Assembly: GCA_026874595.1 (NCBI GenBank)
Contig: CM049306.1
Location: 80,254,142-80,318,141 of the forward strand
Source: Sipunculus nudus
Taxonomy: Eukaryota > Annelida > Sipuncula > Golfingiida > Sipunculidae
DNA: 64,000 nt
Direction: 5' to 3'
Positions within the stretch are counted from its first letter, which is position 1; every line of letters begins with the position of its first letter. The notes beneath the pieces are model-generated. The model saw only the letters and a program-made list of their open reading frames with translations. It made no database searches and had not been told where the DNA came from. Below, one piece after another: positions 1-64,000 of the stretch. The position numbers were made by a program, and so were the translations under genes.

Positions 1-241
1 CGCAGTTTTGAGTTTTATGTTAAGAAAATCAGACCCTCCGATGGTTTTTGAAATTTGTACCTCACAAATATCTCGCGATTAGACCTCTACTTTTTATTTG
101 CATTATTTGTTGTGAGGACAAAAGGTGTCTGCCAAGACGGGTTTCACTGTATATGACAGCGAATTTTTATTTTACAAACATATAATGTTAGTTTTCAGGG
201 TAAAATATTCTACCGAAACAACGACAACACCTGCACGCATA

Positions 242-346
242 ATGGGTGACACACAGAGGAGAGTGGATTATGTTTTCTTGAGCAGAAACTGTGGCCTTAA
301 AGTGTCCAACATCTGCCTCGGCACCAGGCCTTTTGCTGAATGTCCG
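242..346 (+). CDS. Candidate first exon of an aldo/keto reductase-like protein (partial)
   Basis: The exon opens with ATG at 242 (MGDTQRRVDYVFLS) and runs 35 codons to a consensus donor (CCG|GTGAGT) at 347. The stretch GLKVSNICLGT matches the first strand and turn of aldo/keto reductases (usually YRxLGxSGLKVSxxCLGTMTFG), where the N-terminal hairpin leads into the NADPH-binding barrel. Here the usual TMTFGE reads TRPFAE. Translation is also open upstream to codon 125, but the family pattern favours the ATG at 242. No second exon carrying the catalytic Asp/Tyr region was found in the next 16 kb, so this is either the 5' end of a gene with distant exons or an orphan copied exon. Resemblance is by eye. 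Confidence 0.4.
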
Positions 347-574
347 GTGAGTAAATGCACTTTTTGTTAGTCTCTTTTATTAAAAAAATTCGATTTTATG
401 CAGCATCTTTGTCAGTCCTTCCTTAGTCAGTTCTTAACAAATGGCCTCCGATGACCAGACAATGTCGAGGTTTGTGGGTCCTACATTTACTAAATTATAA
501 AGCCACACCAAAAATTAAATTGATCTACAGACACTTGAACCAACATGAGGAGTAAAGTGGTTAATTTTTAGACT

Positions 575-735
575 CGGCTGACTGTTTTTCATCTGAGCTA
601 AAGCGATCACCCTATGTGCGTCATCCGTGAATGTATTCCTCTCTCTGTCTGTCCGTCCGTCCGTCCATTACCTGAACACAGATCATTAAAAGGCTTGACT
701 TTAAAGTCACTAACTTGATATCCAGGTAGTTCCGT
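575..735 (+). repeat. Fragment of the CAGCTGACTG/GTCCGTCC dispersed repeat
   Basis: Contains GGCTGACTGTTTTTCATCTG, then GAGCTAAAGCGATCACCCT, then CTGTCCGTCCGTCCGTCC. These are the same head elements seen near 20,626, 23,138 and, inverted, near 61,230. Only the head is preserved. The rest of 347-1,480 shows no exon or other feature I can support. Confidence 0.55.
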
Positions 736-1544
736 GGGATATATCTCTGAATACAAAAAAGGTTACTGCGATCTATATTTTGCAAATTCCGCACATTTAT
801 TTGCATTCAACACACAAAAAATATACACTTTACATCATTGTCACAAACAAAACACTTTGACAAATGTTAAAAGGAAGAAAATCGGCCGAAACAGTTCTGA
901 ACTGTTGCGTACACAGCTAATAAATGTTAACATTTTAGGCTGTTGATGTATGAAATGCAAACTTTGATGTTCCAGTCACGAGTACATGGATCGTTCTCAG
1001 TTCAGTAAGCATACTGATTATTAATCGCCATCTATATCATTAATACGGAGTTGGGTTTTTTCTAGACCACGGTTTACCTGCTTCCGTTCTGATTTGACTC
1101 TCCCAATTCGGCAGACGTATCGGTGGTGTGCTCTTCTAGGACAAGTTTATTTTATTTTGTGGGATTATGCCCTATTAAGCTGAATAATTAATAATTTTGA
1201 TATTTCCCCATTAGGTGCCCCTATATCTTTTGTGCTGCAAGGTCCTTCACGCCTGTGACGCTTTTTTCAGGAGGCGCCTCGGGGATTTTCACTGGCCTGT
1301 GAAGACCGTGGCCAGAGCGCATGCCCTGCCCAAACGGCATTTCCTTGCAATACGCGGTCACGCGGCTCCACTATAATCCCCATTGATCCCCCAGATCCAT
1401 TGTAACGCCTCTAAAGGAATTTTCTCTCTCAAAAGGGAATGCGAGGGAAGTTCAGTTTAGTCAACACTGGGCACTGAGTCCGGTGATGTAACCATCGTTG
1501 GAAAATTTTTTTATTGGTTACAGTTTTTTTTATTTTTAAACATA

Positions 1545-2725
1545 AAAAATATCTTTCCATGATAACTATGGTTTCAAAAGTTCGGCCAAGTAATGTGTTT
1601 TATGAAGTTTTTTTTTCAAAAAGAAGCCCGACAACTTAATTATCATTCGGGTCGGGGTGGAGTTCACATATATTTGTTAAGAACCGTTGTCTGTGGGGAC
1701 GGTGAAACATGAAAAAAACATCACCAGGACATCTTTAAATTGATAACAAACTAAAATCTGTAGTCAGGGCGTACAGACCCCCATCAGAATGTCCTTGAAT
1801 ATCAGCCATGTGTTTACGTGTATGCGTTAATTGTGTGAACACTGTCATGCTTCAGTAACACGAGGTCACCTTGCGAGTAGCAGAATAAATAAATACAAAT
1901 GGGTGGCTTCCACACGGGGACAAAGGAATGGTCCTTTATTATAAAGGTTTTTAAGAAAATATATATTATGCTGATTCTTATTACCCCCAAAATGAAATGG
2001 ACTATTGATATGCCTTTACAAATGTTCAGCAAAACATTTTCGCCAAGCACGCTCTTTCAGGAGGCGACCTGTAATTCCCACTGAACCCCATTTCCATTAT
2101 ATCGCCTGTTAAGGAATTGTCCTCTGTCAAAGGAAGTAAAGATTTTTAATTCGAGCGCGGAACACATATCCACATGAATCTTTTAATAAGGAGCATTTTC
2201 CCGTTGAGTGAACACAAAGAGCTGACCCCCTCTACACGATCACCTTTTTATAGGTTTACAGGTATGTTGATTTGTATACATTCAGAAGTATCTTTCCATG
2301 ATAACCATGGTTTAAATAGTTCGGCCGATTTATTGGTTGTTTGAAAAAAGTTTTTTTTCCAAAAGGAAGCCCTTGAGGGGTGGGGGGGGGGGGGGAGGAT
2401 TGCACACAATTCTAAGGGTCCTTAATCTCTTGGGGACTTTGAAACCCCCGCCAGAATCTACTAATCAGTCGTTCGTTTATACGTGCACGTTTTATGTTAA
2501 ACATTGTCGTGGTTCAGAAACACGGGTTCACCGGGCGAGTGGCAGAACAACAGCATACGAATGGGTGGCTTCTACTCAGGGACAGAGGAATAGCCCCTTA
2601 TAATTATTCCTTTGTGGAATTGTGATTATGGCACTTCGGAAAAAATATATTATGGTGATTCCGATTACCTCCAAAAATGTAATGGATTACGGATGCAGTT
2701 TTACTCTAGCCCTCTACAAATTTTC
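1545..2725. repeat. Two tandem copies of a dispersed repeat, about 740 bp apart
   Basis: Blocks near 1,550-2,140 and 2,290-2,700 share several diverged landmarks in the same order: ATCTTTCCATGATAAC, AGTTCGGCC, a T-run followed by AAAAGGAAGCCC, a poorly conserved T/CGTTTATACGTG-like stretch, CATTGTCGTGGTTCAG-like text, and GGGTGGCTTCYAC...GGGACARAGGAATRG. A third diverged copy of the later landmarks lies at about 59,770-59,990. No coding capacity is recognisable. The second copy contains a G homopolymer at about 2,381-2,396. Confidence 0.6.
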
Positions 2726-4090
2726 AGCAAAATCGGTATATTACATTTGGCGTTAATTTGCTGAAAGACAATGCAACGAACCAAGGCTGAAGTGTTTTTT
2801 TTTCTAAATGCTTTAATCGAAATACATGTATATCCAACTGCTTTCTTTTTATCTGGGAGAGTTGTCAATTTTGCATCAGGCCTGCTTATTCCATGACAAT
2901 TTACAGTACTGAAACCAAAAATTTAATGCTGTTGGTATATATATTTCTGGGCCTATCTTATTTTTGCATTGGCAGCCATTTGTTTCGCGTACAAGAAACT
3001 TCAAAGACATATGCATGTGTATACAAGTAATGTATTGGTCTGTAAACATGCCTTAGACTAAAACCTCAACTGACTAAATTGAATAAACATCGTGTTTTAC
3101 GATGTCGTCTGAGCTTCAAATAATACAAAGCATCGTATATATAATATCACGGTAGAATGCTTCTTTATACAATCGATATATCTACGATGTTTCTCACGCA
3201 GTGAAGCTGTCGGACCTTTGTTGTTTATCGGGAAAAAAATAATTGTTTCGTGTGATTTCTTGAATAGAATAAATTTTCTTTCTCTGTTGACATTTTGGGG
3301 GAGGGTGTTGCTGGAAAATTCTAGCAGAAGTGATCTTTATATCATTTAAGTGAAACACATGACAAAAAGTTTTGCAAAAACCTTAGGATTAAAATATGCG
3401 TCGTTTAGTTCCTATCAGCTCATTAAAAAATACGCATCTGATAAAGCCGTGGATTTTCCACGGGAGCAGCTAGTTACTATTATTATTGTGCTTCGTGCAT
3501 GCGATAAGATTGAAGTGCATTAATAGAAACAAGACCGACATCTGCATCTGTGAATACATGTAATTACATGTAAAAATATGTAAAAATGCGAACTCTATAG
3601 AAAATTGCTACATAAGTATTTATGAATTAGTCTATTTCACGTGACAGTGCTCCTTGTCAAGTGTAATGAAAGCTCTGAGTTTGCTGGAATGCAGGAAACA
3701 AAATGACGTGCCTTCCTTCCACCCGTGCAACCGTCCTCTGTCCTAAACAGTTTAGACGCCAAGGATATGATCCACATCAGTTAAAGGTCAAAGACCAGGT
3801 CAGTATGAAAGGTAGACTTGATTAATGAATAATAACCTCTGTGTAGAAAACAAAAGATACGCAAAGTCAACTCTTTGGTGCTTTGATGAGCAGACCAACA
3901 ACATTTTTCTTTCAAATATTCCCTTTTTCCTCCTATCTGTTCTTTTCATTTATTAATTTTAGCTTCCATGTCCATTAATCTTATTGTTTGTCGCAGCAGA
4001 TTGATATTCAGACGCATGTAGCAACCGATAGATCTCTTCAGACTAGGTTTATTTTATTCTTAATCGATAGTTGAGCTAGTATTATCTCCG
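2726..4090. other. Non-coding spacer, nothing recognised
   Basis: AT-rich sequence with short A/T homopolymers. I see no exon with matched splice sites, no repeat landmark shared with the rest of the window and no RNA gene. Confidence 0.5.
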
Positions 4091-4092
4091 TC

Positions 4093-5480
4093 CGCTAGAT
4101 GTCACTCCAGGTGGTCACACCTGCGAGTTGGTCGTCATAGCGGCATGGTCGTGTTACCAGGTGGTCGTTAGATGTCACTCCCACCCAAAATATGCTAACC
4201 TCCCGTACATAGTTCAGTTGACAGAGTCATGAGCTAGCTACAATAACTTGTATTACAGCACAGCTTATGGTCGTGTTACAAAGTGGCCAATACAGAGCAA
4301 TGTCCGTGTTACAAGGTTGTATAAATAGAATGGTTTTATAAATAGGTGAACGAAATAGCGGAATGTTCATATACATAGGTGATCGTTATAGCAGGTTCTT
4401 GTCATAGCGGGATGGTTGAGTTACCAGCTTGACGGAATAGCGGGATGGTTTTATAAACAGGTAAACGTAAAAGCGGAATGTTCTTATTAATAAGTGGTCG
4501 TCATAGCGGGATGGTCGTGTTACCAGGTGGTCATTCAAGCGGGATAGTCGTATAACAAGGTGGTCATTATAGCAAGATGGTCGTGTAACCAGATGGTAAT
4601 TATAGCGGGATAGTCGGTTTACCAGATATTCATCATTGTCGGATGGTCGTGTTACCTGGTGGTCGGAATAGCGGGATGGTCGTATTAATAGGTGAATGTA
4701 ATAGCGGAATGTTCTTATTAATAGGTGGTCGTTATAGCGGGATGGTCTTGTTACCAGGTGGTCGTAATAGCGGTAATGTTGTGTTACCAGATGTTAATAA
4801 TAGCGGGATGGTCGTGTTACCAGGTTGTCATTATAGCGGGATGGTCGCACTACAAGGTGGTCATTAAAGGGGGATGGTCGTGTTACCAGGTGATCATAAT
4901 AGCGGTTTGGTTGGGTTACGAGATGGTCATTAAAGCGGGATGGTGGTACTACTAGGTGGTCATTATAGCGGTATGGTCGTGTTACCAGGTGATCATTAGG
5001 GCGGTTTTTGTGGTGTTACCGGGTGGTCATTATAGCGGGATGGTCGTACTACCAGGTGGTCATAATAGCGGGATAGTCGTGTTACCAGATGGTCATTATA
5101 GCGGGATGGTCGTGTTACCAGATGGTCATTATAGCGGGATGGTAGTGTTACCAGATGGTCATTATAGCGGGATGGTAGTGTTACCAGATGGTCATTATAG
5201 CGGGATGGTCGTGTTACCAGATGGTCATTATAGCGGGATGGTAGTGTTACCAGGTGGTCATTCAAGCGGGATGGTAGTGTTACCAGGTGGTCATTCAAGC
5301 GGGATAGTAGTATTACCAGGTGGTCATTAGAGTGGGATGGTTGCATTACTGGGATGGCCGTCATTAAGGGGTGGTTCTGTTACTGGGCTGCTCGTTATAG
5401 CCTAGTGCTCCCATTGCTGTGGTGACATGGTCATCAGAGCTGGGCGGTGGTGTTATCGAGTGGACATTAAAGCGGGTTCG
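4093..5480 (+). repeat. 33-bp minisatellite
   Basis: A direct tandem array of a unit that reads GGTGGTCATTATAGCGGGAT then GGTCGTGTTACCA (33 bp). Copies from about 5,020 to 5,330 are nearly identical, while those from 4,093 to about 4,640 and after 5,340 are strongly diverged, as expected when an array homogenises at its core. About 35-40 units fit. Because 33 is a multiple of three the array stays open in several frames (GHYSGMVVLPD on the plus strand), but start context, splice sites and codon bias give no reason to call it a gene. Confidence 0.9.
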
Positions 5481-6460
5481 ACGTAGTTTACTTGGTTGTT
5501 AAATCGAATCGGTCGTGTCTATATGATTGTCGTCAATGTGAGATCTTATTTGTACTTTATATTAAAATATTATAGTTGTTAATATTACATGTTATCACTA
5601 AGTTAGTTCACGTTAACATCTATACATGATACTACATAATAATGTACAACAAATTAAAGTAACAATCATCTGGTTATACTACTAATCTTACTTGAATAAG
5701 CAATAAAATTACTTTGTCACAGTTCTCTGGTGACACTTTTTTCCTGACCGTTAATTATTTTGCATTTCCATTGTTCCGTAAAGTAATGCAACTTATATGC
5801 AGTTACATTTATTATAAATCATATAATTAATAATAAACTCTGAAATACGAATGACAAGTGGGCTATGAAAAGAAACTGAAAAATTCGAGACTGTCACTCG
5901 ATCTGACAGACAATTATAGGGCCCAATTCAGATGTGATACGAAAGTTTTCCAAGGCTGACAGATTGATATTCTTTTAATCAAGCGAAGCATAAACCTGTG
6001 AAGTACTGTCCGTGCCGGTCGGCATTAGATAGAGTACGGCTACTGTAGTCATGAATTAATGAGACCTTAAATGACATCAGGTAGCCCATACATATCGTAA
6101 CTACACCAATAAACCCTTCACGGAGCCGGAGACTTTCTGTTTACTTGGCCTTATCTTTTATTGACGGAGAGGAGTGATTATTCTGTGAATCTTTTGACAA
6201 AATACTTACCCTTGATTATTGTTTACCGTACAAAAAAGCACCGAATATTTTTTCCTCTAAAAATAAATCATACTAAACTCTCCCAATAGAGGGCAGCACA
6301 ATCGATAGGTTATTTTAAACTCCCCCAGATTTGTTGTTGTTGATATTAGAATGATGATAATAATAATAATTATAATAATAACACAATATATAGCCCCATA
6401 CCTTATATATCAGGTGCACTTTTCATAGGCTCTGGACCGTTTTCAAAAGTGAAGGGCGGG
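5481..6460. other. Non-coding spacer, nothing recognised
   Basis: AT-rich sequence between the minisatellite and a microsatellite. No exon, RNA gene or shared repeat seen. Confidence 0.5.
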
Positions 6461-6465
6461 GCGCA

Positions 6466-6520
6466 TTCGGGGGGGGGGGGGGATTGTATTTATATATTTA
6501 TATATATATATAAATATATT

Positions 6521-6579
<59 letters not shown>
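6466..6579. repeat. G homopolymer and TA microsatellite
   Basis: A run of G ending near 6,482 is followed by an imperfect TA tract whose pure core spans about 6,527-6,577. Short GGGGCGCATTC-like copies flank the tract on both sides. Slippage-prone simple sequence. Confidence 0.9.
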
Positions 6580-6580
<1 letters not shown>

Positions 6581-7225
6581 TGAGGGGGCGCATTCTGCAG
6601 GTGTAGCCAGATTTAGGGCGAGTAAGCGCATGAAAGCGATTGGGAGTGGCAGGGGGTATCCCCCTGATACAGTTTGAAAAAATTATATTAAAAAAAAAAA
6701 CAAAAAAAAAAACATGTATTTTCAATGCAATATTTTGACCATTCTCTGACTTTTAATCAAATGCTGCATCACACGAAAAAATAACAAAATATTAAATACT
6801 GAATTTACATATAATCATGTGAACCAAATTAATAATATTCATACCCTAATTAATATGGTCTTCTTCAAATCTTAAGAAATATTCAGATATTATACTTGGT
6901 TTTTAACATTACTTTAAACGTGCAATGGTATAAAACACGAAACAAACAGAGGCATACTATAAGGCAATTGGGACATACCATTTCACTCAAATGAATTGCA
7001 TTTTTAATTCCTTTATCTATAAAAATACACAGTTATGACCTATATAACTAAAAACACCAAATAACTTGTGTCCCATTTTTTTTGTATCTGAGGATGTAGA
7101 TTGAGAAGAAATACAGTGGAATTTAACTAATTTCTCAAAGAAAGATCACACTAACCACCACCCTTTGACCAAAAAGTGCCCCCTCCCCCGGCTTCAAAGC
7201 CTATATGTTTTTACAGGGGATCTCA
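6580..7225. other. Non-coding spacer, nothing recognised
   Basis: AT-rich sequence with long A-runs near 6,690-6,710 leading into the satellite. No supported feature. Confidence 0.5.
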
Positions 7226-8244
7226 TAAGATGCAATACACCTAGTGTAGTAGCCCTCTAAATCCCATATATAACATGCAGTACGGCTACTGTAGTAGCCC
7301 TCTATATCCCATATATAACATGCAGTACGCCTACTGTAGTAGCCCTCTATATCCCATATATAACATGCAGTACGCCTACTGTAGTACCTCTCTATATTCT
7401 ATTTATAACATGAAGTACGCCTCTCTATAACCTATACATAACATGCAGGACGCCAACTTTAGTACCTATCTATATCATATTTATAACATGCAGTACACCC
7501 GCTATAATATGGCTCTAATGAGATGCAGTACGCCTGCTTTAGTAGTCCTCTATATCCCATATATAACATGCAGTTAGGCTACTGTAGTGGATCTAAACAG
7601 ATGCAGTACACCTATCCTATTTATAATATGCAGTACGCCTACGGTAGTACCCATATATATCATGCAGTATGGCTACTGTAGTAGCCCTCTATATCATATA
7701 TATAACATGCAGTACGCCTACTGTAGTGGCTCTAATTAATGCAGTATTCCTACTGTAGTAGCCCTCTATATCCCGTATATAATATGCAGTACGCCTACTG
7801 TAGTGGTTCTAATTAGATGCAGTAGGCCTATTGTAGTAGCCCTCTATAACCCATGTATAACATGCAGTGCGGCTACTGTAGTAGCCCTTTATATCATATA
7901 TATATAACATGCAGCACGGCTACTGTAGTGGTTATAATTAGATGCAGTACGCCTACTGTAGTAGCCCTCTATATCCAATATATAACATGCAGTACGGCTA
8001 CTGTAGTAGCCCTCTATATCAAATACATAACATGTAGTACGCCTACTGTAGTAGCCCTCTATATCATATATATAACATGCAGTACGCCTACTGTAGTAGC
8101 CCTCTATAACCCATATATAACATGCAGTACGCCTACTGTAGTAGCCCTCTATATCATATATATAACATGCAGTACGCCTACTGTAGTACCTCTCTATATT
8201 CTATTTATAACATGAAGTACGCCTCTCTATAACCTATACATAAC

Positions 8245-10179
8245 ATGCAGTACGCCAACTTTAGTACCTATCTATATCATATTTATAACATGCAGTACAC
8301 CCGCTATAATATGGCTCTAATGAGATGCAGTACGCCTGCTTTAGTAGTCCTCTATATCCAATATATAACATGCACTACGGCTACTGTAGTAGGCCTCTAT
8401 ATCCATTATATAAGATGCAGTACGCCTACTGTAGTACCCCTTTATATCCCATATATAACATGCAGTACGCCTACTGTAGTAGCCCTCTTTATCCAATATA
8501 TAACATGCAGTACGCCTACTGTAGTGGTTCTTATTAGCTGCAGTACGCCTATTGTAGTAGCCCTCTATAACCCATATATAACATGCAGTACGGCTACTGT
8601 AGTAGCCCTCTATATCATATACATAACATGCAGTACGCCTACTGTAGTAGCCCTCTATATCCAATATATAACATGCAGTACGCCTACTGTAGTAGCCCTC
8701 TATATCCAATATATAACATGCAGTACGCCTACTGTAGTGGTTCTGATTAGATGCAGTACGCCTATTGTAGTAGCCCTCTATGACCCATTTATAACATGCA
8801 GTACGGCTACTGTAGTAGCCCTCTATATCATATATATAACATGCAGTACGGCTACTGTAGTGGTTCTAATTAGATGCAGTAGGGCTATTGTAGTAGCCCT
8901 CTATAACGCATATATAAAATGCAGTACGGCTACTGTAGTAGCCCTCTATATCATATATATAACATGCAGTACGCCTACTGTAGTAGCCCTCTATATCATA
9001 TATGTAACATGCAGTACGCCTAGTGTAGTATCCCTATAAATCATATATATAACATGCAGTACGCCTACTGTAGTAGCCCTCTATATCAAATATATAACAT
9101 GCAGTACGGCTACTGTAGTAGCCCTCTATATCATATACATAACATGCAGTACGCCTACTGTAGTAGCCCTCTATATCCCATATATAACATGCAGTACGCC
9201 TACTGTAGTAGCCCTCTATATCATATATATAACATGCAGTACGCCTACTGTAGTAGCCCTCTATAACCCATATATAACATGCAGTACGGCTACTGTAGTA
9301 GCCCTCTATATCATTTACATAACATGCAGTACGCCTACTGTAGTAGCCCTCTATATCCAATATATAACATGCAGTACGCCTACTGTAGTAGCCCTCTATA
9401 TCCCGTATATAACATGCAGTACGCCTACTGTAGTAGCCTTCTTTATCATATATATAAAATGCAGTACGCCTACTGTAGTGGTTCTGATTAGATGCAGTAC
9501 GCCTATTGTAGTAGCCCTCTATGACCCATGTATAACATGCAGTTCGGCTACTGTAGTAGCCCTCTATATCATATACATAACATGCAGTACGACTACTGTA
9601 GTAGCCCTCTATATCCCATATATAACATGCATTACGCCTACTGTAGTAGCCCTCTATATCCCATATTTAACATGCAGTACGCCTACTGTAGTGGTTCTAA
9701 TTCGATGCAGTACGCCTATTGTAGTAGCCCTCTATATCATATACATAACATGCAGTACGCCTACTGTAGTAGCCCTCTATATCCCATATATAACATGCAG
9801 TACGCTTACTGTAGTAGCCCTCTATATCATATATATAACATGCAGTACGCCTACTGTAGTGGTTCTAATTAGATGCAGTACGCCTATTGAAGTAGCCCTC
9901 TATATCATATATGTATATAACATGCAGTACGCCTACTGTAGTAGCCCTCTATATCTTATATATAACATGCAGTACGCCTACTGTAGTAGCCCTCTATATC
10001 ATATATTTAACATGCAGTACGCCTACTGTAGTAGCCCTCTATATCATATATATAACATGCAGTACGCCTACTGTAGTAGCCCTCTATATCATATATATAA
10101 CATGCAGTACGCCTACTGTAGTGGTTCTAATTAGATGCAGTACGCCTATTGTAGTAGCCCTCTATAACCCATATATAAC
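8245..10179 (+). repeat. Higher-order satellite block, copy A (1,935 bp)
   Basis: Begins at a landmark variant containing GCCAACTTTAGTACC followed by CCCGCTATAATATGG. The whole block recurs exactly 1,935 bp downstream. 1,935 equals 43 times 45, although the block is a mixture of 45-bp, 33-bp and odd-length units. Confidence 0.9.
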
Positions 10180-12114
10180 ATGCAATACGCCAACTTTAGT
10201 ACCTATCTATATCATATTTATAACATGCAGTACACCCGCTATAATATGGCTCTAATGAGATGCAGTACGCCTGCTTTAGTAGTCCTCTATATCCAATATA
10301 TAACATGCACTACGGCTACTGTAGTAGGCCTCTATATCCATTATATAAGATGCAGTACGCCTACTGTAGTACCCCTTTATATCCCATATATAACATGCAG
10401 TACGCCTACTGTAGTAGCCCTCTTTATCCAATATATAACATGCAGTACGCCTACTGTAGTGGTTCTTATTAGCTGCAGTACGCCTATTGTAGTAGCCCTC
10501 TATAACCCATATATAACATGCAGTACGGCTACTGTAGTAGCCCTCTATATCATATACATAACATGCAGTACGCCTACTGTAGTAGCCCTCTATATCCAAT
10601 ATATAACATGCAGTACGCCTACTGTAGTAGCCCTCTATATCCAATATATAACATGCAGTACGCCTACTGTAGTGGTTCTGATTAGATGCAGTACGCCTAT
10701 TGTAGTAGCCCTCTATGACCCATTTATAACATGCAGTACGGCTACTGTAGTAGCCCTCTATATCATATATATAACATGCAGTACGGCTACTGTAGTGGTT
10801 CTAATTAGATGCAGTAGGGCTATTGTAGTAGCCCTCTATAACGCATATATAAAATGCAGTACGGCTACTGTAGTAGCCCTCTATATCATATATATAACAT
10901 GCAGTACGCCTACTGTAGTAGCCCTCTATATCATATATGTAACATGCAGTACGCCTAGTGTAGTATCCCTATAAATCATATATATAACATGCAGTACGCC
11001 TACTGTAGTAGCCCTCTATATCAAATATATAACATGCAGTACGGCTACTGTAGTAGCCCTCTATATCATATACATAACATGCAGTACGCCTACTGTAGTA
11101 GCCCTCTATATCCCATATATAACATGCAGTACGCCTACTGTAGTAGCCCTCTATATCATATATATAACATGCAGTACGCCTACTGTAGTAGCCCTCTATA
11201 ACCCATATATAACATGCAGTACGGCTACTGTAGTAGCCCTCTATATCATTTACATAACATGCAGTACGCCTACTGTAGTAGCCCTCTATATCCAATATAT
11301 AACATGCAGTACGCCTACTGTAGTAGCCCTCTATATCCCGTATATAACATGCAGTACGCCTACTGTAGTAGCCTTCTTTATCATATATATAAAATGCAGT
11401 ACGCCTACTGTAGTGGTTCTGATTAGATGCAGTACGCCTATTGTAGTAGCCCTCTATGACCCATGTATAACATGCAGTACGGCTACTGTAGTAGCCCTCT
11501 ATATCATATACATAACATGCAGTACGACTACTGTAGTAGCCCTCTATATCCCATATATAACATGCATTACGCCTACTGTAGTAGCCCTCTATATCCCATA
11601 TTTAACATGCAGTACGCCTACTGTAGTGGTTCTAATTCGATGCAGTACGCCTATTGTAGTAGCCCTCTATATCATATACATAACATGCAGTACGCCTACT
11701 GTAGTAGCCCTCTATATCCCATATATAACATGCAGTACGCTTACTGTAGTAGCCCTCTATATCATATATATAACATGCAGTACGCCTACTGTAGTGGTTC
11801 TAATTAGATGCAGTACGCCTATTGAAGTAGCCCTCTATATCATATATGTATATAACATGCAGTACGCCTACTGTAGTAGCCCTCTATATCTTATATATAA
11901 CATGCAGTACGCCTACTGTAGTAGCCCTCTATATCATATATTTAACATGCAGTACGCCTACTGTAGTAGCCCTCTATATCATATATATAACATGCAGTAC
12001 GCCTACTGTAGTAGCCCTCTATATCATATATATAACATGCAGTACGCCTACTGTAGTGGTTCTAATTAGATGCAGTACGCCTATTGTAGTAGCCCTCTAT
12101 AACCCATATATAAC
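10180..12114 (+). repeat. Higher-order satellite block, copy B (1,935 bp)
   Basis: Nearly identical to copy A over its whole length. One visible difference is CAGTTCGG at about 9,540 against CAGTACGG at about 11,475. The near identity of a 1.9-kb block inside an otherwise diverged array points to a recent segmental duplication, or to an assembly duplication. Confidence 0.9.
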
Positions 12115-12694
12115 ATGCAATACGCCTACTGTAGTAGCCCTCTATATCCCATATATAACATGCAGTACGCCTACTGTAGTAGCCCTCTATATCATATATA
12201 TAACATGCAGTACGCCCACTGTAGTGGTTCTAATTAGATGCAGTACGCCTATTGAAGTAGCCCTCTATATCATATATGTATATAACATGCAGTACGCCTA
12301 CTGTAGTAGCCCTCTATATCTTATATATAACATGCAGTACGCCTACTGTAGTAGCCCTCTATATCATATATTTAACATGCAGTACGCCTACTGTAGTAGC
12401 CCTCTATATCATATATATAACATGCAGTACGCCTACTGTAGTAGCCCTCTATATCATATATATAACATGCAGTACGCCTTCTGTAGTGGTTCTAATTAGA
12501 TGCAGTACGCCTATTGTAGTAGCCCTCTATAACCCATATATAACATGCAATACGCCTACTGTAGTAGCCCTCTATGTCCAATATATAACATGCAGTACGC
12601 CTACTGTAGTAGCCCTCTATATCCCGTATATAACATGCAGTACGCCTACTGTAGTAGCCCTCTTTATCATATATATAAAATGCAGTACGCCTAC
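11835..12694 (+). repeat. Third, shorter duplication of about 430 bp inside the satellite
   Basis: The odd variant ATATGTATATAACATGC occurs at about 9,910, 11,845 and 12,275. The last two are 430 bp apart and the units after them match in order, so part of block B was duplicated again. Confidence 0.75.
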
Positions 12695-13769
12695 TGTAGT
12701 GGTTCTGATTAGATGCAGTATGCCTATTGTAGTAGCCCTCTATGACCCATGTATAACATGCAGTACGCCTACTGTAGTAGCCCTCTATATCCCATATATA
12801 ACATGCAGTATGCCTACGGTAGTAGCCCTCTATGTCCAATATATATCATGCAGTACGCCTACTGTAGTGGTTCTGATTAGATGCAGTACGCCTATTGTAG
12901 AAGCCTTCTATATCATATATATAACATGCAGTACGGCTACTGTAGTGGTTCTAATTAGATGCAGTAGGCCTATTGTAGTAGCCCTCTATAACCCATATAT
13001 AACATGCAGTACGGCTACTGTAGTAGCCCTCTATATCATATATATAACATGCAGTACGCCTACTGTAGTGGTTCTGATTAGATGCAGTAGGCCTATTGTA
13101 GTAGCCCTCTATATCATATACATAACATGCAGTACGCCTACTGTAGTAGCCCTCTATATCCCATATATAACATGCAGTACGCTTACTGTAGTAGCCCTCT
13201 ATATCATATATATAACATGCAGTACGCCTACTGTAGTGGTTCTAATTAGATGCAGTACGCCTATTGAAGTAGCCCTCTTTATCATATATATAAAATGCAG
13301 TACGCCTACTGTAGTGGTTCTGATTAGATGCAGTATGCCTATTGTAGTAGCCCTCTATGACCCATGTATAACATGCAGTACGGCTACTGTAGTAGCCCTC
13401 TATATCATATACATAACATGCAGTACGCCTACTGTAGTGGTTCTAATTAGATGCAGTACGCCTATTGTAGTAGCCCTCTATATCATATATATAACATGCA
13501 GTACGCCTACTGTAGTAGCCCTCTATATCCCGTATATAATATGCAGTACGCCTACTGTAGTGGTTCTAATTAGATGCAGTACGCCTATTGTAGTAGCCCT
13601 CTATGTCCAATATATAACATGCAGTACGCCTACTGTAGTAGCCCTCTTTATCCCATATATAACATGCAGTACGCCTACTGTAGTAGCCCTCTATATCATA
13701 TATATAACATGCAGTACGCCTACTGTAGTAGCCCTCTATATCCCATATATAACATGCAGTACGGTTTCT

Positions 13770-15648
13770 TTGTTAAAAAATATAGCCTGATCCCCAGTTA
13801 GCACAAACATTTTATGAAACTGTTAAGAAACTGTTCTTAAAATTTTTCCAAAACAGTATGTGGCTTAAAAATGTAAAATTAAAGATGTTCTCCGGAATCA
13901 TATAAATTAATAATAGAACAGAAATATTTCCTTCCTACATAAATTATTTTGATTAAGCTAAAATTTAAATTTAAAGATACTGTTATAAACTATATCAATG
14001 TTTTTGAAACATCACATGCCTTGTTTTCAATCTTTCATAGTTATGCAGTTTTACCTTTTTTTAATTTTTGAAATATTTTGAAAGTGTTTTTATAATGTTT
14101 TAGGCAAATTGTCTGTGCAATGTTCCATATGGGCCTATACGTTAGGCGATCAGTATTCAGCAAGCCTTGGAGAGTTATATGCGTTAAATATATAGCACCC
14201 TATAATGCATGGATAAAAATAAGTTTCATTATTTTTGTATGTAGTACCTTAATGGATATATAAAATAGTTTTATTAATACAAAACCTAATAGACATTAAA
14301 TTATTTTGATAAAATTACGAAATTTTAAATGCTTTTATATTATATTTATGAAATAACATTCGATATTAAAATATTACGTCACAATATGATATATAATGTA
14401 TTACATTTGAATGTACATTTCAACATTTATTTATTTATTTTTTTATATTTTATATATCATTATGTTAAATTAGTAATATACATTATGATTTTATTCAAAA
14501 TCATAAATATTACTTAAATTTAAATTTGGAATGATGCAAGACTTTTTCTGTGTCACTGTTGGTTGGTGCTATTGTCTAGATTTTCGCATTTATGCATTTT
14601 GAACATCATCTGTCACTTCAGGATGACTTCCGAGAGGCTTCCGACGCATAAAAAATGCTTTAATTTTCATATATGGGAATATACGTTTGTGAGACTTTCT
14701 GGTTTTACCAAGGGGGCCGATATCTTCAATATTAACAAAAAAGTCTTGGTATGATCGTCATTTTTTTTAATTATACCAAAAATTGAAATGGCTTCCGACT
14801 TCCGAGTTTTATTTATTGCCCTACAGTAGTTTCCTCTCTGGATTGTTAAAGCGGGAGAGAAAAAATATATACTTTTTCACTAAAAAAAAGGAGAAAAAGT
14901 GCTGTGCATGTGCTGCTAAAAAACAGACTGAAAGAAGCGTAATGAATTAGCATCGTTTTCAGTAACTCCAAAAATAAAAGAGTGACTCTTTTTAAAAAGA
15001 GTGATTTGGCAGGCCTGCTGACATTCAACGATTAGTAACAAAATATCAAATATTGGCAAGGCTTAATCGTGGAAAATATTATGAAATGAAATTAAAACAA
15101 AATTCAATCATCAAAATATTTGTGTAATATGAGAACCCTGTGTTTTTTTTTTTTTTATTTTTTTTGCAACTCACAAGCTACACATATAAAATCTTGTTGA
15201 TAACATTAATGGTGTTGTATGGTCGAATCCACAAGGTTTGGATATATATTTTCATATTTTACCCACAAAATCAGTAGGCCTAAATCTAGAAAATAATTAT
15301 ACTTAAAAGTTAAATTAAACTGATACTGTTCAGAGCAAAAAAAAAAAAAAAATATTTAAAGGAACAACAACACATGCAGTACACGTTTCGAGTAAAACGT
15401 CTGATTTCATTTTAGAGAAATCGGATTATTTTGTCACAGTATAGTTTACCGAACTGACGGTTTAGAGCACAAAGAAGTAACAGGGCGGGCCACTTTAAAC
15501 AATTTCTTTGCAGGCGGGGTCGTTTGGGTGCATCGTAGCCCAATGCATACGTCTGCTACAATATGTTAAATGTTTCAAGTTCAGCATTCGTGTCTGGGTT
15601 TATGTGAAACACACCGAGGCCCAGTTTATATATTCTGCAGAAAACGGC
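13770..15648. other. AT-rich spacer, nothing recognised
   Basis: Very AT-rich sequence with A- and T-runs. No exon with matched splice sites and no repeat shared with the rest of the window was seen. Confidence 0.5.
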
Positions 15649-15655
15649 AGCTTCC

Positions 15656-15740
15656 ATAAGTGCGTAGTGCGTATCCGTAGTCCGCATGCGTAGTCCGTAT
15701 GCGTGGTCCGTATCCGCAAAGTTCGTTTTCCATAACTTTT
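15656..15740 (+). repeat. CCGTAGTCCGCATGCG repeat arm
   Basis: Reads CATAAGTGCGTAGTGCGTAT, then CCGTAGTCCGCATGCG, then CGCAAAGTTCGTTTTCCATA. Nearly the same text occurs in reverse complement at about 21,718-21,794, and part of it in direct orientation at 21,173-21,190. It is probably a terminal arm of a MITE-like element. Confidence 0.65.
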
Positions 15741-15849
15741 AAATGTTCATGAACAAGTGTTCCTCCCATTACTGAAAAGATGGCGGTTCTTGCATGTAAC
15801 TATAAAATCTTAAAAAAGCAAAATCAACAGATCTAGTTTGTCGTCTTCA

Positions 15850-15910
15850 TAGCTCTAACGTGTAGGACAGCTAATAACTGTAGAATCGATTCCCGCACGG
15901 GACATTTTAA
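15850..15910 (+). repeat. Possible tRNA-derived SINE remnant
   Basis: TAGCTCTAACGTGTAGGACA is followed about 20 bases later by GAATCGATTCCCGCACGGGA, resembling a pol III A box and B box (GGTTCGATTCC). There is no cloverleaf and no anticodon arm I can defend, so this is not called a tRNA gene. Confidence 0.35.
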
Positions 15911-16446
15911 TTATATACTGTGGTTAGTTTATGTCCGAATAGGAATGTGGATAGGCTACATCTTGAAACACTTGAGGTTAAATGAGAATTTTAGAAACAC
16001 TATATTTTCACAATCAAAATGTGGACTTAATTCAAATTTATATTCTGAAAACCTTAAAAAAAGGCCTGATCGTGGATCTCTTTTCATCATGATTAGGCCT
16101 AGCATTTTTGTATTCAGAATAATTAAGTATTTACCATAGGCCTAACCAATGATTATAACTCTGTATTTGACGAAATGTACCGATAAAAATATGCAAAGAT
16201 ATTTAGTACTGGGGTTTCTTTGGTGTTCATGGTAGCCCCGCGCACGTGTTCAAAGTTTAGGTTAAAGCATACTTGCTTCCTAATTTACTTGAAACTTTAA
16301 GTGAGGTGTTGTTGTTATTAACAAACAAGGGGAAGTAATGTTTACCCTGCATATGATTCAACATGAAACCGCTATATACCCGAGTATACATGTACACAAA
16401 AGTTTGAAGTATTGTATGCAAAACACTGTTGACCGACGCCATCTTG

Positions 16447-16484
16447 ACTCCAGATGCCATCTTGACTCCAGATACAATATTAAT
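16447..16484 (+). repeat. Short direct duplication of 18 bp
   Basis: GCCATCTTGACTCCAGAT occurs twice back to back, a simple slippage duplication. Confidence 0.85.
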
Positions 16485-16690
16485 TTATTCAGACAGTAAA
16501 TCTACATCTGGAATTGTTTAAACCCGTAAAATTTAAAATTGAATGATGAAACACTAATAAAATATTCACTTTTTGAATATTCACATGAATCTTTATAAAA
16601 ATGTTCAATGTAGCCCCGGTTTAAGAGAGCTCTCTATATCCTATATAGGCCTATAACATAGCCTTTTACATCTTTCATATCATACATATA

Positions 16691-16693
<3 letters not shown>

Positions 16694-16735
<42 letters not shown>
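16694..16735. repeat. TA microsatellite
   Basis: About 42 bases of pure TA dinucleotide, followed downstream by a G homopolymer at about 16,856-16,874. Confidence 0.95.
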
Positions 16736-16737
<2 letters not shown>

Positions 16738-16930
16738 TTTATATGTACTTTATCAAACACAGTATTTATATATTTTGGAGTAAAGGTACAAAGTTCGGAA
16801 AAAGAAAATCACATGCAAGTTCTGTGAAGAAAAAAAAAGGTCGTTATAGAGCCGGGGGGTGGGGGGGGGGGGGGTAATCTATAGAAATCATATGTCAGTG
16901 AATTCAAATGCTTTTGGCCTTCTCCTCTGT

Positions 16931-17224
16931 CCAATCAGGTTAGTGCATTCGACTTTCCCCGCCGGGATTTTCAAAAAGATACATCCGACCATGAATTGCT
17001 ACACATTATTGATACGCAGCCAATCAACAAAGAATATAAATTTAAGCAAAAATACGCATCCAAGTTTAATTTAAAGGGATCGTTATATCTTTACACAACC
17101 AATCAAATTCGTTGCATTCATGATCAATAAAAAAGCATCATCCCCAAACAACCAATAAAAATGCTGCGATCTGTTTTCCGAAAAACTGCTGGTATAAAAA
17201 CCGGGCAATTTAAGTTAGGGATGT
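16931..17224 (+). promoter_or_regulatory. Core promoter of the CaRF/MULE-like gene: TATA box and four CCAAT boxes
   Basis: TATAAAAA lies at 17,193-17,200, 55 bp before the start codon at 17,255, which puts initiation near 17,224-17,230 and leaves a very short 5' leader. Upstream are four CCAAT motifs on the plus strand at 16,931, 17,020, 17,099 and 17,152; the first three continue as CCAATCA, the NF-Y consensus. The clustering just before a start codon that opens a good exon supports a real pol II promoter. No tissue or stimulus specificity can be read from it. Confidence 0.6.
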
Positions 17225-17254
17225 CACACAACCGGTTCAACAACCTGGGTCAAC

Positions 17255-17444
17255 ATGTCCAGCTCTCCTGGTGAAGCTGTGTCCGACGCGCCTTGGGCTC
17301 ATCACTTTGACTGGTGCAGGGATAAATACTTCGGTTATGTCACCTCTTTGGAGAAAGTTAACCGAATTCTCTTGGAATATGAATGTTCAACCTACACCAA
17401 GTTCTCCGTTCAAAGTTCCACCAAAGGTTTCGGCCAGATGAAAG
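17255..17444 (+). CDS. Exon 1: N-terminus of the CaRF/MULE-like protein
   Basis: The 63 codons begin MSSSPGEAVSDAPWAHHFDW and continue through a segment with FGYVTSLEKVNRILLEYE and FSVQSSTKGFGQMK. ATG is the first in-frame start after the TATA box. The donor AAAG|GTCAGT is at 17,445 and leaves phase 1. The segment containing STKGFG resembles the N-terminal region of the CaRF-like family found in marine invertebrates; this is recognition from memory, not a search. It is followed by an intron of about 7.46 kb, the longest in the gene. Confidence 0.75.
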
Positions 17445-20400
17445 GTCAGTGTCTTTTTTTCTTTTTGTGTCACACAGCTAAAGAAATAATGAAAAAATTA
17501 CTTAAATTTATATGTTGTACGCAATGAATGTATAGGACCTACGCAAGTCAGTATACTTTAATGCGCAGTTGGTCAACTATTGTTAGTGTTGGGCCTACCG
17601 GTTTCGAAACAATAATATACAAAAAAAAAAAAAAAGCGGGCGCACGCGCAGATTCATATATTTCATATGCAATATAAATTTGTTTGGGCAATCTTGAAAT
17701 GGCTAAACCGACCTATAGGCTATACATAAGAATGTATAAATTCCAGTCAAAAGTAATAGGCTAATTTAAATAAGCGCAGGACGTTGCAGAACATTTTTGG
17801 TTAAACCATCAGACTTTTTTCAGTTAAAGATTGAATAAATATGGCCCCTCTTTAGTTTAGGCTAAATGTTACTCTATAGTTCTGACCTAGAAGCAGATAT
17901 AAATCCGTTGTTATGAGAGTGAGCCATGCCGACTTCTCTGCCTTGTATAATAAAGGGATGGTTATTTTAAAGTATATAGTCTAGTGTAGTTACTTTATTG
18001 GACCAGATCCAGATTTTCCCCACTGATTTTTCATTCATTTAATTGAAACAAATTTTTTTTGGTCATAATACTATAATAATGTTTTCACAAGGGTTTCTCT
18101 TTCTCTAGCTTTAAATCAATATCTTATGAAACATTTAAGTAATAGGACACGTTAACGTTGTCTGTGCAAAGCCAGACCCCATGTCGGCGGAAACATTTTA
18201 ACCCATAAAATAAATATACGATAGATATATATATATATATACTTGTATGAGTAAGAACTGTGAATACATTTCGCGACGACATAACTAGATAAATTGTTTT
18301 AACTTCAAAGTGCTTCCGCAGCACATCAAAGGCGAAACTTGGTCTCCGTGTCTGCGAGTGGCGGCGGTGGGTGGAGCTTGGTAAAGTTTCTCTTCCTTAG
18401 TCTTTAATAATTTTAAATAAGCGTAATAGGGCCATCGGAATATGCAGGTTTCATGAAATATGTCAGCTAACAATTACGATGTGATTGACACCTATTGCAC
18501 ATGTGTGAGTGCAAGGGGACGGACCTACAATGCAGTTAATTGTTTATAAGGGTTATACCTAAGGTTTTAGGCACTTTTATCATTAGTCCACAGGGCTTAC
18601 ATAAATATGGAAATGCTGGTCCTATATAAGACATCTTAGAAGAAGGGACATATAAAGTTTTTGGCTTTCATATCAAGGTTCACCTTTTAACATAGCAAGG
18701 AATATTATACAGCAGTTGGTGCTTACGTGCATGTTGAACTACCGGTACTTCCGTGAGCTAAACGATTTTTTTTCTACGTAACGTCTGCAAGTCTGGCAGT
18801 ATTATTATTATAAATATCGGTAGTCCGTTCAGTGCTTTTAAGTTATCTATATGATTTTTTTTTCATGTGAATCTTCTTTGGGAAAACGCATAACATTATG
18901 GAAAGTTGCGGGTATATCTAATTTAAAATAAGAGAAATAAACACCCACTTTTCCAACATGGCAGAAAAATAAATAGATTTATTTGAAACTATCGGACTCC
19001 AGTATACATTTTACAATATTTCATTCCCACTTATAGCAATAAATTAAAGGTCATGAATTGGTTACATGCAAAATCATTTGACAGCTGCTGATTGTTTGAT
19101 GTCATGTGTACATGCACGTAAAAAGATATGACGAGCTTAAACAAAGTTGGCTTCATCTGACCTGTTAGATCACTGGTAAGAGTATTTGAAAAATCTGAAA
19201 AATCTTGATAAGAGAATTACGTTGTCACTTCACTATATGTACACTTCCTATAAAATTGTACATAGACCTCATCAAAAGATAAAAAAAAAAAAGTGGCCAT
19301 AGAGTGTTGGGTTTAACTAGGCTTATATAGTCGGTTTCACCAAGGCAAATTGCTTCACTGAAAAATTATGAATTGCCATATTAGGTTGTCACTTTCATAA
19401 GTAGTTTCTTTTGGCTGGAAATTAAAGAAAAATATAAAGTTTTAAGATAATCATCTAAAAAAAAGTGGACACAGGTTGGTGGAACGGAGTATAGGCCTAT
19501 AATGAATTTAACGATAATTCTCTCATACTTTTTTTTTTAATATTATCACATAAATATATATTTAACTGGAAATGTCTATAAGGGCCTAACAAGGGGTGGG
19601 GGGACGAGATAAAAGCCGACATTTATATTTTACAAACTTCTGGGTTGTAATGCATATTGTAGACAGGTGGCATGGTGTCTTCACCTTAAGGCTCAATTTT
19701 TAAAGTTTATAATATTTATGACACCTAATAACCAATGATTGCAATCATCAGTTTAAAATTCACACCGTAGTGCATGTCATCAGTGACTTTGACACTCATC
19801 AGTGAGATTGGAATGTTGTAATAAAGATGCTATTTTCTCAAATATTTATTCTTAAAATACTTTCGTAGCTATGTTTCTGGTCTAATTATAGAAGATTGGG
19901 CTTATGCGTTGTCTCTTTTTATCTGCTATTCATAAAATTAATGGTAGGCCTAAATTCCTTGGTGGAAGGGTGTAAGCGTCACAAGGATCATAGGCCACTT
20001 GTTTATTCGAACAAAATCTAAATTCTAAGCAAAAAGAAACAAGGTAGATAAAATATATAGATATAAAATTAGATGTTAAGTAGGCCTAGTCCACATAAAA
20101 GTTGAATGCTCTGTCGCTTGAAAAATAGCGACTGTAGTAGAATCTTGTACGATAATGAATGAAACTCCTCAGTATACATATTTATCACAAGAATTAAAGA
20201 ATACTCTAACATGCATAAAGGATATGGGTCCAGAAAATATAAATAACTTTATTTTAACAGGATGGGTTTTTCCAGATATTCTACCGAAATTTGTTGTGTA
20301 CATGTTGATAAACTGGTTTTTAAATTTATACCAGTCATAATAAGTATAACTCGCAGGTGGCGCCTGACGGTCTATACACAGAAGTTGCACGTATGTTTCA

Positions 20401-23400
20401 CATGTGAAACACTGTAATCTTAGCAACATAATGATCTGGATCTTCTATATAGTCTATTAAACTTTGACAGCTGATTTCTACACCAAACAGAAATTATATC
20501 GTCGCCAAAAATTTCTATAAAAGGCTGTATGAAAGTTTTATGGTAAATGTGATAAAAAATGATAAAATACGACACCAGCTCCACCCCACACCACACACTG
20601 TCACACATACTGAATTTTTAGTTTAGCTGATTATAATTCATTTGGGCTATAGCGATGGTCCTTTGTCCGTCCGTCTACTCGATGGAGTGGTTCAACAGAT
20701 TAAATCCATTTTAAATAACTCTGACGGTATACTATGTCATTTGAGCTATAGTCATGGTCCTTTGTCCGTCCGTCCGTCCGTCTACTCTCTGGAATGGTTC
20801 AACAGATCTGATCCATTTTTAGCTCAGCTGACTATGTCACATCTGAGCTATAGTCAACCAGCCGCCAGTCCGTTGACAGGGCAAGTTTTGAAACCGTTGG
20901 ACCTACGAATAAAAAAATCAAGATACTGTTAGAAGTTATGAGTTAGATGTCCCTTAGTTCTCTTACCATGCAAACCCTAAATTGGGTCAATGCGACTTCG
21001 TTCCTTCGAGGAACTATGGAAAACCCTCAATTTTCAATGAAAAAAAAATATTGTTTCACTCCAAGACTGCCTAATATCAAAACCACAAAAGATGTATTGT
21101 TTCTATTTTATATATATTTTATTTAATATTTTATTCCAATTGTACATGCCAGATATGAGGTCAATTTATGTTATCCGTAGTCCGCATGCGTAGTCCGCAA
21201 AAATCTCTTTGTGGACTTTTTAACTCTTTTCCATTCATCCGCATGCGAAGTACGTATGTGTAGTCCGTATCCGCACGCTGCCCGGAGCGATTTTTGCGCA
21301 TTACGCATAGCAATCATCGTGTCGATTTCAGGTTTAGCTTAGAATCTTCACATTCAGGCCGTGCAGTATCTATACAGTCACTATGTCCAACTGGTATGAA
21401 TGTTATTTTTGGCATCAGTTTTCCAGAAACCAAACATACTGGCATTTGGCTGAATTTTGTTTGCCTTTCTTTATCACAGACAACATGTTTTTTAGATGAT
21501 TGAAGCGTAAACATCACTGTCGCGTATAAAATGTTACTATAATTATGATCTTTTTACAATTTTTTTATTTTCATTTTATCATATTATTCTTTTGATGCTA
21601 ATATATACAAATGTAAAATAAATAAATGGTGAAATGTCTTGCATAAAAAAAAAGATAAACGAGCCATCGATCGATCAAGTACCTATCAATACGGAGTACG
21701 GACTACGCATATACGTACTTATGGAAAACGAACTTTGCGGATACGGACTATGCATGCGGACTATGGATAGGGACTACGCACTTATTGAAAACGACCTTAA
21801 GGCAGTAATTTGTATAGTTTGAACTGCTATTCGTCAACTGTAATGCTTTTTTTGTCTCCAATAAACGAAACTTTTCTTAAAAAAGTAATTCAAGGAGTAA
21901 TCCATGAGATGCCGTTTTGTGGTTATGCAGCATTGTTTAAGATATCAATTTTCTGTTAAATTATTCTAATAAAATAAAATATAATCAAACCCATCAGTAA
22001 TAAAAATGGATAAATGCAAGATAAATTATGGAAAAAGAGGTGCAAATTAGAATTGTGAATTCTGAATTAGGTTTTATTTTCAGATATTTACTGTTAGTTT
22101 GTAGGATATAATTTTGTGGTCAAAATTGATACACTTGTAAACTTAATGTTGTGTTATCTCGAAAAATTAAGTATATGTTGATGCAATTTAAAATTCTGAA
22201 TCAACTTATATATTCATAGTTATATATTAGAAATTTATAAAAGATTCGAAGCTCAGCTGAATTGGAAATACAGGTGATGCATGCATTAATGATTGATGTG
22301 ATGATCTGGTGAAAAATATTTGTTAAGGAACCTTGAACAATGTGTAGAATAACTTTCTGAGTGCTCGAAATCACCCCCCACCCCGCCCCAACCACGTTTG
22401 CGATCCACGTTTCTGTATCGATCGTTAATCATAATGATGTAAATGAGCAAACTTTAATTTTTTTAGGGATTTTCCTCCACATTCATTTGGAGCCAACCAC
22501 TTAAGCGAGGAGAGAATGATGCATGAGAATTATTAATATTTTATATTGTGAACCAATAATAACAGTAGAACAGTGATTATACTTTGTTACCATCCCCGTT
22601 TGTATAAAGCTTAGTGATTAGTCGCCTGAAAATTTGACTTACTTTCTATAGAATGCCTTTACCTATGGCAGTGGCTGAAATGTCCTTAGAATTTCTTTGC
22701 CTTAGTATCCCTAGACAATATATCCCCCTCCCCATTTGGAATAGCCCCTCCCCCCCCCCCCCCCTCCATCTTCAGCAACGTATACTAACACTTGGTAAGC
22801 GAACATGGTTTCTTCCATCTATCAACTGGAGAATCAATATTCTTCACCAAATAGAGCTTCTATACTTTTAAATTTCAGATTTTACCAGAATAAATCCTCA
22901 TGTGTACATGCAATGAAAATTAAATTCACAGTAAATATAGCAAAAAATGTGCCATGCTTAAAGTATGGCCACGTTATCGGTACTGTTTTCATAATTATTC
23001 TAATAACTAAAAAATGTGCAAAATTCTGATTTGATTTCTGGTATATAATTGAATCTATATTAAACAAAAATAAATACTTGGAAAAATACGTCTCCAGCTT
23101 CAGCAATTATCTCTTTAGGTGAGAAAACATATCTTGATTTTTTAGTTCAGCTGACTGAAAGTCATCTGAGCTATAGCGATCACCCTTTGTCCGGCGTCCG
23201 TCCGTCTGTCTGTCTGTCCGTCCGTTAACCAGGCAATAAATCGTAACCGCTGGACCTAGAATCTTCTGACTTGGCATGCTGGGAGGCCCATTGAAAATCT
23301 TCTTGAAAACATGAAAGTAGGTCTCTGTTACTCCTCCGAGCTAAAGGGCCCAAAAGTACCCCCCAGAATTGAAAATTTGACAAATAGCTCCAGTATCCTA

Positions 23401-26400
23401 ACAACTAATGCATTGATCACCATGATTCATTGCATGCGTAATCATCATGGAGTTTCTGTAGATTGGTGACGCCACCTGGATAGTTTCAAATTTTTACGCA
23501 TTTTTTCTCTATTTTCGTGACCTTTAAAGATGTAGTTATCCGTTAACCAGGCACAGATCGTAACCACTGGACCTAGAATCTTACTTTATATCATGGAAGG
23601 TGCGTAAAAAGTCTCCATGCAAACCTGAAATTAAGTCTCTGTTATCCATATCTTCCGAGCTATGGGGCTCAGAAGTACCCCCAAAAATAATTAACAAGTG
23701 ACCCATGGATCATGACGCTCAGCTGACTGGGAAGAGATTTGCAAAAGGAAATTTTATCATCTGAATGGTAGTATATACCCATTCAACTGAAGCATCAAAC
23801 AGATTAACCAACAGACCAAGATTATGTCTGTATTTATATATCTCAAAAATAGAGAAAAAATGCGTAAACTTTAAAAAAAAATACAGGTGGCTCCTCCATT
23901 CTGCATAAACTAATAAAAACACTTAATGGTCAATATCCATGCAATGAATCATGGTGATCTCTGCATTAGTTGTTCAGATACTTCAGCTTCTGTATCAAAT
24001 TTTCCATTATTCTGAGGGATACTTCGGAGTCCTATAGCTTGAAGGATATTGGTAACAGAGACCTTATTTCAGGTTTCCACATACACTTTTCATGGGCATC
24101 CTTGCATGACAAGAATGAAGATTCTAGGTCCAGTTGTTACAATTTGTGCCGCGTTAACAGATGACGGCATCCTTAAAGGTCTCAAAAATAGAGAAAAAAA
24201 TTCGAAAAATTGAATAAAATATAGGTGGCACCACCAGTCTGCAGAAACTGATGAAACACTCCATAATCAATATCCATGCAAAGAATCATGGTGATCTCTG
24301 CATTAGTTGTTCAGATACTTCAGCTTTTGTATCAAATTGTCCATTATTCTGAGGGATACTTCGGAGTCCTATAGCTTGAAGGATATGAGAAACAGCGACC
24401 TAATTAATGAGATTAATAACTAATTGATGTAGTTAATGAGATATTGAAGTTTTTGTATGAAATTTTTGGCTATTCTGGTGGGGGGGGGGGGGGGTAACTT
24501 TGGGGCCCCATAGCTCACAGGATATGGGTAACAGAGACCTAATTTTTTGGGTTTCCAAGGAGATTTTTCATGGACCTCTCAGAACGTCAAGTTACAAGAT
24601 TCTAGATCCAGCGGTTACGATTTGTGCTTGGTTAACGGACGGACAGACATGATTCGGTTCATAATTTTCAATTACGGATAAACGAGTTGTCGGATTACCG
24701 GAGTTATATATGTATATATGTATATATATATATATTATTTTAATATTAGTCCAGGCGCTGGACTTAATAAATGTATTAATTATATACTTTGGAGTCCCCC
24801 AGTACGAGGGATTACTTCACACAATAATTTAGAACTTTCATAAATTACTTTAACTTGTCAAAAATTGTTTAGTCGTATTTTACATTCATAATTTCTATCA
24901 TTCAGATGAAAACGCAACAATGGGTCACAAAGTTTGGTGGGATGCTCCTCAGTCCAAAGGGCCTTCTTGCAACAGCAAATTTGGACCATATGTGATATTA
25001 GGAAGACCCATTTATGAGTGTCAACATGGCAATGACAGGCACAAAAATGCGAAGCGGAAATTAAGAAAATCGGACAAGGTGCAAAATTATAAAAAATTTT
25101 GCCAGTAAATAATGACTTTTTACAGGCGCAGATCCCCCCCCTTCCACTGACCTTTGTTTTTCTAAAAAATTTTGTGCATGACAGGTAAATTGCTCGGAAT
25201 TAAAACCTAATAAAGCCGCTACCCTGCCCCCCCCCCCCCCCTTGCATAAAAATCTTGGATCCGCGCCTGTTTTTACACCTAGATATTTCATGGTACTCTA
25301 GAGCAGCTGTACCTTAAGTACGATATAGGCATAAAGAGCCTACTGATGTACTATTTAATCATATTCGTTGCACGGGCAAAAGTTGGCTGTGATTTCAGGG
25401 TTTGAATAAGATTAATTGCATATAAAATACATAGCTGGACTCAATAATTTTGAGGATTAAATTTTAAAAAAATGAATATCAGTTACTGATACAAAAATAC
25501 GATAAGTCCAATTATACTGATACAAAAATACGATGAGTGCAATTATTTATTGGTAACTGAATAATTCAGTTCGTCAAGTTTAATAATGATCAGTATATTT
25601 TTTTATTTATCACAGGAATCTGATCACCTCTATACAAAACAAAGGAAGAGGAAGAAACTTATCCAGAATAGCAAAAAGCTTGGTTGTCCTGCGAAAGTGC
25701 AAGTCCGTGAGGTTTATCAATTCGGATGTTTCCAAGTAATGTTTGTCTTCCATTTTTTAGCGGATTGGGGGGGGAGGGAGGGGGGGGTTAAATATTGCAA
25801 CACATCGGCTACAGTTTATAGATTTCTGTTATTGTATATATTTGTTATTGTATATATAATGGCTATAATTTATCTTTTGGTTCATTAAAAATTAATCTCT
25901 TCAATCGCTGCAACTGCCACAACTGCCAAGTTTAGTCCGTGGCAGACTTGGCGCATTGCAGTGTTTTGGCGGGTAACAGTGGTCGCTTGTTGATTGCTTA
26001 ATTTTCTAGTTTATAATCGGTATTTAGGGAAAACTGCACATTTTTAAACAACCACACATACATGCACATATTTACAGTTTCATTTATTTTTAAAGGAACA
26101 TGCTCAAAACCAGTGGAGGCGTCGGCAGGCAGTTAGGAAAATAAAACATGGCGACTACTCAAAGGATGAAGCAGAGCGCCGATTTTACGTTGCATTGTGT
26201 GAAGAAGCTGATCATCAGTATCATCTCTGTGGGGAGGTAATTTTTTTCAATCATTGAGCTGATAATCATACAACTTATACAAACATTCCGAGCCTTTATA
26301 TTATTATATCAATTATTTATTATAAGTCAATATATTTTACATATGTAATTAAGACGATTGCTGTGACTGATTGTTCTCACGCTGTGCTCCTTATGTATAT

Positions 26401-27305
26401 ATCCAGCCCGCTGCATCGGTCCAGCCTGTTGATGCTCGCATCATCAAGGAAATTCACACGCTTCACAAAGAACATGGTGTAGCCAAAGTGACTGAAATGG
26501 ACCGCATGCTTGAGCATTATGTTAAAACGGAGCTGGTTCCTGATAAGCAATATACCAAAAGCAGACGTTTTAACCCAACCAGTCAGGATATCAGAAATCA
26601 CATTTATCTGGCGAGTGTCAGCAACAGGTAAATACAAATACATCTATATTCCGTTGCAAATATTAAAGTAATGAATGTATCTCAGCTTTTACCGTATAAA
26701 CCATATTAATCTTGTGTTTTTGTGAAATGTTCAACACTAAGTGTTTATATATAAAGCAATAAAGCGATATATTTATATTATATAAAAGGAACAACCTGTA
26801 TTATATACATGCATTGCTTCATCAACACATATAGACATTCTGCCAGTGACCAGAGCAACACCGCTGCAATGATAGAAGAGTGGAAAAAGGAGAATCCAGA
26901 GGATTTCATATTCTTTCGACCTCATAGGTATATCTGCATTAACATGGGATTACATTAACACACCCAGTCTGATCATTTAATCAATTATGAATGAACTGAA
27001 GACTCCGTTGGAGTCCGCAAGTATACATTATTGAACACCCGGCAGGTTGTAGCAATGGGTACACTGATTTGCTTAAAAAGCCCAGATGACAACACTGAAT
27101 GCAGCATTTGGAGAATTAAAAGAGCTCACTAATAAATTTTGAATTTACTATTCATTTATTTTTCACAATTTCACAGTTTTCGACCACAAATTTTAAAAGA
27201 TTCATATTTATAAACTATTAGTGATTCTAAAATATTGGAAATAAAAAACTTGCTCTTTTTGCGTTCCTCTGATGCACTTTGTAAATCCGTCTATGGAAGG
27301 TTCGA

Positions 27306-27395
<90 letters not shown>

Positions 27396-30300
27396 CCTCG
27401 CAGTGCATATCATATTTAACAAAAAATGTTCTTTCCCTAAATTTTAGAACGAATGAAGATGACACTAAGGAGACTTTACTTATGGTGCTTCAGACCAGTT
27501 GGGAGAGGAAGTTGCTGCACAAATACGGGCAGGAGATATGTTTGTTAGACGCAACTTACAAAACGACCAAATACAGCATTCCTTTATATTTCCTGTGCGT
27601 AATGACAAACGCTGGATACAGCACAGTAGCAACTGTTATCACACAAAATGAAACGACAGCATGTTTAGAAGAAGGACTGCAGTTTTTAAAAGAATGGAAT
27701 CCCGACTGGCTACCGTCCCATTTTATGACGGATTTTGACGAGAGAGAAATCCAGGCCTTAGAGAACACATTTCCAGGTACGGAAAACAGAGAGTCATTAC
27801 ATCGTGTATATAAGATTTATTTTTCTGGTGAATATGAATTTAGTCAACTGCGCACGACTTACAACGTTACTCCACATTCACAGTTGGGTATTAAAGGAAG
27901 GCTTAAGGCGTATAGTATTTATATAGAGAAACATACTTTATAATACCACAAGGCCTACAGGCCTTATGCGAACCTGTGCAATGGTTAATACACCAGGTAT
28001 AATACTCAATGCTGGGCCATTACTTTTCAAATAGGTCTACATGCCTTGTATACGATGAAGATATCAGAGATGTATACATATGCCCAATTTCAGGCTAATA
28101 ACCCCTCGTGAGAAATAAGCAGGGACATGCACTGTGCAAAAACTATTGTAGGTGGTGCCACCAGTCTTGTTTACGACAAAGCTTTATGATATGTATTAAT
28201 TTGCCCAATTTCAGGCTGATATATCAAAATCCTCTGGAGAAATAAGCAGGCACATACACTGTGCAAAAGTCGTCATAAGTGGCGACAACTGTCTTGTTGA
28301 CGAGAAAGCCATCAAAGACGCATAGACAGGTCAAAATATCAGGCCAATAAATCAAACTCATTGAGTTTGATGCACTGGGCTGACCAGGCTTAGGTGAGAA
28401 AGGCAGTTGCCCCGAGTAAACTGTGACAAATTGCTGCACTTGGAGAGCTCTTGACCTGTTGCATAATCTGACACAGTTGGCAGTCCACCAAAGCTATAAA
28501 TAGAATCCAGCTTCTGCACTGAGTGAACTCTTGACCTAAACCTGGCTTGACTGAGTGAACTCTTTACCTGTTGCCTAATCTGATACAGTTACCAGTCTGC
28601 CAAAGTTATAAATAGATCCAGGCTGAGGCTGACCTTTAGGCTGTTGCAAAATCTAAAATAAGTTGGCAATCTGTCAAGCTATTTTACCTGAAATCTAGTG
28701 GGATGATGTTATAGATGCTGATACACTGGTGCCATGCTAGATGTAACTGCTTCACACAGCTAACATATATGGTAAAATGACTCAATTCAATCTTCATAAT
28801 TCAGCTAACATCATTCATGTGGAACCATAAAAGACAATTATTATAAGAATTATTGTGGTTATTATTCTTATAAAATATTTAAAAAATTTGGCCTAGTGGC
28901 ATCAGTCAAAAAATGTTTTGCAGGTTTTTCACTAATATAGGAAGATGCAGCAAAATGACTAAGTTAAGCTTCCCATAACTCAGCCAAATAGCACTGAACC
29001 AAAACCATTTGAACAAACTTGAATTATCAACATCTAAGGATAGTTAATGTGTGAGATTTAAGAATTTGGCCCAGTGGTTTTTGAGAAGATCTTTGTAGCC
29101 ACTGAGTTTTGGCTCACAGGTTCGCTATAAATGTTAAGGCGGTGACCCATATTTCAAAGGGGTGACGGCTAACAGATATATAGTGTTAAAACAAGCAGAC
29201 TGACAATGTATCTCAACAGGATTTATGCATGGATAATAACATCTCATGTCGTGAGCACTAAATAGTTAATTATGTAAACAGTTTTATTTCTGTATCTTTT
29301 AACGCTAATGGGCAACTGTAAAATCCTGCAACATTTGATTCGAATGTAAATGCTTTACATACAGTTTCAAAGCCTTTGTTCCTATTTCTTTGTTTGTTAG
29401 GGTGTATTTTGTATGAAAACTTTCTATGATAAGCGATAATCATTTTTGCAATTGCAGAATGTCTGGTATATCTATGTGACTTTCATCGAGAGCAGGCTTG
29501 GAGGAGATGGTTGCAAAAAACGAAACACGGAATGAAAGACCAAATGAACGATGCTCTGTTCCTGTAGGTGAAGCATTTTGCTCCCTCGAGGAGATTTGTC
29601 AAATTTAAGCAAGTTTCTTTTCCACATGTGAGATCTGCAAAAATATATTAGTCAAGTTCACATTCCAGTATAAGGGACAGAAATCTACAGTTGTAAATTT
29701 GGATTCGCTCCGGTCATCGAACCAGTTGAAATAACCGCGGATTGTCATTCTATAAGATTCGCATGTCTGGAAGGCAGCCTTGTCTGTTTTGTCAAAAAAA
29801 TGAACTGATGCCTTGTGTATTTAAAATTATTTTTACACATTGTACATACTTATTTTATATATTTAAACAATAACCACATTTTCTTTTGTATGTATCTGGT
29901 ATTATGTGTTAGAGATTATATGTATTTGGTATCACAGTGTTGAAGATGTATATTGTTAATTGGTTGGTCAAACACAATTCATTTAACCAGTTTAAACTTT
30001 CTCCAATTTCAGACTGAGAGCTATTGCGAAAGCGAAAACACATGAAGAGTACCAACAAAACCTCTCTCGTCTGCGTGACTCCACCCTTTGGAAAGACCAT
30101 GCTGAATTCCAACGATGGTTGAATCACAAGTGGTTAAATCAAACTAAGGTATCAGAGGTTATCATTTGTATCATCATCTGTAACAGGCTTTTTCATTATT
30201 TCTTTCAGTTTTAATGTACATGGCTGTTATTATAACGGGAAGGTACTACTTAATCTCGAACAGATTTTTCATTGTACACTCTATCCACTGAAATGTGATA

Positions 30301-33300
30301 GATGTAATTCAAATTTATGCATGTTCTCAAATACGATTCATCGAAATGTTTCACTTAAGATGACAAGTGGCGCTACATACATTCAATTACCTGGTTTCTC
30401 TGAAATTTACTTTGGTGAATATCAAACATTTCTCAAGAGCAGTCACGTGAAAGCCCTTAAATTATGACTGTCCTAATATGTCTAGTTGGTCCCAATCCCA
30501 CTGATTAAGGCTTGACCACTCTCAGTTTTCTAAACGAATAAATTTTCTTTGTGTCCGCAGAATACCTTAAATACAATAAAATATATGTTTTTATTCAGAG
30601 GTGGGTGCACGCGTTCAGAGCAAATGATATGAATGTCAAAATCAACACTACCAATGGGTTAGAGCGCCAGCACCAGGAACTTAAGAGAAAACATTTTGGA
30701 TCCTGCAGTAACAAGACCTTGTGTGGCCTTCTTCGTACGGTCCTCAACAAGTTTCTGCCTGACAGGAAAGAGCAGTGAGTATTTTTCTGGACCGGAAGAT
30801 ATTTAAATTCATCTAAAGTTATCAAACTTATGATAAAAAAAATTAAAAGCGAACATGTGGATTTCTTCAGAACTTTCATTTTTTTATGAATTAAAAGAAA
30901 GCACCTTGTGAGAAAATATTCCAGTTTAGCTCGGCCGACTGTAAGTCAACTGACCTCCTGTAATCAATCACCATCCGTCAAGCCAACCGTTAACAGGGCA
31001 CAAACGCTGGCATAAGAGTTAGGGTCATGAATCCAATGCAGTCTCTGAGGCCATAGAAATATCCTAGGACACCTGAAATAAGGTCAATGTAACTCGAGTT
31101 GCAACCCCCCCCCTCCCATTTCATCCCCCCATTTTGGTCACATTTTCTATTTGTTTTTGAAAGTGTCAAATCACAGCAATCATATTACTTTCTCAGCTCT
31201 GCATGGTCTGATCTAGTGTCCCGAAACCCTGATTGATCATGACTTGTTTAATCAGTTTGTAAAACTGGTGGCACCATCTGTATTTTTTTTCTAATTTTCG
31301 CACAATTTTCTGTTTGGGAGATCGTTATCCTAATTCCTATCTTCATCTTTGATAGTCACCATATTAGCTATATACTGGGCTACACATCTCAACAATAGGT
31401 CATTGTCTGATCTCAGCTGAGCATCATGACCCATGGGTCACTTGTGACACGCACTTATATATTTCATATTTCTTGTTTTTTACAGACATTAACCCTTAAA
31501 CATCTTCATCAGTAAAATTGGTGTTTGCTGTTTTATAATGCTTCAGGTATGAACAAGTGAACACTGCCTGGCGATCAGATGTACGTTCTTACAGCGAAGA
31601 AGTACCCGTGTGGCTCCAAAATAGACCGCGGTTGTTTGTTAGGCACTGCATGGAAAACATGCCGGCAGACATGCACTCAACATATGTAACAATGACTTCT
31701 CCAGGAACTTTCTCTGTGTCAACTGAAAACAGAAAAGACCACATTGTCAAATTTCAAGGGATAAATGGAATGCCTCACTGTACTTGTCAGGCATGGTCAA
31801 GGACACACTGGCCATGTAGCCATATGCTAGCAGTGTTTATACAAAACCCTGACTGGGGCTGGGAAAAATTCCCAACTGAATACCAAGAAAGTCCAATATT
31901 CAATCTTGACATAGAAACTGATGTGTGTCCAGGTAAAGCTTCAACGCCACATGAAAGAGAGGCCATGGGGGCATCAGAACCAAGCCAATCAAGCTCAGAG
32001 TGCATAGGAACACAGACAAAAAATGAAGAAAAGACATTTACATGCAGCCCAGTTCAAAAAGACATTTTACCAAACCAAACTTTAACTGTCAACCAACCTG
32101 TCGGTCGATTGATGAGCAGCTGCAGGGAAATGTTACAGGAACTTACCAGCTTTACATATCTTATCACGCAACCAGATACAGCTATTTTACTGCAGCAGCA
32201 ATTACAGTTACTACTCACATCAACAAAGGATGCAGTTCCTTCAACTGCTGGGTTACCTCTGCTGCCTTCAAGAAAGAGGCGTCGAACTCTTACACCTGTA
32301 GCAAACACAAAAGACCCATTGAAATATGGTAATCCAGATAAATATACTGCAAAAGATGAAGGTATGGACAAAAATGATTAACATAAACTTGATAAGAATT
32401 TCCTCAATCTGTTTTAGAGAAGTTGACCATATTTTTATCGATATTTAGATCCAACTGTTTATCCGGGTTAAAGAAAGAGGTTGGTAAATTAAATGCATAA
32501 TCCACACAAAAATAACATACAAAATTAAATGCAACAATTCTTTCCATCCAGGTAACTTTTTCAAGAAACTTGAAATGAAGAGAAAGACAGCCGTGACGCA
32601 TCTCTCAAGTACCCCTGCTGCTATTTATCTCAATGATGTAGGTAACTGACATGATAAGAATACACAGTGATAAAGGATTATTTTTAGAGCATTAAAATTA
32701 TCTGGAGATAAACAAAAATTGAAAAGCATTTAATTTTTATATGCAAACAAAGAACATGACATGGATGCAAAACATGAAGTCAAACTTTTTTTATTATTTA
32801 TCCTGTAAAATATTTATATAAACCGTACTGAAATATCTATACTTACCAATATATTTCTTTTCATTTGGGTGCAAACACCCTTTCACTAATTCTGCTACTT
32901 CATACATCAGGAACTTCCAGACCTGTGCCCACTGGAAATTTCAAGTGTTACTGCAGATCATCAAATCCATGAAGAACTGGTACGTTATATTCTTTCAGTT
33001 AATATAATATCATACGGATTATAATAAAATATTCTGATAGCACAGTTGTGAAATAATATTTGGAAAAGAATAGAAAAAGGATCACATGTACTAACGCATT
33101 GGAAATAAATACTGTTATATTCTCCTGCTGCATGAGCCACTGTGAATGAATTGAAGGGTTTTAGAGCAAATCTTTTGGTGCATAGAGAGCAAAGAAACCT
33201 TAGCTTTGTGATTGTTTCAGGATCTGCCCGACCCTAGCTCATCCAGCCATCCAGAAAATACTCTTGACCACCAGAATGATTTCGCAGACACTGTAAGTAG

Positions 33301-36300
33301 GTTTACTATTAGTTGCAATGCAAGTCGAGAGGGTCACACCTAATGTTACCTTTAAAAAAGCTGATATAAGCATTTATTCTAACTTTTTGTTTTCACAGGA
33401 TCTGTGGCTTGATCGCCAGAAAAATATCCCTTACACCATAAGTTTGGTTTATTATTCAAAAATCAGGTAGCTACTTATAACGCACATTGAGAGGATTATG
33501 CTTGACCATTCTGTTTTGAAAACCACATCTGATAATATATATTCTAACCTTTTGTTTTCACAGGATCTGTGGCTTGATCACCAGAAAAATAACCCTTACA
33601 CCGTGAGTTTGGTTTATTTTTCAAATATCAAGCTCCTTGTAATGTACATTGAGAGGGTTACACTGGACTAGTCAGCTGAGAAAACAACATCTGATCATAT
33701 ATGTTCTGACTTTTTGTTTTCACAGGATCTGTCGTTTGATCACCAGGAAAACATCCCTCACACAGTAAGTTTGGTTTATTATTCAAATGTCTGACAGCTA
33801 CCTCTTATGCATATCGAGAGGGTCACGCCTAACTAGTTTGCTGAGAAAACCACATCTAATGATATATATTCTGACTTTTTATTTTCACAGGATTTGTTAC
33901 TTGAACACAGCAAGGATACCCCAAACAAAGTAAGTTCCTTTATCATTTAAATAGGACTCTGCAACTAGTAATACATTCTGACATGACCACATCTAAAAAA
34001 AAATATTGTTGAAACATATTAACCTTCTACCTATTCATTCAGGACCTGCAAGACCCCACCTCACCACGCCACCCTGAAAACCTGGTTGACCCCAAGAAGG
34101 ACATCCCAGGCACCGTAAGTTTTCTTTAATTCATATATCAAGACTTTGGGAGGGTCACCACTAATCATTCTGTCATTAACACAATCCTAATCCAAAACAT
34201 ATATTCTGAGTTTCATCTTGTTATAGGATCTGATGGACCCCACCTCACCACGCCACAAGGAAAACCCGCTTGACCACCTGGAGGACAACCCAGACACCGT
34301 AAGTTTTCTCCTATTCCTATATCAAGACTTTACTTGTTATGCATTTTGAGAGGGTCACCACTAATCATTCTGTCATTAACACAAACCTAGTTCAAAACAC
34401 AAATTCTGAAATTCTTCTTTTTATAGGATCTGATGGACCCCACCTCACCACGTCACCAGGAAAACCCGCTTGACCACCAGGAGGACAACCTGGACACCGT
34501 AAGTTTTCTCCTATTCCTATATCAAGATTTTACTTGTTATGCATTTTGAGAGGGTCACCACTAATCATTCTGTCATTAACACAAACCTAGTTCAAAACAC
34601 AAATTCTGAAATTCTTCTTTTTTATAGGATCTGATGGACCCCACCTCACCACACCACCAGGAAAACCCGCTTGACCACCAGGAGGACAACCCGGACACCG
34701 TAAGTTTACACCTATTCCTATATCAAGACTTTACTTGTTATGCATTTTGAGAGGGTCACCACTAATCATTCTGTCATTAACACAAACCTAGTTCAAAACA
34801 CAAATTCTGAAATTCTTCTTTTTATAGGATCTGATGGACCCCACCTCACCACACCACCAGGAAAACCCGCTTGACCACCAGGAGGACAACCCGGACACCG
34901 TAAGTTTTCTCCTATTCCTATATCAAGATTTTACTTGTTATGCATTTTGAGAGGGTCACCACTAATCATTCTGTCATTAACACAAACCTAGTTCAAAACA
35001 CAAATTCTGAAATTCTTCTTTTTATAGGATCTGATGGACCCCACCTCACCACGCCACCAGGAAAACCCGCTTGACCACCAGGAGGACAACCCAGACAGCG
35101 TAAGTTTTCTCCTATTCCTATATCAAGACTTTACTTGATATGCATTTTGAGAGGGTCACGACTAATCATTCTGTCATTAACACAAACCTAGTTCAAAACA
35201 CAAATTCTGAAATTCTTCTTTTTATAGGATCTGATGGACCCCACCTCACCACGTCACCAGGAAAACCCGCTTGACCACCAGGAGGACAACCCGGACACCG
35301 TAAGTTTTCTCCTATTTCTATATCAAGATTTTACTTGTTATGGATTTTGAGAGGGTCACCACAAATCATTCTGTCATGAACACCAACCTAGTTAAAGCAC
35401 AAATTCTGAAATTCTTCTCGTTATAGGATATGATGGACCCCACCTCACCACGCCACCAGGAAAACCTGCTTGACCACCAGGAGGACAACCCGGACACCGT
35501 AAGTTTTCTCCTATTCCTATATCAAGATTTTACATGTTATGCATTTTGAGAGGGTCACCACTAATCATTCTGTCATTAACACAAACCTAGTTCAAAACAC
35601 AAATTCTGAAATTCTTCTTTTTATAGGATCTGATGGACCCCACCTCACCACACCACCAGGAAAACCTGCTTGACCACCTGGAGGACAACCCAGACACTGT
35701 AAGTTTTCTCCTATTCTTATATCAAGATTTTACTTGTTATGCATTTTGAGAGGGTCACCACTAATCATTCTGTCATTAACACAAACCTAGTTCAAAACAC
35801 AAATTCTGAAATTCTTCTTTTTATAGGATCTGATGGACCCCACCTCACCACACCACCAGGAAAACCTGCTTGACCACCTGGAGGACAACCCAGACACCGT
35901 AAGTTTTCTCCTATTCCTATATCAAGATTTTACTTGTTATGCATTTTGAGAGGTTCACCACTAATCATTCTGTCATTAACACAAACCTAGTTCAAAACAC
36001 AAATTCTGAAATTCTTCTTTTTATAGGATCTGATGGACCCCACCTCACCACACCACCAGGAAAACCTGCTTGACCACCAGGAGGACAACCCGGACACCGT
36101 AAGTTTTTCTCCTATTCCTATATCAAGATTTTACATGTTATGCATTTTGAGAGGGTCACCACTAATCATTCTGTCATTAACACAAACCAAGTTCAAAACA
36201 CAAATTCTGAAATTCTTCTTTTATAGGATCTGATGGACCCCACCTCACCACACCACCAGGAAAACCTGCTTGACCACCAGGAGGACATCCCATACACCGT

Positions 36301-39300
36301 GAGTTTTCTTTTTTTCATATATTAAGACTTTGGGAGGGTCACCACTAATCAGTCTGTCATTAACACAATCCTAATCCAAAACATATATTCTGAGTTTCAT
36401 CTTGTTAACAAGATTTCAAGATTTTATTTGTTATGCATTTTGAGAGGGTCACCACTAATCATTCTGTCATTAACACAAACCTAGTTCAAAACACAAATTC
36501 TGAAATTCTACTTTTTATAGGATCTGATGGACCCCACCTCACCACGCCACCAGGAAAACCCGCTTGACCACCTGGAGTACAACCCGGACACCGTAAGTTT
36601 TCTCCTATTCCTATATCAAGATTTTACTTGTTATGCATTTTGAGAGGGTCACCACTAATTAGTCTGTCATTAACACAATCCTAATCCAAAACATATATTC
36701 TGAGTTTCATCTTGTTATAGGATCTGATGGACCCAACCTCACCACACCACCAGGAAAACCTGCTTGACCACCAGGAGGACAACCTATACACAGTTAGCTT
36801 TTTTTTATTCAAATATAAGAAACTACTTTTAATGCAGTTTGGAGGGGCACACCTAATTTGTTAGAAGAGAAACAAATGCTTTCAAAAACAGTCTTGTTTT
36901 TTTTTTTTTATTATTATAACAAGATCTGTCTCCAAATACCCCACACACTGTAAATTTAACTTGCTGTCAAATTTGGAGTAGCATTTCAATATACTCAGGG
37001 TGTAAATTGGGAAAAAAATTTAGGCCATCACTTAAAATGCTTATGAGATTTGGGAAACTTTTTGTAGTGAATGAATGATTAAAGGTGGCATCACGTATGC
37101 TGCATATGCAACTAGAATATGGGTAGTTGACAACGACCACGTGTAACCGCCAAAATCAGAGTAGTGAGTAGATGTGTTACATATTAGCATGGATGTCTGC
37201 CATGTTAACATGATTTTAGTTGGCATTACCTGTTATTTGAAGGAGAAACTATCCAAGATGTATACACATGCAAAATTTCAGGTGGATAAGTCAAACCACT
37301 GCCGATACTTAAGTGGTTTTATCCCACAGCAGACAAACAGATGGACACTGTGCAAAAATGGTTGTAGGTGGCACCACCAGTTTTGTGTATGATAAAGGGC
37401 TATGTGATATCTAAACACATGCAAACCAGACCAAAGATATTAGTATGGATGTCTGCAGCATGAATATGAATGAAGGTTGCGCCACCTGTCATAAAATCAA
37501 GACAGTCATCCAGGATGTATACGTATGCTGAATTTCAGGTGGATAAGTCAAACCACTGCAGAGATATGAGTGATTTTACCCAAGGCAGATGAACAAATGG
37601 ATGCTGTGAAAAAAGGTGGCAGGAGGCACCACCATTTTTGTGTATGTTATAAAGCTATCCAAGGACTACATGTGTGCAAAATTTTTTTCCTGATTGGTCA
37701 AACAAGTCCAAGATATGTGGGTTAATGTGTTAAAACAGACGCACAGATGGATGCACTGGAGAGAGGAAAGGTCAGAGGTCAACGCCAAATGGTAAAGCAC
37801 CAGTTCACATTTTAGCCGATAACTGGTGTAACTGATCTTTACCTTGTGAACTATAAACTGGGAATTTACTATACATGAACTTGCATCATTTTGATTTTTA
37901 TAACAATAAAGTTGGTCCAGTTACCTTGACCTGTTAACCACAAAGTCTACAGAATTATTCCACTTTTGGGAGATGAGCCATATGTGAAAGAAGGGTTTAG
38001 GATGAAATGTTTGAGTTTAAATACATCCACAATCTTTTTAAAGATGTGGGTTCTGGGACCTCCAACTTTGAATTGGGACCCTGAAATCATAACGACTTTT
38101 AATGTAGTATTTGGCCATTATTAAATCAAGTTTGAAGCCAAACTGTCTATAGATCCAAACCGGAATTATCATCCATTTGTCAATGGATGGCCCTGTGACC
38201 TTGACACATAAATAAAAAAGAATTAGCAGGTGAGCAATATCTGGAAGATTAACGTTTTTGATTAAAAAATCCACTTTAAATCCATGCAAAATCTTTTTAA
38301 AGAAAATGATCCTGTGACCCTGACATTGGAAGCTCATGACCCTAATGAACTTCAATATGGTTCTTACTTTAGTGGAGGGCCATATATAAAACAAGTTTGA
38401 AACCAATATATATATGCATTTCCATTTTTATTGTTATAGGTTCTGCCTGAACTACATCAACCGAGGCCCCGAGAGAAAAAGAATTCAAGTCAGAAAAATA
38501 GACCATGCTCAGTAGGTGATTTTCTTGCATGCTGGAACTATTTCCATACTGATCTGTTTATTGAATTATCCTAAAAACCAACAGCTGAGGAAACATATGA
38601 AGTCACTAAATGTTCTAAATTGCTGACAAAGTCTACACATTAATGCCTTATTATTAGTACTGCATCTACTTAAACAAAAGACAACTAATTTCAAAGATAT
38701 GTGTAACACAACTGTATATACCGGTACTTAGGACTTGTTGTTGAACACTGGATATATTATCTGCAGATGATTAGTATATATCAGTTTATGTGTTTCTTAC
38801 GCTTTATTTTCATACATATTTGACAGGAACTTGAACACCAAGATGATGTAAACATGACGTGCACATCTTCAGAGGCTGGGAACAGGACATTGGTAACTAA
38901 TTCCTCAACCACCTTGAAGTTATAACTTAAAATAAATTTCTGACAATTAAATAAAAGAAACACTTGTTTTATGTGCATATTATCAGGCCTTTTTTTACGG
39001 TAGAATAGACCTTTGATGAAGCTTCCATTATCATTTTTTGCAATATCACTTTATTGAACAATTATCCAGTATTTCTTGAAAATCTTTGTTTCACTTAATG
39101 TTCAATATTATAAATATATTCACAGACTCCAGTCATGCCAGATGTATTACATTTATGGAAGTACCACGCCAATGACTCTTCACTTGTGGCAATGGTGCAA
39201 GGCCACAAGATTCACAGCAACTCCATTGGGTCACTAGCTCCAGGAGCTTGGGTGGCTGATGAGGTATAACACTTTGAATTTCTTCTTTATAATTGTGTGT

Positions 39301-42300
39301 GTGCCAGAATGTAATTACAGGCAAGTTATTAAGTTTTTTTACATCCTGATGCTCAAAATGTGTTACTCATTTTTTTCCTTGATGAAGTTAGGTACCATTC
39401 ATGCAGTTAAGGTTTCATGTTTGTTTCATAAGCATGTCCGTTTGACAACAGAACCTAATCCAACAGTTATTTTCATTATTTACAAGGCTTTGCAGAAGTT
39501 TGCTTTCTAAAGAAAGACTGCCATTAGTATTTTCTACCCACATCAAACCCCAAATACTGTTACCATATTATCAGCAGCAAATCCTCTAGCTGAAACATAA
39601 AAGTAACTCATGCTGTTACATGAGAACTATTTCATGCTTCAAGTGACTAAAATATAATTATTTTTCAGGTTATAAATGCATATTGCCAATTGAAGGCAAC
39701 AAGGACACAGAGGATGAAAGTGCATGTAATGGATGTTTTCACATCCTCATCAATAATTATGTCACCCCAGAATGCAAGTTTTCAATGCAGAGTAAGTATT
39801 TAGATGGTTTTGTCTACAGATGTACACATGATCAACAGATTAAACATCTCTACATCTCGGACCATGTCAGAAAACCAGAAAAACTTTAAATCAGTATAAA
39901 TTCAGCATAGTGACAGTAAACTAAATGAAGAATACAGAAAAAGTGAACTAAAATATGTCTGATATAAATAAATAATGAACAAAACCTGCAACATTTATTG
40001 TTTTATTATCTGTTTGTTTATTCTGCATTTTACATTAGCTGTCTTTTGGGGAATACAACAGAATCATTGCACCATTCAATTCAGGAGGACACTGGGAACT
40101 CTTATGTATAAATCCAACAAAAAATGAAGTACTATACATCGATCCATGTGGGGAGAAAGACTGTAAAGTTCAAAAGATCGCTCAGTCATGGAGAATATAC
40201 ATGAGGCGCAGAAAACACAATGGATTAGACCAAAACAGACCAGAAAAGTGGAGAGTAGTGACAACCAAACACGACACACAGCAGGACTACTCAAGCTGTG
40301 GGATATATGTTCTGAAGGTAGTACAATAAAAGAGTACAGTATAATTTTTCAATATACATTAAGCTGGTTGTATGAAAAGAAATATAGTAATACTACAAAA
40401 ATAAAACTGCTTTATCTCTAAGTACAATGAGTATGAGTACAATATCATTTTTCAATATAATATAACCTTTATTTATTTTACATGGATTTTGTATCTAGTT
40501 ATAATAACTTATATGAGGCACTCTCCATGGCTTGGATGGTTGTGCTCAGTAGTCAGTTAGGGTGGAGGAAACTGGAGAACCCAGAGAAAACCAACCTTGG
40601 ACGGGCCACTATAACCCACTCTCATAGCCATGCCGTGATTCTAACCCAGGTCGCCGGCAGAGAAGGCCAAGCATTTTACCACTCAGCTGTCCAGGCCCCC
40701 ATTTTTCAATATACATAATGTTGGTTGTATGAAAAGGAATATAGTAATACTACAGAACTGAAACTGCTTTAGCTCTAAATTTATAATTTATGTAACTTAT
40801 TTCATGGTCCCACTATCATCAAACTACCTTACTTTCAGAGTCTGTATTGACAATAATTTCAACATCTTAAATCTTAAATCAACACAAATATGTAAATTTC
40901 TGTTATCTAATAAAATTACTGCTTTATTCTAAAAACAAATGAATCAATTAGAGATAAAAATTTAAATTTAATTAAAGTTTAAATCTGGTTATTTTGCAAG
41001 TAATATAGTTTTAAAGCTAGTAATATTTGTCTGATATAATATTTTGAATAAATGTTTGTTATTTTATATTAGTTGATAATGAAAATCATGTGATAATCAT
41101 CAAATTTATATCACACTCACAGACTGCATGTAGAGTATATCAATATGGCCTCACTAGTGAACTGTTATGTTTTCAGTTTGCAGAACAGCTTTTAATGAGC
41201 GAGGACCTCATATGCTGTCCAGCCAATGTAGACAATTACAGAAGACAAATAGCACCGACTTTACTGGATTCAAGTGGTAAGTAAAAGTTTTTAGTAAGGG
41301 CTGTTGTAACATTATGTCACACTTCAGCCTGGGAACAGGCTTTAATAACCCAAGCTCCAGTCATGACTTCATAATGCACATCATAAAAAACCTGTAATTA
41401 GTATAATCACTACTGAATCTCAGGAGTGATCTTGAGGTAGTCATGAAATGCGTGATATTAATTACCATCATAAATGACCAGCTAGACACAAGGACAATAT
41501 ACAAAGGCCCATTGCTATGGCTCAGCATGACTGAAAGTCGGCTGAGCTATCAAGTAACAAAACAATGGGTGCGTCATGGCAAGATACACATTTGTTAAAG
41601 GGACCCAATCACCAATAAAGCATGTGGAATAAACACGAAAAACAGCTTCTTCCCTTTAAAATATTTCAGTACCTGCCAAAATATTGATCAGAGGTGTCAA
41701 CATAAACACAGCGTGTGGGGCCGTGTCAACAACACATGTCAATCATGATATGCCCTGACTGACATGGCCCCAATAATGGTAATACAAGTTCCCGCTGGCT
41801 GAAACACTGCAAGTTGCAGCTCATAATCGGACCTCTGATCACACTGCCTTGTTATGGTAAACAGACACACATTTACTGTGTTTACTAACAAACGCAGCCA
41901 TAACAAGGTGTTAAACAGCCGTATGCTAGGTAGTGAGATTGTGTGCTGGGATCGTTTTGCTGGGAAACTTTTGTGTAAACAAAACTGAATGGCTGAACCG
42001 ATAGTGTGAAAGGATAAGCATAATATAGTGACTGATTATGTCCCTTTAATGACCAATTACATGTAACACTTTATGAAAAGGATTCTGCCTTTCAGCACTA
42101 TGGCTTTGAATTTTCTAAGTAATTTTTATGTGCTTACACCTGTATTGTCACTGTACTTTTTGAAGGATTTTTTCATCAGGATAACTATATTCTACAGTTT
42201 ATTCATACTAATCAGGATAATCATTTCAGGCTTTTTACACAGAATCTGGTCAGAGGGATTGATTTAAAATGACTGTAAAGATTTCATTAAAATGGCTTTT

Positions 42301-44209
42301 AACCAGTGACATGTTTAACAAAATGCCAAGAAATATGAAATGCTGCTAGAACTTAATTGGAAATCTCATTCCCACAGCCTGTGTAAAAGCATCACATGCA
42401 GAAATACTACACAAACTTTTCTATTTGGAAATGAATTATAACTTTTTTTACATTCTTTTTATAAAATCATGGAGTCATCAGATTTGTTTTTACCTATATT
42501 TGTAGGCTGCGTGAAGAATTACTGTCGTGAGTGTGCTGCAGCAACTGGTGATACAAACTTGGTAAGTATTACATATAAAAAAAGTAACATTTACCTCTAT
42601 TTTTTGCATGGTGATGTACAAAAACACAAAGGTGCAAGGGGACACACTTGGATGGCTGGGGGGAGGGGGGGGGGGGAAGCATTTAACTTGCTTAAATTTT
42701 GTACAGTAATATAGGTCAGAATATATGCAAGATCAAGACTAAAGGTTTTGTTGCCAAGACTACTACCATTACTAAGGAACCATGGGTCTTAATGCTCAGC
42801 TGAATTTGTCTATAAGGATATATTTATGAGCTTTTTAAAATGGGTCCTGTGAGTTAGACCCTTAACCTAAAATCTGAGTCCTTACTATCCTTGAACTTGC
42901 ACAATTTGATTTTCATAACAATATTAAAAAAAAGTGGGTCCAGTGAGTTTTGTAACCAGATAACCTCAAAATCAACATTTCTTCAACTTTTGGCAGAAAA
43001 GCCAAATGTGAAAGATGTAAGGTTTGGGATGAAAAGCTTGAATTACAATGCATCCACAATCTTTTAAAAGATGTGGGTCCTATGACCTTCACCCTTGACC
43101 TCCAGACCCCGAAATAAAAATGATTCTTATTTTAATGGTGGGTCATTAATAGACCAAGTTTGAAGTCCATCTGTCTAGATACAAACCAGAGTTATCATCC
43201 ATAAACTAATCTGTCAATAGATGAGGACTGTGACCTTGAGCTTTGACCCTGGGACCCCAAAATAAAAAAGAATCTTCCCTATTAGCAGTATATGAACAAT
43301 ATCTGTAAGATGGAATGTTTGTGATGAAAAGTCTGACTTAAACTGCATGAACAATCTTCTTAAATTGGTTGGTCCAGTGACCTTGACCTTTGACCCAAAA
43401 ATCATTAGGGTTCTTGCTTTAGTGGTGGGTCATACATAAGTTTGAAATCCATATGTCAATTCAAACTGGAGTTATCATTTGAAAACAAATATTTGGATAG
43501 ACAAAAAGACGGACAGAAATATGGACAGACAGGGTGATTACTATAGGGCACCCACCCTCCAGGTTCTGGCACACAAGATGAAACCACAGCTGAGAAACTT
43601 TTTTTTTTACTTGTGACATGCTTTTTTTTATCTGATTTATCTTTCTTCCATAGCTTTCATGTTCATGTTTAGTAGATGGTTTTTACAGATACCCTTAATT
43701 TGCAGGTCCAGTGTGATAACTGCCACTGGTGGTGCCATTACAAATGTACTGGAATGAGATGTGGGATGGCTGCAATGAAGACAAAAGTCTTTCTTTGTAC
43801 TGTGTGCAAAAATTTTCCACCTACTGCCACTCCAGAAAGGACCCATGAGTGCATCAAAGAACTGAAGGACCCTTTTATTTTGGTGAAGCTGACCACTGGA
43901 AGAATATGCCAAGGATGCAGAACACGCTTTAAGAAACCACCGCATGGAAAAGATGAAATTGTCCTGAAACATCGTGAAACTTATTATTATTACAATAAAT
44001 ACTGTGGTAAAGAAACCCAAACAACAGGCAACAGATATTATCATGCAAGAGCTAACTGTGTCCTTAAAATACACAACTCCTTCATCTTAGATGATCTCAT
44101 CATTCCTCAGGAAACAGAGTCATTTTTAACAAAGAAACATGCAGTGGAACTGTGCAGAAATGGGATTTATAATAATCACATTATCAACAAGGCTATCAGC
44201 AAATCTTAG
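17255..44209 (+). CDS. Large multi-exon gene: CaRF-like region, MULE transposase, SWIM finger, cassette linker, C48 peptidase, PHD finger
   Basis: Joining exons with GT-AG borders and compatible phases gives one frame of about 5,190 nt (1,729 residues) from ATG 17,255 to TAG 44,207-44,209. Exon phases agree at every junction. The parts are listed separately below. A protein that recognises DNA (MULE/SWIM), could cut an isopeptide or propeptide bond (C48) and could read histone tails (PHD) would act in the nucleus. MULE-family proteins with a Ulp1-like protease are known from plant Kaonashi elements, and zinc-finger/protease combinations from other large transposons. Whether this is a domesticated host gene or an intron-bearing transposon is not decided: the TATA promoter and about 39 exons favour a resident gene, while the full DDE triad leaves a mobile origin open. 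I found no terminal inverted repeats around it. Confidence 0.75.
17445..21165. other. Intron 1, first part: mostly unremarkable, with a repeat fragment near 20,626-20,935
   Basis: AT-rich intronic sequence. The only shared repeat is at 20,626-20,935, where two successive head segments of the dispersed repeat occur (GAGCTATAGTCATGGTCCTT and GTCCGTCCGTCCGTC twice, about 120 bp apart). Short open frames here lack splice signals and are not called. Confidence 0.6.
21173..21805. mobile_element. MITE-like element with inverted CCGTAGTCCGCATGCG arms
   Basis: ATCCGTAGTCCGCATGCG at 21,173-21,190 pairs with its reverse complement at 21,751-21,768 (16 of 18 matching). Further copies of TAGTCCG and CGCATGCG lie just inside both ends (21,240-21,280 and 21,700-21,735). 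The interior of about 550 bp has no coding potential. This is the layout of a non-autonomous DNA transposon with subterminal repeats. The exact ends and target duplication are not clear. Confidence 0.6.
21806..23137. other. Intron 1, middle part: nothing recognised
   Basis: AT-rich sequence with a C homopolymer at about 22,748-22,765. No exon, RNA gene or shared repeat seen. Confidence 0.5.
23138..23710 (+). repeat. Modular dispersed repeat, plus-strand copy
   Basis: Opens TTTTTAGTTCAGCTGACTG, AAAGTCATCTGAGCTATAGC, GTCCGTCCGTCTGTC. It holds two modules about 320 bp apart, each starting CCGTTAACCAGGCA and continuing TGGACCTAGAATCTT and GGTCTCTGTTA-like text. It closes with GTGACCCATGGATCATGACG then CTCAGCTGACTG. 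A related plus copy lies at about 30,905-31,453. Confidence 0.7.
23693..24660 (-). repeat. Modular dispersed repeat, minus-strand copy abutting the plus copy
   Basis: Sequence from GTGACCCATGGATC through AAAGGAAATTTTATCATCTG to GGTTAACGGACGGACAGACA is the reverse complement of the same family and aligns with the copy at 59,995-61,262. Modules end at about 24,150 and 24,635. It shares the palindromic end GACCCATGGRTC with the preceding plus copy, so the two sit as an inverted pair. A G homopolymer lies at about 24,479-24,494. Confidence 0.65.
24906..25078 (+). CDS. Exon 2: CaRF-like zinc-ligand region
   Basis: Acceptor TTCAG at 24,905 and donor AAG|GTGCAA at 25,079; it enters in phase 1 and leaves in phase 0. 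It encodes DENATMGHKVWWDAPQ, then a Cys, then FGPYVILGRPIYECQHGND and a basic tail with RHKNAKRKLRK. The ECQHG..RH pattern is the Cys/His cluster typical of CaRF-like and FLYWCH/WRKY-GCM1-type N-terminal DNA-binding regions of MULE-derived proteins. The assignment to a specific fold is inference. Confidence 0.7.
25122..25270. mobile_element. Short MITE with ACAGGCGC(A/G)GATCC terminal inverted repeats
   Basis: ACAGGCGCAGATCC at the left end and GGATCCGCGCCTGT at the right end are inverted repeats with one mismatch. The 149-bp element carries a C run at about 25,227-25,242. It sits in intron 2, 44 bp after the exon 2 donor. Flanking T-rich sequence (CTTTTT on the left, TTTT on the right) hides the target duplication. 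Confidence 0.75.
25616..25735 (+). CDS. Exon 3: CaRF-like region, GCPAKVQVREV motif
   Basis: Acceptor CACAG, donor CAA|GTAATG, phase 0 on both sides, 40 codons. It carries a basic KQRKRKKLIQNSKKLGCPAK stretch followed by VQVREVYQFGCFQ. The CPAK(I/V)xV(R/K)E motif marks the end of the zinc-binding N-terminal region in CaRF-like and related MULE-type proteins. The basic run could also serve as a nuclear localisation signal. Confidence 0.75.
26096..26236 (+). CDS. Exon 4: basic and acidic helical linker
   Basis: Acceptor TTAAAG (a weak pyrimidine context), donor GAG|GTAATT, phase 0 on both sides, 47 codons. It encodes EHAQNQWRRRQAVRKIKHGD and then an acidic stretch with RFYVALCEEADHQYHLCGE. No separate domain recognised; charge and spacing suggest helices between the zinc region and the next domain. 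Confidence 0.7.
26407..26627 (+). CDS. Exon 5: CaRF-like domain, DIRNHIY motif
   Basis: Acceptor ATCCAG, donor CAG|GTAAAT, phase 0 in and phase 2 out. It encodes PAASVQPVDARIIKEIHTLH, then a segment with GVAKVTEMDRMLEHYVK, and ends FNPTSQDIRNHIYLASVSNR. The VDxRIIxxIxxL ... VxxMxxxLxxYVKxEL ... FxPTxxDIRNHIY order is the pattern I associate with calcium-responsive transcription factor (CaRF)-like proteins. Confidence 0.75.
26835..26927 (+). CDS. Exon 6: linker into the transposase domain
   Basis: Acceptor ACATATAG, donor CATAG|GTATAT, phase 2 on both sides. It encodes HSASDQSNTAAMIEEWKKEN and PEDFIFFRPHR, the usual run-up to the MULE catalytic core (a short helix, then an F/R-rich strand). 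Confidence 0.7.
27309..27391. repeat. TA microsatellite in intron 6
   Basis: About 82 bases of pure TA, only about 57 bp before exon 7. It stays open in frames that read YIYIYI, which falsely extends the exon upstream. Confidence 0.95.
27448..27776 (+). CDS. Exon 7: MULE transposase core with first two catalytic Asp
   Basis: Acceptor ATTTTAG, donor CCAG|GTACGG, phase 2 in and phase 1 out, about 109 residues. YGQEICLLDATYKTTKYSIP holds the first Asp (27,548-27,550) in the D-x-T-Y...(I/V)PL context of MULE transposases. FMTDFDEREIQALENTFPG holds the second Asp (27,731-27,733) in the (T)D.....A....FP context. In the MULE fold these ligate the metal ions that drive strand transfer. Confidence 0.85.
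27777..29457. other. Intron 7, with a GCCAAT/CACCAGTCTTG-type dispersed repeat
   Basis: About 28,010-28,450 carries GGTGGTGCCACCAGTCTTG, CCCAATTTCAGGCTGATA and GAGAAATAAGCAGG twice. Related phrases (GGTGGCACCACCAGTTTTGT, AAATTTCAGGTGGATAAGTC) recur at about 37,040-37,790 and 50,830-51,175. No exon seen. Confidence 0.6.
29458..29563 (+). CDS. Exon 8: MULE transposase C-x2-H motif
   Basis: Acceptor ATTGCAG, donor CCT|GTAGGT, phase 1 in and phase 2 out. It encodes ECLVYLCDFHREQAWRRWLQ and then KTKHGMKDQMNDALFL. The LCxFHxxxAWxRW segment is the conserved C(x2)H signature between the second Asp and the Glu in MULE/MuDR-type transposases. Confidence 0.85.
30013..30148 (+). CDS. Exon 9: helical insertion of the transposase domain
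   Basis: Acceptor ATTTCAG, donor AAG|GTATCA, phase 2 in and phase 0 out. It encodes LRAIAKAKTHEEYQQNLSRL and then a segment with LWKDHAEFQRWLNHKWLNQT. This is the alpha-helical stretch between the C-H motif and the catalytic Glu, ending in the aromatic W..W pattern typical of MULEs. Confidence 0.8.
30599..30774 (+). CDS. Exon 10: MULE transposase catalytic Glu
   Basis: Acceptor ATTCAG, donor GCA|GTGAGT, phase 0 in and phase 2 out. It encodes RWVHAFRANDMNVKINTTNG followed by LERQHQELKRKHFG. The TTN.xE..N/H..LK motif supplies the catalytic Glu (30,662-30,664), so D, D and E are all retained, although retention alone does not show activity. Confidence 0.85.
30905..31453 (+). repeat. Modular dispersed repeat in intron 10
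   Basis: Opens CAGTTTAGCTCGGCCGACTG, AAGTCAACTGA, then CCGTTAACAGGGCACAAACG. It closes with CTCAGCTGAGCATCATGACC then CATGGGTCACTTG. Same family as 23,138-23,710 and nearly the same length. Confidence 0.65.
31547..32361 (+). CDS. Exon 11: SWIM zinc finger and long Ser/Thr-rich tail
   Basis: Acceptor CTTCAG, donor GAAG|GTATGG, phase 2 in and phase 1 out, about 271 residues. The N-terminal part (WLQNRPRLFVRHCMENM ... KFQGINGMPHCTCQAWSRTH) leads into CxC (31,779-31,787) and CxH (31,815-31,823), spaced as in SWIM fingers (CxCx9CxH). SWIM fingers follow the DDE domain in MULE transposases and help bind DNA or partners. The rest is low-complexity and glutamine-rich (LLQQQLQLLL), with a basic RKRRR that could be a nuclear localisation signal. 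If the donor is not used, the frame ends six codons on at 32,381, which would give a short isoform stopping after the SWIM region. Confidence 0.85.
32552..32637 (+). CDS. Exon 12: short basic linker exon
   Basis: Acceptor CATCCAG, donor GAT|GTAGGT, phase 1 in and phase 0 out. It encodes GNFFKKLEMKRKTAVTHLSS and TPAAIYLND. No domain recognised. Phase and clean splice sites support inclusion. Confidence 0.65.
32911..32979 (+). CDS. Exon 13: first acidic linker exon
   Basis: Acceptor CATCAG, donor CTG|GTACGT, phase 0, 23 codons (ELPDLCPLEISSVTADHQIH then EEL). The E/D-L-P-D start and the inner DHQ echo the cassette exons that follow, so it may be their diverged relative. Confidence 0.65.
33221..33292 (+). 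CDS. Exon 14: diverged 72-bp cassette exon
   Basis: Acceptor TTTCAG, donor ACT|GTAAGT, phase 0, 24 codons beginning DLPDPSSSSHPEN and ending LDHQNDFADT. It has the same length, phase and layout as the amplified cassettes at 34,227-36,792 but a diverged sequence, which suggests it is an older member. Confidence 0.75.
33399..33929 (+). CDS. First cassette array: four 39-bp exons, one with a lost donor
   Basis: Exons at 33,399-33,437, 33,564-33,602, 33,726-33,764 and 33,891-33,929, spaced 162-165 bp, each 13 codons in phase 0: DLWLDRQKNIPYT, DLWLDHQKNNPYT, DLSFDHQENIPHT and DLLLEHSKDTPNK. The introns are also copies of each other (AGTTTGGTTTATT after the donor, TTTTGTTTTCACAG at the acceptor). 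The first exon is followed by ATAAGT instead of GTAAGT, so it is probably skipped. Skipping keeps the frame, while reading through reaches a stop after ten codons. Confidence 0.7.
34043..36792 (+). CDS. Second cassette array: fourteen 72-bp phase-0 exons
   Basis: Exons start at 34,043, 34,227, 34,427, 34,628, 34,828, 35,028, 35,228, 35,427, 35,627, 35,827, 36,027, 36,227, 36,521 and 36,721; each is 72 bp. The usual product begins DLMDPTSP(H/R)HQEN, continues (P/L)LDH(Q/L)ED and ends NPDT. It is acidic and rich in Pro, His and Asp, likely disordered. Acceptors are TTATAG and donors CC|GTAAGT throughout. From 34,227 the repeat period is about 200 bp and the introns of about 128 bp are as alike as the exons. 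The first copy (34,043) is the most diverged. All phases are 0, so any number of cassettes can be included without a frameshift. Confidence 0.85.
36923..36949 (+). pseudogene. Decayed cassette exon with a lost acceptor
   Basis: GATCTGTCTCCAAATACCCC then ACACACT would read DLSPNTPHT and is followed by GTAAAT as donor. Compared with the 39-bp cassettes it lacks 12 bases in the middle. The AG before GATCTG is gone (TTATAACAA in place of TTTATAG). It is most likely a dead cassette. Confidence 0.5.
37040..37790. repeat. Dispersed repeat in the linker-to-protease intron
   Basis: Contains two internal rounds of AAATTTCAGGTGGATAAGTC, CAAACCACTGC and AGGCACCACCA(G)TTTTGTG. The same phrases occur at about 50,830-51,175, with weaker relatives at 28,010-28,450. 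No coding potential. Confidence 0.65.
37791..38420. repeat. Dispersed repeat with GACCTTGAC/TATCATCCAT landmarks
   Basis: GATGTGGGTTCTGGGACCTC, AAGTTTGAAGCCAAACTGTC, ATTATCATCCATTTGTCAAT and GTGACCTTGACA occur in the same order at about 42,840-43,540 in a later intron of the same gene. Two diverged copies of one family. Confidence 0.65.
38440..38511 (+). CDS. Exon after the cassettes: basic 24-codon exon
   Basis: Acceptor TTATAG, donor TCA|GTAGGT, phase 0, 72 bp. It encodes VLPELHQPRPREKKNSSQKN and RPCS. Length and acceptor match the cassettes, but the sequence is basic and unrelated at the residue level. Confidence 0.65.
38827..38892 (+). CDS. Acidic 22-codon exon before the protease domain
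   Basis: Acceptor TTGACAG, donor TTG|GTAACT, phase 0. It encodes ELEHQDDVNMTCTSSEAGNR and TL. It resembles the cassettes in phase and acidic start but has no close sequence match. Confidence 0.6.
39126..39263 (+). CDS. C48 peptidase domain, N-terminal exon
   Basis: Acceptor TTCACAG, donor GAG|GTATAA, phase 0, 46 codons. It ends IGSLAPGAWVADE, which joins VINAYC from the next exon. L.PG.W(L/V).DEVIN is the substrate-binding entry motif of Ulp1/SENP-type (C48) cysteine peptidases. Confidence 0.75.
39669..39791 (+). CDS. C48 peptidase domain, second exon
   Basis: Acceptor TTTTCAG, donor AGA|GTAAGT, phase 0, 41 codons starting VINAYCQLKATRTQRMKVHV, then MDVFTSSSI. In Ulp1-like folds this is the helix after DEVIN and the strand (here VHVMDVFTSS) leading towards the catalytic His. 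Confidence 0.75.
40039..40317 (+). CDS. C48 peptidase catalytic exon (His, Asp, Gln, Cys)
   Basis: Acceptor CATTAG, donor AAG|GTAGTA, phase 0, 93 codons. The catalytic His is at 40,090-40,092 (GGHWELLCI), the Asp at 40,141-40,143 (YIDPCG), the oxyanion Gln at 40,279-40,281 and the nucleophile Cys at 40,297-40,299 (QQDYSSCGIYVLK). This is the Ulp1/adenain order H-D-Q-C with the expected Q-to-C spacing of six. Members of this fold remove SUMO or related modifiers, or act as viral and transposon maturation proteases; which substrate is used here is unknown. Confidence 0.85.
40515..40700 (-). mobile_element. tRNA-derived SINE, minus strand
   Basis: On the minus strand: CTGAGTGGTAAAATGCTTGG (A-box-like), then CGACCTGGGTTAGAATCACG (B-box-like), then a body with GAGTGGGTTATAGTGGCC and TTCTCCAGTTTCCTCCACCC. 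The body matches the plus-strand element at 63,775-63,990. The surrounding intron is itself duplicated: TTTTTCAATATACATWA, GGTTGTATGAAAAG and ATATAGTAATACTACA occur at about 40,345-40,420 and again at about 40,700-40,780 on either side of the SINE. Confidence 0.65.
41177..41276 (+). CDS. C48 peptidase domain, C-terminal exon
   Basis: Acceptor TTTTCAG, donor AGTG|GTAAGT, phase 0 in and phase 1 out, 33 codons: FAEQLLMSEDLICCPANVDN then YRRQIAPTLLDSS. This is the closing helix (FAE.LL) after the Cys motif and the helix with YRR.I...LL that ends most Ulp1-like domains. Confidence 0.75.
42506..42561 (+). CDS. PHD finger, first half
   Basis: Acceptor TTTGTAG, donor TTG|GTAAGT, phase 1 in and phase 0 out. 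It encodes GCVKNYCRECAAATGDTNL. CREC supplies the first Cys pair of a C4HC3 PHD finger that is completed by the next exon. Confidence 0.75.
42780..43560. repeat. Second copy of the GACCTTGAC/TATCATCCAT dispersed repeat
   Basis: Same landmark order as 37,791-38,420 (ACAATCTTTTAAAAGATGTG, AAGTTTGAAGTCCATCTGTC, GTTATCATCC, TGTGACCTTGA). It is followed by GACAGACAGGGTGATTACTA, an inverted head of the GTCCGTCC family. A G-rich run lies just upstream at about 42,659-42,676. Confidence 0.6.
43706..44209 (+). CDS. Last exon: PHD finger second half and C-terminal domain
   Basis: Acceptor TTTGCAG, phase 0 in, 167 codons to TAG. VQCDNCHWWCHYKCTGM and FLCTVC complete the PHD finger: Cx2C (previous exon), Cx2C, Cx4Hx2C, then Cx2C after 16 residues. 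PHD fingers bind histone H3 tails. The remainder has ICQGCRTRFKKPP, YYYYNKYCG and RYYHARANCVLKIHNSF, with spaced Cys and aromatic residues that could form a further zinc-binding module of a kind I do not recognise. Confidence 0.85.
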   Translation, partial: VQCDNCHWWCHYKCTGMRCGMAAMKTKVFLCTVCKNFPPTATPERTHECIKELKDPFILVKLTTGRICQGCRTRFKKPPHGKDEIVLKHRETYYYYNKYCGKETQTTGNRYYHARANCVLKIHNSFILDDLIIPQETESFLTKKHAVELCRNGIYNNHIINKAISKS

Positions 44210-44451
44210 TTGGAAATTGCTTTAAGCTGTGTATTATTACCTTGTTTTACATGGCTTTGGGCCATAATCAATTAATAGTGACTTATGTTATAAGCCAGTT
44301 AAGTGGAATGTGTGACAAGAATTGGTGTATTTATAAATTCAACATGTGGACTTATGAAAATTTACTCTTAATACAGGATGATATGAAGATTAATGTCGAC
44401 ACCACTTAGTTTATATGTATGATTATATAAAACAGAAAATTACAGGCTAAC

Positions 44452-44950
44452 TGAATATGCCAAGGATGCAGAACATGCTTTGAGAAACCACCGCATGGAA
44501 AAGATGAAATTGTACTGAAACATTATTATTACAATAAAACTGTGAAAAAGAAACCCAAACAACAGGCAACAGATATTATCATGAAAGGGCTAACTGTGTC
44601 CTTAGAATACACCATTCCTTCATCTTAGTAATGTCTTGATTTCAATGGGGAAAAAAAACTGTTTTTAACAAAAAAACATGATCTGGAATTTTGCAGAAAT
44701 GGGATTTATAGTGATCAGATTACAAACAAGGCCGTCAGCAATTCTTAGATCGATAATCTTTTCCATGTATATTATCCGCTTGTTGTTCATGGCTTTGGGC
44801 CATAATCAGTTTATAGTGACTTTATTAAATGCCAGGTACCTGGAATACATGTTGTAAGAGTTGGTGTTTTGATAAATATGACATGTGGACTTATGAATAT
44901 TTAGTCATTTAACATTATGACATGAAGATGAATTCCAACACCACTTACTT
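44452..44950 (+). pseudogene. Decayed tandem copy of the last exon and its 3' flank
   Basis: Sequence from GAATATGCCAAGGATGCAGA through GAAACCACCGCATGGAAAAG to ACCACTTACTTTTTATG repeats about 43,902-44,415 with an offset of about 540 bp. It contains point changes, small deletions and an early in-frame stop, so it cannot extend the protein. It includes the former stop region and flank (CATGGCTTTGGGCCATAATC occurs in both), so the copied segment covered the exon's 3' part plus untranslated sequence. It probably lies in the 3' UTR of the gene. Confidence 0.8.
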
Positions 44951-45055
44951 TTTATGTTTCACAATCTAAACAGGTGGTGTGTTAATTTGTCAACTCTTGG
45001 GCAATCATTAATATTGCATATATTACTAACAGTGCAACAGGTTCAAATTTTGGTC

Positions 45056-45061
45056 AATAAA
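45056..45061 (+). terminator. Possible polyadenylation signal of the large gene
   Basis: AATAAA in GGTCAATAAACATC is followed within about 30-60 bp by T- and GT-rich text (TGTTCATTACTTCATGTTGT). It is the clearest signal after the stop at 44,209. Single hexamers are common in AT-rich DNA, so this is only plausible. Confidence 0.35.
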
Positions 45062-46384
45062 CATCTGAGTTTTATCTTATTGACCGTGTTCATTACTTCA
45101 TGTTGTATACAAGTTATGTATGCATGGGAATATGGTTGAGGAAGACCCACTGACAACATGTGACAAGTTACACAACATGAAAATTACAAAGTTATCAAGT
45201 CCATATAGGTGTCCCATACAGAGAATTTTCAGCTAAACCACACCTGATGCATGATGCTGTAAAATGGATAAACTATCAACTAACCATACCCAGTGTGTGT
45301 TGGTGGAGGAGAAAGTCAGATCATCCTATGTTCCAAAGGACATTGTACTTGGCCAAATTTTATTTCTCATAGAATGACCATACAGGAAAATCAGATAAAT
45401 TAGAGCGGACTGTTTTATCCAAAAAGAAATGTTCCAAACTGGGCTGTTCTAAAACTCCAGCAGGATATAAATATTGACAGTATGGGTATATTAAAAGAAT
45501 GGCTGATACAGATCAATCCTTAAAAAATGCCAATCACTGGCAATCCTTGATGTGCAATTCTTTTAGCATCAAGCTGTTGGAACCCCCTTCAAATAGAGGT
45601 CACTCCGCCCGCCAATCAGGAGAAGCACACCAAGGAACTGCAGTGGCCTTCACTTATAAGGAATGACACTGCATTAACTGTATAAATTATAGACAGAGTA
45701 GTCCATGAATAAGTCACTTTACAACCTGAGCAATACTTAACTATCTCCTTCCATCACCTGAGATCTTCAGCAGAAATTCCATCACATCAGGTCATTAACA
45801 TTACTACAACTATTCTTTTTCATCTGTACCATTCCAGGCTGGGAATGCCCTAAGCTCTATTGTTTCTGAGTTTAAGGTTTCAGCCTGCACCAATTTAGTG
45901 GGAGAGTTAAAAAGATTTCCTCTATTAAAATTCATGCAATTTCTCCTAATTATACCTATGCTTTACTGTATCTAAGATTATTTTATAATACACCCATCAG
46001 ACCAGAAAATGTGGATTTTGGGAAAATTCTGTACAGATACCCAGGGTTAATCAATTTAATGAGCAGCACTCACCAGTGATTCTGCAAAGCCCAAGGACAG
46101 GTCCCTTGACTGAACCCCTCAGCTGAACTTTTTATACCCATCCACAAACACGTGTGTGTACAAAAAAAATAGATATAGTGCAATAATATACATATATTTT
46201 AACCCCACTTTGCAACCACCCCTAAATTGCAAATTCCTGTAAAATTGAGACCACTTTTCTTGTTACTGAATACATGACTCAGGTTATGTAGAATTTCACA
46301 AATATGATTACCTAAAATTATGATCAATCTGGTCAGTCCCCAAGGTGGTCGTAATTCTTGGTTCCACTGTGTATATATAAATAT
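45062..46384. other. Spacer, nothing recognised
   Basis: No exon with matched splice sites on either strand, no RNA gene and no strong shared repeat. Confidence 0.5.
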
Positions 46385-46503
46385 ATATATGTGTGTGTGC
46401 ATGTGAAGAGTGATATAAAGCCCCAAGCTGATGCTGGGATTGTACCTGTGACCCCTCAGGAACAAGGCAGACATTCCACCACTGCGCCAATAAAGCAAGC
46501 TTA
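46385..46503 (-). mobile_element. tRNA-derived SINE, minus strand
   Basis: On the minus strand: GCTTTATTGGCGCAGTGGTG (A box TGGCGCAGTGG at 46,480-46,490), then TCACAGGTACAATCCCAGC (B box, a near match to GGTTCGAATCC). A TG/TA tail follows to the left. The promoter boxes are spaced as in tRNA-derived SINEs; there is no intact cloverleaf. Confidence 0.65.
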
Positions 46504-46579
46504 ATCAGTGAGCTGGTTCGATGGTACCAAGGCCAGATCCTATAAATGAGATAATAATTATTAATGATAGTCACAAAAA

Positions 46580-47211
46580 TGAGCGAAGGTTACATTTAGC
46601 AAAAGTGTTGGTTCAGACTCCTTGCTGATAAATAAATTTTAATGGAAGTTGCACCCCAGATATTCTTTCGGTCACTAAAAATATTGAAAATGAAAAGATT
46701 AATTTTATCTTTATAAGGCAAAAAAAAAAGATCTGGCACTGCCCGCATTAATTCTATCCCCTGCATAAAAAGTTTTTATTTTGATTTTCAACAGAAATTT
46801 ACCAATTTGTGCTCCAGCCACTCAGACGCTTGTTGTTTATGGGTGGTGTGCATTTTTACTAAAATGCTTGTATGAATGCATACACGCATGTTTCCGGCTG
46901 TTTCTGCTAAAACACAACTGACCCTGCATGGATATGAATGTATGTGTTTTATTAACAACTGAATGTTTGCAATCTCATTTAATCATCCCTCTTAAAAAAA
47001 ACTTAAAAACGTAATAAAAAGAAAAAAAGAAAAAATCGTCCATCCACACCTATTTCTGAAAAAGTGCCTAAAAACCACACCCTTTTTTTCCTAAATGATA
47101 CAGGTTTATTTGTTGATCATTAGTCAATCATGACATTTTTAGAGGTTGAAAAGGAGGTAGTACCAAGGCTTGCCTTATTATTCCTTTTTTTTATTTCACT
47201 AATCCGCCTAA
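46580..47211. other. Spacer upstream of the LINE, nothing recognised
   Basis: AT-rich with A-runs near 46,720 and 47,030. No supported feature. Confidence 0.5.
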
Positions 47212-49899
47212 AACCAAATTATCTGTAATGTTAAATGTAGGTATTTTTTAAACCTTGAGAAAAGAAATAAAAATAACTCTGTAATAAGACAATTATATTG
47301 TTATGGTGAATATATTATAGATTCCAAAGATATTATGAGATTTATTAAAAACACATTTGAAGATAAATATAGGAAAAAAGTTTCATGTGATGAAACTGAG
47401 TTGCAAGATTTTTTTCTAAGACTCCAAGCGCCAATGTATAAACTTAATGAGATGGAAGCTGAGTCATGTGGGGCAAACATCACAAAAAGGGAGGTGTATA
47501 CATGTTTAAAATCAATGAAAAATAACAAAACTCCAGGAAATGACGGTTTGACAAAAGAATTCTATCTAGCATTATTTGATGATCTTGGACAGTGTTTAAC
47601 TGAATGTGTAAATGAAAACTATGATACTGGATCGTTGACATCAACACAAAAACAAGCTCTTGTAAAATTAATTCCTAAACTAGGAAAGGATTTAAACCAT
47701 TTGAATGCCTGGAGACTGATCAGCTTGTTGAATGTTAATGTAAAAATAATAAGCAAGGTTTTAGTAAAGCGCATTGAAAAATATCTGCAGAAAATTATAC
47801 AGCCTGATCAGTATGCATTTATAAAAGGTCGATATATAGGAGAACCTATAAGATTGATTTGGGATATAATGTACTATACTGCTGAAGAGAAACTCCCAGG
47901 GATTATGTTTGCAGCTGATTTAGAATCTGCTTTTGACAGTGTAGATCATGATTTTATTTTGGCAGCTTTAAAATACTTTGGTTTCAGTGATTCATTTCTT
48001 AGATGGGTAAAAATATTACATTACGATATACAGAGTTCAGTTATGAATAATGGATTCACAACAGGTTATTTTCAGTTGGAAAGAGGAACTAGACAGGGTG
48101 ACCCACTGGCTGCATATTTATTTATAATTGTAATTGAAATATTGGCTATAATGATAAGACAAGATAAAGATATTCATGGAATACAGATTGGAAATACCAC
48201 TGTCAAAATGTGTATGTTTGCAGATGACACAACTGTTTTAGTTAAGGATGTTGATTCATTGAGCAAGGTTCTTGAAGTGCTGCAAATGTTTGAATATTAT
48301 TCTTCACTTAAAATGAATCGTACAAAGTCAGAGGCAACTTGTATTGGGTCAATAAAAGATAAGGTATTTGAGAATTTTAATCTGAAATGGATCAACCTTA
48401 CAGTGTCAACCATGAAAATACTTGGGATTTATTTTTCATACAATGATGATTTGGTGTACAAAAACAATTTCAAGAGGGTTGAACACAACTTAGCAACCAC
48501 ATTAAACATGTGGAAAAGCAGAACACTAACAATATATGGCAGAGCAGAGGTGGTACGCTCATTGGCAATTACAAAACTTCTTTATGTAACTAATATGTTA
48601 GTACCACCAAATACTACAGTAAAGAATTTAAAAAGACTACTCTGTGACTTTATTTGGAGGGCTAAGAGGCCTAAAGTAAAATATGCAACCATTATTGGTC
48701 AGTATGAGAAAGGGGGGATCAATTTTCCAGACATTGAATGCAAAATAAAGACACAAAGAATAGTGTGGATTAAACGCATTTTGTGTTCAGAAGAATCTGC
48801 CAGTAGTAAAATTTTGAATTTCAGATTAAGGAAGATAGGCGGATTGAACTGTATAAGAGGAAACTTTGATATGAATGTGTTACCCAAAGGATTGCCAAGA
48901 TTTTATTTGAAATGTTTAGAGGAATGGGCTTCATATGTATCAGTTATACCCGAATCGACAGAAGATGTCATATATCAAAGCTTGTGGAATAATCAATATA
49001 TAAAGATTAATAACAGATCTCTATACAACAAACATTATGTAAGTAGCAAATTATATTATATAAAAGACCTGGTAAATTATGATGGAAAGTGGAAGCCATG
49101 GGAAAAAATACGGGAGAAGAATATATGTATGAATCACATTGATTATATGTTTTGGATGGCATTAAAACGGGCTATTCCAAAAACTTGGAGAGACAGGTTT
49201 ACAGGGTATGAACATATACATGATGAAGGAAGTGAAGTTGACAGCGTTGTAACTGTGAATGGTTTAGAGAAATTGGATACATTAAATGCTAGAGATATAT
49301 ATAAGACTTTGGTGGAGAAAATATGGGAAACTCCTACAGCTCAGAAAGTATGGGATAATAAAAACCAAGAAAACAGTATCGAGGTGAAATGGGAACATGT
49401 TTATAGTGGAATATATAAAAGTACCTTAGACACTCATCTTAGAGAGTTTCAATATAAAATATTAAATAACTACATTCCTCTAAATGATCTGTTGTATAAG
49501 TGGAATTTAAAGGAAACCCCTCAATGTTCATATTGTTTTGAGCAAAGAGAAAAGATACTACATACATTTCTTGACTGTATGGTTGCTAAGAACTTTTACC
49601 TGAAAATAACATCCTGGTTACAGAAGTATAATGTGAATTTTCCACCAATATCACCATCTTTAATTATATATGGCATGATACCAGTTGGTGAAGATAACAT
49701 GTTAATTAACCAAATTTTGCTGCTGTACAAATATGTCTTGTATAAAGAAAGAGAGGGCTATCATTCTGCTTTGTTTGCTGTATTTAAAAGTAAATTAATG
49801 GATATTGAAAATGTTGAAAGATACATAGCTAATAAAAGGGGAATTCTAAATACGCATTACAAAAAATGTGGTGAATTGAAAAATATGAGTAAAAACTGA
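47212..49899 (+). CDS. LINE ORF2 fragment: reverse transcriptase and zinc knuckle
   Basis: The frame is open from the stop at 47,209-47,211 through to the TGA at 49,897-49,899 without interruption, about 895 codons; the first ATG of good length is at 47,335. Reverse transcriptase motifs in order: NNKTPGNDGLTKEFY, NAWRLISLLNVNVKIISK, motif A FAADLESAFDSVDH, motif B RGTRQGDPLAAYLF, motif C MFADDTTVL. Near the end CSYCFEQREKILHTFLDC gives the CxxCx8HxxxxC knuckle found at the C-terminus of L1/Tx1-type ORF2. WRLIS in place of the usual WRPIS is unusual. The lack of stops implies a young insertion. Confidence 0.9.
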   Translation, partial: NQIICNVKCRYFLNLEKRNKNNSVIRQLYCYGEYIIDSKDIMRFIKNTFEDKYRKKVSCDETELQDFFLRLQAPMYKLNEMEAESCGANITKREVYTCLKSMKNNKTPGNDGLTKEFYLALFDDLGQCLTECVNENYDTGSLTSTQKQALVKLIPKLGKDLNHLNAWRLISLLNVNVKIISKVLVKRIEKYLQKIIQPDQYAFIKGRYIGEPIRLIWDIMYYTAEEKLPGIMFAADLESAFDSVDHDFILAALKYFGFSDSFLRWVKILHYDIQSSVMNNGFTTGYFQLERGTRQGDPLAAYLFIIVIEILAIMIRQDKDIHGIQIGNTTVKMCMFADDTTVLVKDVDSLSKVLEVLQMFEYYSSLKMNRTKSEATCIGSIKDKVFENFNLKWINLTVSTMKILGIYFSYNDDLVYKNNFKRVEHNLATTLNMWKSRTLTIYGRAEVVRSLAITKLLYVTNMLVPPNTTVKNLKRLLCDFIWRAKRPKVKYATIIGQYEKGGINFPDIECKIKTQRIVWIKRILCSEESASSKILNFRLRKIGGLNCIRGNFDMNVLPKGLPRFYLKCLEEWASYVSVIPESTEDVIYQSLWNNQYIKINNRSLYNKHYVSSKLYYIKDLVNYDGKWKPWEKIREKNICMNHIDYMFWMALKRAIPKTWRDRFTGYEHIHDEGSEVDSVVTVNGLEKLDTLNARDIYKTLVEKIWETPTAQKVWDNKNQENSIEVKWEHVYSGIYKSTLDTHLREFQYKILNNYIPLNDLLYKWNLKETPQCSYCFEQREKILHTFLDCMVAKNFYLKITSWLQKYNVNFPPISPSLIIYGMIPVGEDNMLINQILLLYKYVLYKEREGYHSALFAVFKSKLMDIENVERYIANKRGILNTHYKKCGELKNMSKN

Positions 49900-50026
49900 A
49901 AATTATATATGAGTACCGTCATAATATGTATGGTCTGATAATGAGAAACATAACTTGTATCGCAATGTACCTTGAACTATGTATAAGTATTTGTAATTGA
50001 TTGTTTGTTTGACATTAAAAAAAAAT
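47212..50026 (+). mobile_element. 5'-truncated non-LTR retrotransposon (LINE, L1/Tx1-like)
   Basis: The element keeps the linker after the endonuclease (KCRYFLNLEKRN at about 47,230-47,265), the whole reverse transcriptase and a C-terminal zinc knuckle. The endonuclease domain and 5' UTR are missing, as expected from incomplete target-primed reverse transcription. It probably ends in the A-run near 50,018-50,026; a second A-run at about 50,084-50,101 is an alternative end. No target-site duplication is convincing. It lies downstream of the large gene in the same orientation. Confidence 0.85.
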
Positions 50027-50829
50027 ATCGCCTATGATGAAATATCAAGTGAACTTTTAAGTCAAAGAAAAAAATCTGAGGCGAAAAAAAAAAAAAAAAA
50101 AATGTGAATGTTGGCAGTCATGGAAGAACATGATGATGATCATGAATGGCATGCAGGTTTGTCCTGTACCATGACTGAGCTGACTGTAAACAAGGGATCC
50201 AGGGGTCACGGCACTCAGCTGAAGTTTGTAATTTTTGCAAATGCAAAATATTCTAATGTAATGTTTTTCATATATATCAGCATACGAGGAGCTCAGAGGA
50301 AGGGGACCTCCTACTTGGTTATCGTAAAGTTCTAAATATATGATTGCAAAACTAATACTCAGACAAGACTGTCATGAAGAAAAACGGTAAAAGTTTTGAG
50401 ATACTGTGATGCATATGAAAAATTTACAGATGGACTTGCAGACAAGTGGACAGAATGGACTTATACCTTTATTTCACTTTCGAATGAATAATGCTTTTAA
50501 GTTTATATTAAAGCCTATTTTTTTAGCATATCCACTTTTTCCATTAATTGTTTTTATCAGATTCATTTTTTTTATTTACAAGTTTTATAAATTTATAATT
50601 AAAACAAGGCGTACAGGCCTAATGCAAACCTGTGCAAAGTTTAGGAGTATGAATGGTGGTTTATTTTTAAAATTCATATTGATCCTCCTAAGTCCTGCAT
50701 ATCTACCTTAGTCATTATGATTTCAGCAAAATGGACGTTTCTGAACTGCAATTTTCGGACTAGGACATTTTAAAACCAGAATATGGGTAGTCAACAAGCC
50801 ACTATGTGTATCCGCAGAAATCAGAGTGG
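50027..50829. other. Spacer with an A-run and a CAGCTGA repeat end
   Basis: Holds the A-run at 50,084-50,101 and GGGTCACGGCACTCAGCTGA at about 50,202-50,221, an isolated end of the modular dispersed repeat. No exon seen. Confidence 0.5.
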
Positions 50830-51175
50830 GTCGGGTGAAGTGAGGCATGGATTAAGTGGCAAGGGGAATAAAGCGTGGTGTGTTGCATATTAGCATGGAT
50901 GTCTGCAGCTTAAACATGAATGTAGGTGGTGCCATCTGTCATAAAATCAAGAAAATTGTCCAGGATGTATAAACCTGCAAAATTTCAGGTGGATAAGTCA
51001 ACCCACTGCTGAGATATGAGTGATTTTATCCCAAGGCAGATCACAGACTGATGCTGTGCATAAGCGGTTGCAGGTGGCGCCACCAGTTTTGTCTATGATG
51101 AAGAGCTATGTGAGATCTATACACAAGCAAAATTTTGGCCCAATGGGTCAAACGATTCCCGAGATATTTACCTGA
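50830..51175. repeat. Dispersed repeat, copy related to 37,040-37,790
   Basis: AAATTTCAGGTGGATAAGTC, CCACTGCTGAGATATGAGTG and GGTGGCGCCACCAGTTTTGT match the order seen in the linker-to-protease intron of the large gene. Confidence 0.65.
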
Positions 51176-51479
51176 ACTGACCGTAACTGACATTAAGCTA
51201 AATGAAGTAAACATAAAATTTGATTACACCGAGGCAATAATCAATTTTACAAACACAAACTATATCCACAAACAAATAATTAATGACAATACATTCTATA
51301 ATAATAATTATTAAAATATTGCTGTTTTTGAGCATTATCATTATGATATACGAGGCTTTTACACGAGTCTAAAAACCCTAAATATTTTCAATTTCATAGT
51401 TTTTGCAGTCATTTTCCAACAGTTTTACTTTTAGACCATGTTGCGATCATGCACTCATATTGACTGTATCATGATGACT

Positions 51480-52260
51480 GTATCACCATGACATGATAAT
51501 TCTTACAGATTCGCCCGCCTTAGAGCCCACCTTCTGCCGAAGCCATGAGATTACAATATCATTCAACATCCCACAGGTTGATGGAAAATTTTCGCTTAAA
51601 TATGCAACTGCTTGGAGGATAGGCAAGTACCGATAAGTTGCGAGTGCAGCGACCGCTGATTGGTTGGTGGTTATTAATAATTCATGACTACAGTAGGCGT
51701 ACTCTATCTAATGCCGACCGTCGGTGCCAAAAGATTAAATCCTATTGTTCTAAGGCTATTTCTGTACGTATTCAAGTGAACCCGACTCGCCGCTTCGGCT
51801 GCCTGTTTACCCGAGTGCGCTTGTACTAAATGACGTCACGCCAACTGGATACCGCCGATATGAAGCCACAATCTTGGTTGATCGCCTACACATTTGTGAT
51901 ATAAGCTGTTGCCGGACAACCATATTTGAATATCTCACCTCTACATTTTTTTTGTGCGCTATCGTCTCATTCATGCTGATGATCAAACAAACAAATTTAT
52001 CGGGTTTTTATCTAGCGCAAAGTGCAATGGACCTGTCCAGTTGATTAGCAAGAAGTCACCTGACAACCCAATCTTTGGTTACACTCGGGGCCTACAGATG
52101 TGCGGTCAATTTCTTCTTGGGTCAGTCAGTGTATAGCTATTTTCTTGCTTAAATCAGTGGGTTTTTAGCTGAAAAAAAAACATCCGGTGGTGTTACTCAC
52201 GCTGTGCCGCAAGCGGAGGATCGACTGTGTGTTGCGGAACGATTTTAAATGGTTGTTGTA
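51480..52260. promoter_or_regulatory. Higher-GC patch with a perfect CRE, possible promoter
   Basis: TGACGTCA, a perfect CREB/ATF site, lies at 51,831-51,838 inside a stretch with more CpG than its surroundings (CGACTCGCCGCTTCGGCTGC just before it). No TATA box or adjacent first exon could be defended on either strand, so a promoter here is speculative. Confidence 0.2.
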
Positions 52261-52469
52261 CCTCGTTTTAAAGGACCACTTGTCATGCGTTTTTCTCGTC
52301 TCTGTTGATTGGTGCCTTGTATACTATTTTACCTGCTAGGCATATTCCTCCCAATGTGCATATACCACGGTGCGTGAAACTTGAATTGCAAGTTGCAATG
52401 GGTAAGGACGGGTATTCACAATTATTATCATTAACCAAGTGGTAGATGCACATTAGGAGGCATATATAA

Positions 52470-52840
52470 TGATAGATAATGGCATAGATAAAGATAGTAA
52501 ATATTTACAAACAATCATATGCCTTAATAAAAAGATGTGTTTTCAGTTGTTTTTTTAAACGTTTAAGTGTGACTGCAGATATTAAATGTTGAGGTAGTTC
52601 GTTCTATAATCTAGGCCCTGAAAAACTCAAAGCTCGTTCTATAGCCAAAGTCGACCTTGTGAATAGCACTACCAGTTGGTGCTGACTTGAGAGACCTTGT
52701 GGGTTCATCCGTAACGATACGCTCACCTAAGAATCCAGGGGCCTCACCATGAATTCATTTGAATACCATCACATTGACCTTGTACCTTATACGCTGAGTA
52801 TACTATGAGCAATTTGTCCATACTATGAGCAATTTGTCTT
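52470..52840. repeat. Probable dispersed non-coding repeat
   Basis: AGATGTGTTTTCAGTTG, GAGGTAGTTCGTTCTATAAT, CTCAAAGCTCGTTCTATAGC and CACATTGACCTTGTACCTTA have the look of a repeat I recall as widespread in marine invertebrate genomes. There is only one copy in this window, so the call rests on memory. Confidence 0.35.
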
Positions 52841-53640
52841 TATGACAATAACATATTGTGCATTGTAAATGTCATATGATTGATGTTTTCAAAAATATTG
52901 TTTATTATAAGCTTTGCATAATTAACTGTTTTACATTAATAATTACCATTATAAGACTTGGACATCACTTGCAAGTTTGGGGTCTTGTAATCTTATAATA
53001 TAATAAATATGACTGATTAAGTCCACAAGTGATATTATTATTAATCATTACAGTAATACTAATAATATAATAATTAACATTAATTTGGTACCATTAACGA
53101 GAAGTCGAATATTACTTGCACCTTTAGTGTATTCTGTGTGGTTTACAGAAACCATGTCATAAAAATTATTAAATTAAATTAATTGATTAAATGTCCAATG
53201 ATTAAGGGGTCTCTTGAAGACATGGGTCATGCCAAGAGATTATAGCTGACCTGCTGTGTCAATAACTTGACTCTTCAGTAATGATCAGAATAAGAAATAT
53301 GGACATGCATTCAGTCTCTTGTTTTGCTTTCCTAAATTACTACAGTTACTAAAATCAGTTATTTCAACTTCAAATTTATATCAACAACATTAAATATTAA
53401 TAATCATGCACAATTTTGTATAAAAAAATAAAAATAAACCACATAAACCACCAAACCATCAAAGAATGTAACAGCCTAAAAAATATTTAAAAAAATCAAG
53501 ATAAATATCCCTATAGATTATATAATCAGTCGCAAATCCAAAACTGGCAGGACATCAGGACATACATAATACCTATAGGCTTTTCATTTTTTATTAAAGG
53601 TATTGATGAAAACATAATTCATATGTAATCTACAATGCCC
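52841..53640. other. AT-rich spacer, nothing recognised
   Basis: Mostly A/T-rich sequence with many short ATTATTA runs. No supported feature. Confidence 0.5.
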
Positions 53641-53649
53641 GATATATTA

Positions 53650-53934
53650 GGAAATAACGTCAGATCACAATTTCAATCTCGCCTAAGCCAGTTTTAAACT
53701 CGCATGGATGATACCAGGCGGATTATAAACTCGCCTAGGCGAGATTAAAATCCTTTTCTAATCTTTTATGGATTTAAATCTCGAGATTGTGATTGCAATC
53801 TCATCCAAGCAAGTTTTAAATCCGTCAAGGCGAGATCTCTATCGCTCATTCGTCATGGCGAAATAACAATCGCAATCTCGTTTAGGCGACTTTAAAATAC
53901 GCCCAGATTTCAATCTCGTCTGTGATACACATGC

Positions 53935-53935
<1 letters not shown>
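53650..53935. repeat. Degenerate array of AATCTCGCCTAGGCGAG motifs
   Basis: CTCGCCTAGGCGAG at 53,730-53,743 is a perfect 14-bp palindrome. Around it are at least six variants of CAATCTCG..TAGGCGA..TTTAAA on both strands (near 53,670, 53,715, 53,775, 53,800, 53,830, 53,875 and 53,915), at about 30-50 bp spacing. It may be a cruciform-prone minisatellite or the interior of a foldback transposon. Confidence 0.65.

Positions 53936-53938
<3 letters not shown>

Positions 53939-53984
<46 letters not shown>
53939..53984. repeat. CA and TA microsatellites
   Basis: About 34 bases of AC repeat (53,939-53,972) followed directly by about 12 bases of AT repeat. Confidence 0.95.
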
Positions 53985-53985
<1 letters not shown>

Positions 53986-54060
53986 GCGACCTGCAATCGT
54001 AAGGTCATTGGTTCGATTCCCATCGGCAGTCAACCGACTTTTCTGTGTATTCATGTTCCA
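53985..54060 (+). mobile_element. SINE tail-half with a consensus B box
   Basis: GCGACCTGCAATCGTAAGGT is followed by CATTGGTTCGATTCCCATCG. GGTTCGATTCC is a perfect pol III B box. The expected A-box half is replaced by the CA/TA microsatellite. No acceptor stem, so not a tRNA gene. Confidence 0.55.
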
Positions 54061-54065
54061 TTTCT

Positions 54066-54068
<3 letters not shown>

Positions 54069-54135
<67 letters not shown>

Positions 54136-54326
54136 TTTATAAACATCCGTACATATCTTTCTATTTTATATATTTACTAATTTCTATTGTATATATATAG
54201 TTTTCTATTATATATATGTATATACAGTGTTTATGTATGTACAGTCAACCTTCGATAACACGATTTTTCACTTCTATCTGAATGGATGCAACAAAGGCTC
54301 TGAACGAGGTTGAAGTAAACTTGTAT

Positions 54327-54391
<65 letters not shown>

Positions 54392-54662
54392 CCGTGAACC
54401 CAACTTTGGAGTGGTAAATTACTTGCTAGAGAGGAAGCCGAGGTGGATGACGATATAATAAAGCTAAAAAATTTACTCTTTATGTAAACACTGAAACACA
54501 TTCAGACAGAACCCTGTCCACATTGTAAGGAATAATCAGTCGCAAAACTGTTGCAGACAAACACAGGTATCACAAATTACACGACCACTTGTTTTTTAAT
54601 AAATATACGTTCTACTTAAAAATGTCTGTTGTTATTATTATCATCATATATATATATATATT

Positions 54663-54710
<48 letters not shown>
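54069..54710. repeat. Cluster of TA and GA microsatellites
   Basis: TA tracts at 54,069-54,131, 54,331-54,390 and 54,645-54,686 (interrupted), followed by GA from about 54,687 to 54,710. The sequence between them has no supported gene. Confidence 0.9.
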
Positions 54711-54717
<7 letters not shown>

Positions 54718-54744
54718 AGAGTGAATACGGATGAATCTGACAGG

Positions 54745-54910
54745 TCCATGACAACCCATAGGTTGTCACAGCAAACATTTGACAACCTTTTTTACAACCA
54801 ACCCTATGGGATTGTCAAATTGAAATTTTGACAACCTGGGTTGTTGTTTTAGGTACACCCATTTGACAACCCTAAATTTGTCGATTTGACAACCCTATGT
54901 TTTCAGTGTA
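54745..54910. repeat. TTTGACAACC foldback repeat
   Basis: GACAACC (54,750-54,756) and GGTTGTC (54,761-54,767) form a tight hairpin. Further copies of TTTGACAACCC(T)A(TG) and its complement follow up to about 54,900 (at least seven in 160 bp). This is the signature of a small foldback or MITE element with internal motif repeats. Confidence 0.65.
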
Positions 54911-57490
54911 ACCGCGTAGGAATTTAGCTACGTACCTCGTGAAACGGGCATGATGAAAAACAGAACAGAAAAAAAATATGATTTTTAAAAATTCCAATTG
55001 TTGTTCTGGCTGCCTACTGACGTTGAGCGGGGAAATGTCTTTGTATATTTTGTAAAAAATATTCAACAGCAATTTCTTTAATATTTTGATGTATTTAATT
55101 AATTTTATTCTACTTTTTAAAATTTCAGTATTAGACTTTGAATTCAAAATTTGATTTATGTACACAGCAAGTGAATAGACGTACATATCATATGATTAAT
55201 TCCCTATTTATGTGATTTATTTAACGTTACAAATGTCGCAATGTCTACTTGTAATAACCTTTAAAATAAGTTTTTTTATATTGATTTATGTCCTTAATTT
55301 TAGAAATTCTCTTATAATCATGAACAAAAATTATGTAAAGCTAGAATAGTTGTCGGTGTGGTTGTGTACCTCATCAGAATATTATTACCAACATTACTTT
55401 GAAGACCTGTGATTCTTCATGAATGTGTCATGTTTTAGGCGATTAATGCCATCATACTTGTCAATTTCCGTCAGCTCATGAAGTGCATCTTGAACTTATG
55501 AGCTTTTATGATGTTAATAATTGTACCCAAGCATATATCATATATGTAATGCGTGGTCAGGGAAAAACGACTTCGAGTTGTAGAAAAGGTTCTTTATTCA
55601 CTCAAACATGGTGAATCTGTACAAATTAAACAAAGGAATATGATATAAAATCAGTCAAAGTGCAATAAATGTAAACCAAATTTAGTTTCATTAGAAGTCT
55701 ACATCACAATATACCTCTTCTTTTCGTAGATTAAAAAGGTTTTAAATAAACACCTAAAGACAACGTGAATGTAAGATATGATATATAACATTACTTAAGA
55801 CTAATCTCCTCTGTAATATTGATTTGAACTCTGTTGGCATGACCTTAGTAGAATATACCATGTTGCAGATGTCTCTTTAATTGTGCGCTGTTGACATTCT
55901 GATTCGTGTTTGACTCAAGCTCTGGGCGTTGCTTTGCTACAGCGTTCCTTTTTATAGCTGGCCGGGGCAGCCCACGTTTAAACACAGCGGTCATGCTAGT
56001 CTTGGGTTTTCTAGCCTGGCCGAGCCGGGCCGGCCCACGTGTGAACCCTGATATGTAAAAACACAGCGATGTTGTTCTCGATGTTTCCTGTAACGTGTGT
56101 GCTATTGGGTTCTTTGGATTGTTCGAGAAAAGGAAAGTTTTCGGCTTGAGGTTATATAAAGTATACAGGTATTGCTACCATGGTTACTTTGTATATAGAT
56201 GTATGTACAACATATGAATATATTGCAATTTTCGTACATCATTGCAGTAGTGTGTTTTTTTACAATGTGATATGAATGATGTAGACACATAATATAAATT
56301 CTGCCTGGGTACTTATTCAATATAACCATTTAAATGTTTTCATATTTGCAAATGATGAATACCATTAATGAAAAGATAATTTTGGACTGAACTGCCATTA
56401 TGATGATTTTTGCAAATTCTGCTTTTCTTTCTGTGTAAATAACAGGACTGCTATACAACTATTATACATTAGTGAACAACTGAATATTGTTTTGTATTAC
56501 AACTTAGAATTATGTTAAAATTTCATGAATATATCATGCATCACAAAGTTGATAATATGCAATGTTAATATACACATTCTCAGCTTTCCAGCCTTACTTA
56601 TAGAATTCTACATACATCAGTTTCTTGTGATTAATTTAAACATATTATTTCAATTGTCTTGATTTATTTTTCTTTTTAAAAGAGATTTAACTGTAAAGGA
56701 CTAGAAACAGGTTTGTATATCCAGTACAGATCAGATATTTAAATGTGATTCTAAAATTGGTATAAATCATAACAAACTAATGTGACCGATTTACACGCTA
56801 TTGTGTAATATGATTGTTCTTTTATTTATGATTTATTATGTATGTATGTATTATTATTGTATTATTATTATTGTTATTATTATTATTATTTATTATGCAT
56901 TATTATTATTACAATTATTATTTTTTCGTTAATAATTATAGTATTATTATTAAGATTTTTGTTGTTGTTGTTTTGAACTTTGATTTTGTATTTAAATATT
57001 TTGAATATTAGGTAACGTGACTATGTATTAATGCATTATGTGAATCATTATTGTGAAGCTATGGGCCTGAGGCCTATATTTTCTGAATAAAACTCATTCA
57101 ATCATGATCATCCGGCTATTGGGTCTGACCCATCTGTAGACATATTCTGTTTTTCATTTTGTAAGTGGAAATAAATCTGTCCATGAAAAGATAATAACAT
57201 TTTTGATAAAATCGCAAGATGTAGATGTTGCCATAAAAATGCTAAAATTATTCCCTGTTTAATTGTGTTGAAACGCTCGTATAACCACTGTTCAGAAACG
57301 CTTCTCACAGAATGGCTATATATATTTTGTGTATTGTAAACACGTTTTGAAATTTTTCCGCCTGGCTTTGTTAAAAAAAATGAATTTATGAACCTTCTAA
57401 TTATTGGACCGCTTATTTTTTTTGGAGATGGGTATATACCTTCATTGACTTTTCCACAATTTCTACCTAAGGTCCCGAACACTATGTTAT
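54911..57490. other. Non-coding region; GC-rich patch near 55,925-56,055
   Basis: Mostly AT-rich, with ATT trinucleotide runs at about 56,845-56,955. The patch at 55,925-56,055 (GCCGAGCCGGGCCGGCCCAC then GTGTGAACCCTG) shares short text, inverted, with about 63,525-63,600 (GCAGGGTTCACACG, GACCGCTGTTTA). It may be a degraded mobile element. No gene called. Confidence 0.4.
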
Positions 57491-57496
57491 ATATAG

Positions 57497-57531
<35 letters not shown>

Positions 57532-57533
57532 GG
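57497..57533. repeat. GA microsatellite and G homopolymer
   Basis: About 24 bases of GA repeat followed by about 13 G. Confidence 0.95.
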
Positions 57534-57631
57534 AAGCAGGCAAAGGGAGCTAACCAAGAGTGCGGTACTGATGTAAGATTATTTATGATAGTAAAACCAT
57601 AGACATTTGTTTGCATCTTCCCCCAGTGCAG

Positions 57632-57703
57632 CAAGAACTGTTTCAATTAGTGAAGAAACCGCTAGATGGCAGGAAATTCGATCAATATAGTCGTTACAAC
57701 AGG
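57632..57703 (+). CDS. Candidate internal exon of an unknown gene
   Basis: CCCCCAGTGCAG precedes and AGG|GTAAGT follows a 72-bp stretch open in one frame only: QELFQLVKKPLDGRKFDQYS then RYNR. Acceptor (weak tract), perfect donor and even residue composition suggest a real exon. No family recognised. The other two frames contain stops. Confidence 0.4.
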
Positions 57704-57710
57704 GTAAGTT

Positions 57711-59690
57711 ACGGTCAAGCACATTTATTCCAAATCTCATTATATAATCAATTAACGCTCTTGCCTAATAAGAAATTATAAATATAGAATTAACATAAAC
57801 TGATCTCCATTCCTGGTTGAAAAACTTTTTTTTCTATCCATTTTTCCACATAAGGTTTACGCTCTTTACACAGCGCTTTACCTATAGGCCGACTTCCTAT
57901 ATCGTAGAAGATTTCCGCTGCCTCGGGAGCGTACATAAGGTTGTGATTTTTGTTAAAAAGCAAACTTGCCTGGAACGATTCAAAATATTGCTTCTGTTCT
58001 TCAAGTGATTAGTTTGTTTCGAACAAGTTTTATTAATTCTTTTAAGGAATCAAGAAAGGCCACAAATTAGCAACATTACCAAATCCTGGTCCCTGTTTGA
58101 AATCTAAAACAGACTCCACGAACATCTGATCGGTGAATGAATAAAACAATTCATACTTTTGTGTGGTCATACCAACATAAACCATTAGGGCGACATGAAC
58201 ATGTTACCTTAAAATTTTGGTTAAAACTTCCCCTTGGAAATCTATGTTGACTGTTTTCAATAACTTCCACATAGAACTTTCACATATGATTTCTTTGACC
58301 GTGCCTTACTGTTGCAAGAAACCATCTGCTAAAACAGAGCAAATAGCATTTATGTCCCTGCCATACTCCCTATTCACTATTCACACAAATGGTGATTATT
58401 CGGATACGTAACTGTCCAACGGGAGCAGGCTTATAAGCATTTGGTCATTATATAATACAGTATAGCGTAACTGTATTTGTCTGTTACCATCTATACATGA
58501 TGTTTCATAAACCCAGAACACCTCAGATGAAGCTTATAAAGCTCCTAAGGAAGGTACAATCCAGGAGGACTAACGAGAAAACTTAAAAAAAAGGAGGGGG
58601 TTCAGGTGGCAGAAACTATTGCGACTGAAAAAGGGGGGGGGGGGGGGGAGGGGATGGTCGAAAAAAAGGGGTGGGTGGGTCCGACATTCGTCCAAAAAAA
58701 ACCGCTTCTGGGAAACCTATATTTGGAACGATTTAGAAAGGTCTGACTGAAAACCTTAATATAAAGCAGCGGACCGAACAGGAATTCAACGTTCTGGGAC
58801 AAAGAAGGCTCCGTGAGTATGTCAAACATGGTGAAATCTCACCTGATGACCACCCCGCTATGACTACCACCCCGCTAACATAACGTCCTTGGCTCGTCCC
58901 GCAGGTGGTCGTGTCAGCGTGTCTCCAATCGGTTACATATTCGTGCTGTAATAATAAATTCCAGAGTGTTAAAAAATCATAATTCCTTTTTCGACATATA
59001 CAGAGCATGTTTTAAACGGTTTTTAAAACTATCTTGGTAAGTTAATAAAACGGATAGAGATATTTAGAACGATATTTATCCTGTGCTCGTGAGTGATGCA
59101 ATTTCGACATATAGTCCATTTATCAAATGTCTATATTTATCACATGATTAGCCCGACGGGAGCCTTCCGACCCTAAATATAACACTATCTGAGTAAGCCA
59201 TATGTATCGGTCTCAATAATCAACCAGAACCTTCGGTACGTCACACTGATCTTAAAGGTGCCCAATCACCTCTTTAGTTTATAAAGGTAATCACTTGGAG
59301 CTTTTATAAAAAATGGGCCAGTAAATGTAGATATCTACCCACACTGGCTGCTTGTTTTGTTTATATCAACGTGTTTAAAGCATTTGGGGACCCGCTAGGA
59401 TTAAAAAACAAATTCAACAAAGGCATCTGGTGGCAAGTTAGATAAGCCAGACATTTGCAAATGGCGTTTTCGACAAGTGACCAGTCTACCTCGGCATCAA
59501 TACAACCTTTCACCTTATGATATATGTTTTTTTCTCGTTTGTCAGCATAACTGTGGTTACAAACATGTTGTTGATTAAAAATGTTCATACATCCTTCACG
59601 GAGGCGTTATAAGAACTTTTCATAACCATAATCACCCATATACACAGAGGAAGCCAGAAATCACATAAATTCTGTTTCAAAAGGCAGGTG
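57711..59690. other. Spacer, nothing recognised apart from a G-rich run
   Basis: A G homopolymer lies at about 58,627-58,649. GGTGGTCGT-like text near 58,845-58,915 faintly resembles the 33-bp minisatellite on the opposite strand. No exon supported. Confidence 0.45.
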
Positions 59691-59990
59691 AATGGGAACC
59701 TTTAAACACTACGTCAGGTTTGTAATACGCGGATATGTAGTCTAACCGTAACCTGGATACCAACTCCATGCAGGGCTTTCCTGGTCAAACTTGGATGTGT
59801 TGCACATAATACATTGTCACGCTTCAGTAGCACGGGCACACCTATTTAATCAGTTGATTGACAAATGTTGCGCATAATAATAAATTCCATATGGATGGGA
59901 CGGTTTCTACCTGGACAAAGGAATAACCCTGTATCACATTGGTATAAACATTCTGTTATTTAAAAAAATATATTATGGTGCCACAGATAA
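59690..59990. repeat. Diverged third copy of the 1,545-2,725 repeat
   Basis: Shares TTGTCACGCTTCAGTAGCAC, ACCTGGACAAAGGAATAACC and AAAAAATATATTATGGTG with the copies at the left end of the window. Confidence 0.55.
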
Positions 59991-59994
59991 CTTC

Positions 59995-61262
59995 AACAAG
60001 TGACCCACGGGTCAAACCGCTAAGCTGACTGAGAAGACATTCACAAAAGGAATTTTATCATCTGAATGCTTAATTTTGCAGGTGGTATCCCAATTCAACT
60101 GAAGCTTAGCCCAGGGGACATGGGTAACAGAGACCTAATTTATGGTTTCTTAGGGGATTTTTCAGGGACCTCCCTTGATGAAAAGTATGAAGATTCTAGG
60201 TCCAGCGGTTACGCTTTGTGCCCTGTTAACGGACGATCGCATTTTTGAAGGTCGCAAAAAAATAGAGAAATAATGTGCAAATATTAGGAAATCAAGGTGG
60301 CGCAAAAAGTCTGCAGTAACTGTTAATCACTTTATGATCAATTTGCATGCAAATGATTATGGTGATCAATGCATTAGTTATTTAGATACTGGAGCTTTTT
60401 TTATTGTTCTTTTGGCTACTTATGAGCCTCATAGCTTAGAGGATATTTTTAACAGTGACCCAATTTGATACAAAAATTTCATTTAAGTGTGAAGCTTTTA
60501 GGTCAAGTGGTTTCGATTTGTGCCCTGTTAACGGACGGCCGCATCTTTAAAGGTCTCAAAAAAGAAAACGAAAGTGCAAAAATACAGAAAATCCAGGTGA
60601 CGCCACCAGTCTGCAAGAAATAACGAAACACACAATGATCAATATGCATGAAAAAGGCGTGCTGATCAATGCATTAGTTGTTCAGATAATGGAGCTTTTG
60701 TATTAAATTTTTAATTATTCTGGGAGCTATTTATGGGCCCCATTGATTAGAGGATATGGGTAACAAGGACCTTATTCAGGTTCCCAAGGAGTTTATTCAT
60801 GGTTCTCAAGGGATGCAAGTAAGAATATTCCAGGTCCAATAGTTATGATTCGTGCAGTTTACAGCATCTTTGAAGGTCTCAAAAATAGAGAAAAAAATTA
60901 GGAAAATTTAGGTGGCGCCACCAGTCTGCAGGAACCCTTCATGATCAATATGCATTCAAAAAAAATATGGTGATCAGTTCATAAGCTATTCAGATACTGG
61001 AGCTTTTGTGTCAAATTTTCCATTTTGCTGGGGGGTACTTCGGAGCCCCGTAGCTCAGAGGTTATGGGCAACAGAGACCTTTTTTCAGGTTTCAAAGGAG
61101 ATTTTTCATGATTCTCTCCAGATGTAAAGTAAGAAGATTCCAGTACCAGCGGTTATGATTTGTGTCTGGTTATCGGACGTATAGCCGGACAGACGGACGG
61201 ACAGCTAGACAGACGGACGGACGCCGGACAAAGAGTAATGGCTATAGCTCAAATAAAAAACC
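59995..61262 (-). repeat. Modular dispersed repeat, four-module minus copy
   Basis: Begins GTGACCCACGGGTC and CTAAGCTGACTG and ends, on the plus strand, with GACAGACGGACGGACGCCGG, ACAAAGAGTAATGGCTATAG and CTCAAAT. Modules ending in GTTAACGGACG or its variants recur at about 60,225, 60,527, 60,855 and 61,170, about 310 bp apart. This is the longest copy in the window and shows that the family varies by module number. Confidence 0.7.
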
Positions 61263-62384
61263 CCACCACATAATTTCATCAAAATCCATTTATAACTTCT
61301 CCTTTTGCTCATAGAGTTGCTAACGGATAATGAAATCTAGGGACAAATACAATACCTTCCTGGCCGTGGTGTTATAAAGGTACCTTGGCCACAAAGTAAA
61401 TGGCTTTTATAAAGCCTTCAGTTCCATTAATACCTTCCCATAAAGCACTTCACAAATAGCTTTCTTACTATAGCAAAACAATAAAAATGTGGACGCTCCG
61501 ATTCATGCAAGACGTGAAAAGATATGTATTACCTTTCGGCAGAAAAATATTAATTGTTCTTTATTCCCCTCTAATGATTTCCATTACGGTGGTAATAACA
61601 AGGATGTTCTTACCAGCCGCCACTTTTGCATAATCGTTTGAAATAATATAAACCCAGAAATAAATATCTTGCGTATAGAAATAAGTGATAAAATCGTCTC
61701 GCTTAAAAGGTCTGTGAATCATCATAGATTGGCATTATACAGCACAGAATTGAGCACAATGCATTTGAGTACAATGGATTTCGCTGCGAAAACCTATTTC
61801 TTTATACGTTCAAGTATTGCTGTCAAGCCACCTCCGCTTACGAGCTGATAAACATTGACAGAAAGACTGTATAAATCAAGACCGGTGAAACATGTATACA
61901 GGAGTCAGCTGGAGAAAATGACCATTATTTATATTACTCTTGTTGCGAAAAAGTCTGAATATGATTGATTCATACCATACATCTGTGCTTAAATAATTAA
62001 TTTCAGAACATTATTGGCGTTTTTGCTTCCTAACTACAAGCACGGGACCCAATACTCAATTTCAATTGAGATCAGGAAAAAAGAAAATTGATTGCCCAGG
62101 ATATGTTTGTCTCTCGATGTCTTGAAAGAAGACATTTGACATTACGTATGCTGCTTTTTTACGAGCCATCTTATTGTATAAAGGGTTCGCTGTTAAATTC
62201 TGTTTACGATCCTTAGTTTTAAGCCCCACCTCCCTATTGAAACTTTACCATATTTGTTCCCAGAACGGCCATCCAAAATTAATATTATTTATAACATTAT
62301 CGTTTATTATTTTTTTTATTATTATCTCACTTTGAGTGGTTATAAACTGTATTCCTAAAAAAAAATAACCGTCCATTTTCTTAG
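61263..62384. other. Spacer, nothing recognised
   Basis: No exon, RNA gene or shared repeat that I can support. Confidence 0.5.
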
Positions 62385-62538
62385 GAGAAAGCTTTCCAAT
62401 ACAGAGACCTTGGCATGGAGAAATCGATATACTTCAATTGAGTTTGCAAGCAGGCAGCGGGGTACCTGACAAGTATTGTGGCATTCAGCGCTGTTACTGG
62501 TCGAGAGATAAAACATTTTGCATCTCCGGACAACAAAA
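62385..62538 (+). CDS. Candidate internal exon of an unknown gene
   Basis: Acceptor CATTTTCTTAG and donor AAAA|GTGAGT bound 154 bp open in one frame for 50 codons (phase 1 in, phase 2 out): ESFPIQRPWHGEIDILQLSL, then QAGSGVPDKYCGIQRCYWSR and DKTFCISGQQ. Three closely spaced Cys suggest a secreted or extracellular part. No family recognised. It is not in phase with the candidate exon at 57,632-57,703, so if they belong together there must be an unseen exon between them. Confidence 0.4.
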
Positions 62539-62831
62539 GTGAGTATGGGCGTTCTATAAAATAATTAAATAAATATCATGCGATCCATGCATGTTCTATG
62601 CCCCTGGTTCACTAAAAATTTGAAACTTTGCTTTTATTACAAGGACTGGCATCCTTGTAATTGCATCCTAGAACACATACTAGTATGATACATATACAGC
62701 ATTCTAGAACGTTTGTGTTCATAAAAATGAGCAAATTATAATATTTCCAAATTTTCATATTGATGTTAAACACGAAGCAACAGTTGTCAGATTTTGCATC
62801 AAACTTACCTCCTCATCTTTTGCTTTATGGT

Positions 62832-62920
62832 GTTACGGAACCTAATATCACAGATGACTTAGTTGTGACGAGCATAAACTTTGTTACGGAGAAAAAAATC
62901 AGGTTCTGTAACACTAGGCA
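62832..62920. repeat. Short inverted repeat TGTTACGGAACCT / AGGTTCTGTAACA
   Basis: TGTTACGGAACCT at about 62,832 and AGGTTCTGTAACA at about 62,906 are inverted with one mismatch, separated by about 60 bp that itself contains another TTGTTACGGA. Possible tiny MITE or the ends of a degraded element. Confidence 0.45.
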
Positions 62921-63774
62921 GCGTTAAATGTCTAGGGGAATGAATAAAGAAGTCAATGTTTTTTTGTGAACAAATAAATTAGAATTTATTCCCAAAACAA
63001 TCCTAACATTACAATACACTAAATAAAAAAAATACAAAGTATAACAACAGCATTACAGTAAATCAATACAAGTATATAAATAAAATGTCCAGTACCTGGA
63101 TACCACCACTGTCACAGCGACAACAAGTCCTTTAAAACTAATAATCCAGATGAACAGTTCACATATATTTTCTCAGTGAATAACAGTCCAGTTCAATCAC
63201 AAAATCAATTTGTTGTTATCCAAAAGTGAAGTTCTGATAGTGATCCCAAAGGTAAACTGAAGACTAATTAAAATCCGTTAAAAATTTAGAAGAAAATCTA
63301 TAACTGCCGCAATTATCGGAAAAGGTCCACAAACTGACACACACTCTTCTGTGTCCGTTGGAATATTTCTCTCCTCTCCTCTCTCCCTGCTCTAAAACAC
63401 AGCCCCTTTTTTATAACTTTTCACCCCAAGCTGAGAACTTTCCATTTCCCGCACAATCAAAAGAACCCAACAGTACACACGTTACAGGAAAATCTCTTAC
63501 AAAGAACGCTGTGCTTCTTCATAGCAGGGTTCACACGCATGACCGCTGTTTACACGCCAGACCCTACGCGCGGGCCGGGCTACGCCGCCATAGCAACGGC
63601 CAATGCCAGCGATGCACACACACATGTAAGACCGCTGCATACAATAAACGACATCTCTAACAATGGTAATATACGCAAATAAAAGACCACTGAGGAGAAT
63701 CGTTTTGCCATTCCTTAAATAACTTCTAAAGACCATTATAGTTTATTAATCTGTGCTTTTACAGGACAATCGAG
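62921..63774. other. Non-coding region, nothing firmly recognised
   Basis: AT-rich then moderately GC-rich near 63,530-63,620. No exon supported; short open frames lack splice or start context. Confidence 0.45.
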
Positions 63775-63990
63775 AAGTAAAACGCTGCGACCGGGCATCG
63801 ATTCCAGTCATGGTTTAGGGAGTGGGTTGTAGTGGCCTTCTCTTGGTTTTTCCAGTTTTCTTCACCTCAAAAGATTAGTATTTTTCTATAGCTCTTATAG
63901 ATGTAGATGACTAGGATGTCAACCACAATGGATTAATCAGTAAGGAATGGTCTTATGGTTTGCTGATTAGATGAGGTGCACGTCTTGCAC
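63775..63990 (+). mobile_element. tRNA-derived SINE, plus strand
   Basis: ACCGGGCATCGATTCCAGTC (B-box-like GCATCGATTCC), then GAGTGGGTTGTAGTGGCC and TTTTTCCAGTTTTCTTCACC. The body matches the reverse complement of 40,515-40,700, so the two belong to one SINE family. Confidence 0.6.
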
Positions 63991-64000
63991 TAATTACGAC

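Follow-up and report, generated by a model that had tools for sequence, protein, structure and literature searches.

The 64,000-nucleotide stretch of Sipunculus nudus DNA analysed here, referred to as the window, contains a 45.7-kb element from coordinates 6017 to 51719. Its 42-bp terminal inverted repeats (TIRs), at 6017-6058 on the plus strand, beginning with GGTCGGCATTAGATAG, and at 51678-51719 on the minus strand, are identical at 41 of 42 positions. They are flanked by a 9-bp target-site duplication, GTCCGTGCC on the left (6008-6016) and GTCGGTGCC on the right (51720-51728), which agree at 8 of 9 positions. Near the left end lies a 45-bp minisatellite (7225-13763), delimited with TRF and by counting the TIR core AGTACGNCTACTGTAGT, of which it holds 95 copies. 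The explanation favoured here does not account for the 11 kb between the minisatellite and exon 1 of the gene described below, which counts against it. On the right side, a LINE has been inserted in the plus orientation (47239-50099, with an RVT_1 frame at 47212-49899) and is absent from a second copy of the element on contig C17. Early inverted-repeat searches within 14000-60000 (no TIR among the longest 25 of 547 pairs) and of 13000-26000 against 44200-56000 (no TIR found) missed the TIR because its 5' end at 6017 is outside both ranges.

A genome search with the inner 34-mer of the TIR, allowing up to 3 mismatches, returned 21 sites, compared to 0 for the control. Sixteen of the 21 sites form eight inward-facing pairs. 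The target duplications are perfect (9/9) over six of these pairs, all small copies, and match at 8/9 in the window copy, whereas the copy at 5.30 Mb of C17 has no clean duplication on one side and is not scoreable. In the six small copies, whose ends were read with the middles left out, the minisatellite extends near the other TIR. Their perfect target duplications suggest fairly recent activity of a matching transposase.

The large gene recognised within the element is on the plus strand and was modelled from genomic DNA, with the exon borders and the first ATG set by eye. The model comprises 39 exons and 1,674 codons, and accommodates all 19 cassettes described below with compatible phases and one terminal stop. 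The predicted protein begins with an ALS2CR8/CARF-like part (exons 1-4, 24920-26627; PF15299), followed by a MULE/ZSWIM RNase H-like transposase domain (exons 5-9, 26835-30774; PF21056, E = 2e-15; PF10551, E = 2.6e-12) and by a SWIM zinc finger with its following region (exon 10, 31547-32361; PF04434, E = 3.9e-7). The residues that we take to be the candidate catalytic D, D and E of a DDE site were positioned by eye in model exons 6 and 9. In the same by-eye model, exons 11-12 (32552-32979) lead into a phase-0 linker composed of the cassettes, and exons 32-34 (38440-39263) form its end and the lead-in to the protease. The Ulp1-like (Peptidase_C48) region (exons 35-37, 39669-41276; Pfam E = 5.2e-13) has its match confined to exons 36-37, over profile positions 80-207 of 217, and was also matched to the SENP2 structure 1tgz (E = 5.6e-4). 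Exons 38-39 (42506-44209), with the stop codon at their end, encode a putative PHD-like finger and the C-terminus; the PHD match (PF00628) spans positions 1-47 of 47 with E = 1e-3 and 19.5 bits, under the Pfam cut-off of 24. Joining the exons sharpened the ALS2CR8 match from E = 1.9e-7 in one exon to 2.5e-27 in the spliced sequence, which was counted in favour of the predicted spliced model. No relatives of the MULE exon or of the Ulp1 exon were found in viral_contigs, the latter giving one pattern match only.

The core of the linker consists of fourteen cassettes (exons 18-31, 34043-36792, plus strand), whose borders and frames were checked exon by exon. As claimed in the original prediction, all are exactly 72 nt long, in phase 0 and uninterrupted, frame 0 (GAT CTG ATG ...) being free of stops in each. 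Both other frames carry a stop in 13 of the 14, and exon 34043 has one other frame that is also open. The prediction also assigned TATAG acceptors and GTAAGT donors to every cassette; AG and GT indeed border all fourteen, but TATAG is found in 13 (TTCAG in exon 34043) and GTAAGT in 12 (GTGAGT in exon 36227, GTTAGC in exon 36721). TRF reported a period of 200 with 10.9 copies and 95% matches at 34145-36331. The array peptide (14 x 24, i.e. 336 aa) contains 93 D/E versus 10 K/R residues, together with 34 H and 49 P, in agreement with the proposed acidic linker between the MULE/SWIM half and the Ulp1-like/PHD half.

The fourteen units first described are present, but the array is larger. Upstream of them, homology searches with nhmmer identified one older 72-nt cassette absent from the earlier list (exon 13, 33221-33292; E = 1.7e-12 to the array unit) and four 39-nt cassettes with their introns (exons 14-17, 33399-33929), starting at 33399 (E = 5.6e-9), 33564 (2.7e-10), 33726 (2.2e-12) and 33891 (0.039 only), all on the plus strand. 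The donor of cassette 33399 reads AT in the window copy, and the lengths of all 19 cassettes are divisible by 3. On the same strand, a unit without its exon was detected by nhmmer inside the 222-nt intron 36299-36520, and a unit-type intron part (E = 9.9e-10) followed by a decayed last unit (36909-36983, E = 2.8e-4) occupies 36793-36983. Linker exons 12, 32 and 33 were considered as older offspring of the cassette unit, for which a shuffle test gave no support. The numbers of shuffles (of 5000) reaching the observed score against cassette 33221 and against the core were 169 and 3151 for exon 12, 4047 and 481 for exon 32, and 791 and 792 for exon 33; the test was also weak for two accepted cassettes (33891 against 33221, 1646/5000; 33399 against 33221, 189/5000).

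Substitutions between adjacent units are as frequent in exons (102/1129 positions) as in introns (180/2049; p = 0.85), as expected from the earlier claims that the introns are as homogeneous as the exons and that a genomic exon-plus-intron unit was amplified. Gaps, with aligner splits included in both counts, affect 6/1129 exonic and 42/2049 intronic positions (p = 6e-4). Over 10 full units, pi is 0.048 in exons, 59% of it at five CpG sites, and 0.033 in introns (permutation p = 0.17); no two of these units are identical, the minimum being 3 differences. The central units are alike and the edge units diverged, and exon divergence grows with distance (r = 0.38, p = 0.013, 11 cassettes). Between cassettes 33221 and 34828, differences amount to 9.7/14.5 synonymous and 13.3/57.5 nonsynonymous sites (p = 0.0035). 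pS is well over pN in five of the seven old cassettes compared; cassette 36721 shows the same direction, whereas no constraint was seen in 34043 (pS 0.20, pN 0.21). The 13 alike cassettes give a pN/pS of 0.58, which is mild only, and the stop-free state of the seven old cassettes is weak evidence, with a simulated chance of 0.13.

The C17 copy, which lacks exons 1-4, is 0.49% diverged from the window copy, and the homology between the two stops at the TIRs. Both copies carry 14 cassettes, so that no variation in cassette number was found in this one comparison, these being the only two array-bearing places returned by the DNA search. In contrast, their minisatellites differ by unit-sized indels. 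Since these two copies split, exons 5-39 have accumulated 18 nonsynonymous and 5 synonymous codon differences, and thus show no sign of recent constraint.

The superfamily of Mutator-like elements (MULEs) is described as producing target duplications of 8-11 bp, mostly 9 bp, and as having TIRs in most groups, with some lacking them (PMC6446971); the transposase domain, TIRs and 9-bp duplication of the window element place it there. The MULE-related Rehavkus, as outlined in the same source, resembles it in the 9-bp duplication, a TIR length within 26-400 bp and an internal minisatellite, and possibly in a PHD finger, for which the match here is weak (PMC6446971). However, the Rehavkus minisatellite is placed before the 3' TIR, whereas that of the window copy adjoins the TIR upstream of the gene, and the window element adds SWIM, Ulp1-like and ALS2CR8 domains, a 39-exon model and a size of 45.7 kb. 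Plant MULEs bearing a ULP1-type cysteine protease, KI-MULE among others, also resemble it (PMC2528002). Their protease is reported in reverse orientation to mudrA in KI-MULE and in either orientation in other ULP-MULEs, whereas here it is part of the same predicted protein, beyond the exon-array linker, and in an animal genome. Iterated exons and nearly identical introns are described for the spider silk genes Flag and MaSp2, where the likeness of the introns was interpreted as intragenic homogenisation (PMC1885213), and changes in coding copy number through exon-plus-intron units are described for the LPA kringle IV-2 VNTR (PMC11462820) and the titin PEVK exons (PMC6469411). The array shares with the Flag and LPA KIV-2 type introns that are as alike as the exons. 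Flag and MaSp2 are silk structural genes, and LPA, with a 5.6-kb unit of two exons and 1 to ~40 units per allele, is a host gene, as is titin, whereas the present array belongs to a transposon. Exon-plus-intron amplification as such is therefore known; the original prediction knew of no description of it on this scale within a transposase-derived gene. Among the matches listed, by their titles and the beginnings of their abstracts, none concerns a transposase gene with arrayed exons, and the occurrence of such amplification in a transposon-borne, many-exon transposase gene looks like a new form of it.

We consider it probable (roughly 80%) that the locus is a Mutator-type transposon in which the linker of the transposase gene was built by repeated copying of an exon with its intron. 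In the predicted protein, a transposase would be fused to a cysteine protease of Ulp1-like type and to a PHD-like finger. One phase-0 exon with the following intron may have been copied repeatedly by unequal exchange of neighbouring units, which would leave a homogenised block of thirteen, with old diverged cassettes at the edges. Since every cassette starts and ends in phase 0, a symmetry already noted in the prediction, gain, loss or skipping of cassettes would only alter the length of an acidic, proline- and histidine-rich spacer of ~410 residues without breaking the frame. The cassettes are presumably spliced into the predicted transcript, and the spacer is probably disordered and may set the reach between the TIR-binding and cutting half and the protease/PHD half.

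It is possible, though we rather doubt it, that the cassettes enter the transcript to no use, symmetric exons being tolerated and the array gaining and losing units at random; this reading concerns the spacer alone and is compatible with the transposon. The equal substitution rates of exons and introns (p = 0.85), the 18 to 5 codon differences and the tolerance of exon-less or dead units are in line with this, but the old cassettes have kept their length and frame, with pS well over pN in five of seven, and in the one comparison available the cassette number is identical while the minisatellite differs. Tandem homologous, frame-neutral exons with conserved introns might also suggest mutually exclusive or regulated splicing as in insect Dscam, with one or few cassettes per transcript. 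This is quite unlikely, as no minus-strand match to the unit was found near the array (three weak matches, E 1.2 to 8.7, are far off) and a search of three flanking introns for docking-like sequences complementary to the intron of the unit gave none, since the longest perfect complements, of 7, 7 and 9 nt, were attained in 98, 97 and 71% of shuffles. Introns of 106-222 nt, moreover, are not so short as to obviously preclude splicing, which also counts against it.

The gene had been framed as transposase-derived, and a transposase domesticated as a host gene was considered as a further alternative. The open 39-exon frame would fit it, as would the CpG depletion spanning 31-51 kb of the window, of a kind described in methylated invertebrate gene bodies (PMC8857923). 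CpG o/e is, however, 0.69-0.91 in most 2-kb windows of the nearest flanks (~16 kb on each side), although values of 0.20-0.25 occur at 68-72 kb, farther to the right; the depletion may thus have arrived with the element. The TIRs and target duplications, together with the C17 copy and the deletion derivatives, make domestication very unlikely; the gene is instead one inside a transposon that retains its ends. Assemblers struggle with tandem near-identical 200-bp units, but an assembly artefact is hardly credible, because no two of the 10 full units are identical and the same 14 units occur at a second locus on a different contig.

Under the preferred reading, of a MULE with an exon-built linker, the exon array becomes a trait of a large animal DNA transposon that is predicted to encode its transposase, protease and putative chromatin reader in a single gene of 39 exons. 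As there are sibling copies within one genome, the way in which an exon array grows, decays and is homogenised can be set against the behaviour of a non-coding minisatellite within the same elements. It is also conceivable, although unlikely, that both arrays of this giant MULE were amplified together for one purpose, namely ~95 additional TIR-core copies at one end as landing sites for the transposase, and a long multivalent acidic linker within it. If so, one protein would bridge many sites and bring the SUMO-protease/PHD half to the chromatin of the element, and cassette number would be a tuning knob for the transposition of a very large element.

The array of fourteen 72-nucleotide cassette exons at 34043-36792, inside the predicted transposase gene, is real. 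As in the original prediction, the exons are uninterrupted: all 14 are exactly 72 nucleotides long, preceded by AG, followed by GT and free of stops in frame 0, and 13 of them contain stops in both remaining frames. The claim that every acceptor reads TATAG and every donor GTAAGT was slightly overstated; AG and GT are intact in all 14 cassettes, but TATAG is found in 13/14 and GTAAGT in 12/14. The array also exceeds the predicted extent. Upstream lie an older 72-nucleotide cassette at 33221 (homology to an array unit, E 1.7e-12) and four older 39-nucleotide cassettes within 33399-33929, at 33399 (E 5.6e-9), 33564 (2.7e-10), 33726 (2.2e-12) and 33891 (only 0.039). A unit without an exon is located within the 222-nucleotide intron 36299-36520, and a decayed unit downstream of the last cassette.

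The exons of the gene model were placed by eye and then checked by script. The model (24920-44209) comprises 39 exons and 1,674 codons, with compatible phases throughout and a single stop at the end; its 5' end is provisional as to the start codon and possible further upstream exons. Domain searches with pieces of the spliced model returned ALS2CR8 (2.5e-27), a ZSWIM RNase H-like domain (2e-15), MULE (2.6e-12), SWIM (3.9e-7), Peptidase_C48 (5.2e-13, covering profile positions 80-207 of 217) and PHD (1e-3, under the cut-off). A PDB search with the protease piece found sentrin-specific protease 2 (1tgz, 5.6e-4). An FtsK_4TM match (0.028) fell under its cut-off and was set aside. Any role of the linker, the acidic spacer encoded by the cassettes, is putative. 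The exon 14 donor reads GT in the C17 copy, a second array-bearing copy on another contig, and AT in the window copy, so that this cassette may be skipped there with the frame intact. A decayed tandem copy (44453-44970, ~80% identical) of the end of the last exon and its 3' neighbourhood (43902-44431) is present in both copies.

Exons and introns of the array are similarly homogeneous. Among ten complete units, pi was 0.048 for exonic and 0.033 for intronic sequence (p=0.17 by permutation), and adjacent units differed at 102/1129 exonic and 180/2049 intronic positions (p=0.85). Since five CpG sites hold 59% of the exon pi, change by methylation rather than selection is suggested. The units at the array edges are diverged, and exons differ more the further apart they lie in the array (11 cassettes, r=0.38, p=0.013), as expected from unequal exchange. 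The units compared are related, so the p-values for constraint and gaps are a rough guide only. Between 33221 and 34828, 9.7/14.5 synonymous and 13.3/57.5 nonsynonymous differences were counted (p=0.0035). The four 39-nucleotide cassettes gave pN 0.16-0.30 and pS 0.53-0.62, and cassette 36721 gave pN 0.05 and pS 0.21; constraint was absent from cassette 34043 (pN 0.21, pS 0.20). Sums over pairs gave pN/pS ratios of 0.58 (13 cassettes), 0.71 (14 cassettes) and 0.52 (the four short ones). Gaps between adjacent units were fewer in exons (6 in 1129, all aligner splits of a 33-nucleotide length difference plus one compensating pair) than in introns (42 in 2049, eight stemming from the single exon-less unit; p=6e-4).

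The array was searched for in the organism's own genome (1.43 Gb, 153 contigs; counts are lower bounds) and was found in at least two places, the window and contig C17, which are 99% identical. When 79.6 kb of the latter were compared with the window extended by 10 kb in both directions, matches of at least 150 bp spanned window positions 6025-51721, interrupted by two gaps, and homology ceased at both ends. These ends are inverted repeats (TIRs) of 42 bp, 41 of them identical, beginning GGTCGGCATTA. Outside them, GTCCGTGCC and GTCGGTGCC form a target duplication matching at 8/9 positions; a match this good between 9-mers drawn at random from the window has a frequency of 0.00045. A genome search with the inner 34-mer of the TIR, allowing up to 3 mismatches, gave 21 sites (control 0), 16 of which form eight inward-facing pairs spaced 9.3 to 45.7 kb apart and five of which have no partner. 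The 9-bp target duplications are perfect in six of the eight pairs and 8/9 in the window copy. The C17 copy at 5.30 Mb has one eroded TIR end, and its target duplication is therefore not scoreable. The copies make up a Mutator-type transposon family.

Absent from the C17 copy are window 13.4-26.6 kb, hence exons 1-4, and the LINE at 47239-50099. The likeliest reading is that the LINE inserted into the window copy at a later time; an open reverse-transcriptase frame of 895 aa spans 47212-49899. Over 20.6 kb the two copies differ by 101 substitutions (0.49%) and 20 indel events. Within 33221-36792 there are 20 substitutions, the introns contain two small indels, and the set of cassettes is the same in both copies. 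Codon differences in exons 5-39 were 18 nonsynonymous and 5 synonymous, and a 1-nucleotide insertion breaks the frame near the end of the last C17 exon. The copy at G000:C15:28996884 (L023) is a deletion derivative: over the 1.5 kb compared, sequence up to window 7078 continues directly at 39179 (98.2% and 99.6% identity), so that the exon array is skipped. Six small copies, compared at their end regions, share the first ~1.5 kb of the window element (95-97%); at the opposite end, the 1.5 kb next to the TIR contain 12-14 core motifs.

A 45-bp minisatellite forms a 6.5-kb array at 7225-13763. It contains 95 copies of the TIR core AGTACGNCTACTGTAGT; the only others in the window are the single copies in the two TIRs. 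That copies of a terminal motif adjoin the TIR suggests that they could be repeated transposase binding sites. On this side 276/7238 aligned positions differ between window and C17, with many indels of 33 to 125 nucleotides, the alignment of repeats being uncertain; the compared 5' parts contain 96 and 102 core motifs, respectively. Inverted repeats at 23238-24249, with arms of up to 150 nucleotides at 77%, are possibly a nested small element. Outside the element, a 33-bp tandem repeat (4404-5349) has open frames of 92-135 codons on both strands.

CpG o/e in 1-kb windows was 0.07-0.45 throughout 31001-51000, a stretch whose right edge lies near the 3' TIR. Just to its left the values were 0.62-0.69 (29-31 kb) and then 0.21 (28-29 kb); all other parts of the window gave 0.45-1.31. 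The nearest flanks of the element on contig C1 were mostly at 0.69-0.91, with 1.02 at 4-6 kb and 0.20-0.25 at 68-72 kb, and the neighbourhood of the C17 site is CpG-poor. In invertebrates, germline gene-body methylation is one known cause of CpG depletion (PMC8857923).

Amplification of exon-plus-intron units, as in the element gene, is already known from silk genes, LPA and titin, and Ulp1 domains, likewise shared with the element, from plant MULEs. Rehavkus is recorded with a PHD finger, a minisatellite and a 9-bp target duplication; the last two have counterparts here, and the PHD finger a weak match under the cut-off. Among the entries listed in searches of open-licence papers, none described exon-array amplification together with Ulp1, PHD and a minisatellite in a MULE. 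It is therefore the combination of separately known parts in this element that looks new.
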